The notes under the pieces were generated by a model. The model did not search any database and was not told the DNA's origin. It worked only from the letters and a program-made list of their open reading frames with translations. Source: an uncultured Acidobacteriia bacterium (GTDB lineage: Bacteria > Acidobacteriota > Terriglobia > Bryobacterales > Bryobacteraceae). Taken from it: a stretch of 62,955 nucleotides of DNA. Location: the NCBI GenBank assembly GCA_903907865.1, contig CAIVPR010000021.1, positions 1 through 62,955 on the forward strand. Reading direction: 5' to 3'. A program made the translations under genes and the position numbers. This document shows positions 1 through 62,955 of this stretch, piece by piece (within the stretch, counting starts at the first letter, position 1; the number at the start of each line of letters is the position of its first letter).

Positions 1-130
1 CATCCCGAACGCTTCGTCCGCCGTCCGCCCCAACCACCACCCGTTCCCAGGGAGGCCTGGATCAATAGACCAAAGACCCCGGACAACAATACTCAGTAAA
101 TTCGGCTTCGGGGTGTCTCAAAGTGCTTGA

Positions 131-385
131 CATGTTCCGGAGTCGTTCGCGGATCGGATCTTAAGGGACATTGCTGAAGCTGGCATTCGAAGGCGCGACG
201 ACCTGTCTCCAGACTTCTGCCGCGCCGCCTCCAAGCTCAAATCGGAGTTCCGTCGAATTTCCTTGGCTGACTGCTTCGGCCTCACCTTGGCGTCGGAACT
301 GGGCGGCACCTTCGTCACCGCCGACCACCACGAGTTGGACGCGATTGCCAAGACCGGACGCTTCGACATCACGTTCATTCGGTAG
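131..385 (+). pseudogene. C-terminal remnant of a PIN-domain (VapC-like) toxin
   Basis: A frame open from just after a TGA at 128-130 to a TAG at 383-385 encodes about 84 residues with no start codon at a plausible place. The end of this frame reads like the C-terminal half of a PIN ribonuclease: the string ISLADCFGLTLASELGG, then FVTADHHELDAI, matches the conserved ISLADC..alA and vTaDh.el blocks that carry the acidic metal-binding residues. The N-terminal half with the first catalytic Asp is absent, and the 130 bases upstream show no continuation in any frame. I infer a decayed toxin gene; no antitoxin is visible. Confidence 0.7.
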
Positions 386-420
386 TCGGGCTTACCACTG
401 CCGCATGATACGATCCGGCT

Positions 421-1980
421 GTGAGACCCATCGTCCTTCTTGCCGTCGCGGCTTCCGCCCTAACCTCGGGTGCTTTGGCCCAGACCCCGAACCCCGCTCT
501 CCCCACCCTCTGGGTCGTCGGCGACTCCACGGCCAACAACACCGGTCGAAAAGGCTGGGGGGATCCCTTCGCCGACTACTTCGACTCCGCCAAAGTCAAC
601 GTCGTCAACCGCGCCCGCGCCGGGCGGAGCGCCCGCACTTTTCTGGGCGAAGGCCTCTGGGACAAGGTCGCCGCGGACCTCAAGCCCGGTGATTACGTCA
701 TCATCCAATTCGGGCACAACGACGGCGGCGCGCCGGACAAGGCCCCATTCCGGGGCGACCTCCCCGGCCTCGGCGACGAAACGGTCAACGTCGTCATGCC
801 CGACGGCCACACCGACACCGTCCACACCTTCGGCTGGTACCTCCACCATTTCATCGCCGACGTCAAGGCGAAGAAGGCTCACGCCATCCTGCTCTCGCCG
901 ACGGTCCGTAACATCTGGAAGAACGGTCGCATCGAACGGGAATTGGGACAGTTCGGCAAGTGGTCGCTGGCCGTCGCGAAGTCGGCGAAGGTCCCCTTCG
1001 CCGACTTCAGCAGCATCGACGCCGACTACTTTGAGAAGCTGGGGGAGAAGAGGGTCAGTGAATTCTTCCCGGTCGACCACACGCACACCAGCCCCGAGGG
1101 AGCGGACGTGAACGCGCGGCTCGTGGTCGCGGCCCTGAAGGGAATCAAGTCCGCGACGGTCGCGTGGGTTTCGGCCAAGGGCGACGCGATCTCGGCGGCG
1201 GTGTCGCTGGCGAATCTGCATTTGCCCACACCGGCGGATTCCAAGCTGCCAACGCTGTTCCTGATCGGCGATTCCACCGTCCGCAACGGCCACGGAGACG
1301 GCGCTGGCGGCCAATGGGGCTGGGGCGAACCGATCTTCGACTTCTTCGACGCGGGGAAGGTTAACGTGGTCAACCGGGCGGTCGGGGGACTCAGCAGTCG
1401 CACGTTCTACACCGGAATCTATTGGGAAAAGGCGCTGGAGATGGTAAGACCGGGCGACTACGTGGTGATGCAGTTCGGCCACAACGACAGCGGAGCGCTG
1501 GACGGTCCGCAGGGCTACCGGGTGTCGCTCAAGGGCACCGGGCCGGAGACGGGCGAGGTGGTGAACAAGGATGGAACGAAAGAAATCGTCCACACCTACG
1601 GTTGGTACCTGCGCCAGTACATCGCCGAGGCGCGCGCGAAAGGGGCGGTGCCGATCGTCTGTTCGCTGGTGCCAAGGAAGATTTGGAAGGATGGCAAAAT
1701 CTCGCGCGACTCCGAAACCTTCGGCAAGTGGGCCGCCGAGGTAGCACGCCAAGAGAAGACGCCGTTTCTAGATCTGAACGAGATTATCGCCCGCCAGTAC
1801 GACGGGCTCGGGACGGAGAAGGTCGAGCCGATGTTTGCGGATCCACACACGCATACGAGCCGGGTCGGGGCGGAGTTGAACGCGGCAATGGTGGTGTCGG
1901 GATTGAAGGCGCTCGGCGAAAGCCCGCTGGCCGCGTATTTCTCGGAGAAGGCGAAGGGTGTTGCGGCATACGTGCCGTGA
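421..1980 (+). CDS. Secreted tandem SGNH rhamnogalacturonan acetylesterase (two CE12-like domains)
   Basis: This gene predicts a 519-residue exported esterase that should remove acetyl groups from pectic rhamnogalacturonan. A GTG start is followed by a signal peptide ending near ALAQ (residue 21). Two SGNH domains lie head to tail. Domain 1 has GDS (34-36), GRSARTF, FGHND (97-101) and DHTHTS (219-224). Domain 2 has GDS (283-285), GGLSSRTF, FGHND (352-356) and DPHTHTS (474-480). In family CE12 the last block supplies the Asp and His of the triad. In domain 2 the Asp is one position earlier than in domain 1, with Pro where the Asp should be, so its activity is uncertain. Usual family members have one domain of about 250 residues. 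The stop overlaps the region just before the next gene. Confidence 0.88.
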   Translation: MRPIVLLAVAASALTSGALAQTPNPALPTLWVVGDSTANNTGRKGWGDPFADYFDSAKVNVVNRARAGRSARTFLGEGLWDKVAADLKPGDYVIIQFGHNDGGAPDKAPFRGDLPGLGDETVNVVMPDGHTDTVHTFGWYLHHFIADVKAKKAHAILLSPTVRNIWKNGRIERELGQFGKWSLAVAKSAKVPFADFSSIDADYFEKLGEKRVSEFFPVDHTHTSPEGADVNARLVVAALKGIKSATVAWVSAKGDAISAAVSLANLHLPTPADSKLPTLFLIGDSTVRNGHGDGAGGQWGWGEPIFDFFDAGKVNVVNRAVGGLSSRTFYTGIYWEKALEMVRPGDYVVMQFGHNDSGALDGPQGYRVSLKGTGPETGEVVNKDGTKEIVHTYGWYLRQYIAEARAKGAVPIVCSLVPRKIWKDGKISRDSETFGKWAAEVARQEKTPFLDLNEIIARQYDGLGTEKVEPMFADPHTHTSRVGAELNAAMVVSGLKALGESPLAAYFSEKAKGVAAYVP

Positions 1981-1994
1981 CGCTGGAAGTTCTG

Positions 1995-3314
1995 GTGGAA
2001 AAATCAATCCCAATTCTGCTATTGGCGCTGGCCACCGTGCTGCCCCTCGGCGGTCAAGAGACTATCCGGGTCGATGTCCAGCAGGTGGTGGTGCCGGTTG
2101 TGGTGGCTGACAAGAAGGGACACCATATTCCGGGGCTTAAGGCGTCGGATTTCCGGGTCTTCGAGGACGGGGTCCAGCAGGACATTGTCGCCTTCGGGAC
2201 CGAGACGTCGGGGATGACGGTGGACCCGGAAAAGGTTCCGTCGGTGGCGGGTGCGTCCGAAACCGTGGTGACGCCTGCGGCGGGGAAGGCACCGGGTCGG
2301 ACGTACGTGCTCTGCTTCGACACCCTGCATTCCACGTTCGCCAATTTCGGGCGGGTGCGGGACGCGCTGGAGGCCATCTTCCGGAAGGAGAAGGACACCG
2401 GGGCGCAATTCGTGTTGGTCGATTTGGGGCGGCAGCTCCGGGTGATCCAAACGGCGACGCCGGACCCGGCGGCGATCCTTTCGAAAATTCAAAGCCAGAG
2501 TTTCGCCAGCGTCTTCCACGGGGCAGACGCGCAGGCGATGGCGATTGAAATTAATAACATGCGGCTTCGCATGGAGCAGTTCTGCCGAAAGTGCCCGTGC
2601 GGCCCGTCGGCCAAGACGGCGGTCTGCTATCCCGAACGCCAGGATCTCCACCAGGAGGTGAACGCCCATGCGGAGCAGACAGCGGTCATGGGTCGCGAAT
2701 TCCTGCTGGGACTGAAGGCGCTGCTGGGGGAGTTGGGAAGAGTGCCGACAGACCGCACGCTGGTGCTGATTTCCGACGGCTTCAGCCTGCAGCCGGGCGC
2801 GGAGTTCTACAGCGTCGCCGGGGCGTACCTGCCCAACTATCCGGAATTCAAGTTTCCGACGACCGACCGGATGGAACCGGCGCTGCTCGATGCGCTCGAG
2901 GTGGCGGTGAAGCGGAATATCACGATCCACTCGATTGACTCACGCGGTGTCTACGTTCCGGGCTTTTCGGGCGGCGGGTCGTCGGACGCGAGCAACGCTG
3001 GCGCGGGCGGCAGCGCGGCGCGGAACCGGGGCGGGTCGATGCTGACGGAGCTGGACAGGCGGCAATCGTCCGTGGAGTTTCAGAATGGCAGCGGGATGTC
3101 GCAACTGGCTGTGGCGACGGGCGGGATCTACTTCCACCAGACCAACGACGTGCTGAAGAACCTGCGGACGGCGATCGAGGACGGGCGCGAGTATTACGTG
3201 CTGGCGTATGTGCCGAAACGGGGGGAACGGGACGGGTCGTTCCGAAAGATTGCGGTCGAGGTGGCGGGGAAGGATGTGACGGTGCGGGCCCGGGAGGGGT
3301 ACCGGGCCCGTTGA
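1995..3314 (+). CDS. Secreted VWFA-related protein of the Acidobacterial type
   Basis: This 439-residue protein has an N-terminal signal peptide (MEKSIPILLLALA) and then the block RVDVQQVVVPVVVADKKG with a VxDFRVFEDG motif, the hallmark of the Acidobacteria-specific VWFA-related family. The VWA core follows (YVLCFDTLHS, LVLISDGFSL, YYVLAYVP). I chose the GTG at 1995 because GGAAG lies five bases upstream and it starts the signal peptide cleanly. A GTG at 1977, overlapping the stop of the esterase, is the alternative. An unusual cysteine cluster (CRKCPCGPSAKTAVC) sits in the middle of the VWA region. The substrate or partner is unknown. Close spacing to the esterase suggests co-transcription. 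Confidence 0.85.
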   Translation: MEKSIPILLLALATVLPLGGQETIRVDVQQVVVPVVVADKKGHHIPGLKASDFRVFEDGVQQDIVAFGTETSGMTVDPEKVPSVAGASETVVTPAAGKAPGRTYVLCFDTLHSTFANFGRVRDALEAIFRKEKDTGAQFVLVDLGRQLRVIQTATPDPAAILSKIQSQSFASVFHGADAQAMAIEINNMRLRMEQFCRKCPCGPSAKTAVCYPERQDLHQEVNAHAEQTAVMGREFLLGLKALLGELGRVPTDRTLVLISDGFSLQPGAEFYSVAGAYLPNYPEFKFPTTDRMEPALLDALEVAVKRNITIHSIDSRGVYVPGFSGGGSSDASNAGAGGSAARNRGGSMLTELDRRQSSVEFQNGSGMSQLAVATGGIYFHQTNDVLKNLRTAIEDGREYYVLAYVPKRGERDGSFRKIAVEVAGKDVTVRAREGYRAR

Positions 3315-3333
3315 GACGGATCACTGGCTGGCG

Positions 3334-3711
3334 CTACCGGGGGTAGCCGTAGTAGCCGTCGTCAGCGCAGTAGGGGTCGACATGCCAGTAACCCCGGCGG
3401 TCGTAGAAGCCGCAGGCGCGGGGCGCCGGGGCGTAGTAGCCCGGTGCGTAGCCCGTCCCGAAACCCAGGTAGACACCGGGGCGGTAGCCTCGAACTTCGG
3501 GGCGGACGACGACGGCGGGAGCGCGGTAGCCGTAGCCGCCGCGATAGGCCTCAACATGGCCACGGTTGGCCGGGGCTGAGTAGCGACCACCCTCACGGCC
3601 TCCGAACCGCTCGGCGGCGAAGGTGTTGGCGGGGATTGCGACCAGCATCGTGGCGGCGAGCAGCGCCGCGGTTGCGGTTTTCTTCAGGAGAGTCTCGATT
3701 GTGCGTTTCAT
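3334..3711 (-). CDS. Small secreted Tyr/Gly/Arg-rich protein
   Basis: This is a 125-residue protein with a signal peptide (MKRTIETLLKKTATAALLAATMLVAIPANTFA). The mature part is rich in Tyr, Gly, Pro and Arg, with repeated GY and RGG-like strings and a C-terminal segment CGFYDRRGYWHVDPYC. That segment resembles the short YXXWD/WYxDP-type tails of small exported proteins of unknown function. The start at 3711 is supported by a very strong ribosome binding site, AAAGGAGG, nine bases upstream; an in-frame ATG at 3765 lacks one. No function can be assigned. Confidence 0.75.
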   Translation of the reverse strand: MKRTIETLLKKTATAALLAATMLVAIPANTFAAERFGGREGGRYSAPANRGHVEAYRGGYGYRAPAVVVRPEVRGYRPGVYLGFGTGYAPGYYAPAPRACGFYDRRGYWHVDPYCADDGYYGYPR

Positions 3712-3866
3712 TTGGTGTAGCCTCCTTTCAGGCTGCGCACAACTAGAATGCACGGCTCTGGCCAAACCTTAACGCATTGATTACATTGGCTTTACGGAAG
3801 AGACTGGGGCAGAGTCCGGTCGCCCTCCACCACCAGGGTGGCCGCGTTCCACCAGTTGTGTGGTTT

Positions 3867-4271
3867 TCAGGCCGCCCGTGGCTGGGAGGATCGGAAATTG
3901 CCGGAGAGCGGAGGTGCGAAGCGTCCGCAACAGCGCTTGTATTTCTCGCCGGACTTGCAGGGACAGGGTGCGTTGCGGGCGATCTGGGGCATCGGGATCA
4001 CTTCCGCCAGTCTCTCCGGCTGGACGGTTTCGACAGCAACGGCTTCGGGGATCTCGACCGGCAGTTCCTTCAGCGCTTTCATGGCGCGGCGGAGTGAGAT
4101 AAAGGCGCGGTCCCGATCACGGTCGATGGCGGTGCGGACCTTGGGATCGTAATCGGGACCGAGGGCGGCTTCGCGGGCCTCGCATTCCTGAATGCGGGCG
4201 ACGCAGCGGGCAATTTCACGGGTGAAGAGGGCGGCCAACTGGGTGGCGTCCGGGATGTTTGTGTTTGTCAT
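3867..4271 (-). CDS. SEC-C zinc-motif protein
   Basis: This gene predicts a 134-residue soluble protein. The N-terminal part is a predicted helical region with DRDRDRAFISLRRAMKALKEL. Near the C terminus is the SEC-C signature APCPCKSGEKYKRCCG, with zinc-ligand cysteines at about 103, 105, 114 and 115. The SEC-C motif is best known from the SecA tail but occurs alone in many small proteins, where it is thought to mediate protein contact or zinc binding. The start at 4271 is the only ATG that leaves out a non-conserved upstream extension. The specific role is unknown. Confidence 0.8.
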   Translation of the reverse strand: MTNTNIPDATQLAALFTREIARCVARIQECEAREAALGPDYDPKVRTAIDRDRDRAFISLRRAMKALKELPVEIPEAVAVETVQPERLAEVIPMPQIARNAPCPCKSGEKYKRCCGRFAPPLSGNFRSSQPRAA

Positions 4272-4488
4272 GTGCGTTCGTGACCGGTCCGATCCTACGC
4301 GATCAAGAGGCGATTCCGAACTGTCACTTTTGCAAGTGATTGAAAAGGTAGGGAAAACTGGGTGAAAAAAGTTGTGAATGGGTTTCGCGATAGGCCAGAG
4401 GGTCCAACGGCGAGAAGAACACGGACGGTTCGCGCAAAGTGCGCCAAGTGAAGACGCCGAGCACTCCAAGAAGACACAGCAAGACAGG

Positions 4489-5238
4489 CTACGGCAGTTC
4501 GGCCAGCAGGTAGTCGCTGTGTTCGTCGCCGCGCGACAGGCCGACCACGGTCAGGCCGCGCCGGAATGCCGATTGGAATCGGTCCGCCAACTCCTCCTGG
4601 ACGGCGCGTACGCGGGCGGGATCGGTGGAGCGCAGGGCGGCTATTCCGGTCGGGACGGGGATGCGTTCGGCAATCGGCGGGTTCTCGAACGGCTCCTTGG
4701 CGCAGAGCTTGGTGGCCCGTTCCGAGCCGACCCACCACTCAGCCGTGAGCCGGTCCGTGGGGATGCCGCCATGGAGGTGGCTGGTGGAAATGCCGTACTG
4801 GTTGCGCACGTGCCGCCGCACAATGGCCCCCAACCGTTCGAGGTTGAAGTATGCGTTCTTGAGCTCGAGGGGGTCGAACGTCCATTCGATCAAGGGAATC
4901 CCCGCTTCGAGCGCGTCTTCCCGCTGCCTCAGCTTCAACCGCCGTCCGAGGCCGAAGTCACGGTATTCCGCCAGCACGCCCAGCATGTTGCTGTGCAGGA
5001 ATGGATGGCCGCCGGGCTTGATGGCGGGGATCGCGAGGCAGAACGCGACCAGTTGGTCGCGGTCGAACGCGCCCAGGATGCTCCCGCCGACCTTGCTCGC
5101 GACCACGAAGAAGCGGACAGGCAGAAGATCGGTTTCGGAAAAGCCCCAGATCGTGCGCTGCAACTGGACCACGGCGCGGAACTCCGCGTCGGTGGTCAGC
5201 GGCGCTATCCTTATGGTTTCCTTTTCGCTTCCTGCCAT
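4489..5238 (-). CDS. GNAT-superfamily acetyltransferase of the COG3375 type
   Basis: This 249-residue protein resembles the COG3375 group of predicted GNAT acetyltransferases. The N-terminal segment has VQLQRTIWGF, followed by FxVASKVGGSILGAFD and SNMLGVLAEYRDFGLGRRLK. The last string fits the acetyl-CoA binding loop (G.G..L) of the fold. The segment IEWTFDPLELKNAYFNLERLGAI is highly typical of this group. The acceptor substrate is unknown. Its start overlaps the 3' end of mazG by 28 bases, so the two are probably co-translated. Confidence 0.8.
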   Translation of the reverse strand: MAGSEKETIRIAPLTTDAEFRAVVQLQRTIWGFSETDLLPVRFFVVASKVGGSILGAFDRDQLVAFCLAIPAIKPGGHPFLHSNMLGVLAEYRDFGLGRRLKLRQREDALEAGIPLIEWTFDPLELKNAYFNLERLGAIVRRHVRNQYGISTSHLHGGIPTDRLTAEWWVGSERATKLCAKEPFENPPIAERIPVPTGIAALRSTDPARVRAVQEELADRFQSAFRRGLTVVGLSRGDEHSDYLLAELP

Positions 5239-6086
5239 AGCATTTCCAATTCGTCGATGGGGGTCCCTTTGACTTCCGCGCCGCGCTCGGTCAGTTTTTC
5301 CTCGATGTAGCCGAACCGCTCCCGGAACTTTGCGTTGGTCCGGCGCAGTGCCTGTTCGGGATCCACCTTCACGAACCGCGCCAAGTTCACGAGAACGAAA
5401 AGCATGTCGCCCAGCTCGTCCTCGATCCGGTCGTGGACGGCGGTTTGCCGGGCTTCCTCGAACTCGACCAGTTCCTCTTTGAGTTTATCGAGGACCTGTT
5501 CGGCGTTCGACCAGTCAAAGCCGACCGTCGCGGCGCGCGAGGTGATCTGCTGAGCCTCGACCAACGCGGGCAAGGCGCGCGGCACTGCCGACAGCAGCCC
5601 TTTCGTAGCTTCTAACTTGCCCTTCTTCTCTTCGGCCTTGATCTCGTTCCACTGTTTCAGGACCTCGTCGCCGGTTGACGCCGATGCCGTGCCGAACACG
5701 TGCGGATGGCGGCGGATCAGTTTCTGGTTGATGGCGTCGAGGGAATCATCAATGCCGAAGCGGCCTTCCTCTGACGCCATCTGGGCGTAGAAGACGGCCT
5801 GGAGCATGAAATCGCCCAGTTCCTCGGCCAAGTTTTCCCAGTCGCGGCGGTCGATGGCGTCCAGGACCTCGTAGGTCTCTTCAAGGGTGTACTTCTTGAT
5901 GGAGTCGAAGGACTGTTCGCGGTCCCACGGGCAGCCGTCGGGGGCGCGCAGCTTGGCCATGATGTCGACCAACTGCTGGAACTTTTGGCCTGTGGACTCT
6001 TTCGGGACCGCAAACGGCCCGCCGCGTCGATCACTTGCCACTGCTTCTGCCTGTACGCCGAGCGGGTCGCGGCTCGTTTGCTCCAT
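5211..6086 (-). CDS. mazG: MazG-family nucleoside triphosphate pyrophosphohydrolase
   Basis: This gene predicts a 291-residue enzyme that hydrolyses NTPs to NMP and pyrophosphate, a house-cleaning activity. LRAPDGCPWDREQSFDSIKKYTLEETYEVLDAI is the standard MazG entry, with metal-binding EE..E at about 69-73 and EE..D at about 88-92. A second MazG module follows (DELGDMLFVLVNLARFVKVDPEQALR). The length is close to the E. coli enzyme (263) plus a roughly 30-residue N-terminal extension. The start at 6086 is preferred to an ATG 35 codons upstream, which reads into an Arg-rich non-conserved stretch. Confidence 0.92.
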   Translation of the reverse strand: MEQTSRDPLGVQAEAVASDRRGGPFAVPKESTGQKFQQLVDIMAKLRAPDGCPWDREQSFDSIKKYTLEETYEVLDAIDRRDWENLAEELGDFMLQAVFYAQMASEEGRFGIDDSLDAINQKLIRRHPHVFGTASASTGDEVLKQWNEIKAEEKKGKLEATKGLLSAVPRALPALVEAQQITSRAATVGFDWSNAEQVLDKLKEELVEFEEARQTAVHDRIEDELGDMLFVLVNLARFVKVDPEQALRRTNAKFRERFGYIEEKLTERGAEVKGTPIDELEMLWQEAKRKP

Positions 6087-6145
6087 AGGAGATTTCAGGG
6101 TAGCATCCAGCCTGCGGGAAGGAGCGCGGGGTAGACTGGTAAAGA

Positions 6146-6478
6146 ATGATGGACGCATACGACGGTCAGTTCGGCGATCAAGACGGCGCACCGCCGGTAC
6201 TGCCGCCGGCGGATTTTGATTTTCTGGTGTACTCTCTCCGCCTCCAGGCAGAGTTGAACCTCGGCATCCTGCCCATGGCCGAGGCTGGCGACGCCGATCT
6301 GGAGTTGGCCCGCCACAACATCGACCTCCTGGCGATGCTCCAGATTAAGACCAAGGGCAACCTGACCGACGAAGAGGAAAAGGCGCTCGACAGCACCCTC
6401 GCCGAGTTGCGCTTCCGATTCGTACAGGCCGTGGAACAGGACGCCAAGGCCCCCGCGTCCAAGCCGTTCCTTCTGTAA
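6146..6478 (+). CDS. DUF1844 protein
   Basis: This 110-residue protein carries the full DUF1844 signature. It starts with DFLVYSLRLQAELNLG, continues with DLELARHNIDLLAMLQIKTKGNLTDEEE and ends the domain with LAELRFRFVQ. The function is unknown; the predicted fold is mostly helical. It is divergent from mazG and lies 14 bases upstream of the MBL hydrolase gene, with which it is probably co-transcribed. Confidence 0.85.
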   Translation: MMDAYDGQFGDQDGAPPVLPPADFDFLVYSLRLQAELNLGILPMAEAGDADLELARHNIDLLAMLQIKTKGNLTDEEEKALDSTLAELRFRFVQAVEQDAKAPASKPFLL

Positions 6479-6492
6479 GTCGGCAGGAAGTC

Positions 6493-7272
6493 GTGGAGAA
6501 TCTTCGGGTTACAGTTCTGGGCTCGGGCACCAGTTCGGGTGTGCCTACGATCGGGTGCGATTGCGCTGTGTGTCTGTCCGCCGACCCGCGCGACAAGCGG
6601 CTCCGCCCGTCGATCCTGCTCAGCTACGGCGAACGTCGCATCGTAATCGACACGACGCCGGACTTCCGCACCCAGGCACTGCGTAGCGGGCTGCACCGAT
6701 TGGACGCGGTTGTATTTACCCACGCCCACGCGGACCACATCCTCGGCTTGGACGATGTCCGCCCCTTCAATTACCGGCAGAAGCAGCACATCCCGATCTA
6801 CCTCACAGAATCCGTGTTCGAAACTGTCCGCCGCATCTTTGATTACGTGTTCGACGAACGCCCGCACGAATCGGTGGTGCCAAAACTTGAGGTCAATCTG
6901 ATCACGGAACAGCCCTTCGACGTGCTCGGTCTCCGGTTCGAGCCCGTTCCGCTGCGCCATGGACGCACCGAGGTCTACGGGTTCCGGATCGGCAAGCTGG
7001 CGTACTTGACGGATCACGGAGAGATCCCGGAATCGTCTCTGGAGAAACTGGCGGGCTTGGACGTTCTGTTTCTGGACGCACTCCGGTACAAGCCGCATCC
7101 GACGCACTCCACCGTGGCCCAGTCCATTGCCACGGCGCAGCGTGTGGGGGCCAAACGGACGTACTTCACGCACATGTGCCATGACGTGGGCCATGTGGCG
7201 GGCGAGGCTGCGCTACCGGAGGGCATTTTCCTCGCCTACGACGGGCTGATTCTGGACATGGGAGAGGCATGA
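6493..7272 (+). CDS. PhnP-type MBL-fold metallo-hydrolase
   Basis: This is a 259-residue MBL-fold hydrolase. LGSGTSSGVPTIGCDCAVC at the N terminus is the PhnP/lipoate-associated subgroup signature, and its cysteines (about 22, 24, 27) usually bind a structural zinc. The metal site is THAHADH (His77, His79, Asp81, His82), with later HGR, DH and H residues. PhnP-like enzymes act on cyclic phosphodiesters, but the substrate here is not known. The GTG start has AGGAAG just upstream. The stop overlaps the ATG of ribF in an ATGA arrangement, so expression is coupled. Confidence 0.88.
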   Translation: MENLRVTVLGSGTSSGVPTIGCDCAVCLSADPRDKRLRPSILLSYGERRIVIDTTPDFRTQALRSGLHRLDAVVFTHAHADHILGLDDVRPFNYRQKQHIPIYLTESVFETVRRIFDYVFDERPHESVVPKLEVNLITEQPFDVLGLRFEPVPLRHGRTEVYGFRIGKLAYLTDHGEIPESSLEKLAGLDVLFLDALRYKPHPTHSTVAQSIATAQRVGAKRTYFTHMCHDVGHVAGEAALPEGIFLAYDGLILDMGEA

Positions 7273-8222
7273 CAGTCTTCCGCGCGCCGGGCGAGGTTCC
7301 GGCAGGGTTCGGGCCTTCGGTGGTGGCCATTGGGAATTTCGACGGACTGCATGTGGGGCACCGGGAGATCCTGCGCCGTGTTGTGGCGTTGGCCCGGGAA
7401 CGGGGCTGCGTACCGACCGTCCTGACATTCCATCCCCATCCGGCGCGGTTGCTGGCACCCGAACGGGCACCGAAGCTGATCGCGACACTGGACCAACGGT
7501 TGGGACGGTTTGCCGAGGTCGGCATCGAGGCTGTGCTGGTGCAACCGTTCACATTGGAGTTCGCCTCTTGGACGCCTGGCCACTTCTGCCAAGCGATTCT
7601 GGCCGATACCTTGCACGCACGCTGCATCATGGTGGGCGGGGACTTCCGCTTCGGGTACAAGCAGTCCGGCGACGTCGCAACATTGCGGGCGCACGGGTTC
7701 GAGGTCCTGCCGGTCGAGGAAATCGGGACGGCCGGAATCCGCGCCAGCAGTACCGCGATCCGGGCATTGATTGCGTCCGGCAAGGTGTCGCGGGCGCGGC
7801 GCATGATGCTGGCACCGTTCGCGCTGGAAGGTCTGGTGGTCCACGGACGCGGGATCGGCCGCAAGCTGACGGTTCCGACCCTCAACCTCGCAGCCGAGAA
7901 CGAATTGCTCCCGGCCACGGGTGTCTATGTGACGCGGACGCGCGACGAGGCGACCAACACCCGCTGGGCGTCGATCACCAACGTCGGCTACAGACCCACT
8001 TTTGGCGACGGGGGGCTGACGGTCGAGACCTACCTGCTCGATCCGCCCCCGGCGCTATTCCAAGCTGACGCGCCGGAGCGCATCGAAGTCGAATTCCTGG
8101 CGCGTGTGCGCGGGGAACGGAAGTTCGATAGTCCGGAAGCCCTGAAGGCCCAAATTCTGCGGGACGCTGGTGCCGCCCAGCGGTTCCACCGGCGCGCCGC
8201 AGACCTGCCAAGGGTTAAATAG
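7269..8222 (+). CDS. ribF: Bifunctional riboflavin kinase/FAD synthetase
   Basis: This gene predicts a 317-residue enzyme that makes FMN from riboflavin and then FAD. The N-terminal nucleotidyltransferase domain has AIGNFDGLHVGHREIL (about 20-35, with the G.FDG.H.GH site) and the VGGDFRFGYKQSG block. The C-terminal kinase domain has GIGRKLTVPTLNL and TNVGYRPTFGDG followed by VETYLLD. Length and order match the family. The ATG overlaps the upstream MBL stop. The 3' end overlaps the convergent PEP-CTERM gene by 8 bases. Confidence 0.95.
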   Translation: MTVFRAPGEVPAGFGPSVVAIGNFDGLHVGHREILRRVVALARERGCVPTVLTFHPHPARLLAPERAPKLIATLDQRLGRFAEVGIEAVLVQPFTLEFASWTPGHFCQAILADTLHARCIMVGGDFRFGYKQSGDVATLRAHGFEVLPVEEIGTAGIRASSTAIRALIASGKVSRARRMMLAPFALEGLVVHGRGIGRKLTVPTLNLAAENELLPATGVYVTRTRDEATNTRWASITNVGYRPTFGDGGLTVETYLLDPPPALFQADAPERIEVEFLARVRGERKFDSPEALKAQILRDAGAAQRFHRRAADLPRVK

Positions 8223-9159
8223 GCTTGGCCCGTTGCCTCCACCTCGAGGCGGCGAACATCCCGGCAACCACCAAAAGCGCCGAAGAGGGCTCGGGCGTCG
8301 CTGACATTACCGACGGAGCCGACAGGTTGCTGTTTGTCACGATGGGCATGTCGTTTGCGCCCCCGCCGTAGAGTCGCCCGGCGAAATTGGAGTTGCTGAC
8401 TGAAATCGCCCCGCCGGTATCCAATATGATGCCCTGCCACTCGACTGAAGGGTAGCCGCTGGTGTTGGTGCTTAGGGTTACCGACTTTCCGCCTGTCACG
8501 TTGAAAACCACTTGGTCCGAGTTCAGGTTGATCAGCGTCACGGAGCCGCCCAAGGTGGTGTTGGCGTTGAGGTTGAAGACAACGGTCTGGTTGCTGCTCA
8601 AACCGGTGCCGTTGATGGTGAGAACTTGGCCATTGGACTCCGAGAAGTTGCTCCCCACGTTGAATAGGAAGTTCCCGCTCGAATCGAGCGCGCCGGTGTT
8701 TGCGGCCACGGTCTGGGTGCCGTTAATCGAGAGGGTGGTTCCGCTTCGACCAGCCAAGGTGGCGGAAAGTGACGTCAAGTCGGTCAGATCGACCGACAGG
8801 TTCGACACGCCGTAACTGACGGAGCTCGGACCGATGTTGGCAACGTTCGTGCTCGCATACTGGCCGATGCTGGATGCCGCGAAGGAGATGCTTCCATTGA
8901 TGGTGCCGGGGCCGGAGAACGAGAGGTTTCCGGTCCCGGCAACACCGATGTTTCCGTTTACCGCCACGTTTGTAACCTGCATGGTGTGGCTGCTGGTGCC
9001 GGAGAACAGGATGTTGTAGTTGCTGCTGTTGTCGGAGGCGTTGATGCCTTGCAGTTGGCTGAAGAAGGTAGCGGAGGCCATTTGCGGCACGCACATTGGG
9101 AACAGCGCTGCCGATAGGCCAGCGCGCCCAAGCCTTCCCAGAACTTTCAGGAAGACCAT
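8215..9159 (-). CDS. PEP-CTERM sorted, choice-of-anchor-A-like extracellular protein
   Basis: This is a 314-residue exported protein. A signal peptide (MVFLKVLGRLGRAGLSAALFPMCVPQMASA) is followed by a Ser/Asn/Gly/Thr-rich beta-type region. Its end (VEWQGIILDTGGAISVSNS, then FAGRLYGGG) resembles the choice-of-anchor A domain. The C terminus is a PEP-CTERM signal: TPEPSS, a hydrophobic stretch LLVVAGMFAAS, then a basic tail. Such proteins are processed by exosortase and often belong to the biofilm or exopolysaccharide matrix. No exosortase gene lies in this window. The reading frame continues upstream of 9159, but that part has no signal peptide. Confidence 0.82.
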   Translation of the reverse strand: MVFLKVLGRLGRAGLSAALFPMCVPQMASATFFSQLQGINASDNSSNYNILFSGTSSHTMQVTNVAVNGNIGVAGTGNLSFSGPGTINGSISFAASSIGQYASTNVANIGPSSVSYGVSNLSVDLTDLTSLSATLAGRSGTTLSINGTQTVAANTGALDSSGNFLFNVGSNFSESNGQVLTINGTGLSSNQTVVFNLNANTTLGGSVTLINLNSDQVVFNVTGGKSVTLSTNTSGYPSVEWQGIILDTGGAISVSNSNFAGRLYGGGANDMPIVTNSNLSAPSVMSATPEPSSALLVVAGMFAASRWRQRAKPI

Positions 9160-9330
9160 GCTCTGATGGTAACACGAAATATTCGTCCCAAAATGGAACA
9201 CATTGCGGAAAACGAGGCGGACGCGCTGCGGCGGGCCGGGTGGCGGGACCCGCCGCGGCCGACCAGCCAGTCGGCATGGGACCCGGCATGGGATAATGAC
9301 ATTTCCGTTCACATACTCCAAGGAGCACAG

Positions 9331-10347
9331 ATGAGTCTTTCCGCAGGAAAACTGCAGCACATGAAGGCGCTGTCGAACAGCGCGGGCGTGATCGCGGCCG
9401 CCGCCATGGACCAGCGCGGCAGCTTGACGAAGGGTATCGCGTCAGCCAAGGGCATCCCGCAGAGCGAAGTCACCGACCAGATGATGGAGGAGTTCAAGGT
9501 CGCGGTCTCCAGGATCCTGACCCCGCACGCGAGCGCCATCCTCCTCGACCCCGAGTGGGGCCTACCGGCAGCCGCAGCTCGCGCCAAGGGCACCGGCCTC
9601 CTGCTGGCCTACGAGAAGACCGGCTACGAAGCCACCGACAAGCACCGGATGCCCGACCTCCTGCCCCACCTGTCCGTCAAGCGGATCAAGGAAATGGGCG
9701 CGGACGCGGTCAAGATCCTCCTCTACTACACCCCGTACTCCCCGTCGGACGTCAACGACATCAAGCACGCGTTCATTGAGCGCATCGGTGCCGAGTGCGA
9801 GGCCTACGACATCCCGTTCTTCCTCGAATTCGTCGGCTACGACGAAAACGGCGCGGACGAAAAGGCGCTCGCCTACGCCCAGAAGAAGCCGTCCGTGGTG
9901 AAGGGCTCGATGCTCGAGTTCTCCAAGCCGCAGTACAAGGTGGACGTGCTGAAGGTGGAAGTGCCGATCAACCCGGCCTTCGTGGAAGGCAGCCGCGGCT
10001 TCAAGGGCCAAAGTTCGGCAGATGCCGCTTACACGCGCGCCGAAGCCCTCGACCATTTCAGGGATTGCGCGTCGGTCGCGACCAAGCCGTTCATTTACTT
10101 GAGTGCGGGCGTGACGAACGAAGTCTTCATCGAGAACCTTGAGTTCGCGGCGGAGAGCGGCACGGATTACTCCGGCGTGCTTTGCGGTCGGGCGACTTGG
10201 CTCGACGGCGTGAAGATCTACGGCCAGCAGGGTCTGGCAGCGTTGGAAGATTGGCTTTCGACCCAGGGCGTGAAGAACATCGAGGCTGTCAACGAGGCTG
10301 TGAAGCCCGCGACGGCTTGGTGGGTTAAGGCCGGGATCACGGTCTAG
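9331..10347 (+). CDS. lacD: Tagatose 1,6-diphosphate aldolase (LacD-like)
   Basis: This gene predicts a 338-residue class I aldolase that splits tagatose (or a related ketose) 1,6-bisphosphate into DHAP and glyceraldehyde 3-phosphate. Family blocks include AAMDQRGSLTKGI, AILLDPEWGLPAA, ADAVKILLYYTPYSP, DVLKVEVPIN (candidate Schiff-base lysine) and FIYLSAGVT. The start is set by AAGGAG at 9320-9325, six bases before the ATG; an upstream in-frame ATG is ignored. No other galactose or tagatose pathway genes are adjacent, so the physiological substrate is an inference. A rho-independent type hairpin follows. Confidence 0.88.
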   Translation: MSLSAGKLQHMKALSNSAGVIAAAAMDQRGSLTKGIASAKGIPQSEVTDQMMEEFKVAVSRILTPHASAILLDPEWGLPAAAARAKGTGLLLAYEKTGYEATDKHRMPDLLPHLSVKRIKEMGADAVKILLYYTPYSPSDVNDIKHAFIERIGAECEAYDIPFFLEFVGYDENGADEKALAYAQKKPSVVKGSMLEFSKPQYKVDVLKVEVPINPAFVEGSRGFKGQSSADAAYTRAEALDHFRDCASVATKPFIYLSAGVTNEVFIENLEFAAESGTDYSGVLCGRATWLDGVKIYGQQGLAALEDWLSTQGVKNIEAVNEAVKPATAWWVKAGITV

Positions 10348-10373
10348 TCAGTTACACCCGGTTGGTTGCAGGA

Positions 10374-10403
10374 AAGGGCGGATCGCGCAGGCGGTCCGCC
10401 CTT
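10374..10403 (+). terminator. Hairpin terminator after the aldolase gene
   Basis: A perfect 9-bp stem, AAGGGCGGA paired with TCCGCCCTT, with a 12-base loop, lies 26 bases after the aldolase stop and just before the M49 peptidase gene. The 3' arm runs into CTTGTCCGTTT, only weakly T-rich, so efficiency is uncertain. Confidence 0.6.
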
Positions 10404-10417
10404 GTCCGTTTCCAGCC

Positions 10418-12391
10418 ATGCGCCATAATCAACACGTGCGCGCAATATTCCTTTTCGTCGTCGGGGCCACCGCCCTGCAAGCCCAATCCCCCTCCCCGCT
10501 GGTCGAGCGCGTCGGCAAGACAGCCTTCGTCCAAGTGGAGGCGGGCAGCTTTAACAGCCTGACGCCGAAGCAGCAGGCGCTGGCGTACTGGTTGTCGCAG
10601 GCGGCGATTGCGATCAACCCGATCATCTACGACCAGACGTCGCGGTTCGGCTTGCGACAGAAGCGCGTGCTGGAAGCCGTGGTTGCCAACAAGGCCGCCG
10701 TCGATCCGGCAGTGTATGCCAAGATTGCCGACTTCACCAAGCTTTTCTGGGCCAACAATGGGAACCACAACGAGAACACGGCGCAGAAGTTCCTGCCGGA
10801 GTTCACGCCCGCCGAACTCGCGGCGGCACTTGAAAAGGTTGGGCGCAAGGACTTGGTCGCCGAGGCCGAGGCACTGCGCCAATCCCTCTTCGACCCCGAC
10901 TTCGAGCCACTGACGACCGCCAAGAGTCCGGCTGGCGGCAAGGACATCGTGCAGTCCTCGGCCAACAACTTCTATTTCGGTGTCAGCCTGGCCGATCTGA
11001 AGGGGTTCAACGAGCACTACCGGCTGAACTCCCGGGTCGCGAGAGAGAGCGGCAAGCTTTCCGAACAGGTTTATCGCGCCGGAACGCCGGACGGGAAGGT
11101 TCGGCCGGGGCTGTATGCGGTCTATCTCAAGAAGGCCATCGACTGCTTCACCAAGGCGCGCCCGTATGCCGAACCCGCCCAGCAGAAGGTTTTGGACGAT
11201 CTGATCCGCTACTACCAGACAGGCGAATACGCCGACTGGGTCCAGTTCGGCATCGACTGGGTGGGCGACGACGAGCCTGTCGACTTCGCCAACGGCTTCA
11301 TCGAAATCTATCGCGACGCGCGCGGGGCCAAGGGCACGTCGCAGAGTTTCGTATCCATCACCGATAAGACCCTGTCCGCGAAGATCTCCAAGATCGCGGG
11401 CAACGCGCAGTATTTCGAGGATATGGCCCCGTGGGATCCGGCCTACAAGAAGCAGGGCGTGAAGCCGCCCGCCGCGCATGCGGTGGAGACCACGGTGGAA
11501 ACCGGCGACTTCCACGTGTCGACGATCGGCGACAACCTCCCCAATGAGGACGAGATCCGCGCCAAGTACGGCTCGAAGAGCTTTCTGTTCAGCGGCAGCA
11601 CGCGCGCCATGGACATCAGCGGCACGGCAGTGACCAACGAGTTCGCATTCACACCGGAGGAGGCGGCGCGGGCGGCCAAAAACTCGGCGGAGGCGCAGGA
11701 GGTGTTGGTCGCGATGCACGAGGTGATCGGGCATGGTTCGGGCAAGCTGAGTCCGAAACTTACGCGGGAGGCGTCGTTCTACCTCAAGGAGTATTTCTCG
11801 GCGCTGGAGGAGGCTCGGGCCGACCTGATGGCGCTGTGGAACGCGTTCGACCCAAAGTTGCAGGAATGGGGTGTCGTGTCGTCGAACGAGGTTGGGCGGG
11901 CGATGTATGATTCGGCGGCGCGGGTCATGGTCACGCAACTCCGGGGAATTCCCAAGGGTGATGTGATCGAGGAGGACCACCAACGGTGCCGCCAGTTGAT
12001 CGCGCGGTTCATTATGGATAAGACCGGGGCCATCGCGGTGGAGCGGCGGGACGGCAAGACTTATGTCACGGTGAAGGATTACAAGAAGATGCGCGAGGGT
12101 GTGCGCATGCTGCTGGCGGAGCTGATGCGGATCAAGGCCGAGGGCGACTACGACGCCATCAAGGGATTGATGGACCGGTATGGCGTCCATTTCGATCCGA
12201 AACTGCGAGATGAAGTGGTGGAGCGCTACCAGAAGTTGAACCTGCCGACGTATTTTGCGGGGGTTAATTCGGAGCTTTCGGCACGGTTTGACGACAAGGG
12301 GAACGTGGCGGCGGTGACGATTTCGTACCCCCGGGATGTGGTGAAGCAGCAGTTGGGATACCGCGCGATGTTTGCGGAGGTCGCCAAGTAG
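10418..12391 (+). CDS. Secreted M49-like dipeptidyl-peptidase III
   Basis: This is a 657-residue zinc peptidase with a signal peptide (ending near ALQAQ, about residue 23). The M49 signature HExxGH is present as HEVIGHGSGKL, with zinc ligands at about His434 and His439. The second motif EExRAD (EEARAD, about 464-469) supplies the third ligand, Glu. Eukaryotic enzymes have HELLGH and EECRAE with a longer spacer; bacterial members are shorter, as here. The enzyme should release dipeptides from the N terminus of short peptides, here outside the cytoplasm. It lies downstream of a terminator and appears monocistronic. Confidence 0.88.
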   Translation: MRHNQHVRAIFLFVVGATALQAQSPSPLVERVGKTAFVQVEAGSFNSLTPKQQALAYWLSQAAIAINPIIYDQTSRFGLRQKRVLEAVVANKAAVDPAVYAKIADFTKLFWANNGNHNENTAQKFLPEFTPAELAAALEKVGRKDLVAEAEALRQSLFDPDFEPLTTAKSPAGGKDIVQSSANNFYFGVSLADLKGFNEHYRLNSRVARESGKLSEQVYRAGTPDGKVRPGLYAVYLKKAIDCFTKARPYAEPAQQKVLDDLIRYYQTGEYADWVQFGIDWVGDDEPVDFANGFIEIYRDARGAKGTSQSFVSITDKTLSAKISKIAGNAQYFEDMAPWDPAYKKQGVKPPAAHAVETTVETGDFHVSTIGDNLPNEDEIRAKYGSKSFLFSGSTRAMDISGTAVTNEFAFTPEEAARAAKNSAEAQEVLVAMHEVIGHGSGKLSPKLTREASFYLKEYFSALEEARADLMALWNAFDPKLQEWGVVSSNEVGRAMYDSAARVMVTQLRGIPKGDVIEEDHQRCRQLIARFIMDKTGAIAVERRDGKTYVTVKDYKKMREGVRMLLAELMRIKAEGDYDAIKGLMDRYGVHFDPKLRDEVVERYQKLNLPTYFAGVNSELSARFDDKGNVAAVTISYPRDVVKQQLGYRAMFAEVAK

Positions 12392-12424
12392 ACTTCGCCG
12401 GAACCCGTCGCCGGACCATCAGAG

Positions 12425-12844
12425 TCAAGACGGCGGCGTCCAGAGGACGGGCGAGTGCCTGGCGATAAGGGCGAAGTCCCGCGAGTTCGCGGTTACCACG
12501 ACCGCCCCATTCCGCGCGGCCGTAACGGCAATGAGCACATCGTTTACAAGCTGGCGCCGATGCTGGGTTCCGATTCCGTCTTCACCGAGCTTGGCCAGCA
12601 CAAGACCAGCATCGCGGAAGGTCGAGAGATCCGGCGTCAGGATTCGTCCGGCCTTTTCAAATGGCTTGACAAGGTCGTCCAAGGCATCCCGGTGGCGGCG
12701 CGTTCTGCAACCGGACGCGAGTTCCAAAACAACCACCGCACTCATATAAAGGAGAGGACGACCATATGCGGACTCGAACGCGATTCTCCCGGCGGGATTG
12801 CGGAAAAAGCCGATCCAGACGTTGGAGTCGGGAACGATCTTCAC
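12425..12844 (-). CDS. PIN-domain toxin of a type II toxin-antitoxin pair
   Basis: This 139-residue protein is a complete PIN ribonuclease. The first catalytic Asp lies in VPDSNVWIGFF (residue 6), a Glu follows in VVVLELASG, and the later acidic residues are in NDVLIAVTAARNGAVVVTANSRDF. In VapC-type toxins these four acidic positions bind the metal and cleave RNA, often tRNA. Its ATG overlaps the stop of the antitoxin gene (ATGA), the normal order for such pairs. It is the only apparently intact toxin-antitoxin toxin in the window. Confidence 0.85.
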   Translation of the reverse strand: MKIVPDSNVWIGFFRNPAGRIAFESAYGRPLLYMSAVVVLELASGCRTRRHRDALDDLVKPFEKAGRILTPDLSTFRDAGLVLAKLGEDGIGTQHRRQLVNDVLIAVTAARNGAVVVTANSRDFALIARHSPVLWTPPS

Positions 12845-13059
12845 AGCAGTGCCGGGGTCGGATCAGGGTCGGGGAAGACCACCTCCAACTCAGCCAAGAT
12901 CGCACTGTTGCGTTCAAAGGCTCGGTCGATCTCGTCGCGAATCAGGATATCGCGGAGCGCCCGGGTCACCGTTTCGGTCTCCGTGCGGGCTCCGGAGATG
13001 CGCCTGGCGTCGCGGATCAAGTCGGCGTCGATCAGCCAAGTCTTTTTTACGGTTGCCAT
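12841..13059 (-). CDS. VapB-like antitoxin
   Basis: This is a 72-residue protein with the compact VapB/ribbon-helix-helix-like layout: TWLIDADLIRDARRISGARTETETVTRALRDILIRDEID, followed by an acidic/hydrophobic C-terminal tail that would bind the toxin. The start at 13059 is chosen over one 12 codons earlier because it begins the conserved domain. It overlaps the toxin gene by four bases and should neutralise the toxin and repress the operon. Confidence 0.8.
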   Translation of the reverse strand: MATVKKTWLIDADLIRDARRISGARTETETVTRALRDILIRDEIDRAFERNSAILAELEVVFPDPDPTPALL

Positions 13060-13116
13060 ACGGATGATATTAGCATCGGGCCGTATCGGATGCAACGTGC
13101 TCTGGCAGAAAATGCG

Positions 13117-13659
13117 CTAATCGAAGAGCGAGGCGACGGTGGGGGTGAAACCGGGCAGGAGCGGGGTCGAGAGCGTGTCGGCTGCGCCGAATGTCGCGGT
13201 GCCGGTGCCCCAATGGATTTCGACGGTGCGGGACTTCGGGTAGACTTGCCAAGCCTCGGCTACGCCGTGCCGGAGGTAGGTGCGGACCTTTTCGAGACTT
13301 TCGGAAGGGCGTTCCGTGGGGGAAATGACTTCGATGGCTAGGTCGGGCGCAAGCGGAATCGGGACTCGGTCGGGATCCACCTGTCGGGCTGTCGCGGGGA
13401 GCAGCACGCACACATCGGGCCGGAGACGGGTGTTGTCGCAGAGGGCAAACTCGATGGACCACGAAACCTCGGCGTCATCCCCCAAGTATGGGAGCAATAA
13501 GGATTGGATCGCGAAGACGATCTTTTGGTGCTTCAGCGTTGGGCTGGGAGTTGCAATCAAAGTACCGTCGAGAAGCTCCCACCGGCGGCCCTCCTCGTAG
13601 GGTAGGGCGTCGAAATCAGGTCCTGACATGGCTAGGGTCGCAGTCATGCTTGAGACCAT
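13117..13659 (-). CDS. Uma2-family (DUF820) putative restriction endonuclease
   Basis: This gene predicts a 180-residue PD-(D/E)XK-fold protein. The core motifs are RWELLDGTLI, RPDVCVLLP, then APDLAIEVISPTE followed by LRHGVAEAWQVYP. The D...(E)V(I)S motif and the downstream K/Y segment match Uma2. Such genes are numerous in Acidobacteria and Cyanobacteria; their biological role is not established. The start at 13659 has GGGAG eight bases upstream; an ATG at 13647 is an alternative. Confidence 0.85.
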   Translation of the reverse strand: MVSSMTATLAMSGPDFDALPYEEGRRWELLDGTLIATPSPTLKHQKIVFAIQSLLLPYLGDDAEVSWSIEFALCDNTRLRPDVCVLLPATARQVDPDRVPIPLAPDLAIEVISPTERPSESLEKVRTYLRHGVAEAWQVYPKSRTVEIHWGTGTATFGAADTLSTPLLPGFTPTVASLFD

Positions 13660-13747
13660 TATGCACGCTCCCGGAGGACGATTTGTCGCGATTTGCGTCG
13701 CGCTATGGTCCCGGCTGGGACAAATCGCCGAATAACCGAAGCGCCCA

Positions 13748-14209
13748 TCATTTTCCGGCAGGACGCACGCAAAGCACCCTGCCGTCGTAGTAGCGGTACT
13801 GGTTGGACTCGCCCGAGTGGAAGTAGAGGTCCAGGCCAGCCTCCGAACTCCATTGGTACAGCCCCGTGAGCTTGATGTTGCCCTTGATGCGGTAGCCGTA
13901 ATCGTTGTCGCCGATGTAGTAGACGCTCTTGAGTTCGTCGATGGTGGGGACGCGCCAGTCGCTGAATCCACCGACGCGGGTGTTGGTGCAGAAGATCTTC
14001 GAGTCCTTCTGGTCGATGTCGTAGCCGTTGTCGCGGGCCTGCCACATGAGTCGCGTGGCCGGGTCGGTCCAGACGCCGGTGGGTCCTGCGGCTTCGACAT
14101 TTTCGGTGTCGTCGGTGACGGTGAGTTCGACGTGGCGGCCGCTCCAGCGGTAGAGCGCGGCGGCTGCGACGACGAGGATGGCGAACAAGATAAGGGATTT
14201 CTGTTTCAT
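13748..14209 (-). CDS. Membrane-anchored DUF1566 (Lcl C-terminal-like) protein
   Basis: This 153-residue protein has one N-terminal membrane segment (SLILFAILVVAAAALY), then a DUF1566 domain: GVWTDPATRLMWQARDNG, FSDWRVPTIDELKSVYYIG, and a C-terminal YYDGRVLCVRPAGK. The WRVPT.DEL block is diagnostic. The domain belongs to the C-type-lectin-like/formylglycine-generating-related fold often seen on bacterial surfaces. It is tethered on the outer side of the inner membrane, or it is a lipoprotein-like exported protein; the role is unknown. Confidence 0.8.
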   Translation of the reverse strand: MKQKSLILFAILVVAAAALYRWSGRHVELTVTDDTENVEAAGPTGVWTDPATRLMWQARDNGYDIDQKDSKIFCTNTRVGGFSDWRVPTIDELKSVYYIGDNDYGYRIKGNIKLTGLYQWSSEAGLDLYFHSGESNQYRYYDGRVLCVRPAGK

Positions 14210-14287
14210 GTGGTTCCTTTCGAGGGTCGCAGGTTGTATCGCGGCGACTTGATGATGATAGCAGGGAATTGTGGTTGTTGGACGGAA

Positions 14288-14358
14288 AACAACGCTCCCT
14301 CGCGGTCGCGGCTCTGAAGAATCAGTGGGCTACCGAAACGACACCCCAAGGGAGGGGG
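14288..14358. repeat. Dispersed palindromic repeat, copy A (degenerate)
   Basis: The left arm CGCTCCCTCGCGGTCGCGGC is intact, the loop GAATCAG is present, but the right arm (TACCGAAACGACACCCCAAGGGAGGGG) has lost several pairs. It lies between the DUF1566 gene and rnr. Confidence 0.75.
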
Positions 14359-14372
14359 GCACAGGCATCCAG

Positions 14373-16709
14373 TTATGCCAAAGGCTGAAAGTACTTGCCC
14401 TTCTTTTTCTTCCTCGGGGGTTCCACGATGGAGAACTGTAGCTTCCGATCCAACGGATCGCAACGGTCCAGCGTCACCTTCACCCGGTCCCCTATCGAAA
14501 ACTCCCGCCGCGTCCGCTGGCCGATGATCTTGCGCACGTTTTCGTGGTAGATGTAGTGGTCGTCCGGCAGGGTGTCGATGGGGATCAGACCTTCCACGAA
14601 CAGGTCCACCAGTTCGACGAAGGCCCCGTACCGGGCAGTCGAGATGATCAGGCCGTCGAACTGCTCGCCCAACCGACTCTCCATGAACTTGGCCTTTTTC
14701 CATGCCACCAGTTCGCGCTCGGCGTCGGCGGCGCGGCGCTCATTGATGGAGCAATCCTCCGCGATGGCCTTGATTTCGCCATCATTCGAATACGTTTTGT
14801 GCTCCAACGACGCCGCCAGCAGCCGGTGGACGATCAAATCCGGATAACGGCGGATCGGCGAGGTGAAGTGCGTATAGTGGCTGGCGGCCAGCGCGTAGTG
14901 GCCCGAGTTGTCCGCCGTATACCGGGCCTGGCGCAGCGACCGCAACATCAGGAAGCTCAGAATCCGCTCCTCCGGCTTACCCGCGATCTTCGCCACCAGC
15001 CGCTGGTACGCCTTCGACGGCACCGGATTCGCCGACGGCAGCACGATATCCTTATAGACCTTCCGCCCCTCCGCCTTCTTCTCCTTGTAGCGGACCTTGG
15101 TCACCGGCACCGCGCCGATGCCGAGCGAATAGCCGAACTGGATCGCAATCTCCTCGAATTCGAGCACGCGCTTGGGGTCCGGCTCGTCGTGGGTGCGGTA
15201 GATGGCGGGGAGGTGGGTGTTTTCCAAATGCTCGGCGACCGCCTCGTTCGCCGTCAGCATGAACTCCTCAATGATCCGGTGCGCGATGTTGCGGGCTCCG
15301 CGCCCGATGCCGGTCATTTCGCCGAACTCGTCGAACTCGATTTGCGCTTCGGGGAGGTCGAAGTCGATGGAGCCACGACGGTAGCGCTTCCTCGTCAGGA
15401 TTTCCGCCAGTTCCTGCATGGTCTGGAAGCGTTCCACGAAGGCGGCGTAGCGCTCGACCATCTCGGGGTCGCCCTGCAGGACCTTGAAAACGTTGGTGTA
15501 GGTCATGCGCTCGGCGGAGCGGATGACGCCCTTGCAGAATTCCACGCCGAGGATCTCGCCCTGATGGTCCAGTTCGATCAGCGCCGACATCACGAGCCGG
15601 TCCTCGTGCGGCACAAGCGAGCAGATGTTGGTCGATAGCTCGTGCGGCAGCATGGGCACGGCGCGGTCGGGGAAGTAGACGCTGGTGCCTCGCAGACGCG
15701 CCTCGGTGTCGATGGGGCTGCCGGGTTTTACGTAGTGGCTGACGTCGGCAATGTGGACCTGGAGGGCAAAATGGCCGTTGTCGAGCTTGTCGACCAAGAC
15801 AGCGTCGTCGAAATCGCGGGCCGTTTCGCCGTCGATGGTGACGATCGGGAGATCGCGGAAGTCGCGGCGACCGCGAATCTCTTCGGCTGCGACCGTCGAC
15901 TCGATGCGGCGAGCCTGTTCGAGGACCTCAACCGGAAACCGATGCGGCAGGTGGTGTTTGCGGATGACGATTTCGACGTCGATGCCGAAGTCGTCGGGGT
16001 GGCCGAGAACCTCGACCACGCGGCCGACCGGGTTGCCGTCATGGTGGCGGTCGCCGCCGTTGCCGTATTCGAGAACTTCGGCGTTGACGATCATGCCGTC
16101 GAGGTCGGCGGGATCGTTGATCTCGATGGCCTTGACGCCGATGCGGTCCTGCTCCGGGGCGGCCTCGGGGATGGCCATTTCGAGAGGGATTTCGATCCAG
16201 TCCTTGATGCGCTCGTCGTGGGGGACGACCCACATGCCGCGCCGGGTGATGCGGAATTCGCCGACCACGGTGGGGTGGGCACGGCGGAGGACGCGGATAA
16301 CCTGTCCCTCAACCCGGCCTTCGACCCGTCCGGCAGGGCCGCGGTTGGATTGTACGCGCTCGAGGCGGACGACTGCGCGGTCGCCGTGCATGGCACCGTT
16401 GAGGGCGTCGCGGCCGAGGTAGACGTCGCCGGACATGCCGGGGATGGGGCGGTCGGGGACGAGGAAGCCAAAGCCCTCGCGGTGGACGCTGACCCGGCCG
16501 GCGGCGAATTCGTTGCCCGCGGAGGTGGCGGCGTAGTGGCCGGCGTTGAGTTCGAGGACGTCGCCGCGCGCAGCCAGGTTGTCGAGCATGGATTCGAGGC
16601 TGTCTCGCTCCTCGGCGTTGCGCAGGCGGAAGTCGCGGAAGAGGTTTTTGAGGCTGGTCCGGCCTTGCCGTTGTTTGCGGATGTGGTCCAACAGCTCGGC
16701 TTCGGTCAT
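14373..16709 (-). CDS. rnr: Ribonuclease R
   Basis: This is a 778-residue 3'-5' exoribonuclease of the RNase II/R family. The N-terminal helix-turn-helix and cold-shock domains (VSVHREGFGFLVPD, GDVYLGRDALNGAMHGDRAVVR) precede the catalytic RNB domain. In that domain, DLPIVTIDGETARDFDDAVLVDKL carries the metal-binding aspartates, followed by HIADVSHYVKPGSPID and HEDRLVMSALIELD. A C-terminal S1 domain (GLIISTARYGAFVELVDLFVEGLIPI) and a basic tail (PPRKKKKGK) complete the RNase R layout. It degrades structured RNAs. Length matches the family. Confidence 0.94.
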   Translation of the reverse strand: MTEAELLDHIRKQRQGRTSLKNLFRDFRLRNAEERDSLESMLDNLAARGDVLELNAGHYAATSAGNEFAAGRVSVHREGFGFLVPDRPIPGMSGDVYLGRDALNGAMHGDRAVVRLERVQSNRGPAGRVEGRVEGQVIRVLRRAHPTVVGEFRITRRGMWVVPHDERIKDWIEIPLEMAIPEAAPEQDRIGVKAIEINDPADLDGMIVNAEVLEYGNGGDRHHDGNPVGRVVEVLGHPDDFGIDVEIVIRKHHLPHRFPVEVLEQARRIESTVAAEEIRGRRDFRDLPIVTIDGETARDFDDAVLVDKLDNGHFALQVHIADVSHYVKPGSPIDTEARLRGTSVYFPDRAVPMLPHELSTNICSLVPHEDRLVMSALIELDHQGEILGVEFCKGVIRSAERMTYTNVFKVLQGDPEMVERYAAFVERFQTMQELAEILTRKRYRRGSIDFDLPEAQIEFDEFGEMTGIGRGARNIAHRIIEEFMLTANEAVAEHLENTHLPAIYRTHDEPDPKRVLEFEEIAIQFGYSLGIGAVPVTKVRYKEKKAEGRKVYKDIVLPSANPVPSKAYQRLVAKIAGKPEERILSFLMLRSLRQARYTADNSGHYALAASHYTHFTSPIRRYPDLIVHRLLAASLEHKTYSNDGEIKAIAEDCSINERRAADAERELVAWKKAKFMESRLGEQFDGLIISTARYGAFVELVDLFVEGLIPIDTLPDDHYIYHENVRKIIGQRTRREFSIGDRVKVTLDRCDPLDRKLQFSIVEPPRKKKKGKYFQPLA

Positions 16710-16780
16710 TATTTATATGATAGCGGGGGTTGGGGGTGATGGGATCCGCTGCGTTTCTTCATCCGCCCGACAGTCCGGGC

Positions 16781-19069
16781 CTATTTCACGGCCAAGGTGA
16801 ACGGGACGGTAGCGAGGTCGCCCGCAGCCACCACGCGTGTAACTGGCCCGTCCGGGCCCACTACCGTAATCTGGTAGTCGCCCAGGAACGCAGGCAGGGT
16901 GAACCGGCCGTCGTCGCCGGTGGTCCCGATTCCGTTCGTCCACCATTCCTGGAACAGGAGTCGATTGTAAACCAACGCGTTCTGCTTGGAAGTCCAGTCC
17001 TTGGTGTACATTGCGCCCTGCGGAAGCCAATGGCGGCCTTCCCAGAAACCCCACATCAGGAAATCGTTGAATTCCGGACGGCTGAAGACGAGTGTCATGA
17101 AGTCGCGCGTGAAGGAGGCTTGGGCCGACTCCTCGTTCGAGTTGAAGTCGAACTCGGTGATGTCGAGCGGGAGGCCGAAGCGGGCGAACCGGTCGAAGAC
17201 CGCCTGGATGCGCGACATCGACTGGCTGCCGCCGAAATGGGCCTGGATGCCGATGCCGTCCAGTGCCGCATTGTTCAGCTGCATCCATTCGATGAACTTG
17301 ACGGTGTAGTCCTCGTGCTGGCCGGGAGTTGAGGTTTCGACGTTGCTGTAGTCGTTCAGGAAGAGCTTTGCGGCGGGGTCAACGGCCCGGGCCTGGCGGT
17401 ACCAGTCCAGAAGCTCATTGTTGCCCAACAGGCCTTGGCTGGGCGCGACACCGGAAACTCCATCAATGCGGCCTTGAACATCGAAGTTGTCGAACGGCTC
17501 GTTGACCACGTCCCATTGGTAGAGCGTGCCGTTGGTGCCGGGGTCCGTCAGCACATTTTGAAAGTGGTTGTTGATGCGGGAACGGAGGGCGTCGCCAGTC
17601 AGTTTCTGGATGTCGTTGGGCATGTTGCGGAACGAGGGCCAGATGAGGTTGTGGCCGCGGACGGGGATGCCCCGGTCTAGCAGCCATTGGATGCCACTGC
17701 GGGTTTGGGACTGGTCGAACCCGGGCTTGCAGTTGCCGCATTCCCAAACCGGCCACTTGAGGTCGTTTTCCAACACCGAGGTGTTGAAATGGCTCGCAAT
17801 GCGGGAGCGGTAGATGTCATTGTCCTGGCCCGATTGCATCAGGCCCCCCGAGACCACGGCCGAGCCGAAGCGGAAGGCGTGCCGGAGTTGCTGGATTCGG
17901 ACCTCGACGTTCGGCACCGGATTGCCGTCGGGATCGGCCACTACCACGGTGACGGGGACTCTGCGGACAGTTTCGATCCGCTTCCGCGCGTCGTCGAGGA
18001 TCTGTTGCTGCACATTGTCGATCCGGAACGCGGAGTGGTTGGGCAGGCTCGTCAGATTGGAAACGGGCCCGTAGTTCTGGAGCGAAACGTCCGCAATCTC
18101 GAAGATCTGGGGGCCTGCGGCGAACTGGAATTGGAGGTGCGCTTTGCCGGGTTGGAAGTTGTCGTTGGCGCGGAAGGGGACTTGGAGCAATTGCCAGTCG
18201 GCAGTGGCGACCGGGTAGGTGAAGGTGACGGACTTGTCGTATGGGTCGCCGTTGCGCTCGAATACGATTTGCCCCTGGATACCAGTGTCGGAACCTTTGA
18301 GCAGCCGGGCCCGGAAGCTGAGCAGGACCGCGTCGTTCTTGTTGACGGCGCTGCTGGTGGGCCAGCCGAGCTGGGCATTGTAGATGTTGGGGGAAGTGCC
18401 GTTGACTTGGACTTGGATCGCATCGCCGCCTGCCGGACCACCACCGGGAACCACGCGCGCCGAGCCGCCGCCCACGGAAGTGTCGAAGTATGCCCCGTAG
18501 GTGCGGGCGCTGTCGGTCGGAATCAGCGAGCCGACCGGCTGGGGAGGCGCCACGGGCTGGCCTTGGTCGGTCCATTGCAGTCCGCCGATTTCATAGGTCT
18601 GGGGCCCGAGGCCGTGGCGGAAGACAAGCCGGAGTGTACCCGCATCATAGTCGCGCGGGGCGGCCAGCGGGAAGGAGTACTTCGCCCACGTGCCCAGGTT
18701 GCAGGGAAATACGGTGTCGAGCAGGGAATCCCCGCCGTCGGATTCGACGGCGACCGTGGCCCGGACATTGTAGAAATCTTCCGGTGCCACTTTGCGGACC
18801 CAGAGGGTCAGTGTGAGGCGGTCTCCGCCGTGTACCGTGGCCGTGTTCGACCAGGATGCGGACGAATCAGCGATGGCGCGTCCGGGCAGCAGGGTGGAAA
18901 AACGGATGGCGCTGTTGAAACCGGGTCCTTGCGCGGACACCAAATCCGCAGCCGACTCGCCGGACAAGGCGAAGGATGACGCGACATCGACCGGCAGCAG
19001 CGATTGCGCATCGACTGCGATCACGGAGACCAAGGCGGCAAGAAATACGCGGGCGAACACTGATTCCAT
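16781..19069 (-). CDS. Secreted GH10 endo-1,4-beta-xylanase with N-terminal CBM-like domains
   Basis: This gene predicts a 762-residue exported xylanase. After a signal peptide (SVFARVFLAALVSVIAVDAQ) come two beta-sandwich regions resembling CBM4/9 (about 25-180 and 185-350). A short segment (VTVVVADPDGNPVPNVEVRIQQ) leads into the GH10 barrel. The acid/base is Glu524 in WDVVNEP and the nucleophile is Glu639 in DITEFD. Other conserved strings are VLENDLKWP, RGHNLIWPSF and GIGIQAHFGG. A C-terminal beta extension (TGDDGRFTLPAFLGDYQITV) follows. It should cut the xylan backbone outside the cell. The start at 19069 gives the signal peptide. It lies downstream of the TonB receptor gene on the same strand. 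Confidence 0.92.
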   Translation of the reverse strand: MESVFARVFLAALVSVIAVDAQSLLPVDVASSFALSGESAADLVSAQGPGFNSAIRFSTLLPGRAIADSSASWSNTATVHGGDRLTLTLWVRKVAPEDFYNVRATVAVESDGGDSLLDTVFPCNLGTWAKYSFPLAAPRDYDAGTLRLVFRHGLGPQTYEIGGLQWTDQGQPVAPPQPVGSLIPTDSARTYGAYFDTSVGGGSARVVPGGGPAGGDAIQVQVNGTSPNIYNAQLGWPTSSAVNKNDAVLLSFRARLLKGSDTGIQGQIVFERNGDPYDKSVTFTYPVATADWQLLQVPFRANDNFQPGKAHLQFQFAAGPQIFEIADVSLQNYGPVSNLTSLPNHSAFRIDNVQQQILDDARKRIETVRRVPVTVVVADPDGNPVPNVEVRIQQLRHAFRFGSAVVSGGLMQSGQDNDIYRSRIASHFNTSVLENDLKWPVWECGNCKPGFDQSQTRSGIQWLLDRGIPVRGHNLIWPSFRNMPNDIQKLTGDALRSRINNHFQNVLTDPGTNGTLYQWDVVNEPFDNFDVQGRIDGVSGVAPSQGLLGNNELLDWYRQARAVDPAAKLFLNDYSNVETSTPGQHEDYTVKFIEWMQLNNAALDGIGIQAHFGGSQSMSRIQAVFDRFARFGLPLDITEFDFNSNEESAQASFTRDFMTLVFSRPEFNDFLMWGFWEGRHWLPQGAMYTKDWTSKQNALVYNRLLFQEWWTNGIGTTGDDGRFTLPAFLGDYQITVVGPDGPVTRVVAAGDLATVPFTLAVK

Positions 19070-19165
19070 CGTAGTCAATCGCGCAGAGTGCGGCCAGCGG
19101 CTGCGGAGTGCAGTCTTGTGGACGAGAATCGAATCCCCCATGAAAACACTGTCTCCACCAGCATA

Positions 19166-19237
19166 CACGGCGCGCTCCCTTACGGTCGTGGCGCGGCAAC
19201 ATGCTGATTCCGCAGCGGCACGACCGCAAGGAAGTGC
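19166..19237. repeat. Dispersed palindromic repeat, copy E (minus orientation)
   Basis: Read on the minus strand, this matches the other copies: CTTCCTTGCGGTCGTGCCG, then GCGGAATCAGCATGTTGCC, then CACGACCGTAAGGGAG. The loop is nearly identical to copy C. It lies between the xylanase and the TonB receptor gene. Confidence 0.75.
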
Positions 19238-19240
19238 AAA

Positions 19241-19276
19241 AAGGGGGTGGCACGGCCTACGCCGCACCACCCCCTT
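19241..19276 (-). terminator. Rho-independent terminator of the TonB receptor gene
   Basis: A perfect 10-bp stem, AAGGGGGTGG with CCACCCCCTT, and a 16-base loop lies 20 bases after the receptor stop. On the minus strand the right arm is followed by TTT in a T-rich context (five T in total with the arm end), the standard terminator layout. Confidence 0.75.
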
Positions 19277-19295
19277 CCGGTTTACTCGAATCGGA

Positions 19296-22200
19296 CTAGA
19301 AGTTGACCCGAACGGCCAACTGGATCACGCGCGGTCCGCGGTCGGCGGTCGCCGTCCCGAACAGTGCGTTGACCTGCTTGCCGGTCGCGTCGAACTTCGC
19401 CGAGTTGTTGATGCTGGACCACTGGGCGTGGTTGAAGGCGTTGTAGAACTCGCCACGAAGCTGGAACACGAACCGTTCCTTCACCGTGAAGTTCTTGAAG
19501 CCCGAGAGATCCCACTGGTTCTGCCCAGGTCCGCGGAAGACGTCGCGGGCCGCGCTGCCGATGTAGCCCAGCGCCGGTTGCGCGAACACGGAAGTGTTGA
19601 ACCATTGGTACTGGTTGCGTCCGCCGTAACCCAGTTGCGGGTTGCCGGTCACGTTGACGCGCTGGCCGTCGCCGCCGCCGATCAGGTCGACGCCGGAAAC
19701 GGTGCTGAAGCCGACGCCGGTCGGAGCGCCGTCCGCGAAGGTTGCGATACCCGAGACGTTCCAATGCGCAAGGAATGTCTTGGCCACCGGATTCCGGAAG
19801 TGGTTCGAACCCGGCAGTTCATACAGCCACGAGATGTTCGTGACGAAGGTGCGGTCGTACGAGGACTCGCCGTAGTTCAACAGGCGGGGGCTCGCGTAGG
19901 TCGCAATGGTGTTGCCGTTGCCCGAACCGTAGTCCATCGCCTTCGACCACACGAAGTTCGCCTTGAACTCCATGCCGTTCGAGAAGCGGCGGTTGGCCTG
20001 GGTCTGCAGGGAGTAGTAGCTCGAGGTGCCGATCGGTTGCAGGAAGGTGATCGAGCCATAGCCCTTGTACGGGGCGAGGAAGTTGTTCGGCAGCGGCTTG
20101 CCCGGCAGGGTTGGATCCTGCGCGCTGGCCGCGAACCGGGCGCCGTAGGGGAGCTGGTTCAGGTTCTGCGCCATCTCCAAGTGACGTCCCAAGGTTCCGA
20201 CGGCGGCGATGTCGATCACGATCGAGTGGCCGATGTCATGCTGGACGCCCAAGCTGAACGCATAGGTGGAGCCGATCTTGTGTTCGTCGTTGCCGAGCAC
20301 GTTCGACGGGAACAGGGTCCCGGCGGTGCCGAGGAACGAGTTGAGCGTGCCGTAGTAGGTGGTCGGCGTGTAAGACAGCGGGGGCGTCGACTGGAAGCTG
20401 CCCGAGCAGCACAGACTGGGCTGGCTGGTGGGAATGTAGCTGATGCCGAAACCGCCGCGGAGGGCCGTCTTGCCGTTGCCGAAGACGTCGTACGCAAAGC
20501 CGAAGCGCGGACCGATGTCGAACGACGAGCCGTTGGTCAGTCCAAGCGGCACACCGGGCTGGCCGGCAATGATGATGCCGTCCACCGGATTGCCCACGCC
20601 TGGAACGATGCCGCCGATATATACGGCCGGGAGTTGCGCGCCGGTGGCTGGATTGACAGCCACACGCACACCGGAGCTGTTGATTCCGGGGTTGAAAAGC
20701 ACCGGGGCCGACTTTGGATCCCATGAACCGGGGTTGAAGCCGGCCATCAGGTTCTTCCGCTGGCGCCACGGGATACGCGTGGTGAAACGCAGGCCCAATT
20801 CCAAGGTAAAGCGCTTGGTGACCTTCCAGGAATCCTGGACGTACTCCTCGAAGGAGGACTCGCGGTAGTCGGCCGCGTTGCGGGCCGAGCTTTCCGTGTA
20901 AGTGTCGAAGACGCCCTGGACGGCGTTGGAGTAACCGTAGCCGGTGTCGAGCGGGTTGTTCACGTCCTTGGCGAAGGCGAAGTTGCCGGAATAGGCCGTG
21001 CCGGGGTTGCCCTTCCACATCCGGGTGCGCTCGATGCTGACGCCGGCCTTCAGGGTATGCAGGCCGAGGACCTTGGTCACGCTGTCGGAAAAGGTGAACT
21101 TGGTGGTTGCGCCGTTGATCGGGGCGCGGGCGTCATAGGAGTAGCCGGCCGCCGACGGGACATCGCCGAAGCTCATGATCGGGATCACGTTGTTCGAGTT
21201 GGCCGACGGGTACCACTGTCCGAGACCGTTGAGGTTGTAAGTGGAGCGCTGGATTTTGGCATTTTCCGCGTCGCTCACCGGTCCGCCGGGCTCATCCCAG
21301 TGGTTGATGCCGAAGGTGACTTCGTTGATGAGGGTGGGCGAGATGGTGTAGACGGCGTTGATCGACGGGGTCTGGATGCGCGACTTGTAGAAGGACTTGA
21401 CCAAGCCCCAAGCCGGACCGGGAGCCGCGCCGACGCCGAAACCCGTGCTGCTGTTGACGATGCTGTTGTAGTGGCCGTAGAAGCGGAACTTCTCGGTCAG
21501 GTTGTAGTCGTTCCGGAACGTGTAGTTCTCGATGTTGACGATCGGCGTTTCCTGGAACACGAAGTTGTAGTTGCCGCCGCTGACTGCCCGGTTGTTGAAG
21601 TTCGGCTGCGGGAACACGCTGAGCAACGACTGTCCGAGCGGGTTGAGCTGGCTCGCCGGTACGATGTTGCCCGGATAAGGGGTTTTGCTGCCGGGCGCGT
21701 TCACCGGAATGAGTGCCCCGCCGACGGTGACGCTCTGCGAGAAGTTGCCTGCGCGTTCAAGCGCGGTGGGCATCGTGTTCTGCTGCAGCGCCTTGGGAAC
21801 ACCTTGGTAGGCGTACTGGTTGTTGAAGAAGAAGAAGATCTTGTTCTTCAGTTGAGGGAACTTGCCGGGGATGTAGACCGGTCCGCCGACGCTGCCGCCG
21901 CCGATGACATAGCGGTACTTGGCGATGCGGACGTTGTTGAGGTTGTTGAAGTACGAGTTGGCGTTCAGATCCTCATTGCGGAAGTAGGTGTACAAGCCGC
22001 CGTGGAAGTCCTTGCCGCCGGATTTCGTGGAAAGGTTGATGATCGCGCCGCCGCTCTGGCCGTATTCGGCCTGGTAGCTGGAGGTCTTCACGTCGAGCTC
22101 GGACAGGGCGTCCAAGGCTTCGGTCGCGTACAAGGCACCCTGGCTGGAGGGGTCGGAGCCGTCAACGCCGTTGAGCGTCGGGATGGTCGCCGCGGCGCGC

Positions 22201-22763
22201 GTGCCGTTGATCGCGGAATAGTTCTGGCCGGAGCTGGGGCCGTCGGCGTCGCTGGCACCGGCAAAGCCGGGCAGGCCACGCATCAGGCCGCCGATGGACA
22301 GGCCGCGGGAAAGCAAGGCCGCGACTTCATGCTTGTCGAGGTCGGAGGAGCGCTCGGCACTCTGGACCTGGACGGGAGTGGCGTCGGCCTGGACGGTGAC
22401 CGACTCGCTGGTGTTGCCGACCGCGAGGGTCAGGGTGCCGATCGCGCGCCGTTCGCCTTCCGTGATAACGAGGTTTTTCTGCTCGAGGCGCGAAAAACCG
22501 GTTACCTGGACCGAGATCGAGTACGTTGCCGGAGCGGGAACGGCCAGGAACGAGAAGTTGCCGCCCGGGGAGGACTTCGCGGAAATCACCGCGATGCCGG
22601 TATCCTGATTGGTCAAGGTTAAGGTGGCTTCGGGAATGCCCGCGCCCGAGGGATCGGCAAGCGTGCCGGAGATGGTTGCGGTTTGCTGCGCGAGGGCGAC
22701 CGGGACCGCGGTCAGCGCCAAGGCTAGCAGGAACTTGCTGCTGGATTGTGTTCGATACGACAT
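19296..22763 (-). CDS. TonB-dependent receptor with carboxypeptidase-regulatory plug extension
   Basis: This is an 1155-residue outer-membrane transporter of the large Acidobacterial type. It has a signal peptide (KFLLALALTAVPVALA) and then a carboxypeptidase-regulatory-like Ig domain (ATISGTLADPSGAGIPEATLTLTNQDTG). A plug region follows (VEVAALLSR-like DKHEVAALLSRGLSIGGLMRGLPGF; GYSAIN..R..TIPTLNGVDG). The long C-terminal beta-barrel is rich in aromatic/Gly strands and ends with VIQLAVRVNF, the usual terminal Phe. In this family the substrates are often oligosaccharides; linkage to the xylanase gene on the same strand supports glycan uptake, an inference. A terminator follows it. Confidence 0.9.
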   Translation of the reverse strand: MSYRTQSSSKFLLALALTAVPVALAQQTATISGTLADPSGAGIPEATLTLTNQDTGIAVISAKSSPGGNFSFLAVPAPATYSISVQVTGFSRLEQKNLVITEGERRAIGTLTLAVGNTSESVTVQADATPVQVQSAERSSDLDKHEVAALLSRGLSIGGLMRGLPGFAGASDADGPSSGQNYSAINGTRAAATIPTLNGVDGSDPSSQGALYATEALDALSELDVKTSSYQAEYGQSGGAIINLSTKSGGKDFHGGLYTYFRNEDLNANSYFNNLNNVRIAKYRYVIGGGSVGGPVYIPGKFPQLKNKIFFFFNNQYAYQGVPKALQQNTMPTALERAGNFSQSVTVGGALIPVNAPGSKTPYPGNIVPASQLNPLGQSLLSVFPQPNFNNRAVSGGNYNFVFQETPIVNIENYTFRNDYNLTEKFRFYGHYNSIVNSSTGFGVGAAPGPAWGLVKSFYKSRIQTPSINAVYTISPTLINEVTFGINHWDEPGGPVSDAENAKIQRSTYNLNGLGQWYPSANSNNVIPIMSFGDVPSAAGYSYDARAPINGATTKFTFSDSVTKVLGLHTLKAGVSIERTRMWKGNPGTAYSGNFAFAKDVNNPLDTGYGYSNAVQGVFDTYTESSARNAADYRESSFEEYVQDSWKVTKRFTLELGLRFTTRIPWRQRKNLMAGFNPGSWDPKSAPVLFNPGINSSGVRVAVNPATGAQLPAVYIGGIVPGVGNPVDGIIIAGQPGVPLGLTNGSSFDIGPRFGFAYDVFGNGKTALRGGFGISYIPTSQPSLCCSGSFQSTPPLSYTPTTYYGTLNSFLGTAGTLFPSNVLGNDEHKIGSTYAFSLGVQHDIGHSIVIDIAAVGTLGRHLEMAQNLNQLPYGARFAASAQDPTLPGKPLPNNFLAPYKGYGSITFLQPIGTSSYYSLQTQANRRFSNGMEFKANFVWSKAMDYGSGNGNTIATYASPRLLNYGESSYDRTFVTNISWLYELPGSNHFRNPVAKTFLAHWNVSGIATFADGAPTGVGFSTVSGVDLIGGGDGQRVNVTGNPQLGYGGRNQYQWFNTSVFAQPALGYIGSAARDVFRGPGQNQWDLSGFKNFTVKERFVFQLRGEFYNAFNHAQWSSINNSAKFDATGKQVNALFGTATADRGPRVIQLAVRVNF

Positions 22764-22887
22764 GGAATGGTTGTAACCCCTTCCGGCAAATGCTATCAGA
22801 CGTAATCGATAAAGTCAATCGGGAAGGCGGACCCCTCCCCGGAGAGCGGCGACGGTCCTCGCCGCACGGCGGCAAATCGCAATTGTG

Positions 22888-23045
22888 TTACGCCGCGTCC
22901 ATCACCAGTGCGTCCGGGGCGTGCTTGGGTTCGATGCGCATCGGCTGGCGTTTCCAGTAGGTCAGCGACCGCCAGCACCATTCCAGCGGACCAAACCGGT
23001 AATTCGACAGCCAAGCACGATGCAACTGCACTGCGAACTTCGGCC
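22888..23045 (-). pseudogene. C-terminal remnant of a DUF418 membrane protein
   Basis: On the minus strand the last ~50 codons before a TAA at 22888-22890 read LHRAWLSNYRFGPLEWCWRSLTYWKRQPMRI. This matches the highly conserved C terminus of DUF418 proteins (FrfGPlEWlWRsLTy). The rest of the gene, normally about 350-400 residues of membrane segments, is missing. Upstream the frame runs into the start of the oppositely oriented esterase-like gene at 23068. I infer a deletion or rearrangement that left only the tail. Confidence 0.65.
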
Positions 23046-23067
23046 GCGAGGGTCCGTATTGTCCTGT

Positions 23068-24300
23068 ATGACTGGATCCGCCGTCATTTCTCTTTTGGGC
23101 CTTGCGTCTTGCGTCTTCGCCCAGACCGCGCCGTTGGACGCCAAGTTGGCCTCGATCCGACAGCCGATCCTTGCCACGCGCGGCACCCTCGTCGGGGCCG
23201 GTGCCGAGACCCTGCGTGCCGCCATCCGTCCCGCGCAATTCGTTCTAATCGGGGAGGACCACGGGATGTCGGAGATCCCAGCCTTCTCCACCGCCGTCGC
23301 GAAGGAGTTGGCCCCGCTTGGCTACCGGAACCTGGTGGTGGAGGTCGGCCCCGCCGCCGGACGGAAACTGCAAGGCATCCTCGATTCACCTGCTCCGGAA
23401 GCGGCGGCGCACGGGTGGGCGCGGAAATACCCGTTGAGCCTGGCCTTCTACAACTGGCGCGAGGAGTTCGACTTCCTGCGGGCGGTTCGGACCGCCGTGG
23501 GCCCGGGCATGCGCGTGATCGGCATCGACCAGGAACTGATGGGTGCCGGCGGCCTTCTTCTCGACTCGCTCAAGACCCAATCTCCAGAGGTCGCCGCCCT
23601 GCGGGAAGCCGAGCGCGCCGCCTACGCCGCGGCAGCGAAGTCGGGCGATCCGACGGGCCTGTTCCTGATGACCGCCAAACCGGAGTCGCTGGTGGCGCTG
23701 GGCGACAAGCTGCGGGCGGCGAAACAGATCTCCGATGCCGATACGGTCGATTCGATGCTGGCCAGCCGCAGGATCTACGAGGAACTGCCGAAGTCGCAGC
23801 TGAATTCCAACCTGATGCGGGCAGCACTGATGAAGCGGAACCTGGTGGCCCAGTTGCCCCGCGACAAGGCTGGCTTGCCGGAAAAGGCGCTTTTCAAGTT
23901 CGGAGCCAACCATGTATCGAAGGGGCTCAACATGCTGAACAGCAGGGAAATCGGCAACTATATCGCCGAGGTTGCCGACGGGATGAGAGTGCCCTCCGTG
24001 CATATCCTGATCATGGCCGCGCGGGGGAAGCAACTGAGGTTTGTGGGAGTCGGCAAGCCCGCTGAACCGACGCCCTTCGACCAGACCGACCCCAGCCAAT
24101 CGGATTTCCCCTTCGCCAAGGGGCTGTTCGACCAAGCGACGGGCCAGAGCGAGTGGTCGTTGTTTGATTTTCGCGCGATTCGCGACTGGGCCGACCGACA
24201 GAAGGGCTTGGATCCGAAGTTGGTGCGAATGTTGATGGGCTATGATTTCGCGATCATCATCCCGGACGGAACGCCGTCGGACGAGATGCTCCTTCCATGA
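23068..24300 (+). CDS. Secreted erythromycin-esterase/ChaN-like domain protein
   Basis: This 410-residue protein has an export signal (SAVISLLGLASCVFAQ). FVLIGEDHGMSEIPAFS near residue 65, NLVVEVGP, then YNWREEFDFLRAVR and FKFGANHVSKG follow the order of conserved Glu/His motifs in the erythromycin-esterase-like and ChaN-like superfamily. The match is at fold-motif level only; macrolide hydrolysis is not implied, since most members have unknown substrates. The ATG at 23068 is chosen because it begins the signal peptide; an upstream extension overlaps the DUF418 remnant. No obvious partner gene is nearby. Confidence 0.6.
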   Translation: MTGSAVISLLGLASCVFAQTAPLDAKLASIRQPILATRGTLVGAGAETLRAAIRPAQFVLIGEDHGMSEIPAFSTAVAKELAPLGYRNLVVEVGPAAGRKLQGILDSPAPEAAAHGWARKYPLSLAFYNWREEFDFLRAVRTAVGPGMRVIGIDQELMGAGGLLLDSLKTQSPEVAALREAERAAYAAAAKSGDPTGLFLMTAKPESLVALGDKLRAAKQISDADTVDSMLASRRIYEELPKSQLNSNLMRAALMKRNLVAQLPRDKAGLPEKALFKFGANHVSKGLNMLNSREIGNYIAEVADGMRVPSVHILIMAARGKQLRFVGVGKPAEPTPFDQTDPSQSDFPFAKGLFDQATGQSEWSLFDFRAIRDWADRQKGLDPKLVRMLMGYDFAIIIPDGTPSDEMLLP

Positions 24301-24351
24301 ACCGCGCGCGCCCAGCCGCTTCCGGCGGCTCGGCGTGTATTTTCCTTTCCC

Positions 24352-24430
24352 GAACAAACGCTCCCTCGCGGTCGCGGCTCTGCTGAATCAGCACGTTACC
24401 GAGCCGCGACCGCAAGGGAGTGTTCATGGG
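24352..24430. repeat. Dispersed palindromic repeat, copy B
   Basis: GAACAAACGCTCCCTCGCGG starts the left arm; the loop is TGCTGAATCAGCACGTTACC and the right arm is GCCGCGACCGCAAGGGAGTG. It is directly downstream of the esterase-like gene and could act as a transcript 3' structure. Confidence 0.85.
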
Positions 24431-24471
24431 CCTGCGGCCCACCAATCCGAATGAAAGGCGGCTTACGCCAC

Positions 24472-24614
24472 GTTGTAGGGCAGCCATTCTTGGCTGCGCC
24501 AGGCTTTCAGACTGGCATAACCGGAATGCCGGGGCCGGGTGATCATGCTTGATCGGCCCTTCGGTTATCGCGACCTGATAAGGTCGCGGCCGACAAGAAT
24601 GCCCGCCCTACAAC
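24472..24614. mobile_element. 143-bp MITE-like element with terminal inverted repeats
   Basis: The ends are GTTGTAGGGCAGCCATTCTTG and its imperfect inverse, CAAGAATGCCCGCCCTACAAC (18 of 21 positions match). The interior holds further small palindromes, e.g. ATAACCG against CGGTTAT, and GGCCGGGTGATCATGC with GCTTGATCGGCCC. No open reading frame of note lies inside. It sits between copy B of the palindrome and a fragment of the longer repeat unit. It could equally be a structured non-coding RNA gene. Confidence 0.55.
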
Positions 24615-24650
24615 CGCTACCCCGGTCGTCCGAAACATGAACGTTCAACA

Positions 24651-24715
24651 GAGTGTTGTTCGAGCCATGCGCGGGCTGTTCACCCAACAGGTGAGCGTCC
24701 GATCAGCGCAAGAGC
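24651..24715. repeat. Fragment of the extended dispersed repeat
   Basis: GAGTGTTGTTCGAGCCATGC, CTGTTCACCCAACAGGTGAGCG and GATCAGCGCAAGA match the segment that directly follows the palindrome in copies C and D. Here it is about 220 bases away from copy B, with the MITE-like element between. The rest of the 24301-24748 gap holds no gene. Confidence 0.65.
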
Positions 24716-24748
24716 CGCCCGGCGTCGCTTGAGCGTGTTCATCAAGAC

Positions 24749-26209
24749 TCAAGCGTCCCCGAAAAACCGTCGGATCCGGTCCAGCAACTGCATCTGGCTC
24801 TCGCGCTCCCGCAGCCGGGCCGTCTCCTGATCCAGCTTCTCCCGGATTCCGGCCAGTTCGATTTGCCGACGGGCCATGACGACCGAAACATCCTCGGCCA
24901 GCATGGGCTGCCGCCTCATCAGGTCTTGGATTCCGGCCTTGTTAAGGATGCAGCACTCCACAAGCGTCTCCGCCACCACGCTGGCATTCCGCGCTTCACC
25001 CGTCATGAGAGCGCGCTCGCCGAAGAAATCGCCGTTCGCCATCGTGCCGATCTCCGTTTCCGCGCCTCCTTCGGACGCCGACCGAACAGACACCTGTCCT
25101 TCCACGATGAAGAACATGGAATCGCCCGACTCCCCCTGCCGGATGATGTACTCGCCCGGAGCGTAGGAAAGGTGCGTCAGGTGCTCGCCAAGCAGGGCTA
25201 GATCGTCGTCGGAGACGTGCCGCAGGAAGTGGGCGCCGCGCAGGAGTTCCACATGGTCGATAGACGGCGGGACCGAACGTGGCGCGACCATCTCGACGGT
25301 ATGGGGCAGTTCCCCAAACGGCATTCCGGCCCGCTTGAGCGCATAGAAGAGCCGGACGTTGACGTCCGAGAGCGAGTTCGCGTGCCGGCCGGGCTTGGTC
25401 AGCCATATGCGCGCGGCGTAGCGAATGTTGGCGGGTCCCATCTCCTCGACGACGCAATCGGGGGGCGGTGTGGACGCGACCCCTTCGATGGGAGCCGAAC
25501 GCAGCGCGGCCTCCACGGCCTTGATAACCGACTGCGGGTCGTAGGCGTAGGGCATCTGCAGAATCACCGACCGCCGCTGCGCCTCTCCCAGCACGGTAAC
25601 GTGCGAGCGCGTGAGGTGGCTGTTCGGGACCGCGATGGTGTCGCCGTCGACGGTCTTGAACTCCGTGTGCCGCAGCCGGACGTGCAGAATCCAGCCCGCC
25701 AGGTCGCCGCATTTCACGAACTGGTCGTTCTGGATGCTGCCTTCCAGTTGGATCGCGATACCGCTGGCAATGTTGGCGAGCGTTTCCTGCAAGGCGAGAC
25801 CAAGGACTGCAGTGGCGACGGCGGACGTTGCGAAGATGCCAGTCACGTTGACGCCCGCCCGATAAAGGAGGTTCAGGAGAACCGCCAGGTAGCCCGCGAT
25901 TACGACGGCCTCGGTTGCCCAGCGCGGGACCCGGACCCTACGCAATAGAAGGTTGAACAGCAGCACGCGTCCGACTTGGATCGCTGCCAGTTGCAACATG
26001 GCCGTCGACAGCAGTGGCAGGATCGGTTCGTCACCAAGCCACGGCGACGGTAGGACTCGCAGCGTTCGGATCACGGCGAAGAGCGCGACAAACACCAAGG
26101 CCCGGCGCAGTCGCCGCCGTTCCCGGGCCGTGCGCAACAGGACGGACGCGAGAAGAAAGATGCCGAGCGCGATCCAGACTTGCGTTTCCTGCACGGTCCC
26201 TGTCGGCAT
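24749..26209 (-). CDS. MscS-family mechanosensitive channel with C-terminal cyclic-nucleotide-binding domain
   Basis: This 486-residue inner-membrane protein has about five membrane segments in the first 150 residues. The last, GIFATSAVATAVLGLALQETLANIASG, is the MscS pore helix region. The MscS beta domain follows (LHVRLRHTEFKTVDGDTIAVPNS). A cNMP-binding domain fills about 320-440 (LSYAPGEYIIRQGESGDSMFFIVEGQVSV, GDFFGERALMTGEARNASVVA). The tail is a probable coiled coil (ELAGIREKLDQETARLRERESQMQ). Members of this group are gated or modulated by cyclic nucleotide. The start at 26209 begins the first membrane segment; the long upstream frame is Pro/Arg-rich and not conserved. It is divergent from the amidohydrolase gene across 65 bases. 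Confidence 0.9.
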   Translation of the reverse strand: MPTGTVQETQVWIALGIFLLASVLLRTARERRRLRRALVFVALFAVIRTLRVLPSPWLGDEPILPLLSTAMLQLAAIQVGRVLLFNLLLRRVRVPRWATEAVVIAGYLAVLLNLLYRAGVNVTGIFATSAVATAVLGLALQETLANIASGIAIQLEGSIQNDQFVKCGDLAGWILHVRLRHTEFKTVDGDTIAVPNSHLTRSHVTVLGEAQRRSVILQMPYAYDPQSVIKAVEAALRSAPIEGVASTPPPDCVVEEMGPANIRYAARIWLTKPGRHANSLSDVNVRLFYALKRAGMPFGELPHTVEMVAPRSVPPSIDHVELLRGAHFLRHVSDDDLALLGEHLTHLSYAPGEYIIRQGESGDSMFFIVEGQVSVRSASEGGAETEIGTMANGDFFGERALMTGEARNASVVAETLVECCILNKAGIQDLMRRQPMLAEDVSVVMARRQIELAGIREKLDQETARLRERESQMQLLDRIRRFFGDA

Positions 26210-26274
26210 TCGATATTTTCCAATGATAGAAGAAGGTGGCGCGCCGAGGGCCCCGCCGGTGGTATCTTCACGGA

Positions 26275-27570
26275 ATGCGGACCTTCTTGTATGCGTTGTT
26301 GGCAGCCGTCCCGATGCTCGCGGCGGACGTGGCAAAACCGGTGGTTTTGAAAGCGGCGCGGATGTTCGACGGCCACTCGAACGCCCTTGTGACGCCCGGC
26401 CTGGTGGTGGTGGCGGACGGGAAAATCCTTGGCGTCGGCCCCGGCACACCTATTCCGTCAGACGCCGAAACCATCGATCTGGGCGACGCGACCCTGATGC
26501 CCGGCTTCATGGACGCCCACACGCACCTTTCGATGCCCTACAACGACGATTGGAAACAGGCGACCATCGACAACTTCCGCAAGCCGATCCCCGAAGTGGC
26601 GCTCGACGCGACCGAGAACCTGCGCAAGACGCTGATGGCGGGTTTCACCACGGTCCGCGACGTGGGCTCCCACGACTATATCGATGTGAGCCTGCGCAAC
26701 GCGGTCCGTTCGGGCAAGATTGTCGGCCCCCGGATGCTGGTGGCTGTCTACTCCATCGGCTCGACAGGCGGGCACTGCGACGACGCGTCGGGATTCCGGC
26801 CGGGCATCTTCGGCCACGAGTCGGGCCCAGGCGAAGGCGTGATCAACGGGGCCGACGAGGCCCGCAAGGCTGTGCGGATGGATCTGAAGTACGGGGCCGA
26901 CGTGATCAAGACCTGCGCCACCGGCGGCGTGCTCTCGCTGACCGACGACGTGGACGCCCCGCAGCTGACGCAGGAGGAGTTGAACGCCATCGTCGACGAA
27001 GCGCATGCCGCGCGGCGAAAGTCGGCTGCCCACGCCCACGGGGCAACGGGGGCCAAGCGCGCGATCCGGGCTGGCATTGACTCCATCGAACATGGCTCGT
27101 TCCTCGACGCCGAGGCGCTGGACATGATGAAGGCCAAAGGGACCGTGCTGGTGCCGACACTTATGGCCGGTTGGTGGCTGGCCGACCGAATGGAGCATGG
27201 GGCGTATCTGCCGCCGGAGATCGCGGTCAAGGTTCGGCAGGCGGTGGCGTCGATCAGCTCCATGTTCCGGATGGCTGTCGACAAGGGTGTGATTATCGGG
27301 TTGGGCACCGATGCCGCGGTGGAACCGCACGGCCTGAACGCCAAGGAGTTCGAACTGATGGTGAAGGGCGGTATGAAGCCGCTGGATGCCTTGAAGGCCG
27401 GGACCTCAGTCGATGCGGAACTGCTTGGTCTCTCGAAAACCCTCGGGACCATCGAGAAAGGCAAGATCGCGGACATCGTGGCGGTGCCGGGCGATCCGAT
27501 CCGGGACATTACGGCCACGCAGCGGGTGAAATTTGTGATGAAGGAAGGCGTGGTCTACAAGCGGCCTTGA
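26275..27570 (+). CDS. Secreted amidohydrolase (imidazolonepropionase/prolidase-like)
   Basis: This is a 431-residue metal-dependent hydrolase with a signal peptide (RTFLYALLAAVPMLAADVAK). The TIM-barrel metal site is complete: MDAHTHLS (His82, His84), a candidate carboxylated Lys in ADVIKTCATGG (about 212), HAHG (about 250), IEHGSF (about 271) and GLGTDAA (about 343). The C-terminal DIVAVPGDPIRDIT closes the composite beta domain. Homologues hydrolyse X-Pro dipeptides or similar amides; the exact substrate is unknown. The neighbouring exported peptidase fusion suggests peptide breakdown, an inference. Confidence 0.88.
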   Translation: MRTFLYALLAAVPMLAADVAKPVVLKAARMFDGHSNALVTPGLVVVADGKILGVGPGTPIPSDAETIDLGDATLMPGFMDAHTHLSMPYNDDWKQATIDNFRKPIPEVALDATENLRKTLMAGFTTVRDVGSHDYIDVSLRNAVRSGKIVGPRMLVAVYSIGSTGGHCDDASGFRPGIFGHESGPGEGVINGADEARKAVRMDLKYGADVIKTCATGGVLSLTDDVDAPQLTQEELNAIVDEAHAARRKSAAHAHGATGAKRAIRAGIDSIEHGSFLDAEALDMMKAKGTVLVPTLMAGWWLADRMEHGAYLPPEIAVKVRQAVASISSMFRMAVDKGVIIGLGTDAAVEPHGLNAKEFELMVKGGMKPLDALKAGTSVDAELLGLSKTLGTIEKGKIADIVAVPGDPIRDITATQRVKFVMKEGVVYKRP

Positions 27571-27683
27571 CGGCGCGGTATACTACGATCCAGTTACCCC
27601 CTTCTTTCTGACCGATCCCCGTGGATCGTCGACCTCCCGCTACGTCCCGCGGCACGGCATTTGATGCCATCTAGGAGACCGCA

Positions 27684-29504
27684 ATGAGAGTTCGAATCCT
27701 CCGTGGCTTGCTGGCCTTTGCCGCAGCCACTGCCTTGACGGCCCAACAGGCACCGCCAGCGAGAAGCAGTCCCCCGCCGCCGGATCCGATAGCGCCGTTG
27801 GTGGCCAAACTCGACTTGGAGCGCTACAAGGCCACCATCAAAGGCCTGACGAAATTCGGCGACCGCCGCGATGGCACAGACCGCAACCGCGCCGCCATCG
27901 ACTGGATCGAGGCGCAGCTGAAGAGCTACGGCTGCACAAACACCGAACGCATCCGCTACGAGTACAAGCCAGTGCCTCGCACGGGTGCGGGCGGGCGCGG
28001 CGGACCGGGTCGGGGCAATGCGGCCAATTCCGAGGTTGGCCCCGGCGGTTCCAGACGCCGTGGCAACCGGATTCCTGAGTCCGTCAACAACGACCCGCTG
28101 AAACAGCCCGACATCGCCCTCCGCGAACTCAACACCCAGCCCTCGACGCCGGGTCCGCGCGAGGAGGTGTATTGCACAAAGGTCGGCTCGACCCACCCCG
28201 AGGAGATGTACATCCTCGCCGCCCACATGGACGGAATCGGCTGGGGCGAGGCGGCCAACGACGACGGCTCCGGCACCGCGCTCGTGATGGAATTGGCGCG
28301 CATTCTGTCCGATCCCGACGTCCACACCGAGCGCTCCATCCGCTTCGCGCTCTGGAACAACGAGGAGACGGGTCTAAACGGCGCCCGTGCGTACGTCGAC
28401 CAACGCAAGGACTTGCAGGGCATCGAGTCGCCCGCCGGGTCCGGCCAATACCCCGAACCGAAATGGCTGGGCATGATCCAGCACGACATGATGATGTTCG
28501 ACCACGGGATGCCGCTGGCCGACGGCACCATCCCGAAGAAGCAGCGCCCGGAGGCGGACATCAATATTGAGTACCAGTGGAACTCGAAGCTTGCCGACGC
28601 CTCGATGGCGCTAGCGCAAAAGTTCGCGTTGGGGAACGACAAATACGCCGTCAGGTACCCGTCTACCGTTGGCCCGCACATGACCAACACGGACTCGACG
28701 CCTTTCATGGACATTACGCCGTCCATTAGCCTGCGCGAGGCGGAGCGTGGTTCGCAGCTCGGCAACGGCTGGGATCCGCAGCACCACCAGCCGACGGACC
28801 TGTACTCGACCTACGACGACGACGATTTCCGGCTCGGCCTGAATGCGGCGCAGACCACGCTCGGCACGGTGTTGCAGTTGGCGGGGCTCATCGACGGCGC
28901 GCCCATGGTGCAGCCGGGTGCGCCCGGCAAACCTGGGAAGATCCTCTTGCCGAACACCGCCAGTGCCGCTCCCCGGCCCCCGAACGACTCCGATGTGGCG
29001 TTCATGCAGGGGATGATAATGCACCACTCGCAGGCGGTCGAAATGGTGGCGCTGCTGCGCACGCGGGGCAAGGACAAGGACCTGCAGAGCCTCGGGAGCC
29101 GCATTACCATTTCGCAAACTGACGAGATGAAGTTCATGAAGCAATGGCTGGAGGAGCGGGGCAAGCCGATCGAAATGCCGATGGACCACAGCCACATGGA
29201 CCACAGCATGGCGGGTATGAACCATGGGATGCAAATGATGATGCCCGGCATGCTCACCCCTGAACAAATGAAGGAGCTGGAAGCGGCCAAAGGAGCCCAG
29301 TTCGACCACCTTTTCCTCACGGGGATGATCCAGCACCACCAAGGGGCCCTCACCATGGTCCAAGACCTTTTCAATACCGCCGGAACCGGCCAGGACGCCG
29401 TCCTCTTCGACTTCGCCACCGACGTCGACAACACTCAAAGCGCCGAAATCAAGATCATGCAGGGCCTCCTCTCGAAGGAAAAGCTGCTCAAGGAGAAAAA
29501 ATGA
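27684..29504 (+). CDS. Secreted M28 zinc peptidase fused to a DUF305 domain
   Basis: This 606-residue exported protein is a clear two-domain fusion. Residues 40-405 are an M28 aminopeptidase: HMDGIGWG (His181, Asp183), ANDDGSG (191-197), NNEETG (225-230), an Asp in QHDMMMFD and the late His in DPQHHQPTD (367-368) give the two-zinc site. A Pro/Gly linker follows. Residues 434-600 are DUF305, with its two signature helices FMQGMIMHHSQAVEM and LTGMIQHHQGALTM and a Met/His-rich stretch (MDHSHMDHSMAGMNHGMQMMM) typical of metal-binding loops. The signal peptide ends near ALTAQ. TAGGAG precedes the ATG. Its stop overlaps the next ATG (ATGA). The fusion is unusual; see findings. Confidence 0.9.
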   Translation: MRVRILRGLLAFAAATALTAQQAPPARSSPPPPDPIAPLVAKLDLERYKATIKGLTKFGDRRDGTDRNRAAIDWIEAQLKSYGCTNTERIRYEYKPVPRTGAGGRGGPGRGNAANSEVGPGGSRRRGNRIPESVNNDPLKQPDIALRELNTQPSTPGPREEVYCTKVGSTHPEEMYILAAHMDGIGWGEAANDDGSGTALVMELARILSDPDVHTERSIRFALWNNEETGLNGARAYVDQRKDLQGIESPAGSGQYPEPKWLGMIQHDMMMFDHGMPLADGTIPKKQRPEADINIEYQWNSKLADASMALAQKFALGNDKYAVRYPSTVGPHMTNTDSTPFMDITPSISLREAERGSQLGNGWDPQHHQPTDLYSTYDDDDFRLGLNAAQTTLGTVLQLAGLIDGAPMVQPGAPGKPGKILLPNTASAAPRPPNDSDVAFMQGMIMHHSQAVEMVALLRTRGKDKDLQSLGSRITISQTDEMKFMKQWLEERGKPIEMPMDHSHMDHSMAGMNHGMQMMMPGMLTPEQMKELEAAKGAQFDHLFLTGMIQHHQGALTMVQDLFNTAGTGQDAVLFDFATDVDNTQSAEIKIMQGLLSKEKLLKEKK

Positions 29505-31495
29505 CCGCACTTCGCACTTCCGTCCGTTCGGCCCGCGTTGCGGCCGCCTTCCTCCCGCTCCTCTGCCTTGCGCAGGCTCCGCCACCGGCGCCCGCACCCC
29601 AAGCGGAGGAAAAGATCCCTACGCCGATCCCCTCGACTGTTCCGACCAACCCGCGCTCCGGCAACGACGACCCGCGCGTCGGTCTCAAAGGGGGACTCTA
29701 CGACGCGGGCGAGGCAGCGTCGGGCTTGGAACGGCTGGCGTCCCTGCCCAAGCCCCCTGGTTTCGCGCCAGGCAACGCCTTTGCAGCCCCGGCACCGCCC
29801 CCGGCTCCGGGTGAAGGTGGCGGCCGCGGCGGTCCGCCTCCCTCGCAGTACGGTTCCACCAACTCCGACCTCGCCTTCAGCGGCAACCACCTCTTCGTCG
29901 GCAACTACAACGGCATCAATACGTACGACATCGACAGCCCCGCCAAGGTGAAGCTGCGCGCGTCGCTGGTCTGCCCCGGCGGGCAGGGCGACGTCTCGGT
30001 CTACGGCCACCTGATGTTCATGTCCGCCGAGGCGTTGAACGGCCGTACCGACTGCGGGACCCAGGGAATCCCCCTGCCTCCCGGCTATGTGCCCCCTCCG
30101 CCACCACCTCCACCCGCCCCGGCGGCTCCGGGCGCGGCACCGGCTCCCGGTGGACGCGGACCCCGTCCCCTGCCCCCGGCCAGCCCGGACCGATTCCGAG
30201 GCGTCCGCATCTTCGATATTTCGGACATGTCGAATCCCAAACAGGTGGCGGCGGTCCAGAGTTGCCGTGGCTCCCACACCCACACATTGGTGATCGATCC
30301 CAAGGACAGGGAGAACGTCTACATCTACATTTCGGGCACCGGGGCCGTCCGGCAGGCGGAGGAGATGGGCGAATGCTCGGGCGGTGATCCCAAGACCGAC
30401 CCCAACACGGCGCTGTTCCGGATCGACATTATCAAGGTACCGCTGGCGCATCCCGAACTGGCCAAGATTGTGGCCAATCCGCGCATCTTCGCCGATGAGA
30501 AGACCGGCGCGCTCGACGGCCTCTGGAAGGGCGGCAACCACGGCGAGAATACGCAGACGACGTCCGAGACCAACAAGTGCCACGACATCACGGTCTATTC
30601 CGCGATGGGCTTGGCCGCCGGTGCCTGTTCCGGCAACGGCATCCTGCTGGACATTTCCAATCCGGTGAAGCCGGTCCGCATCGCCGCCGTCAGCGACCCC
30701 AACTACGCGTTCTGGCACTCTGCGAACTTCAACAACGCGGGGACGAAGGTCCTCTTCACGGACGAATGGGGCGGCGGCGGCCAACCGCGTTGCCGAGCCA
30801 CAGACCCGATGAATTGGGGTGCCGACGCGATCTTCACGCTGAAGGACCGGAAGCTGACGCTGTCCTCCTACTACAAGATGCCCGCTCCGCAGACGGAATT
30901 CGAGAACTGCGTGGCGCACAACGGGTCGCTGGTGCCGATTCCGGGCCGCGACATTCTGGTGCAATCGTGGTACCAGGGCGGGATTTCGCTGGTGGATTTC
31001 ACCGACGCCTCGCATCCGGTCGAGGTGGCCTATTTCGACCGCGGGCCGGTGGACGGCACCAAGCGGGCGATGGGCGGCCAGTGGTCGACCTACTGGTACA
31101 ACGGGTACATTTACGGATCCGAGATCGCGCGCGGCGTGGACGTGTTCAAGCTGGTGCCGAACAAGTTCCTGACGCAGAACGAGATCGACGCGTCGAACCA
31201 AGTGCATTTCGACGAGTTGAACGTGCAGAACCAGCCGAAGATTGTTTGGCCGTCGAACTTCATTGTGGCGAAGGCTTATATCGACCAGTTGGCTCGGGGG
31301 ACGTCCGTGTCGGCCGAGAAGCTGGCGGCGTTGAACGCGGCGATTGCGAAGGTGGAGGGGTCGTCGGCGGACAAGAAGGCTGCAGCGCAGTTGAAGGCGT
31401 TGGGGGTTGGTTTGGCGAAGTCAGCGGCCACGGCGAAGAATGCGGCGGATGCCGAGCGGCTGCGGGCTCTGGCGGCGATTATTAAGCAGAGCTAG
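29501..31495 (+). CDS. Secreted LVIVD-repeat (beta-propeller-like) protein
   Basis: This is a 664-residue exported protein with a signal peptide (RVAAAFLPLLCLAQA). Repeats of the LVIVD/propeller type recur: GNHLFVGNYNGINTYDIDSPAKVKLRA, GVRIFDISDMSNPKQVAAV, GILLDISNPVKPVRIAAV, GGISLVDFTDASHPVEVAYF and GSEIARGVDVFKL. Two Pro/Gly/Ala-rich linkers are present (about 95-115 and 185-220). The C terminus is an Ala/Lys-rich helix (VEGSSADKKAAAQLKALG). The ATG overlaps the upstream M28-DUF305 stop, so the two are translationally coupled. A structural or binding role outside the cell is inferred; no catalytic motif is evident. Confidence 0.82.
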   Translation: MTALRTSVRSARVAAAFLPLLCLAQAPPPAPAPQAEEKIPTPIPSTVPTNPRSGNDDPRVGLKGGLYDAGEAASGLERLASLPKPPGFAPGNAFAAPAPPPAPGEGGGRGGPPPSQYGSTNSDLAFSGNHLFVGNYNGINTYDIDSPAKVKLRASLVCPGGQGDVSVYGHLMFMSAEALNGRTDCGTQGIPLPPGYVPPPPPPPPAPAAPGAAPAPGGRGPRPLPPASPDRFRGVRIFDISDMSNPKQVAAVQSCRGSHTHTLVIDPKDRENVYIYISGTGAVRQAEEMGECSGGDPKTDPNTALFRIDIIKVPLAHPELAKIVANPRIFADEKTGALDGLWKGGNHGENTQTTSETNKCHDITVYSAMGLAAGACSGNGILLDISNPVKPVRIAAVSDPNYAFWHSANFNNAGTKVLFTDEWGGGGQPRCRATDPMNWGADAIFTLKDRKLTLSSYYKMPAPQTEFENCVAHNGSLVPIPGRDILVQSWYQGGISLVDFTDASHPVEVAYFDRGPVDGTKRAMGGQWSTYWYNGYIYGSEIARGVDVFKLVPNKFLTQNEIDASNQVHFDELNVQNQPKIVWPSNFIVAKAYIDQLARGTSVSAEKLAALNAAIAKVEGSSADKKAAAQLKALGVGLAKSAATAKNAADAERLRALAAIIKQS

Positions 31496-31730
31496 AGGTC
31501 TCACGCGAAGCTCCGAGGTGATTCTGCGAGAACTTCGTTCGATACGTGCCTGGAACCCGACAGTGGCGGACCGGGGAAGCTTGCATGAGGACGTTTCTCG
31601 CAGAGTCCACACAGAGTTTCCGCAAGGTTCACAGGACGAACAGGACGGACAGAGACGCAGCGGTTGCCGGGCAACGCCGTAGAACCTAGAATCGGCGGTT
31701 GGCCGTTCCAACGCGCGTTTTCGGATCCTC
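31496..31730. other. Intergenic stretch, no gene seen
   Basis: This spacer between the LVIVD gene and the palindromic repeat contains no conserved frame on either strand. AGTTTCCGCAAGGTTCACAGG-type direct-repeat-like phrases (GGACGAACAGGACGGACAG) occur but were not assigned to a known element. Confidence 0.5.
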
Positions 31731-31918
31731 GAACAAACGCTCCCTCGCGGTCGCGGCTCTGCGGAATCAGCATGTTACCGAGCCACGACCGCAAGGGAGT
31801 GTTTGTTCGATCCATGCACACCTGTTCACCCACACGGGTGAACGAGCCGTTAGCGTAAGACCCTTGCAAGCAAGGCCTTGTTCCCCGCTCAGGTGCAAGC
31901 AACTGCCGTTTCTAAGTA
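31731..31918. repeat. Dispersed palindromic repeat, copy C, with extended tail
   Basis: This is the best copy: GAACAAACGCTCCCTCGCGG pairs with CCGCAAGGGAGTGTTTGTTC around the loop TGCGGAATCAGCATGTTACC (31731-31809). A tail follows that is shared with copy D: CTGTTCACCCA, GAGCCGTTAGCGTAAGACCC, TTGCAAGCAAGGCC and GCAAGCAACTGCCGTTTCTA. The element ends three bases before the start of the MntA pseudogene. Confidence 0.85.
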
Positions 31919-31920
31919 GA

Positions 31921-32232
31921 ATGATACAGATGACACTACCCTCCGGACTCCAACTGCCCGACGACCAGATCGCGCAAATCTGCCGCAGGTACAAGATCCG
32001 GGAAATGTCCGTCTTCGGCTCGAATGCCCGGGGCGACGCCGGTCCAGATTCCGATGTCGACGTCCTTGTGGAGCTCCAGCCGGACGCGCGCCTCGGCTGA
32101 GAATTCTTCGGGATCGCCGAAGACATGGAGCAGTTGCTGGGCCGCCACGTGGACTTGGGAACGAAGGACTCACTCAAGCCCCACGCAAGACCGTCCGCGT
32201 TGGCCGAAGCGGTTGTCGTCTATGCTGCGTGA
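31921..32232 (+). pseudogene. mntA: MntA-like nucleotidyltransferase antitoxin, interrupted by an in-frame TGA
   Basis: The frame encodes a minimal nucleotidyltransferase: VFGSNARGDAGPDSDVDVLVE has Gly33-Ser34 and the catalytic aspartates (45, 47). A TGA at 32098-32100 ends translation after DARLG (59 residues). The same frame goes on with EFFGIAEDMEQLLGRHVDLGTKDSLKP and LAEAVVVYAA to a stop at 32230-32232, matching the family's C-terminal half. In the MntA-HepT system this enzyme AMPylates and silences the HEPN toxin. The nonsense codon makes it non-functional unless read through. The following HepT gene is also broken. Confidence 0.8.
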
Positions 32233-32329
32233 CGCTTTTTGTCTGCGCGAGATGTTGGGGGCAGCGGAGCAGCTTGTAGGGTTGCTTGGCTCCGAGACCA
32301 TACGATTGAAGTCGGAAGCCTTAGCCTAA
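32222..32329 (+). pseudogene. hepT: Truncated HepT-like (DUF86) HEPN toxin
   Basis: An ATG overlapping the MntA end starts 35 codons: MLRDAFCLREMLGAAEQLVGLLG then SETIRLKSEALA and a stop. This fits the first helix of DUF86 HEPN toxins, which normally run 110-140 residues and carry an R..x4..H motif in the C-terminal half. That half is absent, so no RNase site remains. Order and overlap with MntA support the call. Confidence 0.6.
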
Positions 32330-32336
32330 TCGCCCC

Positions 32337-33326
32337 CTACTTCTTCTTCTGCACCACCATGTGGGGCGGATCGACGTTGTTCTCGTTGCAGGCGTATTCC
32401 TTCACGTCCTGTTCCGGGGCCAGAATCGACATGCGCGTGACCGTCCAACTCCCCTTCAGTGCCGCCGGGTCCTCGAAAGTCATCGACACCATCAGATGCC
32501 CGTAGTCGGGGCGGGTCATCCGCTCCACCACGTGCAACGCCTCGGAGTTGTGGTGGCCGTCGCCGTCCATCCAGCCCTTGGCGTTGAAGCCGACGCGGTC
32601 GATCACCAGCGTGTCGCCCTCCCAATGACCGACCGAGTGCCCGTACCAACTGGGGTCCTCGTCCTTCGGGTGCGCGCGTCCGTCGAGGTAGATCTGGCGG
32701 TAGGCCGGGTCATCGTCGTCGTAGAGCTCGACCATCAACTTCGGCGTTTGCACGAACTTGACGTATTGGTTGTACCAGAGGACGGCGTGGGGCAGGCAGT
32801 ACGTCGCCGGGGTCAGGCTGCCGTCCGGGAGACCCGCCGGGAGCCACTGGGGCTCACCCTTGTCCATAGTCACGGGCCAACTCCAAACACCGGAGAAATC
32901 GACATGGCCGTCCGCGGTCCGCGGCGTTTTGCCCTTGGGCGCGACCCGGCGGACGCTGGAAAGTGCCGCATCCTGGCCTTCACCCGGCACGCCACCCATC
33001 GGCAAATAGCTAAGCTTGACGTCGAACGTCGCAGCACCGGTGGGCGGAACCGCGACTCCGGCCTTGTTCAAGGGGGCCAGATAGCGGATCGATGTGACTG
33101 TGACATCGTAGGTCCCCGCCGCGAGGTTCGCGAACGAGTACGAGCCCGTGCTGGTCGACAGCACCTTCGCGGGCTTGCCGGTCGCAGTGTTCTTGGCGAC
33201 CACCTCCGCGAGCGGCACCGGCAGCCCGTCCGGGGCGGTCACGATCCCCTTCAACTCCCCGGCATACAACCCTTGGGATGCGAACAGCACCGCCGACAAA
33301 ACAAACCCAGTCTTGATCACGCTCAT
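32337..33326 (-). CDS. Secreted carboxypeptidase-regulatory-domain protein
   Basis: This 329-residue protein has a signal peptide (SVIKTGFVLSAVLFASQGLYAG) and then a carboxypeptidase-regulatory-like beta-sandwich (LKGIVTAPDGLPVPLAEVVAKN, GSYSFANLAAGTYDVTV). The C-terminal half contains HVDFSGVWSWP, YWYNQYVKF-like WYNQYVKFVQTP, GHSVGHWEGDTLVIDRVGFN and HVVERMTRPDYGHLMV. This is the pattern of a beta-sheet-rich domain repeatedly seen in Acidobacterial exported proteins of unknown function. Its ATG overlaps the stop of the oxidoreductase gene (TAATG), so the pair is coupled. Confidence 0.8.
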   Translation of the reverse strand: MSVIKTGFVLSAVLFASQGLYAGELKGIVTAPDGLPVPLAEVVAKNTATGKPAKVLSTSTGSYSFANLAAGTYDVTVTSIRYLAPLNKAGVAVPPTGAATFDVKLSYLPMGGVPGEGQDAALSSVRRVAPKGKTPRTADGHVDFSGVWSWPVTMDKGEPQWLPAGLPDGSLTPATYCLPHAVLWYNQYVKFVQTPKLMVELYDDDDPAYRQIYLDGRAHPKDEDPSWYGHSVGHWEGDTLVIDRVGFNAKGWMDGDGHHNSEALHVVERMTRPDYGHLMVSMTFEDPAALKGSWTVTRMSILAPEQDVKEYACNENNVDPPHMVVQKKK

Positions 33327-34717
33327 TACGCCTTCTTGGCCTTCGGGGCAGCAGCCCCGCCCTTTTGCAACTGGTCGATTTCCGACCACAACACCTTGCG
33401 GTCCTCTTCCAACGCCAAGTTGGTCAGGATGACGGTCGCCGAATCGGCCAAGCCGACTTCGAGATTCGCCTTCGGCTTGCCCAGCGTCTTGCAGTCCTTG
33501 AAGAAGCTTTCCAGCTCCGTGTCGACCGGGTTCCGCGGCTCTTCCGGCATCATGACGCCCTTGGAATAGAGCCACTGGCGGGCAAACTTCATTTCCTTGT
33601 CGACGAAGGCTTCCGTCGGGCCCACTTTGTCGCGGTCGAGCAGGATCGGCACGCCTTTGGCGGCACCGGCTGCGACCATGGTCGCGCCCGCAACGTAGGC
33701 CTTCTTCTCCCCGGCCTTGGTGACCGTCGGGGGCGGCGAGGGCTCGCGGTACCAAGTCGCCAGGACGGGGTGGGTGTCGTCGCCGACCGTGATCTGCACC
33801 GCGCCTTCGGTGCCCATGATGAGTTCGCCGAATTCCGTCCGGGTCGCATTGAAGAGCGGAAGGTGGGAACTGGTCGAGATGTACATCGAGATCAGCTTCT
33901 GCTTCTTCGGGTACTTGTAGATCATCTGGATGTTGTCCATGATGTCCCGACCGTCGAACTGGTAGTCGTGCCCGCCCACGCCGACGATGGACTCCGGCGG
34001 CGCGCCGAACATCCACTCGGCCACGTCCACCTGGTGGGACGCGAGTTCCGCCGCGAGGCCGCCAGAGTACTCCTTGTAGAGTCGCCAATTGGCCATCTTC
34101 TGGTCCGCGAGGTTGGGCATCGGCTTCATCTTCCAGCCCGGATTGCGGTTCCATTGGGAGTACATGTGGGTCACGTTGCCCAGGATGCCCTTGTCCACCA
34201 TGTTCTTCACGGCCTGGTAGAACTCGCTGTAGCGGCGCTGCAGGCCGACCTGCAGGACCTGCTTCGGGCGCGCTTCCACCAACGTCCGAAGTTCCGCCAT
34301 CTCGGCGGGCTTGAAGACGAGGCTCTTTTCGCAGAACACGTGCTTGCCGGCGAGAAGTGCGTCCTTCGTCACCGGGAAGTGCATGAAGAGCGGCACCGCG
34401 ATAATGACGGCGTCGATGTCGTTCTTGCTGAGCAACTCGCGGTAGTCGCGGAACTTGGCGGGGTTGGTGCCGATGGTTTTGGCGGAACGGTCGAGGTGCT
34501 CCTGGCTGATGTCGCAAAGCGCGACACAGTGGCCGTTGTCGATGTCGTGGAGGTGCTTCAGGAGGTAGTCGCCGCGGCTGCCGGTACCGATCAGGCCGAA
34601 TTTGAGCTTGTCGCCGGTGGCGGCTTTCAGGATTGCCGGTGCTCCGGCCAGCGCGGCGGTGGCCGCCGTTGCTACTTTGACCGCGTCGCGGCGAGTGGGG
34701 TTGTTCGATTGCTCCAT
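33326..34717 (-). CDS. Gfo/Idh/MocA-family oxidoreductase with a Tat signal
   Basis: This is a 463-residue NAD(P)-dependent oxidoreductase. NNPTRRDAVKVATAATAALAG is a twin-arginine-type export signal. The Rossmann motif is GLIGTGSRGDY (about 42-50). The EKS motif is in VFCEKSLVFKP, and GGLAAELASHQVDVAEWMFG is the substrate-side block of the C-terminal domain. Many Acidobacterial and Planctomycete members act on sugars or cyclitols outside the cytoplasm; the substrate is unknown here. It is upstream of and coupled to the carboxypeptidase-regulatory protein gene, and only 5 bases after DUF58 on the same strand. Confidence 0.9.
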   Translation of the reverse strand: MEQSNNPTRRDAVKVATAATAALAGAPAILKAATGDKLKFGLIGTGSRGDYLLKHLHDIDNGHCVALCDISQEHLDRSAKTIGTNPAKFRDYRELLSKNDIDAVIIAVPLFMHFPVTKDALLAGKHVFCEKSLVFKPAEMAELRTLVEARPKQVLQVGLQRRYSEFYQAVKNMVDKGILGNVTHMYSQWNRNPGWKMKPMPNLADQKMANWRLYKEYSGGLAAELASHQVDVAEWMFGAPPESIVGVGGHDYQFDGRDIMDNIQMIYKYPKKQKLISMYISTSSHLPLFNATRTEFGELIMGTEGAVQITVGDDTHPVLATWYREPSPPPTVTKAGEKKAYVAGATMVAAGAAKGVPILLDRDKVGPTEAFVDKEMKFARQWLYSKGVMMPEEPRNPVDTELESFFKDCKTLGKPKANLEVGLADSATVILTNLALEEDRKVLWSEIDQLQKGGAAAPKAKKA

Positions 34718-34722
34718 TTGGA

Positions 34723-35838
34723 TCAGCCTAATCTGCCAGTGTATAACTTACCAGTGAACAACAGGGCGGGCTGCCACTTCGATGCGTCGAAGACCTCGGG
34801 CCTGGATGTGAACAGCACCTTGACAGCATCGCCCAACTCGGGATCCGGCACTGTTGAACGACCGCCGGACCCCATCAACGCCAACAGTTGGAGGGCGCCG
34901 TAGACGTCACCGGTCGCTGGAATCGAGTACGAATCCGCGTCGGTGCGTAGCGCAACATCGGTGTTTTCGTCCGACAAATGCCAAAGCAGGTAGGCGCAGG
35001 TCTCCAGAGCGTCTTCGAACCAGTCGGGGTCGGCGCACCGGTCCAGATAGATTTCGACCGACCGCCGCTCCTCGCGCGTGAATTCGCGTACCTGCAAGGC
35101 ACCGGTATGGGCGGTGTTACGCCAATCGACCATGCGCGCCGTATCCCCGCTTTCCCATGGGCGGACGCGGTGGAAGTCAAGACCCTGGCCGCGGAATCGC
35201 GACTCGATCTCTCCCGTCACGTCCGCCAACAACTGTTCCGCTTCCGACGACGGGCTGAGCGAGGGATACACGATGGTCTCCCGGTGCAGCGGCACGATGG
35301 TGCCCTTGCCGATGAAGCCAAACGGAAAGCTTGTGGAGAGCGCAAACAAGTTGTCCCGATGGCACCCTCGGCGCGGGAATGTGACTTCAACCGGCGCTTC
35401 CAGGGTGCTGCGTCCCGGAATCAAGGGGAAGTAGACGGGAGTGGCGAGGATGGGGGCTAGATCGGTGTCCGGGTCGGGGCGTCCGGAGAGTTCGATGGAG
35501 AATGATGGCGTCAGGTACTTCAAGTTGCGCAAACGGACGCTCGCCGACGCGGGCATGCGGGCGGAGACGTGTTCCGGGAGCAGGAGTTCCAGTTCCAGTC
35601 CGGCGAGAACCAGGCGGCTGAGGAAGCCTGAGACGATCCCGAACGCCAGCATCGCGGAAAGCACCAGGAACAGCAGGTTGTTGGCCGAGAGGAAGGCGAA
35701 GACGCCGACGACGATGGTCGCTGTCGCGAACGCCGCGCCGGGCCAGGTGACGCGGTATTGCCATCGGCCGAGGAAGAGCTTCCGGATTCGGGCAGTGCGG
35801 CTCAACCTCCTATTATTGATGACCGCGTGGTCTTGCAT
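34723..35838 (-). CDS. DUF58 membrane protein
   Basis: This 371-residue protein has two membrane segments near the N terminus (FATATIVVGVFAFL and LLFLVLSAMLAFGIVSGFL). The conserved DUF58 core is GLDFHRVRPWESGDTARMVDWRNTAHTGALQVREF, followed by a VWA-like domain (IYLDRCADPDWFEDALETCAYLL). DUF58 proteins usually act with MoxR ATPases and transglutaminase-like proteins, but neither is seen here, so this may be an orphan or may operate with genes outside the window. It shares strand and tight spacing with the oxidoreductase gene. Confidence 0.85.
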   Translation of the reverse strand: MQDHAVINNRRLSRTARIRKLFLGRWQYRVTWPGAAFATATIVVGVFAFLSANNLLFLVLSAMLAFGIVSGFLSRLVLAGLELELLLPEHVSARMPASASVRLRNLKYLTPSFSIELSGRPDPDTDLAPILATPVYFPLIPGRSTLEAPVEVTFPRRGCHRDNLFALSTSFPFGFIGKGTIVPLHRETIVYPSLSPSSEAEQLLADVTGEIESRFRGQGLDFHRVRPWESGDTARMVDWRNTAHTGALQVREFTREERRSVEIYLDRCADPDWFEDALETCAYLLWHLSDENTDVALRTDADSYSIPATGDVYGALQLLALMGSGGRSTVPDPELGDAVKVLFTSRPEVFDASKWQPALLFTGKLYTGRLG

Positions 35839-35931
35839 CCGTCCAAAGACTTCGATCCCGTTTTCGCGGCCGTGCGGTTACCATATGTTGGGGGCCATCC
35901 GAACGGTCGCCATAGGGGGAGAGTGAAAGTC

Positions 35932-36702
35932 ATGAAGACAAGTTTACGGGCCGCGATGTGTGCAATTCTGGCCTTCGCGCCATTCGCAACGGCAGGCCCT
36001 GTCCTGGTTTCGACCATAGACGGGTTCTACGGCGGAACCTACTACGACACGCCTTGGCTCACGATCAGCAACACCACAGCCTACTCGTTTACGAATGTGC
36101 AGATGATCCTGACAGGCTACCAGGGACTGATCAACGGGATCGTCTCGCCTACCATCAATCTTGCCGACATCGGGGCGAACTCCGTCCAGACCGACGTATG
36201 GGGGTCACTCCCAGGCGTCAGTTCATCGATTGGTCCTGGAAACCTGACGGCAGTTGATTTCGAGGACGACTACAGCAGCAATTCGAACACCAACCCGGTG
36301 GGCGCGTGCACCATCGACGACCGGCAGTACGGCGTCAGCCAGTACTACTTTTGCGCCAACGTGGGAAACTTCTACGTCACGATCACGGGGACCTGGAACA
36401 ACCCGTCCTACGGGACCAGCGGCACCTCGATCTATGCCCAGTTCAGCCCCGGCCAAGACCCTTACAACATTGGCAACGCCTGCGGGAACACCGCGGATTG
36501 CTTCATCGGGTGGGAAGGGCTGGACCCGAACGGATGGTCGGAGACGGCCTATGACGACCATTCCCCGGGCGGGCCGAACGGCGTTCTGGCGAATATCTAT
36601 GTGGGTGAACCGCCGGCGGTTTCGAGCGCTCCGGAACCCGGAAGCCTGATGCTGCTGGTTCCCGCGATGGGGCTGCTGGCGCGCCGTTATCGCAGGAATT
36701 GA
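35932..36702 (+). CDS. PEP-CTERM sorted extracellular protein
   Basis: This is a 256-residue exported protein. It has a signal peptide (KTSLRAAMCAILAFAPFATA), a Tyr/Ser/Thr/Asn-rich beta-type body, and a C-terminal PEP-CTERM anchor: APEPGS, LMLLVPAMGLLA, then RRYRRN. The conserved Cys pairs ACTIDDRQYGVSQYYFCAN and GNACGNTADCF are unusual and could form disulfides. GGGGGAGAG upstream of the ATG is the likely ribosome binding site. It is divergent from DUF58 across 93 bases. Confidence 0.85.
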   Translation: MKTSLRAAMCAILAFAPFATAGPVLVSTIDGFYGGTYYDTPWLTISNTTAYSFTNVQMILTGYQGLINGIVSPTINLADIGANSVQTDVWGSLPGVSSSIGPGNLTAVDFEDDYSSNSNTNPVGACTIDDRQYGVSQYYFCANVGNFYVTITGTWNNPSYGTSGTSIYAQFSPGQDPYNIGNACGNTADCFIGWEGLDPNGWSETAYDDHSPGGPNGVLANIYVGEPPAVSSAPEPGSLMLLVPAMGLLARRYRRN

Positions 36703-36734
36703 TCGGAGGCCGGGCCGACCCTTATAGTCGAAGG

Positions 36735-37757
36735 ATGGTGTTCACCGAGGAAGGACTCGAAGCCCGGCTCTCCCTGCCGTCCGATGCCGATGTGGAGTGC
36801 ATGGCGTCGATGGATGGCGACCTGCTGATTCTCGGCGCGGGCGGCAAGATGGGCCCGAGTTTGGCGAGGTTGGCGCGCAGGGCGGCGGACCTCGCGGGTG
36901 CACGGTCGAAGCGCGTGGTCGCGGTGGCGCGGTTCAGCGACCCGGACTTGGCCACCCAACTGCTGGCCGACGGAATCGAAACGGTCCAAGCGAACCTCTT
37001 GGATTTGGGGGCTCTGGACCGGCTCCCCGACTGCCCCAACGTCATCTTCATGGCCGCGCGGAAATTCGGCACCACCGGGGCCGAGCACCTTACGTGGGCC
37101 ATGAACACGTATCTACCGGGACGGGTCTCCGAGCGGTTCCGTGAATCGAGGATTGTCGCGTTTTCGACCGGCAATGTCTATCCTTTGCGACCGGTGGCGC
37201 AGGGCGGCGCGACAGAGTCAACCACGCCCGCTCCGGTAGGCGAGTACGGCCAATCGGCGTTGGGGCGGGAACGGTTGTTCGAGTACGCGTCTGCGACGTG
37301 GGGAACTCGGGTGTCGTTGTTGCGGTTGAACTACGCGGTCGAGCTGCGGTACGGCGTGTTGTCAGATATCGGGCGAGCGGTCTACGAACGCCGTCCGGTG
37401 GATTTGCGGATGGGGCTGGTGAATGTGATCTGGCAAGGAGACGCGAATTCCATCTGCTTGCGGTCGTTCGAGCATTGCTCGTCGCCACCAAACGTGCTGA
37501 ATGTGACGGGCCCGGAGACGCTGCCGGTGCGGTCTGTAGCGGCAAGGTTCGGGGTATTGTTCGGGGTACAGGTCGCGTTCGAGGGCATCGAAGCAGAGGT
37601 CGCCCTGTTGAACGACGCCACGAAGGCGCAGGGGCTTTTCGGGTACCCTTCGGTGACGGCGGACCAGTTGATCGAATGGACGGCGAAGTGGATTCGCGCC
37701 GGAGGCCGGACACTCAACAAGCCGACACATTTCCAGGCGCAGGATGGCAAGTTCTGA
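36735..37757 (+). CDS. NAD(P)-dependent epimerase/dehydratase-like protein
   Basis: This 340-residue Rossmann-fold protein has the cofactor motif LILGAGGKMGPSLA (about 31-43) and an extended-SDR layout: VIFMAARKFGTTGAEHLTWAMN, RIVAFSTGNVYPL, then VNVIWQGDANSICLRSFEHC. The usual YxxxK catalytic pair is not obvious: the aligned position reads YGQSALGRE, lacking the Lys. So activity may be altered. It is followed immediately by a DHDPS-like aldolase, with overlapping or near-overlapping start, suggesting a joint pathway; the substrate is unknown. Confidence 0.75.
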   Translation: MVFTEEGLEARLSLPSDADVECMASMDGDLLILGAGGKMGPSLARLARRAADLAGARSKRVVAVARFSDPDLATQLLADGIETVQANLLDLGALDRLPDCPNVIFMAARKFGTTGAEHLTWAMNTYLPGRVSERFRESRIVAFSTGNVYPLRPVAQGGATESTTPAPVGEYGQSALGRERLFEYASATWGTRVSLLRLNYAVELRYGVLSDIGRAVYERRPVDLRMGLVNVIWQGDANSICLRSFEHCSSPPNVLNVTGPETLPVRSVAARFGVLFGVQVAFEGIEAEVALLNDATKAQGLFGYPSVTADQLIEWTAKWIRAGGRTLNKPTHFQAQDGKF

Positions 37758-38781
37758 CATGGATGTCCGGGCGAAGCTTCGAACCGGGCTGGTGATTCCC
37801 GCCCATCCCCTGGCCTTGACTGCCGAGCGCAAGCTGGACGAGCGGCACCAGCGGGCGCTGACCCGGTACTACCTCGCGGCGGGCGCGGGGGGCATCGCGG
37901 TAGGCGTCCACACCACGCAATTCGCCATCCGGGAGCCGGGTGTCGGGCTATTGCGCCCCGTGCTGGAGCTGGCGGCCGAGGAGGTGTCGCGGAGCGCCGC
38001 CGGACCCGGCATTGTCCGAATCGCCGGGGTCTGCGGCGGGACGCGGCAAGCCATCGCGGAGGCGGAACTGGCGGCATCCCTGGGCTACGACTGTGCGCTG
38101 CTGAGCATGGGGGCGTTGCACGACGCGCCGGTTCCGGCGTTGCTCGAACACGCGCGCCAAGTGGCGGCAGTGATGCCGGTGATGGGTTTCTATTTGCAGC
38201 CGTCGGTGGGCGGAAGGGTCCTGCCGTACGCGTTTTGGCGGGAACTTGCGGAGATCCAGAATGTGGTGGCGATCAAAATCGCGCCTTTCAACCGCTACCA
38301 GACGCTGGACGTGGTGCGCGCCGTGTCGGAATCGGGACGTGCAGACGAGATCGCGCTCTATACGGGCAACGATGACAACATCGTGCTCGATCTTCTTGGA
38401 GGTTTCGAGTTGGGCGGCCCGCCGGTGCGGATCGTCGGCGGGCTGCTTGGACATTGGGCAGTTTGGACGCGCCGGGCGGTCGAATTGTTGGACCGGTTGA
38501 AGGCGGACGGTGCGCCGACGGCCGAATTGCTGCGCCTGGCGAACCAGATCACCGACTCCAACGCCGCGTTGTTCGATCCCGCGAACGGATTCCGGGGCTG
38601 CGTCGCCGGGTTGCACGCTGTGCTGGCCCGGCAAGGCCTGATGGCCGGGACTTGGTGCCTCGACCCCGCCGAAGGCTTGTCACCGGGTCAGGCCTGGGAG
38701 ATTGACCGTGTGTGCCGGTTGTATCCCTGGCTGACCGACGACGACTTCGTGGCCGCGGGGTTATCGGGCTGGCTGTCGTAA
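37744..38781 (+). CDS. DHDPS/NAL-like aldolase-superfamily protein
   Basis: This is a 345-residue TIM-barrel protein of the dihydrodipicolinate synthase superfamily. GGIAVGVHTTQFAI and the GFYLQPSVGG strand, then VVAIKIAPFNRYQT with Lys178 as the candidate Schiff-base residue, follow the family order. ALYTGNDDNIVLDLLGG and GGLLGHWAVW complete the barrel. It is not a typical DapA, since the pattern GTTGE is replaced by GVHTT. An alternative start at 37759 (MDVRAKL) leaves no overlap with the epimerase. The pair probably acts on a keto-sugar acid or related compound, an inference. Confidence 0.75.
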   Translation: MASSDMDVRAKLRTGLVIPAHPLALTAERKLDERHQRALTRYYLAAGAGGIAVGVHTTQFAIREPGVGLLRPVLELAAEEVSRSAAGPGIVRIAGVCGGTRQAIAEAELAASLGYDCALLSMGALHDAPVPALLEHARQVAAVMPVMGFYLQPSVGGRVLPYAFWRELAEIQNVVAIKIAPFNRYQTLDVVRAVSESGRADEIALYTGNDDNIVLDLLGGFELGGPPVRIVGGLLGHWAVWTRRAVELLDRLKADGAPTAELLRLANQITDSNAALFDPANGFRGCVAGLHAVLARQGLMAGTWCLDPAEGLSPGQAWEIDRVCRLYPWLTDDDFVAAGLSGWLS

Positions 38782-38882
38782 GCAGCCTTAGTGGAAGTCG
38801 GAAGCAACTGGTCCCGACCGAGCCGAGGCGGGAGTGATCGACTGCGCAGGTTCCCGTAATTGACGCGAATCCGGTCAGCCGA

Positions 38883-41399
38883 TCATGCGTCCAGCTTGGC
38901 CAACTGGGTCTCGTATTCCGCCAATTTGGCGCGAATCGAATCGATGATTTTCGCTGGAGCCTTGCCGAGGAACGTCTCGTCGCCCAACTGCCGCTTCGAG
39001 TTGCTGATGTTCTTCACCAACTGGATCCGCTCCTTCTCGATCCGCTGTTTCCTTGCCTCCATCGCGGTCTCGGGGACGTCGATGGAGAGGTCGAAGACGG
39101 CGGTCGAGGCGATGGGACCGGTTCGCGGCACGTCGCCGACCGAGCATTTCACCCCGGCCAGACGTTGCACTGCGTTCAGGTCGACGGCCACCGAAACCCT
39201 GCCTTCGAGGGGCATTTTGGGATCGAGCCCGAGGTCGGCGCGAAGGTTGCGGGCGGCCCGGACGACGTCCTGGAGCAATCCGATTTCCTTTTCGGCGGCC
39301 TCATCGGTACCTGCCGGGTCGAACTGCGGGTAGGCTTGCAGCGAGATCGAATCGCCCTCGGCCCCGCCCATCCTATGCCAGAGTTCCTCTGTGATGAAAG
39401 GCATGATCGGATGCAGCAGCCGCAGCGTCTTCTCGAAAACCGACTTGATGTGGCCCCAGTTGCCGCTGATCTTCTTCAGCTCGATGTACCAGTCGCAGAA
39501 GTCGTCGTAGATGAAGTGCCAGATGGTCTGGGCGGCCTCGTGGTAGCGGTAGGTGTCGATTGCCTGGTTCATCGCCTGGGCGGCGTGGTTCAGCCTGGAA
39601 TCGATCCACTTGTCCTCAACAGACAGGGGGGATTCGGCGTCCTCCACTCCTACTGGAATGTTCATGAGGATGAACCGGGCCGCGTTCCAGATCTTGTTGG
39701 CGAAGGCGCGCGAGCTTTCGAGGCGCTCCGGCGAGAAGACGATGTCGGTTCCCGGTGCCGCGCCAATGAGCAGCGCCATCCGGACGGCGTCGGTGCCGTA
39801 CTGTTCCGTCACCACCAGCGGGTCGATGACGTTGCCCTTGGTCTTGGACATCTTCTGCTTGTCGGCGTCGCGCACCAAGCCGTGGATGTAGACCTTGTGG
39901 AATGGCACGTCGCCCATAAACTCGATGCCGAGCATCGCCATGCGCGCAACCCAGAAGAACAGGATGTCGAAGCCGGTTATGAGTAGCGACGTCGGGTAGA
40001 AATGCTTCAGGTCGTCCGTCTGATCGGGCCAGCCGAGCGTCGAAAACGGCCACAAGCCGGAGCTGAACCAAGTATCGAGCACGTCGGTGTCCTGGCGGAC
40101 GGCGGACTGGCACTTCGGACACGCATCGAGATCCTCGCGCGAGGCGGTTTCGTAGCCGCACCGGTCGCAGTACCAGACCGGGATTCGGTGACCCCACCAA
40201 AGCTGGCGGGAAATGCACCAGTCGCGGATGTTGTGCATCCACTCGTTCCAGGTTTTGACCCAAGTTTCGGGGATAATATCGATGCGCTTCTCGTCGACCG
40301 CCGCGATGGCCTTGGCGGCGAGCGGCTTGGTGCGCACGAACCATTGCTTGGAGACAAGCGGTTCGACGACGGTGCGGCAGCGTTGGCACTTGCCGATCGA
40401 GAGCTTGTGATCCTCGATCTTGACCAGCAGACCAAGTTCCAGGAGGTCCGCGACGATACGCTTGCGAGCTTCGTAACGGTCGAGACCCTCGTACTTGCCG
40501 CCCGTGGCCATGATCTTGGCGTCCTGCCCGATGACCTGGATGATCGGAAGGTTGTGCCGCTTGCCCGCCTCGAAGTCGTTCGGGTCGTGAGCGGGGGTAA
40601 TTTTGACCGCGCCGGATCCGAATTCGGGGTCGGCCATGTCGTCGCGGACCACCGGGATCTCCCGGTTCATCAGCGGCAGCGTGACGGTGGTCAGGCCGGC
40701 GTAGCGCTCGTCGTTGGGATTCACGGCGACGGCGGTGTCGCCCAGCATGGTCTCGGGGCGGGTGGTGGCGACGGTCAGCGGACCGTACTGGATGTGCCAC
40801 ATGTGCCCGTCGGTCTCCTCGTGGACGGTTTCGAGGTCCGAGATGGCGGTGTTGCAGCCGGGGCACCAGTTGACCATGTACTCGCCGCGGTAGATGACGC
40901 CGCGTTCGTACATGTTGACGAAGACTTCGCGGACAGCGCGGGAGAGGCCGGGGTCGTAGGTGAAACGCTCGCGGGACCAGTCGCAGGAGGTGCCGATCTG
41001 GATCATCTGGCGCTTGATAGTGCCGCCGGATTCCGCCTTCCACTCCCAGACCTTCTGTTCGAATTCGGCGCGGGTGAGATCGCGGCGGTAGAAGATGCCC
41101 TTGGCCTGGAGCTGGCGCGAGACGACCATTTCGGTCGCGATGCCGGCGTGGTCGGTGCCGGGGAGCCACAGCGTGGCGTCGCCTTTCATGCGGTGCCAGC
41201 GGACGGTGACGTCGATTTCCGTGTGCTCCAGCATGTGGCCCATGTGGAGGGAGCCGGTTACGTTGGGCGGGGGGATGACCAGCGAGAACACTGGCTGGCC
41301 TTCCTTGGGGGCGGAGGCATGGTAAATGCCGCTTTCGACCCACCAGTTCGCCCAGCGGGATTCGAAGAGGTGGGGCTCGTAGACTTTTTCCAATTGCAT
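38883..41399 (-). CDS. valS: Valine-tRNA ligase
   Basis: This is an 838-residue class Ia synthetase that charges tRNA-Val and edits threonine. HMGH appears in GSLHMGHMLEHT (about 50), KMSKS as KMSKTKGN (about 519). The editing domain has TTRPETMLGDTAVAV and GSGAVKITPAHDPNDFE. A zinc-ribbon-like C-x2-C pair occurs in WYCDRCGYETASREDLDACPKCQS. The C-terminal coiled-coil arm is present (ARKQRIEKERIQLVKNISNSKRQL). Complete in length. Confidence 0.96.
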   Translation of the reverse strand: MQLEKVYEPHLFESRWANWWVESGIYHASAPKEGQPVFSLVIPPPNVTGSLHMGHMLEHTEIDVTVRWHRMKGDATLWLPGTDHAGIATEMVVSRQLQAKGIFYRRDLTRAEFEQKVWEWKAESGGTIKRQMIQIGTSCDWSRERFTYDPGLSRAVREVFVNMYERGVIYRGEYMVNWCPGCNTAISDLETVHEETDGHMWHIQYGPLTVATTRPETMLGDTAVAVNPNDERYAGLTTVTLPLMNREIPVVRDDMADPEFGSGAVKITPAHDPNDFEAGKRHNLPIIQVIGQDAKIMATGGKYEGLDRYEARKRIVADLLELGLLVKIEDHKLSIGKCQRCRTVVEPLVSKQWFVRTKPLAAKAIAAVDEKRIDIIPETWVKTWNEWMHNIRDWCISRQLWWGHRIPVWYCDRCGYETASREDLDACPKCQSAVRQDTDVLDTWFSSGLWPFSTLGWPDQTDDLKHFYPTSLLITGFDILFFWVARMAMLGIEFMGDVPFHKVYIHGLVRDADKQKMSKTKGNVIDPLVVTEQYGTDAVRMALLIGAAPGTDIVFSPERLESSRAFANKIWNAARFILMNIPVGVEDAESPLSVEDKWIDSRLNHAAQAMNQAIDTYRYHEAAQTIWHFIYDDFCDWYIELKKISGNWGHIKSVFEKTLRLLHPIMPFITEELWHRMGGAEGDSISLQAYPQFDPAGTDEAAEKEIGLLQDVVRAARNLRADLGLDPKMPLEGRVSVAVDLNAVQRLAGVKCSVGDVPRTGPIASTAVFDLSIDVPETAMEARKQRIEKERIQLVKNISNSKRQLGDETFLGKAPAKIIDSIRAKLAEYETQLAKLDA

Positions 41400-41781
41400 G
41401 GGAATCTTCAGTTTAGCGTGAGGTGGGAAGTTGCTATGATTTGGGTAGGATGGCGATACTTTCCAAAGCGAGGTCGCTGGGCGAAGACGGCCGGGGGGCA
41501 GGCGGCGGCACGGACCTTTCTTTTCTTCTCGGGATGTGACCGCGCTTCAGCAGATCACATCCAACGACCTCGACGAGTTGCTCTGTGACTTGCAAACACC
41601 GGACGTGCCCCTGCAAAGGTGGATTCGCCCACGCTGGATTGTGCTCTGCGAATCCGAGGCGTCGTGCCATCTCCGGTGCTGCCCAGAAACCGAAGCGCGG
41701 CACCACCGGTTACCCAGCTACCGACGTTTGAAAACATCACCTAGAAGGGGAATGAAACGTCCAAGTCCCGCGCGCGCCACC
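41400..41781. other. Intergenic stretch with a small inverted repeat
   Basis: No gene recognised on either strand. A perfect 8-bp inverted repeat, GGATGTGA at 41532 and TCACATCC at 41555, is present and could be a protein-binding site, but it is not placed near a start codon. Confidence 0.4.
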
Positions 41782-43107
41782 CTATTGCCTGGGTGGGCAC
41801 GACTTCGGGTCGTAGGCAGGATCCTTGCTACCACCGAAATCCGTCAACGACCAAAGGAAACCCATTTTGAGCCGGTGGTCGAAGCGCGGGTCGCTGTCGA
41901 GGATTGTTCCTGGAGTAGTGTCTGGGCGCAGCCCTGGAGACGTCGACAAACGATGGCAGGTCATACAGTTGGTTTTCAGGCCTCCGGGTGTCAGTCCTTC
42001 CAAGTAGGGATTGAAGTTGACATGCGGCGATCCGTCGGCCTCCTCGGGGAACTCCATGTCATATGAAATGTTCATCAGGTAGTTGCGCCACGGACCAAGC
42101 ACGGAACTCGGGCGATTGGCTGCGAACGGGCCCGCGTCTGGATGATCGTGCCACCAGAAAGTGATCCAGAACCAGTTCGGAATCTCTTTGGTTGTCACAT
42201 GGAGACCCACTAACACAAAATAGTCTCCCAGCTTGGCCGCGCGGTTCAGCCGTTGGGCCTCCGCGAGGATTCCGCTGTCGATTTGTTTGTAGTAGAAGCG
42301 ATCCAGAGGTACGATGGGTGCCTGTTGCACGTTCCTAGAGTCTTTCGGCCTCACCAAGGCATGGGCAAGGCCCTTGTAGCGGTCGGGATGGGTGTTTACG
42401 GCAACGTACCGAGACCATTGCTCCGGGCCGTAACTGAGGTCGGGGTTGTTTCCCCCGCGACCGGGTGTGTTGGATTCCGGGTCCCAGACCGGAATGGCCG
42501 TCAGTTCCCCTGGTTTGGTGTCCCCGGCAGAGACCAGGCGCCACACTGTCTTCAAAACGACCGACTGCGCGGGAAAATCCTTGATATGGCGATCTTCCGG
42601 GCGGGTATCGCCGAAGGCACAGTTAAGCCGAACCCGTTCAGGCTGGGTAGGTGAGGGCACTCCGGGTGGTTGCAGGGTGTTGAGCATGCCATCCACAATC
42701 GCCCGTGCCGCTGGAAGGTTGAAGAAGACCTTGGACAGCGTGGCGACTGGTGCCACACTCAACGGGACAACCTGCTTGGGCGGTTCCAGACCGAATTTCC
42801 CCTTGTCCTCTGACGGTGGCTCGGCAAAAAGGTTCGCCTTGGTGAACCAAGTAAGAAAGATCGGTGCCTTGATTTTGTTGTCGTCCTGCGAAGTCAGCCC
42901 GGCAAAAATACTCCAAGCATGCCTTCGAAGCCTGACAGTGTTCCGCGTTTGAACTGCGGCAGGCAAGTCCGAGGCTGGAAACTCGCCTTCTTCAGTCACC
43001 TCTTGGAGGTCGCCGGGCGTACGTTTCGGCCCCGGGATCGGAGTGGATTGCTGCGCCCACACCTTCGACATGAGAAGGGCCAGAATCAAGGCACTGATCT
43101 TGCGCAT
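41782..43107 (-). CDS. Exported protein with a c-type heme site (CMTCH)
   Basis: This gene predicts a 441-residue exported protein (signal peptide RKISALILALLMSKVWAQ). A heme-c motif NCMTCH lies near the C terminus (Cys381, Cys384, His385). Upstream of it, WFWITFWWHDHPDAGPF and RNYLMNISYDMEFPEEADG are rich in aromatic and His residues. I do not recognise a named enzyme family; oxidase, esterase or other redox roles are possible. It ends the four-gene operon led by the ECF sigma factor, starting three bases after the 139-residue gene ends. Maturation would need a cytochrome c biogenesis system, not in this window. Confidence 0.72.
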   Translation of the reverse strand: MRKISALILALLMSKVWAQQSTPIPGPKRTPGDLQEVTEEGEFPASDLPAAVQTRNTVRLRRHAWSIFAGLTSQDDNKIKAPIFLTWFTKANLFAEPPSEDKGKFGLEPPKQVVPLSVAPVATLSKVFFNLPAARAIVDGMLNTLQPPGVPSPTQPERVRLNCAFGDTRPEDRHIKDFPAQSVVLKTVWRLVSAGDTKPGELTAIPVWDPESNTPGRGGNNPDLSYGPEQWSRYVAVNTHPDRYKGLAHALVRPKDSRNVQQAPIVPLDRFYYKQIDSGILAEAQRLNRAAKLGDYFVLVGLHVTTKEIPNWFWITFWWHDHPDAGPFAANRPSSVLGPWRNYLMNISYDMEFPEEADGSPHVNFNPYLEGLTPGGLKTNCMTCHRLSTSPGLRPDTTPGTILDSDPRFDHRLKMGFLWSLTDFGGSKDPAYDPKSCPPRQ

Positions 43108-43109
43108 GG

Positions 43110-43529
43110 CTATCCCACCGAGTTGAAGAGTGGAAGCAATAGACGAAGGGTCGACGGCGCCGTACACTTGTCCGGATCGCCCTCGGGGTAGGGGCTGGTG
43201 TCGCTTCCGTTATCATTTGGCACAATGTTCTTGATTACTGCCCGCAGTCCGTCCACTGCCGGCGACACGTGGCCAGTCTCGGACGAGTAATCCCGAACCA
43301 GAGTGTAGGCCTTCCGGTAGATGGCGTTCGCGTCTGGGTCAAGCGGCTGGTGTATCGCAAACTCGCCCTGGGGAGTCGCCTGGTCGATCATTGATTGCTG
43401 AGCGCTCTCGTGCAGTGAGATCAGCAGGATACCCAGAATGTGGGCCTCGAAGGCACTCTCACGGGCTGACAGATCGGCAACAGCCCTCTGCGCCATCCGG
43501 ATTTCATTTTCGATTTCTTCTCGTGACAT
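43110..43529 (-). CDS. Unrecognised 139-residue protein in the sigma/kinase operon
   Basis: I do not recognise this family. It starts with a predicted helix (MSREEIENEIRMAQRAVADL), has a hydrophobic stretch (AHILGILLISLHES) and ends with a Pro/Asp-rich then Leu-rich tail (DPDKCTAPSTLRLLLPLF). There is no signal peptide. AGAGGA lies about ten bases before the ATG. It is 18 bases after the kinase stop and two bases before the heme-protein gene start, so it is translated in the same operon. A regulatory or adapter role between cytoplasmic kinase and exported protein is speculation. Confidence 0.65.
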   Translation of the reverse strand: MSREEIENEIRMAQRAVADLSARESAFEAHILGILLISLHESAQQSMIDQATPQGEFAIHQPLDPDANAIYRKAYTLVRDYSSETGHVSPAVDGLRAVIKNIVPNDNGSDTSPYPEGDPDKCTAPSTLRLLLPLFNSVG

Positions 43530-43547
43530 GCTTGTTTTTCCTCTGTC

Positions 43548-46500
43548 CTATTCAAGGCTTGAAAGAAGCCGTCTGGCTTCCGCCGTCTCCGGCAGGTTGG
43601 GGTCCGCCTCGCGGCGGAGCAGTTGGTATTCGCGTAGCGACTCAGCCGCTCGCCCGGCATCGCCCAGCGTCATTGCCAGACGGCCTGATTCAAGGAGCAT
43701 ACTTGCCCGGATCCCCGGAAGTTCGCAGTCGGCGTACTCCCAGAAGGCACCCCGACTCCGGGTAATGTTCCCGTAAAGGAACAACGCCCGTTCCCGATCC
43801 TGACTCCCGGCATAGGCGTGGGCCAAGTATTCCCGAAGGGTCTTCGGGGAGTCCAGCCGGTCGGCGGCCTCGAATTCCCGAATTGCCTCCATCGTCCGGC
43901 CCTGCTGCATCAGCGCCTCGCCATGGATATGGTGCCGGGCTGCGTCTGCAAGGGGCCCTGGCCACGCCGGGCCAATGTCGTCGGCAAGTCGCTGCGCGTC
44001 GGCAGGGTACCCGGCCCGAGCCAGAATGGTTGCAGCCCCACGGTAAAGCTTAAGGCTGCGGAGCACTCGGACCGACTCCAGCGCATGGTTCCGAGCGGTA
44101 ACCGAATCCCCCGCCCGAAGGTGCAAGGATGCCAAGGCCACGTGCTTCAATGCTGCCTCGGCAGGACGACCGGCAGCCGAGTCCGCCAAAATACCGGCGT
44201 CATAAAGCTTGATAGCCTTGGAATATTGGCCCTTCTCGGCAAAGGCTTGGGCCAGCAACGAATTACACCGACTCCTCCGAACCGAGTCGGTCACCCTGCT
44301 CGAAACTTCAAACGCCGCAATCGCCTTGCCGAAGTCGCCTTGGGACGCCCGAATCTGGCCTTCCATCTCCACTGCCTGGTCGTGGCTGAGGTCGCGCAGT
44401 TGCCCCAGCCCGGCCTCGGCCTCCGCGAATCGGCCCAACCGGATCAATGGGCCTATGATTCCGCGAACCGGCTGGACGCGCAGCGGGTCGCGCGTTGCAG
44501 CTTCCCGTTCCAATTGGACCGACTCCTCAGCACGCCCCTGGAACTCCAAGGCCGCCGCAAGGTAGTGCAGCGGCTGGAAACGGTCCGGATACAGCGCCCG
44601 CAACTCCACGAAAGCCCCCTCCGCCACCCGGTAGTCCCCCGTATCGAGCGCGTAGTTGCCGCGGAGCATCAGTTCCTCCCAGCGCGTGAGCCGCCGCTTT
44701 CCAGCAGCCCCGAGCGCCAACTGGTAGTGCTTGAACGCCTCCTCCTGCCTCCGGACGCCGTTCAGGATATCGGCCAACCGGATGTGCGCCAAGGCGAAAT
44801 CGGGGTCGATCTCGATGGCCCGCTCCAGCATGGAAACTGCGGCTTCTTTGCGGCTTTCCTGGACTAGCTTTTCCGACTGCCGGTACAACTCGATGGCCTC
44901 CCAGGAACTGCTGGCCGCCTCGTCCGGCGAAATATCGTGCGCGGCGATCTGCTGCCCGGATTCACCAGCCTCGCTGCGGATGAAGTCGCCCGCCTCCCGC
45001 ACCACATTGAAAATTTGCTGCTTGCCGCCGACCTGCCAGTCACGCGACACCGGCTGCGAGAACAATGAGGGGCTCGACGCTGCCTTTTCCATGCGGACCG
45101 ACAACTGGTAGCCGTCCGCCACGCGCACCAGCGTCGAGAACACGACCACCGCCGCACCTACGCGCAGTGCGATCTCACGGGCCTTCGCCGGGGAATCGGC
45201 CCCGTTGCCCATCAACGACTTGGCCCGCGCGATGCGCGATTCATCGGCCAACCTCACGCTGGCCGATTGGACAAGGTGGTTCCGCAGCAGGAGTCCTGCC
45301 GAGTCCAACTGCGCGTCCTGTGTAGCGTTGTTCATTTCCGTCAGGTAGATGACTTGGCCGGAACCGATCATCGTCCTCTGTACTGTTAAGCGCCAGATGA
45401 GGACGGAAACGGACAATACCAGGAAAAAAATTTTGGCGACCGCCAGTGAGCGGCGGGAGAACCACCTGGACTCGCCTTTCGGCAGCGAGGTCGGTAGAGG
45501 CAAAGGTGGCGCATCGGGTTGGAGCGCGGCGATGAACTCGGACAAAGTCGGACGGTTCGCCGGTTCGGGATCGAGGCATCGGGCTACAAGGTTGGTCCAC
45601 CTGGGGCCGACCTCCGGCGCGTCGTCTGCCGGTCGCGGGGCGGCCAAAGAACGCTTGTGGACCCCGACATTCGGATCGTCCTCGCTAAAAGGGCGGTGAC
45701 CGGCCAGCATCTCATAAAGAATGATGCCCAGCGCGTACACGTCTGACGAGGCGGAATGCGGGCGACTCTTGAAAAGCTCCGGTGCCATGTAGTCTGGCAC
45801 ACCCATAAGCTGTCCGGTACGGGTGAGGTCAACCGCCCCAGTCTCCATGCGCCGCGCGAGCCCAAAGTCCGTTACGACGGCCTTGACGGTTTTACCGGCA
45901 GGGACCAACATGATATTCGAGGCCTTGAGGTCGCGGTGCAGGATGCCAGCCCGGTGGGCTGCGTCGAGTCCGGCCGCGATCTGACCCGCGATCCGTGCAG
46001 CCTCAGCGGGCTCGAGCTTTCCATGATCCTTGAGGTGCCGGGCAAGGGTTTCACCCGGGAGGAAGCGCATCGTCAGGAAGTGGATCGAGCTGCCATCTGA
46101 CGCCCGATGCCGTGCGAACTCGTAGAGCGGACAGACGTTTTCGTGGACGACTTCGCGCTCCAGCTGGATTTCGCGCCGGAACCGCGCCAACATTTGCTCG
46201 TCGGCTGCGTACTCGGGGCGGATGGTCTTGAGGGCGACCCGGACGTCGTCTAGGATCGTGTCGCGAACCGCGTACACTTCACCCATTCCGCCCATGCCAA
46301 GAAATCCTTCGACGCGGTAACGATCCGACACCATGTCGTCGACTTGGAAAACCCGTCCTTTGACCACCGGAGGCTGGTTCCACGGCCCGTTGCCTAGGAC
46401 GCCCCCGGAGTGGCCCGCGTGGGCGACCATGCGCTCCAAACGCTCCCTGAGCCTGCTGTCGTTCCCGCATTCGCGGTCCAGAAATTTCCGCAGTTCGTCA

Positions 46501-46562
46501 GGGGGTAATTCGGAGGCCGCGCTGAACAGACCGTAAAGTCTCGCACCTTCTTCGGGAGTCAT
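43548..46562 (-). CDS. Membrane Ser/Thr protein kinase with TPR extracytoplasmic region
   Basis: This is a 1004-residue kinase of the Hanks type. The kinase domain (about 80-350) has the Gly-rich loop LGMGGMGEVY, Lys112 (VALK), HRDLKASN (Asp211), TDFGLA (232-234) and MAPELF. The N terminus has a short GDxxLR-type pre-domain (FLDRECGNDSRLRERLERMV). One membrane helix (FFLVLSVSVLIW) follows. The large C-terminal region has a beta-type domain, then TPR-like repeats (WEAIELYRQSEKL, LERAIEIDPDFALAHIRLAD, GRAAESLREYQLLRREADP). Its start at 46562 overlaps the sigma factor stop (ATGA). Together they form a classic Acidobacterial ECF sigma-kinase pair. Confidence 0.9.
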   Translation of the reverse strand: MTPEEGARLYGLFSAASELPPDELRKFLDRECGNDSRLRERLERMVAHAGHSGGVLGNGPWNQPPVVKGRVFQVDDMVSDRYRVEGFLGMGGMGEVYAVRDTILDDVRVALKTIRPEYAADEQMLARFRREIQLEREVVHENVCPLYEFARHRASDGSSIHFLTMRFLPGETLARHLKDHGKLEPAEAARIAGQIAAGLDAAHRAGILHRDLKASNIMLVPAGKTVKAVVTDFGLARRMETGAVDLTRTGQLMGVPDYMAPELFKSRPHSASSDVYALGIILYEMLAGHRPFSEDDPNVGVHKRSLAAPRPADDAPEVGPRWTNLVARCLDPEPANRPTLSEFIAALQPDAPPLPLPTSLPKGESRWFSRRSLAVAKIFFLVLSVSVLIWRLTVQRTMIGSGQVIYLTEMNNATQDAQLDSAGLLLRNHLVQSASVRLADESRIARAKSLMGNGADSPAKAREIALRVGAAVVVFSTLVRVADGYQLSVRMEKAASSPSLFSQPVSRDWQVGGKQQIFNVVREAGDFIRSEAGESGQQIAAHDISPDEAASSSWEAIELYRQSEKLVQESRKEAAVSMLERAIEIDPDFALAHIRLADILNGVRRQEEAFKHYQLALGAAGKRRLTRWEELMLRGNYALDTGDYRVAEGAFVELRALYPDRFQPLHYLAAALEFQGRAEESVQLEREAATRDPLRVQPVRGIIGPLIRLGRFAEAEAGLGQLRDLSHDQAVEMEGQIRASQGDFGKAIAAFEVSSRVTDSVRRSRCNSLLAQAFAEKGQYSKAIKLYDAGILADSAAGRPAEAALKHVALASLHLRAGDSVTARNHALESVRVLRSLKLYRGAATILARAGYPADAQRLADDIGPAWPGPLADAARHHIHGEALMQQGRTMEAIREFEAADRLDSPKTLREYLAHAYAGSQDRERALFLYGNITRSRGAFWEYADCELPGIRASMLLESGRLAMTLGDAGRAAESLREYQLLRREADPNLPETAEARRLLSSLE

Positions 46563-47155
46563 CGCTTCGGCGGGGCCTCCGCTGAGGCCGGTGGCTCTTT
46601 GGGGCTCAGTTCCTCTTCGAGGATGTCCTTGGCATAATCCCAATGGCGCTGGACTTTCTTCTCGTACCAACCCAACTCTTCCGCGACGGCTTTCTTTGTC
46701 ATTCCGCCGAAATAGATCATTACCACCACGCGGGCGGCTTCGGGCTTGATCGTGGCCAAGCGGTCGAGAGCTTGGTCGAGGGCGAGGATCGCGTCGGAAT
46801 GTGCCTCGGTATACGCGAGTGCCTCGTTCAGCTCGACACGGACGGCGCCGCCGCCCCGCTTTTCGGCTTTGTGGCGGCGTGCGTGGTCCACCAGGATATG
46901 GCGCATTTCCGTCGCCGCCATGGCAAAAAGATGGGCGCGGTCATTCCACGTGACCCCGTCCTCGTCGAACAACCGCAGGTAGGCCTCATGCACCAGCGCG
47001 GTTGGTTGGAGAGTATGGTCGGGGCGTTCGCCGCGCATTTGGCGGGCGGCAAGTCGGCGGAGTTCGGCGTATACAGCCCTCAGCAACTCGTCTCGGGCGT
47101 CGGAGTCGCCCGCCTTCGCTCTTACGATCAGGGAAGTAAGGTCGCAGTCCGCCAT
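46559..47155 (-). CDS. ECF-like RNA polymerase sigma factor
   Basis: This 198-residue sigma factor belongs to the ECF-like group often linked to Ser/Thr kinases in Acidobacteria. Region 2 is in LRAVYAELRRLAARQMRGERPDHTLQPTALVHEAYLRL and AHLFAMAATEMRHILVDHAR. Region 4 is in AARVVVMIYFGGMTKKAVAEELGWYEKKVQRHWDYAKDIL, with the -35-recognising helix. There is no anti-sigma gene nearby; the kinase encoded in the overlapping next gene probably controls it. Its targets are likely its own operon, an inference. Confidence 0.9.
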   Translation of the reverse strand: MADCDLTSLIVRAKAGDSDARDELLRAVYAELRRLAARQMRGERPDHTLQPTALVHEAYLRLFDEDGVTWNDRAHLFAMAATEMRHILVDHARRHKAEKRGGGAVRVELNEALAYTEAHSDAILALDQALDRLATIKPEAARVVVMIYFGGMTKKAVAEELGWYEKKVQRHWDYAKDILEEELSPKEPPASAEAPPKR

Positions 47156-47234
47156 GGATACCCATTGTACTCGAACGCTCGCTATTACCCGCGTTGTGGA
47201 CTTTGATTCGTTGGCGTTGGAAGAACCCGATCAC

Positions 47235-49184
47235 CTATCGTTCGTGCGGATCCTCAAGATACGTATACCCGTGCAACCCTTCCTCGTAGTACCGCACCAG
47301 CCGACCCGCTTCCTCATACCCCAACCGCCCCTCGCGCACGGCCAACTCCACGTCGCGCCGCAGCCGCGTCACCAGCGAATCGGTCTTGAATTGGACATAG
47401 TTCAGCACCTCGCGCACCGTGTCGCCCTTGATCACCTCGTCCAGCACCACCTCGCCCGACGGACTCAGGCGCACGTGCACCGCGTTGGTGTCGCCGAACA
47501 GGTTATGAAGGTCGCCTAGGATCTCCTGGTATGCGCCCACCAGGAACGCCCCCAAGTAGTAGTTGTCGCCGTTGAACTCGTGCAGCGCCAGCGACTTCTT
47601 CACGTCGCGCCGGTCGATGAACTGGTCCACCTTGCCGTCCGAATCGCACGTGATGTCGCCCAGCACCGCCGGATGGGTCGGCTTCTCGTCGAGCCTGTGG
47701 ATCGGCATGATCGGGAACAACTGCTTGATCGCCCAGCTGTCCGGCATGCTCTGGAATAGCGAGAAGTTGCAGAAATACGTATCCGAAAGCAGCGCGTCCA
47801 AGCCTTCCAACTCCTCCGGGAAGAAGTCGAGATCCTTGGCCATCTTCTGGACCTTCTTCAAGATCGCCCAGTACAGGTTCTCCGCGATACACCGTTGGTC
47901 GATCGGGAGATACCCCAGACTGAACAGGTTCAGCGCCGAATCGAGCGCCTGCTGCGCGTCGTGGTACGCCTCCTGCATGTTGCGCGCGTTGACCGACCGG
48001 TAGGTCTCCGCCAAATCGATCAGCGGCTGTTCGGGATCGTTCGGCAACTCCTGCGGAGCTTCCTCCTCGCCCAAACCCGAGACGCCCAGCACGTTGAACA
48101 CAAGCGCGCTGTGGTAAGCCACCGTCGCGCGACCGGATTCCGTGATGATCTTCGGATGCGGCACCGAGCACTCATCGCAAACCGCCTGCGCGTGGTAGAT
48201 CACGTCGTTGGCGTATTCCTGCAGCGTGTAGTTGACGCTCGACTCGAAGTCCGTCTGCGACCCGTCGTAGTCAATCCCCAGGCCGCCGCCCACGTCGAGG
48301 AACTCGAGGCCCGTCGCACCTTCCCGCCAAAGTTCCGTATAAAGCCGCGCCGCCTCGTTGACCGCGCCCTTCACCTGCCGGATGTTGGTGATCTGGCTGC
48401 CCAGGTGGAAGTGCAGCAGCTTCAGGCAGTCGCGCATGCCGTGCATTTCCAGTTCCCGCAGCACCCGCAACACTTCCGTCGTGCTCAAGCCGAACTTCGA
48501 CCGGTAGCCGCCCGACGACTTCCACCGCCCCGAGCCCCGGCTCGCCAGCTTGGCCCGGATCCCGATCATCGGACGCACGCCCACCTTCTCGGCATACTTG
48601 AGGATCAGCCCGAGTTCCGTGTACTTTTCCACCACCGGAATGATCTGGCGCCCGATTTTCTGGGCCAGCATCGCCATCTCGATGTATTCGTCGTCCTTGA
48701 AACCGTTGCAGATGATGGGGGTATCGTTGTCTGCAAGCGCCATCACGGCGAGCAACTCAGGCTTGGAACCCGCTTCGAGCCCGAACTTGTACTGCTTGCC
48801 GAACTCCAGAACCTCTTCGACAACTTGCCGCTGTTGGTTGACCTTGATCGGGTACACGCAGCAGTAGCCGCCGTTGTACTTATGCTCGCGGATGGCGACA
48901 TCGAAGGCCTCGTGGATCTCGCCCAAGCGGTGCTTGAGGATTTCGGCGAAGCGCACGAGGATCGGCAGCGAGATGCCCCGCAGCAGCAGCGTGTCGATCA
49001 GCTTCTTCATGTCGATGGACCGCGTCGGGTCCTTCTCGGGGTGCACGAGCACGTGCCCCTCGTCGCTGACGGAAAAGTAGCCCTTGCCCCAACTGGGGAC
49101 GTCGTAGAGTTCGCTTGCGTCGGCGGTTGCCCAGCGGTCGGAGGGGTCAAGCGTCGTGTTGCCTTTACGGCCGTTCTTTTCCAA
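47235..49184 (-). CDS. speA: Biosynthetic arginine decarboxylase
   Basis: This 649-residue PLP enzyme converts arginine to agmatine for polyamine synthesis. The PLP lysine is in CCVYPIKVNQ (Lys114). The barrel contains LLHFHLGSQITNI and FLDVGGGLGIDYDGS; the C-terminal beta domain has DITCDSDGKVDQFID, FLVGAYQEILGDLHNLFGD and CxxF-type DTYFCNFSLFQSMPDSWA. All match the ~630-660 residue bacterial SpeA. No agmatinase or agmatine deiminase gene is seen in the window. Confidence 0.95.
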   Translation of the reverse strand: MEKNGRKGNTTLDPSDRWATADASELYDVPSWGKGYFSVSDEGHVLVHPEKDPTRSIDMKKLIDTLLLRGISLPILVRFAEILKHRLGEIHEAFDVAIREHKYNGGYCCVYPIKVNQQRQVVEEVLEFGKQYKFGLEAGSKPELLAVMALADNDTPIICNGFKDDEYIEMAMLAQKIGRQIIPVVEKYTELGLILKYAEKVGVRPMIGIRAKLASRGSGRWKSSGGYRSKFGLSTTEVLRVLRELEMHGMRDCLKLLHFHLGSQITNIRQVKGAVNEAARLYTELWREGATGLEFLDVGGGLGIDYDGSQTDFESSVNYTLQEYANDVIYHAQAVCDECSVPHPKIITESGRATVAYHSALVFNVLGVSGLGEEEAPQELPNDPEQPLIDLAETYRSVNARNMQEAYHDAQQALDSALNLFSLGYLPIDQRCIAENLYWAILKKVQKMAKDLDFFPEELEGLDALLSDTYFCNFSLFQSMPDSWAIKQLFPIMPIHRLDEKPTHPAVLGDITCDSDGKVDQFIDRRDVKKSLALHEFNGDNYYLGAFLVGAYQEILGDLHNLFGDTNAVHVRLSPSGEVVLDEVIKGDTVREVLNYVQFKTDSLVTRLRRDVELAVREGRLGYEEAGRLVRYYEEGLHGYTYLEDPHER

Positions 49185-49320
49185 CTTTTTCGGAACCTCT
49201 TCAGTGTGTGGATGCGGCGAAATCGGGCTCCGCCTTCCCAGTGTCCTTCGGAATCACGGTCAAGGGCAAGGGAAATTTCGCCGCCCGCGTTTCGTCATCA
49301 ATTTGTTACGGTACATCCAA

Positions 49321-49659
49321 TTAGAGTGTCATCACGAAGGCCACGACGTCTTCTTTTTCCTGCTCGGTGAGCCGGTCCTGGAAGGCGGTCATCTCGGCCG
49401 GACCGTTATTGACCACGTCGAGGATCTTTTCGCGCGTGGCGGGTTTGCCGTCGGGCAGTTTTCCGTTCTTGACGCCCTGCAGGCCCGGCCCGGTGACCTC
49501 GTCGCGGCTGTAGGCGTCGTGGCACCGCTCGCAGTTTTGCTCGAAGACAAGTTTTCCACGGGCGGCGTCGCCTTTGGGGGTGGATTTGGGCGCGGCTGGC
49601 TGCTGGGCGACAACGAACGTACTTAGTCCCAGTGCCGCAATCCCAAATATCGCCCTCAT
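49321..49659 (-). CDS. Small exported cytochrome c
   Basis: This 112-residue protein has a signal peptide (RAIFGIAALGLSTFVVAQQ) and a class I heme site CERCH (Cys43, Cys46, His47). The distal ligand is probably the Met in GPAEMTAF (about 89). The final helix QEKEDVVAFVMTL is typical. It likely carries electrons in the periplasm. It lies just downstream of the mutarotase-like gene on the same strand, 9 bases after its stop. Confidence 0.88.
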   Translation of the reverse strand: MRAIFGIAALGLSTFVVAQQPAAPKSTPKGDAARGKLVFEQNCERCHDAYSRDEVTGPGLQGVKNGKLPDGKPATREKILDVVNNGPAEMTAFQDRLTEQEKEDVVAFVMTL

Positions 49660-49668
49660 AGTCCGATC

Positions 49669-50838
49669 TTACCGTTCCAGCTCCGCCGCCAGCGACGCCG
49701 CCAGTTCGACCCGCTTGCCCGAACCCTTGTCCTCCGCAATCACCTTGCCGCCTTCGATCCGGATGTCGTCCGTCTTCGAGTAACCCTCCGGCACCCGCGC
49801 GTAAAACATCAGGAACCGCGATTCGATCTTCGACTTCGCGGGCAGCCACCGGTAGGTCGGCGTACCGAACATGCTGCCCGCAGTAACTGCCTCGCGCCGA
49901 GGCACATCGTACGGCTGCGTGCTGAACTCCATCCCGCGCGCGAACTTTCCGGTCGCCGGATAGCTGCCCCAAGTCTGCAGCCACGGGAAATCGTCGCGTC
50001 GGAAGATGTAGCCGACGATCAGATGCTTCTTCGGGTTGAGCGCCGAGATCCACTCCAGCTTCCGAGCCGGGTCCAATAGCGTGGCGGTGTGGTCGAGGAA
50101 GTGCGGATTGTCCGGGATCTGGCGCATGTCGACCGTCTTGCCGTCGATTCCCGGTGCCATCGGCCACGTGAAATCCACACCCCGTGGAAGCCTGCGCGTC
50201 TGCGCGTTGTTCGCCCGCCCCGCCGCCGGAATCGCGTAAGGGCGGGTCTGCGACCTCGACCCCGAAATGTCGATCACCGTCACGCCCGATTCCGCAAACG
50301 GCGACCCCACCGTTGCATGTTCGGCCCAGTTCACCGGGCGGTCGAAGCCCAGCAGATTCTCCAGTTGCGTGCGGACGTAGACCACGTTTTCGCCCTCCAC
50401 CATGCCGACGGTCCTTGTGACGGACTCCTGCACGATGGGCAGCGTCGCGGTGAGCGTCAGCGTTTGGGCACGGCCGTCGCGGCCCGGCTTGGCGTCGAAA
50501 TTCTGCAGATGCGCCTCGCCGTGGCCGGTAAGCCCGGCGGCGCGTTCTTCGTCCGAAACACCGCCGAAACCGTCCACGCACAGGAAATGCCCGGTGCCGG
50601 AGTTGAACCGCGGCGTCTGGCCAAGTTCGCGAGTCATACGGGCGGCATCCCACAGCGGGTTGAGTTTGTCGGGATCGTCGGCCATTGTGACACTGGCAAA
50701 CGCGGTCCCCTGCTTAAGGACGGTCAGCGACAGCTTCCCGTTCGAAAGGACGTAGGCTGGATTGCCTTCAAACGTGGCGTCGGAGACTTGGGCTAGCGAA
50801 ACCAGGGACAGAATGACTAAAACCGAAAGGGCGCGCAT
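49669..50838 (-). CDS. Secreted protein with a galactose-mutarotase-like fold (putative)
   Basis: This is a 389-residue exported protein with a signal peptide (RALSVLVILSLVSLAQV). The pattern LTLTATLPIVQESVTRTV, YVRTQLENLLGFDRPVNWAEHATVGSPF and TWPMAPGIDGKTVDMRQIP resembles aldose-1-epimerase-like beta-sandwich proteins: the WaEHATvGsPf block is typical of that fold. The catalytic His/Glu pair was not verified, so enzymatic activity is open. The start at 50838 gives the signal peptide; an ATG 11 codons upstream is less likely. It is probably transcribed with the cytochrome c gene. Confidence 0.6.
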   Translation of the reverse strand: MRALSVLVILSLVSLAQVSDATFEGNPAYVLSNGKLSLTVLKQGTAFASVTMADDPDKLNPLWDAARMTRELGQTPRFNSGTGHFLCVDGFGGVSDEERAAGLTGHGEAHLQNFDAKPGRDGRAQTLTLTATLPIVQESVTRTVGMVEGENVVYVRTQLENLLGFDRPVNWAEHATVGSPFAESGVTVIDISGSRSQTRPYAIPAAGRANNAQTRRLPRGVDFTWPMAPGIDGKTVDMRQIPDNPHFLDHTATLLDPARKLEWISALNPKKHLIVGYIFRRDDFPWLQTWGSYPATGKFARGMEFSTQPYDVPRREAVTAGSMFGTPTYRWLPAKSKIESRFLMFYARVPEGYSKTDDIRIEGGKVIAEDKGSGKRVELAASLAAELER

Positions 50839-50902
50839 GCCAGACAGATATATCACGCGGCGATGCGCCATTCTTAACCTGAGAGACGGTTAATCTAAAA
50901 GG

Positions 50903-51841
50903 ATGTTGCGGTCCCCGATGCAGCGAATCATCATCGATACCGACGCCGGAGTCGATGACGCGTTGGCAATCCTCTACCTGCTGGCGTCGCCAGGCGTCCG
51001 CATCGAGGCCATTACAACCGTTTTCGGCAACGTGGACCTCAGCACGGCCACTGCCAACATCGCCGAGATCCTTACGGTTGCAGGCGCATCGGTTCCCATG
51101 ATTGCCCGTGGTGCCGACGGCCCGCTTGCCGGCCAAAGGGTGGACGCTGCAGAGGTCCACGGCGACGACGGCCTGGGTGGCTGGACCCGCCGCGGCCGTG
51201 TGTCCGGCCCGGCGCTGGATCCCCTGCCCGCACCGGTCGTGATCACCCGCCTCGCCCGCCATTATCCCGACCAGATTGATCTGCTGCTGATCGGCCCGGC
51301 CACCAACGCCGCCATCGCACGACTGCTCGACCCCGAAGGCTTTGCCCTGCTCCGGCGCATCGTGATCATGGGCGGCGCAGTGTTCGGGCCGGGCAACGTC
51401 ACGCCCGCTGCGGAGTTCAACGTCTTCTGCGATCCCTGGGCGACCCGGCACGTTCTCGATTCCGGCATTCCCGTCGTGATGGTGCCGCTAGACGCCACCC
51501 GCAAGGCCGTACTTACCCGGAAAGCGCTCGAAGGCGCGCTGGCCAGCCGTTCCGACGTCCGCGCGGCGTTCCTGCGCACCATTTGCGGCCACGTTTTTCG
51601 CGCCGACCGGGGGGCGCTCGGCGAAGACGGACTCTTCCTCCATGACCCGCTCGCGGCGGCGTTGCTGGTGGATACCGGGCTAGCGACCGCGACGAGAAAT
51701 GTCGGCGTTGCCGTTGAAACGACACCGAGCGAAGGCTGGGGACGGACCACAGCCGTCTCTTCGGGCGCACCAGCGACGGTGGTCTTGGAATCGGATCTGG
51801 CGCGGTTCCTGCCCCAACTACTAGATAGGGTCTGCCAGTAG
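50903..51841 (+). CDS. Inosine-uridine preferring nucleoside hydrolase
   Basis: This gene predicts a 312-residue enzyme that hydrolyses ribonucleosides to base and ribose. DTDAGVDDALAIL (12-24) is the calcium-binding signature, and VFGNVDLSTATAN, DLLLIGPATNAAI, IVIMGGAV, PAAEFNVFCDPWA and FLHDPLAAALL follow in order. The FNVFxD and HDP blocks complete the metal and ribose site. An internal start MQRIII is possible (codon 6). It is divergent from the mutarotase-like gene and just upstream of the Dabb gene. Confidence 0.92.
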   Translation: MLRSPMQRIIIDTDAGVDDALAILYLLASPGVRIEAITTVFGNVDLSTATANIAEILTVAGASVPMIARGADGPLAGQRVDAAEVHGDDGLGGWTRRGRVSGPALDPLPAPVVITRLARHYPDQIDLLLIGPATNAAIARLLDPEGFALLRRIVIMGGAVFGPGNVTPAAEFNVFCDPWATRHVLDSGIPVVMVPLDATRKAVLTRKALEGALASRSDVRAAFLRTICGHVFRADRGALGEDGLFLHDPLAAALLVDTGLATATRNVGVAVETTPSEGWGRTTAVSSGAPATVVLESDLARFLPQLLDRVCQ

Positions 51842-51850
51842 GACAAGAAC

Positions 51851-52141
51851 ATGATCAAGCACATCGTGATGTGGAAGTTGAAAGAACCCAAGGCCGAGAA
51901 CGCCGCCAAAGCGCGCGAGGCGCTCGAAACCTGCCGCGACGCCGTTCCCGGCATCCTGAAGTACGAGATCGGCGAGGACATCGGCGTCGACGCCGGACCT
52001 TGGGACATCGTCCTCTATTCCGAGTTCACCGACCGCGAGGCGTTGGCGGCATACCAAGTTTCCGCCCCGCATGTCGTGGTGAAATCCGTCCTCGGGCCGC
52101 TGCGCGAAAGCCGGGCGGCCGTGGATTACGAATCGGCGTAG
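51851..52141 (+). CDS. Dabb (stress-responsive A/B barrel) family protein
   Basis: This is a 96-residue protein with the Dabb pattern MIKHIVMWKLKE, AREALETCRDAVPGI, then DIVLYSEFTDREALAAYQVSAPHVVVKSVLGPL. These small ferredoxin-like dimers often have no known catalytic role; some act in polyketide cyclisation. It begins 9 bases after the nucleoside hydrolase stop, so the two are likely co-transcribed. Confidence 0.85.
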   Translation: MIKHIVMWKLKEPKAENAAKAREALETCRDAVPGILKYEIGEDIGVDAGPWDIVLYSEFTDREALAAYQVSAPHVVVKSVLGPLRESRAAVDYESA

Positions 52142-52156
52142 AAGGCCAGTGGGGCT

Positions 52157-53959
52157 CTACCCCCTGAAATACAAATACCCCGCCAGAATCCCGGCCAGCA
52201 CGACTCCCGATGCCACCACTTCCCTGCCCGACCAACTCGCCCGCGTCAGTTTGCGGTCGGCATCGGTGGTGGTGCCGAAGGTTAGGCTGCCAATCTTCGC
52301 GTAGTCCGGGGCCGCCGTCGCCAGGCTAACGCCAACCATCACAACCGCCGACACCAGCGTAATCAGCACGCTGAAGTACTGGAAGTAGAAGTTGTTGACG
52401 ATCCAGAGGAAACTGTCCGGCGTGTAACCCTTCTCGAAGCCCGCCATGCCGAGCGTTACCGGGGTATCGACCACCATCCGGAAGATCCCCATCGCGAAAC
52501 CGACAATCATCGCCCACAGCGCACCCTGCGCGTTCATCCGCTTCCAGAAGACCCCGAGGAAGAACACCACAAAAATCGGCGGCGCGAGGTAGCTCTGCAC
52601 CGACTGCAGGTATCCGTATAGCCCGTTCGCGCCCTTGATCACCGGAATCCACGCCAGCGCGATGAAAATCATCACCACGGTGGCGATCCGTCCGGTGCGC
52701 ACCAACTGATGCTGCGAGGCCTGCGGACGCCACTTCTGGTACAAATCCACCGTGAAAAGCGTCGAGCAGGCGTTGAACACGCCCGCCAGCGACCCCATCA
52801 GCGCCGACAGCAAGCCCGCCACCACGATTCCCCGGATGCCGGGAGGTAGCAGGTACTTCACCATCATCGGAAAAGCCCCATTGGAAATCGCCGCAACCGG
52901 CTGGCCGTCGGGACCGATCAAGCCGGCGAGCCCCGGAACCTTGCCGCTCTTCGCGAGCGCGTAGCAAATCAGGCCAGGAATGATAAATAGGTACACGGGG
53001 AAGAGCTTCAGGAACGCAGCAAAGATACTGCCGCGGCGCGCTGTGCTCTCATCGGGTGCCCCGAGGGCGCGCTGGACAATGTACTGGTCCGTGCACCAAT
53101 ACCAGAGGCCGATGATGGGTGCGCAGAAGAGCATCCCGAGCCACGGGAAATTGCCGTTGAAATACCAAGCCTCGCGGATAACCTTGCCCGCAGCGTCGGT
53201 CTGCAGGACCGGAGCCCATGTGCCTTCCACCCCGGTCGGGATCAGCGGTTTCCAGAGGTTGAACATGTCCGAGCCGCAGATACGCCGCAGTTCCCCCCAC
53301 CCGCCCAGTTCGATGAGCCCGTAGCCGGTCAGCAACGCCGACCCGAGGATGAGCACGCCCACCTGCACCGCGTCGTTGTAAGCCACCGCCCGCATGCCGC
53401 CGATGGTGGTGTAGAGGCCCGTCAGCACGATGACGAGGACGCTGCCGATCCAGAAGCTGTCGATCGAAACGCCCCCGATGTCGAGGTGCATTTCGGGCAG
53501 CAGTGTGCTGAAGACCACGCCGCCCGCGAAGATCCCGACCGCGATCTTCGAAATCACGAAGGTGATCAGCGAGACGATGGACAGCACGTAGCGCGACGAT
53601 TCGCTGAAACGCCGCTCTAGGAATTCGGGCATCGTGAAGACCATCGAGCGCATGTAAAAGGGCACGAAGACCCAGGCAAGGACAAGCAGGCACCAGGCGT
53701 GGAGTTCGTAGTGCGCCATGGCGACACCGGATGTGGCACCGGAACCGGCCAGTCCGACGATGTGCTCCGAGCCGATGTTGGAGGCGAAGATGGACGCGCC
53801 GATGACCCACCAGCCGAGATTGCGACCGGCAAGGAAGTAGTCGGCCGCGGAATCCTTGGCGCGCCGAACCACCCACCAGGCGACGCAGAGGAGGATGGAG
53901 AAGTAAAGGGCGATCATGGCCCAGTCAAGGCCGGTGATGGACGTGGTACCGGTGTTCAT
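52157..53959 (-). CDS. Sodium:solute symporter (SGLT-like)
   Basis: This is a 600-residue inner-membrane transporter of the SSS family with about 14 helices. Features include WVVRRAKDSAADYFLAGRNLGWWVIGASIFASNIGSEHIVG, the sodium-site region GLYTTIGGMRAVAYNDAVQ, and TLFTVDLYQKWRP. The C-terminal LTFGTTTDADRKLTR and last helix match sugar-type SGLT members. Substrate is probably a sugar or similar, with sodium drive. It converges with the Dabb gene. Confidence 0.9.
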   Translation of the reverse strand: MNTGTTSITGLDWAMIALYFSILLCVAWWVVRRAKDSAADYFLAGRNLGWWVIGASIFASNIGSEHIVGLAGSGATSGVAMAHYELHAWCLLVLAWVFVPFYMRSMVFTMPEFLERRFSESSRYVLSIVSLITFVISKIAVGIFAGGVVFSTLLPEMHLDIGGVSIDSFWIGSVLVIVLTGLYTTIGGMRAVAYNDAVQVGVLILGSALLTGYGLIELGGWGELRRICGSDMFNLWKPLIPTGVEGTWAPVLQTDAAGKVIREAWYFNGNFPWLGMLFCAPIIGLWYWCTDQYIVQRALGAPDESTARRGSIFAAFLKLFPVYLFIIPGLICYALAKSGKVPGLAGLIGPDGQPVAAISNGAFPMMVKYLLPPGIRGIVVAGLLSALMGSLAGVFNACSTLFTVDLYQKWRPQASQHQLVRTGRIATVVMIFIALAWIPVIKGANGLYGYLQSVQSYLAPPIFVVFFLGVFWKRMNAQGALWAMIVGFAMGIFRMVVDTPVTLGMAGFEKGYTPDSFLWIVNNFYFQYFSVLITLVSAVVMVGVSLATAAPDYAKIGSLTFGTTTDADRKLTRASWSGREVVASGVVLAGILAGYLYFRG

Positions 53960-54154
53960 GGGTACCCATTAGATCATATGGGGAGCGGGCGACGCTACCT
54001 GGCCGTTGCGGGTCCGGCGAACGACTGCGGCAACTGTTTGCGGAGATGGATGACGACGACACCAGATTCCCGAAGGCTGACGCGCCCGGATTCCAACTGC
54101 ACGGGTGAATCCAGAGGCACCAGTTGACCGTGCCACGGCGCAACCTCGGTTCCC
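53960..54154. other. Gap between the symporter and the repeat
   Basis: No gene recognised. A minus-strand frame across this stretch (LVPLDSPVQLESGRVSLRES...) looks weakly antitoxin-like, but is too short and lacks a start outside the repeat, so it is not called. Confidence 0.35.
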
Positions 54155-54342
54155 CGAATTGACGCTCCCTCGCGGTCCCTGCTTTGCAGAATCTGCCAGT
54201 TACCGAGCCACGACCGCAAGGGAGTGTTTGTTCGAGCCATTCGCTGGCTGTTCACCCAACGCGTGAGCGAACAATCAGCGCAAGACCCTTGCAATCAAGA
54301 CCTAGTTCTCCGTTGAAGCGCAAGCAACTGCCGTTTTTAGGG
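54155..54342. repeat. Dispersed palindromic repeat, copy D, with extended tail
   Basis: The left arm GACGCTCCCTCGCGGTCCCT is slightly changed, the loop is GCAGAATCTGCCAGTTACC, and the right arm GCCACGACCGCAAGGGAGTG is complete (to 54235). The tail CTGTTCACCCAACGCGTGAG, AATCAGCGCAAGACCC, TTGCAATCAAGACC and GCAAGCAACTGCCGTTTTTA matches copy C. Confidence 0.85.
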
Positions 54343-54419
54343 CGAAGAGCTAAGAACCAATGGAGCATCACAGACGGCAGTGGCATTGAGGGGGACGAGG
54401 GAGAGTTGTCGTGCCAATC

Positions 54420-55094
54420 CTATGACCCGGTGGGAGCGCCCCGTTCCAGATACCGCGTCACCCGCTGGAATCTCATCATCCAATCGGCCGTCAAGACACA
54501 GCGAGACCGCACGAGTGCGCTGATCGTTGCCAAATCCGCTGCAAGATTCCGCCTGAAGATCGGCTCGTGGTGGGCGATGCGGTTACGCAGCACACGAACG
54601 TGATCGAGATCCTCATAAATCTCGCGACGCAACTGGGCAACCGTCTTGCCGCTGCCGAGATTGGGAAGCACACGTCTCAAATGGACATCCCAGACCCGCT
54701 TGTCGTGACGCCCGGTGAACATGTTCTGCCAAAAGACGAACTTGAGTTCCGGGATGACCTTGCCGGTTGTGGACGCCCGAGTGCGGCATGCGACGAGATC
54801 CCCGCGTGGATCGTAGCCTCCACGCGCAGAGTGGAGACTCCTTTCGAAGGCTGGCGACCACGGCCAGTTGGGGCTGGATAGCGCAGTCAAAGCGTCGGAG
54901 ACAGCGTTTCTGGATACAATCTCACAGATATGCAACGGGGCCATGAAGGCACCCGAGATCTGTGCGTTCCATTCGTACAAGGCAAGGGCCGCCTCCCCTG
55001 GGTCGCCTACCGCGACAACCGCGCGCTCGTAGGTGCTGAACCGAGGTCGAGACAACGACTGGGCTATGGCTTGAACCGTCTGTGCGCTTGACAT
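54420..55094 (-). CDS. Abi-like HEPN protein (putative abortive-infection RNase)
   Basis: This 224-residue protein resembles the Abi-like group (AbiD/F type). LYEWNAQISGAFMAPLHICEIVSRNAVSDAL at the N terminus and VLRNRIAHHEPIF near residues 168-180 are conserved. The RNRIAHHEP block holds the HEPN R-x4-H RNase motif (Arg170, His175). Family members act in anti-phage abortive infection or in stress. It is surrounded by a palindromic repeat and a broken DUF29 gene, which suggests an accessory region; the specific trigger is unknown. A solo gene, no partner antitoxin seen. Confidence 0.8.
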   Translation of the reverse strand: MSSAQTVQAIAQSLSRPRFSTYERAVVAVGDPGEAALALYEWNAQISGAFMAPLHICEIVSRNAVSDALTALSSPNWPWSPAFERSLHSARGGYDPRGDLVACRTRASTTGKVIPELKFVFWQNMFTGRHDKRVWDVHLRRVLPNLGSGKTVAQLRREIYEDLDHVRVLRNRIAHHEPIFRRNLAADLATISALVRSRCVLTADWMMRFQRVTRYLERGAPTGS

Positions 55095-55283
55095 TTGGGG
55101 GCAGCGTACGTATTATAAGAATACTAGCCACGGGATTTTGTTGGCGAAAGCCTCCCCCCGAGGACATACGATAGTATAGAGCCCACCCTGATCCGGTGGG
55201 CTTTACTTCGTTTGGCGGCTGAATCCAAACCACCCCTATCCCAACATCGACGCCAAAACGAGCAACTACGCGTTGATCGCGAT

Positions 55284-55799
55284 GGTCGGTGTACGGCAGG
55301 AAGTCGAAATCCAGAGTCTGCTCCAGCGTACACGGCGCGAATGCCGGTCGCCCGGACATTTCCAGTGGAATCAAGGCGTCCCCATAGGCATCAGCCCGCG
55401 TCTGCTCGAAGATACCGCTCAGCAGGGACGCAGACTCGGTGACGCCGCCAGCAAGAACTGAAGTTCCCTGCATGCATTGCGGATCGACATCCGCCACGAA
55501 TTCGACCGGCGCTCGGGCCGCAGTTCGTACATGATCAGGTGCATCTGGAGCACCCTCAGATGAGACCACGCCGCGTGCTTTGCAGCTTTCCCGAAATCGG
55601 CAATCTCCTCGGCTAGGTGATCCCAGTCCAGACCGGCGATATCACGATTGGACAGCGCAGTGGCTTGGGTGTCGGCCCAGAGTACGGTGTCGGCATCGTA
55701 GTCTGATTGCAGCACTACGGGTGGGCCCGGCAGCGTTTGCTCCTCCGGCACCCCATCTGAACCAGTCACACCGTCCGCAACTCTCGACGTTGGCAGCAT
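55284..55799 (-). pseudogene. Frameshifted DUF29 gene
   Basis: The first part of the gene, from about 55799, reads YDADTVLWADTQATAL, LDWDHLAEEIADFG, MHLIMYELRPERRSNSWRMSI and LAASPSL, then hits a stop at 55419-55421. In the neighbouring frame, overlapping at 55425-55440, the domain resumes: SLLSGIFEQTRADAYGDALI, then PAFAPCTLEQTLDFDFLPYT. Together these two pieces make a complete DUF29 domain (dF.aWl, LDW..LaEEi, SPSL, aY..A, tle..LdfdFLP). So a single-base-type frameshift splits it. The frame after 55284 runs on towards the Abi gene without clear homology. Confidence 0.75.
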
Positions 55800-55920
55800 G
55801 CGGTCAACCCTATTTAGAATTTCATGATACGTCCACACTTGGTTTCGTCTCGGACGGTCGGTCCGCCGGGGTTGTCTCGCTGGGGTTGACAACAGCCACT
55901 CCATTCAGTATCCTCCCCAC

Positions 55921-56370
55921 ATGGGCGACTCCAAGCACGACGAAGAAGCTGGCGCGGCGGTGGCGGTCTTGGCCCTAATCGCGGTGGCGGCGCTGATCGT
56001 TTTGTTCGCACTTCCGGTCATAGCCGTCGGTACAGGCTTTGGAGTTTTGGCCTGCAGGGTTATCCCGGACGATCTCCGCTACCGGCTAGGGATCACGACC
56101 GACGAGGAACAGGCAAAGAAGTCATTCCTTTGGACGGCTTCTGCCACGGGCCTTTTCCTTTGCCTTCACTTGGTGTACTTCGCTTTCGGTAGCGACGGCG
56201 ACTTTTCGAGCCGGTTCCAATATTCAGTCGTGGGGCTATACGTTCATGCCGTCCAGCCATATTACGAGATGTTGGGGTCGTTGCTCCTCAAGATCCTGTC
56301 CACCATCGTGGAAGCGATCGTCTGGCTTTGCAAGGAGTTGTATCTCTTGGCGGGTGGCACCAAGGGCTGA
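55921..56370 (+). CDS. Small membrane protein of unknown function
   Basis: This is a 149-residue protein with about three membrane stretches (AAVAVLALIAVAALIVLFALPVIAVG, FLWTASATGLFLCLHLVYFAF, YYEMLGSLLLKILSTIVEAIVWLCKELY). Composition is consistent with a real coding frame. I do not recognise the family. It lies between a broken DUF29 gene and the YpdA-like gene, convergent with the latter. Confidence 0.6.
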   Translation: MGDSKHDEEAGAAVAVLALIAVAALIVLFALPVIAVGTGFGVLACRVIPDDLRYRLGITTDEEQAKKSFLWTASATGLFLCLHLVYFAFGSDGDFSSRFQYSVVGLYVHAVQPYYEMLGSLLLKILSTIVEAIVWLCKELYLLAGGTKG

Positions 56371-56398
56371 ATCCCGTGCGCCTTGTTCACCCGCCACC

Positions 56399-57394
56399 CT
56401 ACCCCAGCATCCCCGCAATCGCCCCCGCGATCTGCCGCCCGTGGAACCGCCCATTCTCGATAAAAATCTCGTTCGTGTGCATCCCCGCCACGATCACGCC
56501 CGCCAAGAACACGCCCTTCCGCTCACTCTCCAGCGTCTCCGGGTCCGTCCGGGGCTTCTGCGTCCTCGCCTCCAACGTAATCCCCGCCGCATTCAGGAAC
56601 ATCCAGTCCGGCGTATAACCCGTCATCGCGAACACTAAATCGTTCGCGATCTCCTCCCGGCCCGTCGGCGTATCCAGCACCACCGACCGCTCCCTAATCT
56701 CCACCACCCGCGTATTGAAGTACCCCGTGATCTCGCCGTTCTTGATCCGGTTCTCGATGTTCGGCTTGATCCAATACTTCACGTGCCTGTGGATCTCCGC
56801 CCCCCGGTGCGCCAGCGTCACCCGCGCGCCGGTCCAATACAGCTCCAACGCCGCGATCGCCGCCGAATTTTTCGCCCCCACCACCAGCACATCGTGGTTG
56901 TAGTAAGGATGCGGTTCCTTGTAGTAATGGATCACCTTAGGCAGATCCTCGCCCGGCACGCCCAGCATCTTCGGCACGTCGTAATACCCGGTCGACAGAA
57001 TGATCTTCTTCGCCCGGTAAGTATCCTTGTCCGTCCTAAGCGTGAAGTTACCGTCCTCCCCGTCGAAAGCTAGAACGCGTTCGTACTGGTGGATGTTCAA
57101 CTTATAGTGTTCCGCCACCCGCCGGTAATACTTCAACGCCTCGGTGCGCGTGGGTTTCTCATACATGCTGGTCATCGGAATGTCCCCGATCTCCAGCAGT
57201 TCCGGCGTCGTGAAGAACGTCATATGCGTGGGGTAGTTATACAAAGAGTTCACCAGACACCCCTTGTCGACAATCATCGTGTCGATCCCCAGCTTCTTCA
57301 GTTCAATGCCGCAGGCCAGCCCCGTAGGACCGGCCCCAACAACAATCACGTCGAACGACCCTAAGGCCGTTTCGGCATACGCGCCGGATTCCAT
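56399..57394 (-). CDS. ypdA: YpdA-family putative bacillithiol disulfide reductase
   Basis: This is a 331-residue flavoprotein. The FAD motif is DVIVVGAGPTGLACGIELKK, the NAD(P) motif is VLVVGAKNSAAIAALELYWTGA, and the block CLVNSLYNYPTHMTFFTTPELLEIGDIP is diagnostic of YpdA/Bdr. No CxxC active site is present, as expected for this family. It reduces bacillithiol disulfide, keeping thiol balance in organisms that use bacillithiol. It starts one base before the alaS stop codon region, on the same strand. Confidence 0.88.
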   Translation of the reverse strand: MESGAYAETALGSFDVIVVGAGPTGLACGIELKKLGIDTMIVDKGCLVNSLYNYPTHMTFFTTPELLEIGDIPMTSMYEKPTRTEALKYYRRVAEHYKLNIHQYERVLAFDGEDGNFTLRTDKDTYRAKKIILSTGYYDVPKMLGVPGEDLPKVIHYYKEPHPYYNHDVLVVGAKNSAAIAALELYWTGARVTLAHRGAEIHRHVKYWIKPNIENRIKNGEITGYFNTRVVEIRERSVVLDTPTGREEIANDLVFAMTGYTPDWMFLNAAGITLEARTQKPRTDPETLESERKGVFLAGVIVAGMHTNEIFIENGRFHGRQIAGAIAGMLG

Positions 57395-60034
57395 CTAGAG
57401 CCGCCCTTCTACATCCGCCCAAGCCGACTTGAGCGCCGCCGGCAGCGCCGACGGATCCTTGCCGCCGCCCTCCGCCATGTCCGGACGTCCGCCGCCCTTG
57501 CCGCCAACCGCCTGCGCCAGGGTCCCGACCATCTTGCCCGCGTGGAACTTCGCGAGCAGATCCTTCGTCACCGCGCTCACGATGGACACATTCCCATCCT
57601 CCGCCGACGCCAGAATCACGACGCCAGACTTCCACTTGTTCCGCAAATTGTCCGCCAGCGTCCTCATCTGGTTCCGGTCCAGCCCGTCCACCTGCGCCGC
57701 CAGATACCGCACGCCGCCCTTTTCCTTCGACTGCGCCTCCAGATCACGCGCCGCCCCGCTGGCGATCTTCGTCTTCAGCGCCTCGATCTGCCGCTCCTGC
57801 GCCCGCTTGTCGGCCAGCAGCTTGTCCACCTGCTCCACCAACTCCGGCTCCTGCACACGCAGCATGCGCGAAATCCTGTGCACCGAATCGCTCGTTTGCT
57901 GGAACTGGCTCATCGCGCCCTCGCCCGTAACGGCCTCAATGCGCCGCACGCCAGCCGAAATGCTGCTCTCGGACACGATCTTGAACAGCCCGATGTCCCC
58001 CGTCCGGCGCACGTGCGTCCCGCCGCAGAGTTCCTTCGAGAAGCCCGGAACGTTCACCACCCGCACTTCCTCGCCGTACTTTTCACCGAACAGCGCCATC
58101 GCGCCCGTGGAAATGGCGTCGTCGATCCCCATCACCGCCGTGGAAACCTCGGTGTTGTTGAGAATTTCACGGTTCACCAGGCGTTCGATCTCCGAGATCT
58201 CCGCCCCGTCCAATGCCGCGTAGTGCGAGAAGTCAAACCGCAAGCGCGACGGCTCCACCACCGACCCCGCCTGTTTCACGTGCGGCCCCAGCACGCGCTG
58301 CAACGACGCTTGCAGCAAGTGCGTCGCCGTGTGGTTGCGCTGCGTCGAAAGGCGTTCCGACGCCGCCACTTCGGCCCGCAGGCTCTGCCCGATGTGCAGC
58401 GGCTCCAGCGTCCGGATCTTGTGCACCGTCAACCCCGGCACCGCCGGATAGGTATCCAAAACCACCGCCACCTGTTGCCCGGTCTCGGAGTCGAAGAGGC
58501 TGCCGATATCGCCCACCTGTCCGCCGGTCTCGGCATAGAACGGCGTCTTGTCCAGCACCAATTCGCCTTCCGAATGCGGCCCGAGCGAATCCACCAGCTT
58601 ATGGTCCAGCAACAACCCGGCCACTGTCGACACCGACTCCAAATCCGTGTACCCAAGGAACTTGGTCTTGCCCTTGCCCACCAACTCCTGGTACGCCGGG
58701 GCGATGGCACCCTTTTCGCCGCCCTTCCAACTGGCCCGCGCCCGTTCCCGCTGCTGGCGCATTTCGGTTTCGAACGCGTCCCGGTCGAGCACGAAACCGC
58801 GCTCCCGTGCCATGTCCTCCTGCTCGTCCAGCGCCAACCCGTACGTGTCGTAGAGCCGGAACGAAACCGGTCCCGGCACCACCTTCTCGGCCAAGTTCGA
58901 CAGCTCTTCCAGGAACACCTTCTCGGCGACCAGGAAGGTCGTCGCATACCGGTGCTCCTCGTCCTTCACGATGCGCGCCACCCGCTGCACCGACTCCATC
59001 AATTCCGGATACGCCGGCCGCATCAACTCCGCCACAAACCCGGTCAATTGATAAAGGTAGGGCTCCTGCCGACCGATCAACCGCGCATTCCGCATCGCCC
59101 GGCGCATGATCTTGCGCAACACGTACCCACGACCCTCGTTCGACGGCAACACGCCGTCGTGGATCAGGAACGCGGTCGAACGCGCATGGTCGGCATTGAT
59201 CCGCAACACCGTGTCGGTGCGGTCGCTGCTCCCGTACGGTGTCCCGAAGATCTCGCCCGCCTTTTCCACGATGGGCAGGATCAGGTCGGTGTCGTAGTTC
59301 GTCAGCTTGCCCTGCAGCACGGCGGCGACCCGCTCGAGCCCCATGCCGGTGTCGATCGACGGTCTCGGCAGCGGCGTCATCGCTCCCGACGAGTCGCGGT
59401 TGAACTGCATGAAGACGAGGTTCCAGATCTCGACGAACCGCCCGCCCGCATCGTCGGGGAACTGCTCGTGCTCGCGACCCGGCGCGGCGGCCTCGGGACC
59501 GAGGTCGTAGTGGATCTCCGAACACGGCCCGCACGGACCGGTGTCGCCCATCTGCCAGAAGTTGTCCTTTTCGTCGAGCCGGAAGATGCGCGATTTCGGC
59601 ACTCCCGCGACCTCCTGCCAAAGCTGCTCGGCCTCGTCATCCTCGCGAAAGACTGTGACGTAGAGCTTTTCGGCGGGGATGCCGTATTCCTTGGTGATCA
59701 ATTCCCAGGCGTACGCGATGGCATCGCGCTTGAAATAATCGCCGAAGGAGAAGTTCCCCAGCATTTCAAAGAAGGTGTGGTGGCGGCGGGTGTAGCCGAC
59801 GTTTTCGAGGTCGTTGTGCTTGCCCCCGGCCCGGACGCACTTCTGCGAGGTGGTGGCGCGGACGTAGTCGCGCTTTTCAAACCCCTGGAAGACCTCCTTG
59901 AACTGGTTCATGCCTGCGTTGGTGAACAGCAGCGTGGGGTCGTTCTGGGGAACGAGCGAATTGCTGCGGACCACGCGGTGGCCACGGGCCTGGAAATAGT
60001 CGAGAAAGCGCTGGCGGATTTCGTTACCGGTCAC
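57395..60034 (-). CDS. alaS: Alanine-tRNA ligase
   Basis: This is an 879-residue class II synthetase with editing and DHHA1 domains. The catalytic core has SLVPQNDPTLLFTNAGMNQFKEVF and FWQMGDTGPCGPCSEIHYDLG. The editing site has RNHTATHLLQASL and FSKELCGGTHVRRTGDIG. The C-terminal DHHA1 end is GGKGGGRPDMAEGGG. The start is the GTG at 60034, with AAGGA five bases upstream; the frame upstream to 60133 is not conserved. Confidence 0.95.
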   Translation of the reverse strand: MTGNEIRQRFLDYFQARGHRVVRSNSLVPQNDPTLLFTNAGMNQFKEVFQGFEKRDYVRATTSQKCVRAGGKHNDLENVGYTRRHHTFFEMLGNFSFGDYFKRDAIAYAWELITKEYGIPAEKLYVTVFREDDEAEQLWQEVAGVPKSRIFRLDEKDNFWQMGDTGPCGPCSEIHYDLGPEAAAPGREHEQFPDDAGGRFVEIWNLVFMQFNRDSSGAMTPLPRPSIDTGMGLERVAAVLQGKLTNYDTDLILPIVEKAGEIFGTPYGSSDRTDTVLRINADHARSTAFLIHDGVLPSNEGRGYVLRKIMRRAMRNARLIGRQEPYLYQLTGFVAELMRPAYPELMESVQRVARIVKDEEHRYATTFLVAEKVFLEELSNLAEKVVPGPVSFRLYDTYGLALDEQEDMARERGFVLDRDAFETEMRQQRERARASWKGGEKGAIAPAYQELVGKGKTKFLGYTDLESVSTVAGLLLDHKLVDSLGPHSEGELVLDKTPFYAETGGQVGDIGSLFDSETGQQVAVVLDTYPAVPGLTVHKIRTLEPLHIGQSLRAEVAASERLSTQRNHTATHLLQASLQRVLGPHVKQAGSVVEPSRLRFDFSHYAALDGAEISEIERLVNREILNNTEVSTAVMGIDDAISTGAMALFGEKYGEEVRVVNVPGFSKELCGGTHVRRTGDIGLFKIVSESSISAGVRRIEAVTGEGAMSQFQQTSDSVHRISRMLRVQEPELVEQVDKLLADKRAQERQIEALKTKIASGAARDLEAQSKEKGGVRYLAAQVDGLDRNQMRTLADNLRNKWKSGVVILASAEDGNVSIVSAVTKDLLAKFHAGKMVGTLAQAVGGKGGGRPDMAEGGGKDPSALPAALKSAWADVEGRL

Positions 60035-60349
60035 GGATGTCCTTCGGGGATGGGATACCTTAATTATAGGCGGGGGCCGCTCCCGCGTTTCATCGCCGCT
60101 CGCATCGATTTCCGTTGTGGGGCAGGATGGCATCCTGCGCGGCGGTCGCCGACCGGCGCACGCGCCCTAAGGCGCGGATTTGGTTGCGGCTCCGCTACCA
60201 TGTGGGGCAGCCCAACTTCACTGCAAGCTGAGCCGGTCCCGAACTTGGGGCGGCCAAGCTTTGCCGTTGCAGGCGCTCAGCCGTGACCGCATCGGTCCGA
60301 AATCGTCGGGATGGGATGATTCTCCACCGTCACATTCTAAAATGAAACT
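60035..60349. other. Gap with GTGGGGCAG repeat-like phrases
   Basis: No gene recognised. GTTGTGGGGCAGGATGGCAT at about 60114 and ATGTGGGGCAG at about 60200 resemble the ends of the MITE-like element at 24472-24614, so decayed repeats may lie here. Confidence 0.4.
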
Positions 60350-60679
60350 GTGCCGCTTTCCGCCATAGCCGCCCCCACAAGTGACGCCGTCATTTCCAAG
60401 CTCCGTGCCCACGAATCGGAGTTAAAGGCTGAAGGCGTGCTTGGCGTGTCCTTGTTCGGCTCGGTGGCGAGGGGATCGGACCACCCAAACGACATCGACC
60501 TCGCCGTTCGCTTAGCCTCCGATTTCTCCAAGCCCGGATTCGCCTACTTCGGGCGTCTGGAAGAGCTCGAGGCACGCTTTGCAGGCATGCTCGGCGCACG
60601 GGTGGACATCGTCGAGGAACCCGTTCGGAAGCTCCGCCTGCAGCAACAGATTGATCGGGACCGTCTCCGTGCCTTCTGA
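60350..60679 (+). CDS. mntA: MntA-like nucleotidyltransferase antitoxin
   Basis: This 109-residue protein is a minimal nucleotidyltransferase. FGSVARGSDHPNDIDLAV contains Gly37-Ser38 and Asp48/Asp50, the catalytic set, and ARVDIVEEPVRKLRLQQQIDRD fits the C-terminal part. It should AMPylate the HEPN toxin encoded next. The start is a GTG. Its end overlaps the hepT start by 11 bases. The antitoxin looks intact, but its toxin is frameshifted. Confidence 0.8.
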   Translation: MPLSAIAAPTSDAVISKLRAHESELKAEGVLGVSLFGSVARGSDHPNDIDLAVRLASDFSKPGFAYFGRLEELEARFAGMLGARVDIVEEPVRKLRLQQQIDRDRLRAF

Positions 60680-61002
60680 GCGTCCCGCACAGCGGATTCT
60701 CGACATCATCGAGAATGCCGACGCGATCTCCGAGTGCGTAGTAGGGATGGACTTCGCCGGTTTCGTCCGTGATCGGCGCACCTACGACGCAGTGGAGCGT
60801 TGCCTCTCGCGAATCAGCGAAGCCGCCTCCAAGTTGGGTGACACGGCGGAAGAACTTGTTCCGGGGCAGCCTTGGCATCAAATCCGGGCGCTTGGAAACC
60901 GGCCGCCACGATTACGACGCGATTTCAGAACGCCAACTCTGGTCCATCGTCTCCATCGACCTCCCCCAACTCCGCTCCGAATGCCAATCGGCCTTGGAAT
61001 AG
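60669..61002 (+). pseudogene. hepT: HepT-like (DUF86) HEPN toxin, frameshifted at the catalytic motif
   Basis: A GTG start overlapping mntA gives PAQRILDIIENADAISECVV, TYDAVERCLSRISEAASKLG and PWHQIRALGN, the HEPN/DUF86 sequence, up to about 60899. The frame then becomes meaningless (RPPRLRRDF). One frame over, HDYDAISERQLWSIVSIDLP and LRSECQSALE to a stop at 61002 supply the missing C-terminal part. The break lies in GN-R-LR-H-DYD, where the R-x4-H RNase motif should be. Two bases appear to be missing (CGGCCGCCAC instead of a string encoding RLRH). The toxin is therefore inactive unless the frame is rescued. Confidence 0.75.
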
Positions 61003-61111
61003 ACCTGAAGGGCCACAAGCCGCACCGCCCCTTGCTGGAGCAACCCAATACCTCATCATCCCTTCTGAGCCCGACGCGCGTGGCTTCCCATGCCTTCACC
61101 GCCTGGGTCGC

Positions 61112-61812
61112 TCAGTTTCCTCGCGCCGCTTCGATCTCGCGCACCGAGCGAGCAAGCTCGGGACCGTTGCCGTCCTCCAACGCTGTGAACAGGCGCTGCC
61201 ACGCGTCGCGGGCTTGGGCGAAGGCCGGGTGTTCTGCGAGGAAGTGCTTCGTGCCGGTGAAGGTCCAGCCAACTTTCTGGAGAGTGCCGGAGATCTTGAG
61301 GAGGGCCTGTGCGGATTCCGCCTCATCCTTGTTCCCGGCGGCGTGTCGGCATGCGAACACCAGTCCGGCGCGGACGACTTGATGGTTTTCGTCCAATTCG
61401 CCGGTCTGGAACTGGTTCCACTTCTCTACGCATTCTTCGAACCGCTCTGTCGTCAGTTGCTTCTCCGCGAAAGCCGCGCGGGCCGACACAGTCGGATCCA
61501 ACTCGACCCTGTGCTTGTTGAGGTCGTAGGCGCGGGCGAACTCGAACAAATGGTCGTGGTAGATACCTTCCAATCGTTCCAAAATGTCACTGTCGTCCGG
61601 ATAGATCTCCCGCGCCCGATCATAGGCCTCCGCAGCCGGTTTCCATTCGCCGAGGGAAAACAGCGCGCTCCCGAGGTTGTTCTGGGTCCCGGCCCATGCC
61701 CGAAAGCAGCGCGGTGCCCGCCGGTCCCGCGCTCCGTTCGCCTTGGATTCGCAGCGCGAATCCGACGTTGTTCTGGGTCGCGGCCCAAGCCTGCGGCAGG
61801 TCGGCCCTCAAG
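61112..61812 (-). pseudogene. Fragment of a TPR (NB-ARC/CHAT-linked type) protein
   Basis: The upstream part reads LPQAWAATQNNVGFALRIQG and GERSAGPAGTALLS, the TPR repeat of large signalling proteins. Then the frame shifts and AWAGTQNNLGSALFSLGEWK, AYDRAREIYPDDSDILERLEG continue to FEFARAYDLNKHRVELDP and the natural stop at 61112. So a C-terminal end with at least two TQNNxG repeats is present, with an internal deletion/frameshift between them. The rest of the gene is missing; it abuts the dehydratase fragment at about 61815. Confidence 0.7.
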
Positions 61813-61815
61813 CCC

Positions 61816-62955
61816 AGCCCCATGCTCTACCGGAACCTGCTGGCCATGGAGGTCGAGGAACAACTCCGCAGCCTCCCCATCGACGGCGCCGTCCTCATGG
61901 GCGGCTGCGACAAAACCACCCCCGGCCTCATCATGGGCGCCATCAGCATGGACCTCCCCGCCATCTTCCTCCCCGCCGGTCCCATGCTCCGCGGCAACTG
62001 GAACGGCAAACCCCTCGGCAGCGGCACCGACCTCTGGAAATACTGGACCGAACGCTGCGCCGGCACCATCACCGGCGAGGCATGGACCGAAATCGAGGAC
62101 GGCATCGCCCGCTCCCCCGGCTTCTGCATGACCATGGGCACCGCCGCCACCATGACCTCGCTCGCCGAGGCCCTCGGCTTCACACTCCCCGGAGCCTCGT
62201 CCATCCCCGCCCCCGACTCCAACCACGTCCGAATGGCCATGCAGTGCGGCGAGCGCGCCGTCAAGATGGTTTGGGACGACTGGAAACCGTCCGCTTTCCT
62301 CACTATGCGGTCGTTTGAGAACGCCGTGGCTGTCGACATGGCCATCGGCGGGTCCACCAACGCCTTCATCCACCTCATCGCCATGGCCGGCCGTTGCGGA
62401 CTCAAGCTCGACATGCGGGTGTTCGACGACCTCGCCACCATCGTCCCCGTGCTTGCCGACATCCGGCCTTCCGGGCGTTTTCTCATGGAGGACCTCTACT
62501 ACGCGGGCGGCCTGCGCGCCCTGATGGCCGAAATGACCGAGTTCCTGCACTTGGACGAACTCACCGTGAACGGACGCACCATCGGCGAGAATATCGCGGG
62601 CGCGAAGGTCATCAATCCCGAAGTGATCCGTCCCAGGGAAAACCCACTCGTCGCCAGCGGGGGCACGGCGGTGTTGTAGGGCAGCCTCTGCCCGGACGGC
62701 GCGGTGATCAAGACCTCGGCCGCCACCCCGGCACTCCTCCAACACACCGGTCCCGCGGTCGTCTTCAAGGATTACAACGACATGGACGCCCGCATCCATT
62801 CCGAAGACTTGGACGTCACCCCCGATTCCGTCCTCGTCCTCCAAAACGCCGGCCCGTTGGGCGGACCCGGAATGCCCGAATGGGGCATGCTGCCGATCCC
62901 GAAGAAGCTTCTAAAGGACGGCGTCCGCGACATGGTCCGCATCTCCGACGCCCGC
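61816..62955 (+). pseudogene. IlvD/Edd-family dehydratase, N-terminally truncated, with an internal TAG; runs off the window
   Basis: From PMLYRNLLAMEVEEQLRSLP onward, the frame is a clear dihydroxy-acid/aldonic-acid dehydratase: DGAVLMGGCDKTTPG (one Fe-S cysteine), RSPGFCMTMGTAATM (another), then IGGSTNAFIHL. The first ~110 residues, with the remaining cysteine, are absent: the sequence before 61816 is a TPR fragment on the other strand. A TAG at 62677-62679 follows GGTAVL. The same frame then continues with the family sequence (LCPDGAVIKTSAATPALLQH, QNAGPLGGPGMPEWGMLPIP) to the window end. So the gene is broken twice. Confidence 0.85.

Follow-up and report, generated by a model that had tools for sequence, protein, structure and literature searches.

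The window, i.e., the whole stretch of 62,955 nucleotides from an uncultured Acidobacteriia bacterium that was analyzed here, carries a natural fusion in which an M28 aminopeptidase, usually a stand-alone protein, has been joined to the leading gene of an older unit of two genes. Our genome comparison shows that this conserved unit comprises a DUF305 gene followed by a gene for an LVIVD-type protein, and that it is scattered over the phylum. The fusion is rare: an M28-DUF305 single chain is found in 4 out of 19 genomes of the genus, all with intact frames, and 6 out of 19 carry M28 and DUF305 as separate genes at separate places. The older DUF305/LVIVD-type pair is the real puzzle, of which the M28 fusion is the newest twist.

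Modular composition of the fusion

The fusion is encoded by a single open frame (27684-29504, forward strand) of 606 amino acids with zero internal stops (Table 1). A sequence-only reading of this DNA had proposed one 606-codon frame with a full M28 and a full DUF305 domain, without frameshift signs and overlapped at its stop by the LVIVD-type gene. All of this is borne out by the ORF and Pfam matches, by the second ORF, which begins within the stop, and by the intact frames in four genomes together with an even third-position GC content (0.77-0.89 per 100-codon step, the junction not deviating). According to the same reading, the fusion would be undone if homologues only ever carried the two domains apart, or if a sequencing check restored a stop between them; the intact single chains in the genus speak against both. 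An assembly or frameshift artefact has a negligible probability and is ruled out by the four separate, intact assemblies, among which the linker takes three dissimilar forms, G347 and G405 being near-identical.

Table 1. Features of the fusion gene and its partner gene (window coordinates).
Feature	Position	Strand	Basis or remark
AGGAG, likely ribosome-binding site	27673..27677	+	Sequence; 6 nt upstream of the fusion ATG
Sec-type signal peptide of the fusion, residues 1-21, MRVRILRGLLAFAAATALTAQ	27684..27746	+	Signal and cleavage site by eye
M28 aminopeptidase part, residues 1-402	27684..28889	+	Ends about where stand-alone M28 homologues terminate
Junction and linker, residues 403-436	28890..28991	+	Low model confidence
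QPGAPG motif, residues 410-415	28911..28928	+	Mature start of unfused DUF305 proteins, retained in the fusion
DUF305 domain, residues 437-596; four long helices, HH motifs, Met/His-rich loop	28992..29471	+	Pfam and model
ATGA, fusion stop overlapping the LVIVD-type start	29501..29504	+	Sequence context AATGACC
LVIVD-type protein, 664 aa	29501..31495	+	Partner gene of the fusion; signal peptide by eye
Invariant His259 (GSHT), putative blade 3	30275..30277	+	49-row alignment
Invariant His361 (CHDIT), putative blade 4	30581..30583	+	49-row alignment
Invariant His406 (WHS), putative blade 5	30716..30718	+	49-row alignment
Invariant His473 (NCVAHNGS), putative blade 6	30917..30919	+	49-row alignment

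The chain is probably exported, and residues 2-19, in the signal-peptide region, form a helix in the predicted structure. In this model, confidence is good over most of the M28 and DUF305 domains but poor in the linker, where residues 411-418 and 421-428 score under 50. Peptidase_M28 (PF04389) matches residues 167-300 with 76.5 bits (gathering cut-off 21.3). The zinc ligands noted earlier are indeed visible as a metal-site pattern (HxD / D / EE / D / H) of H181, D183, D193, E227, E228, D268 and H368, invariant in 55/55 rows of the M28 alignment; H181, D193, E227, E228, D268 and H368 correspond to the co-catalytic metal-site residues of the family. In a Foldseek search, all 15 best matches were aminopeptidases of the M28 fold, with a TM-score over the target of up to 0.77.

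DUF305 (PF03713) is matched over its full model (positions 1-151 of 151) with 135.9 bits against a cut-off of 27. Two MHHxxAxxM helices had been claimed; the first motif agrees (MHHSQAVEM, residues 446-454), and the second reads QHHQGALTM (550-558) instead. The four His of these motifs (H447, H448, H551 and H552) occur in 102/102 alignment rows, and M441, M444, M454, M485, M520, M523, M529, M548, M558 and M592 are kept in 92-100% of them. This conservation is compatible with putative copper binding, as supporting evidence, and copper binding or tolerance is the best-described DUF305 role in the literature as far as the available text goes. By sequence, the domain is related to CopM and DUF305 chains of solved structure, and the fusion stays below the cut-off of the CopM metallochaperone profile NF049983 of NCBIfam (81.4 versus 90).

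Origin of the fusion

A QPGAPG pattern is present in 88 out of 101 DUF305 ORFs, a near variant in 11 of the remaining 13, and the pattern itself in all four fusions. Comparison of the predicted proteins shows that M28 took over the place of the DUF305 signal peptide, leaving the mature QPGAPG start. As the joint replaced this signal peptide, export of the chain should now rely on the signal of M28 itself. It is possible, albeit with fewer chances than our preferred reading below, that the join was fortuitous: an M28 gene landed upstream and gave DUF305 only a signal peptide and a translation start, without functional coupling. The position of the joint, after a complete M28 and before the mature DUF305 start, fits such an event, as do the low model confidence of the linker and the M28 tree, in which the M28s of the genus fall into two distant clades, so that the M28 gene seems mobile. 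Yet, the active-site pattern is kept in 4/4 fusions and the fusion proteins are 75-76% identical to that of the window, which argues against a mere accident.

The four fusions are grouped in the M28 tree (89/80, not starred). In the combined DUF305 and LVIVD tree, the G133 fusion stands apart and the unfused G177 is placed with the other three fusions; a single fusion clade is neither shown nor rejected by the separate trees (p-AU 0.397 for LVIVD and 0.18 for DUF305). Candidates for other N-terminal fusions, being long frames before DUF305 (L313, L314, L316, L325) or before M28 (L110), were rejected: by eye, each contains a signal-peptide-like stretch inside the frame just ahead of the known domain, and the additional length therefore seems to be spurious.

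The DUF305/LVIVD-type pair across genomes

DUF305 loci were defined as those similar to the DUF305 of the fusion, with three candidates scored per genome. Among 107 unfused places, 100 were analyzed (of the other seven, three adjoin an LVIVD-type gene and two stop at contig ends). An LVIVD-type gene lies directly downstream on the same strand in 98 out of 100 loci, the other two ending at contig ends, and in 11 of those 98 both form one chain. The 4-nt overlap seen in the window recurs in 67 of 82 unfused pairs. Within the class, 99 genomes carry both genes, three DUF305 only and three the LVIVD-type gene only (Fisher p 7e-86; genome sets compiled by hand, the second sample being one genome smaller, probably G398). 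In other classes, the pair is present in 19 out of 20 loci, hand-picked from 48 genomes with a match. One locus (L321) has an LVIVD-type gene without DUF305 within its 10 kb, and the actinomycete Nonomuraea gerenzanensis carries both genes side by side on opposite strands.

At the level of ORF clusters from crude gene calling, no third shared neighbour occurs in more than four loci; hence, no metal gene is linked to the pair by neighbourhood at this level. Three clusters reach four loci, one of which is a broken LVIVD-type gene. No relatives were found in the viral contigs searched. DUF305 is matched by 134 records of the plasmid collection, the LVIVD-type protein by a single one, which indicates that the pairing belongs to this DUF305 branch and not to DUF305 at large. 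DUF305 is also present in 5 out of 14 control genomes.

The role of M28 must be weighed against this background. The sequence-only reading suggested that an exported complex links the hydrolysis of peptides with the handling of metal. What holds is a real in-frame fusion, probably exported, beside an LVIVD-type gene; what does not hold is that the peptidase makes the operon, since the conserved unit is DUF305 with the LVIVD-type gene, the 100 unfused loci lack an M28 within their flanking sequence (up to 4 kb per side, shorter at contig ends) and M28s of the same type are widespread as stand-alone genes elsewhere. Such a complex is possible for the fusion lineage only. There is a statistical hint that the pair is more frequent among genomes that contain this M28: 20/25 versus 82/374 without it, and 11/12 versus 10/89 within the family, counts that ignore descent and genome size. 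With three fusion genomes removed, the pair is present in 17/22 genomes with this M28 (8/9 within the family). G297, whose M28 is in pieces that score below the 450-bit threshold and for which no DUF305 is listed, was excluded from the 25; including it gives 20/26. Overall, a coupled complex, for example one in which M28 releases or shortens peptides that bind metal or in which the M28 site receives its metal from DUF305, appears unlikely: the intact fusions and the co-occurrence are in its favour, but the M28-free flanks, the genus genomes with both parts at separate places and the neglect of descent and genome size in the counts weigh against it.

The LVIVD-type partner protein

The partner is probably an exported, propeller-type protein. 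Its designation as an LVIVD-repeat protein has some basis among its relatives, 26 out of 49 alignment rows matching PF08309 at E up to 0.1; the row of the window protein is not among them, and this protein has no Pfam match by itself at E up to 0.01 or 0.1. PF08309 scores (cut-off 20.2) are 29.0 for the Nonomuraea homologue and 19.2 for the single-chain relative L211. All 49 rows match TIGR04312 (choice-of-anchor B) at E up to 0.1, and the window protein scores 41.8 bits against a cut-off of 100. The blades of a putative seven-bladed propeller were read from the sequence because a single-sequence model of the protein gave a pLDDT of 35. H259, H361, H406 and H473 are invariant across the 49 rows from two phyla, as are many Asp, Cys and Trp, and, in a register set by eye, the four His occupy equivalent positions of four adjacent putative blades. 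Their arrangement suggests a putative metal centre. The top solved-structure match of the profile is a 31-residue stretch of the haloalkylphosphorus hydrolase 5HRM (E 0.002), a match that suggests a propeller of the hydrolase kind no less than a copper protein. A relation to SBP56/methanethiol oxidase (PF05694) was not detected (hhalign probability 1.6 over 21 columns, with a thin SBP56 profile of four rows), and SBP56 is absent among the families listed for the 49 rows.

Our preferred reading, held tentatively at slightly below even confidence, is that the two genes encode an envelope system that depends on metal, a CopM-like DUF305 serving the propeller protein, with M28 as a recent add-on. 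The DUF305 protein would capture copper outside the cytoplasm and hand it to the LVIVD-type protein, or guard it for that protein, whose four invariant His would form a metal centre at the propeller mouth. Less firmly, in this genus the peptidase may have gained a second job beside the propeller, or may merely carry DUF305. Somewhat unlikely is a structural or binding surface propeller rather than a metal enzyme, with DUF305 as assembly or anchoring partner. LVIVD repeats have been described in cell-surface proteins (PMC2447325), and no Pfam or NCBIfam enzyme family matched the window protein; yet one would hardly expect a scaffold to keep four invariant His together with many invariant Asp, Cys and Trp across two phyla, and the weak profile match is to a hydrolase. 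The strongest extension of our preferred reading is unlikely: an undescribed copper-dependent propeller enzyme that has a copper chaperone of its own, is distributed across one phylum, also occurs in an actinomycete and, in one genus, is wired to an aminopeptidase as a secreted chain that handles metal and cuts peptides beside the propeller.

With the near-constant LVIVD-type partner and the natural single chains, this DUF305 branch gains a candidate metalloprotein and a partner open to testing. The fusion with M28 is a ready construct, since a single chain would allow joint assays of metal binding, peptidase activity and binding to the partner.

Comparison with known systems

In open-licence PMC, no paper joins DUF305 with peptidase M28, with LVIVD or with Acidobacteria, nor does any treat 'choice-of-anchor B'; an apparent match for DUF305 with a beta-propeller concerns DUF3050. 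The copper-binding CopM of Synechocystis, with PDB entry 5FEJ and others related to it, occurs in the periplasm and medium (PMC4335983). Like the DUF305 of the fusion, it is Met/His-rich and exported with two HH motifs, but it is a stand-alone protein of copMRS, whereas the DUF305 of the fusion shares a chain with M28 and has an LVIVD-type gene as its partner. The M28 aminopeptidases of Vibrio proteolyticus and Streptomyces griseus have the fold and metal-site pattern in common with the fusion, which differs by an extra N-terminal part that includes a Gly/Arg-rich low-confidence loop (about residues 95-130), and by the C-terminal DUF305 domain. Human SELENBP1 is a copper-dependent thiol oxidase modelled as a seven-bladed propeller (PMC10362175); SBP56/methanethiol oxidase offers a works-like analogy only, a propeller with a His-based copper site without detectable sequence relation to the LVIVD-type protein. 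Finally, PF08309 and TIGR04312 proteins have LVIVD-like strand motifs in common with the window protein, which falls below both curated cut-offs and, unlike them, combines an invariant four-His set with a nearly constant DUF305 neighbour.

Fusion frame and genomic context

The joining of an M28 aminopeptidase to a DUF305 domain is a true, lineage-limited domain fusion atop a conserved two-gene unit. All 606 codons are open and third-position GC is uniform over the whole frame, which bears out the in-frame fusion claimed by the sequence-only reading; the claimed overlap with the LVIVD-type gene is also present, as ATGA at the fusion stop. By eye, both proteins carry a signal-peptide-like N-terminus. 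The AlphaFold2 model of the fusion (55 rows; mean pLDDT 78.6, pTM 0.64) reaches a pLDDT of at least 80 for the bulk of its M28 and DUF305 parts and is weaker in loops 101-115, 359-362 and 504-515 and in linker 411-428. The best 15 Foldseek matches of the model in the PDB are M28-fold aminopeptidases, and the complete M28 active-site pattern is kept in all four fusions found. The amidohydrolase gene next to the fusion (see table) has no match in the flanking DNA fetched for the remaining fusions (2.5 kb upstream in the case of L240). Further upstream, one protein has a GEDHGMSEIPAF stretch resembling erythromycin-esterase-like proteins.

Features of the window and of selected DUF305/LVIVD-type loci
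Sequence	Feature	Coordinates	Strand	Remarks
Window	M28-DUF305 fusion	27684-29504	+	M28 peptidase and full DUF305 domain
Window	LVIVD-type gene	end 31495	+	664 codons
Window	Amidohydrolase (Amidohydro_1)	26236-27570	+	Probably exported; directly upstream of fusion
Window	MscS-type channel	24749-26449	-	C-terminal cyclic-nucleotide-binding domain
Window	Protein with GEDHGMSEIPAF stretch	22885-24300		Pfam search without a match (E up to 0.01)
L321	LVIVD-type gene	3857-5731		DUF305 absent from its 10 kb
L325	One DUF305, then two tandem LVIVD-type genes	3985-8394		
L328	One DUF305, then two tandem LVIVD-type genes	3012-7440		
L257	Two tandem LVIVD-type genes and, on the other strand, a DUF305 lipoprotein	7037-10705		Nonomuraea gerenzanensis; 11.85-Mb record filed as plasmid

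Distribution of the fusion

Further single chains of this type do exist: among 19 genomes of the genus, four carry the fusion (G000, G133, G347 and G405), six have M28 and DUF305 at separate places, one has M28 alone and eight, in a set where some genomes are only 83-88% complete, have a close match to neither. The domains are therefore not always separate, nor is there a hidden stop, as all four frames are intact and each ends in the ATGA overlap; the G405 locus covers just 58 partner codons, which match the LVIVD-type start. The other fusion proteins are 75-76% identical to that of the window and, since those of G347 and G405 are near-identical, the four represent three diverged versions. 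The nearest named relatives are uncultured Acidobacteriia. In the class sample, which lacks G405, the fusion occurs in 3 of 399 genomes, and of the 80 loci kept from 242 relatives in the genome collection, three, which correspond to G133, G347 and G405, contain DUF305. The source genome (7.5 Mb) has a single DUF305 and no second close copy of the fusion's M28, the next match scoring 47.6 bits.

The older unit

An LVIVD-type gene lies directly downstream on the same strand in 98 of the 100 unfused DUF305 loci fetched from the class; in the remaining two (L203, L210) the contig ends there. The two genes overlap by 4 nt in 67 of 82 unfused pairs and are merged into one frame at 11 of the 100 loci; no M28 was matched in the fetched flanks at E up to 1e-6. 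DUF305 of this kind occurs in 102 of 399 class genomes and the LVIVD-type gene in 102 of 398, with both in 99 (Fisher p 7e-86). Of the three DUF305-only genomes, two (G344 and G164) are truncated where the contig ends and G398, probably outside the second sample, has an adjoining partner (L166); of the three with only an LVIVD-type match, those in G048 and G365 start where the contig does and the G391 match spans 22 residues. Fragments without a partner (L262, L264, L277) and genes truncated by contig starts (L260, L261, L263) were also encountered. The LVIVD-type core is scattered rather than universal in the phylum sample (62 of 297 genomes). In other classes, the pair is present in 19 of 20 fetched loci, in one frame in six; the exception, L321, has a second LVIVD-type gene elsewhere in its genome, on another contig. 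With crude gene calling, no further neighbour cluster recurred in more than four loci. No description of the unit was found in open PMC text.

Origin of the fusion

In unfused DUF305 proteins, IVQPGAPG or a close variant directly follows the signal peptide. Among 101 DUF305 ORFs, including two fusions and Nonomuraea, 88 show the strict QPGAPG-start pattern, 11 of the other 13 a near variant and two neither. The fusion junction reads QLAG, a few residues and (M/I)VQPGAPGK, and most stand-alone M28 homologues terminate no more than about 15 residues from fusion residue 401-402. Because QPGAPG is kept and stand-alone M28s mostly end near the joint, a complete M28 now stands where the signal peptide of DUF305 was. 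Relatives of this M28 are widespread, including in Gemmatimonadota and Pseudomonadota records, and the M28s of the genus fall in two far-apart clades. The fusions may stem from one join or from two.

A genuine tie between M28 and the pair is possible. In the class, the pair is present in 20 of 25 genomes with this M28 against 82 of 374 others (20 of 26 if G297, with M28 in pieces, is added); within the family, it is present in 11 of 12 against 10 of 89, the latter hand-counted from a listing that omits seven matchless genomes. Without the three fusion genomes these become 17 of 22 and 8 of 9, all counts being uncorrected for descent and genome size.

Possible role of the pair

The LVIVD-type profile matches solved structures weakly, namely 5HRM and 5IOJ, a haloalkylphosphorus hydrolase, with E 0.002 along some 31 residues of LVIVD-like motif; a single-sequence search gave no match below E 0.02. 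In an alignment of 49 rows (47 from the class, two from Nonomuraea), His 259, 361, 406 and 473 are invariant and H261 is 98% conserved. With the register set by eye, the four invariant histidines share one point in putative blades 3 to 6, where the innermost strand would begin. Some propeller enzymes carry metal sites at such positions. A copper example is human SELENBP1 (PMC10362175); kinship of the LVIVD-type protein with the SBP56 (methanethiol oxidase) family was not detected. The solved-structure relatives of DUF305 include CopM of Synechocystis. Together with the invariant histidines, this sequence relationship leads us to propose that the LVIVD-type protein may be a metal-dependent propeller protein, which a copper-handling DUF305 would serve, although the metal of the propeller could differ from copper. 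CopM itself binds copper and is found in the periplasm and the medium, according to PMC4335983.
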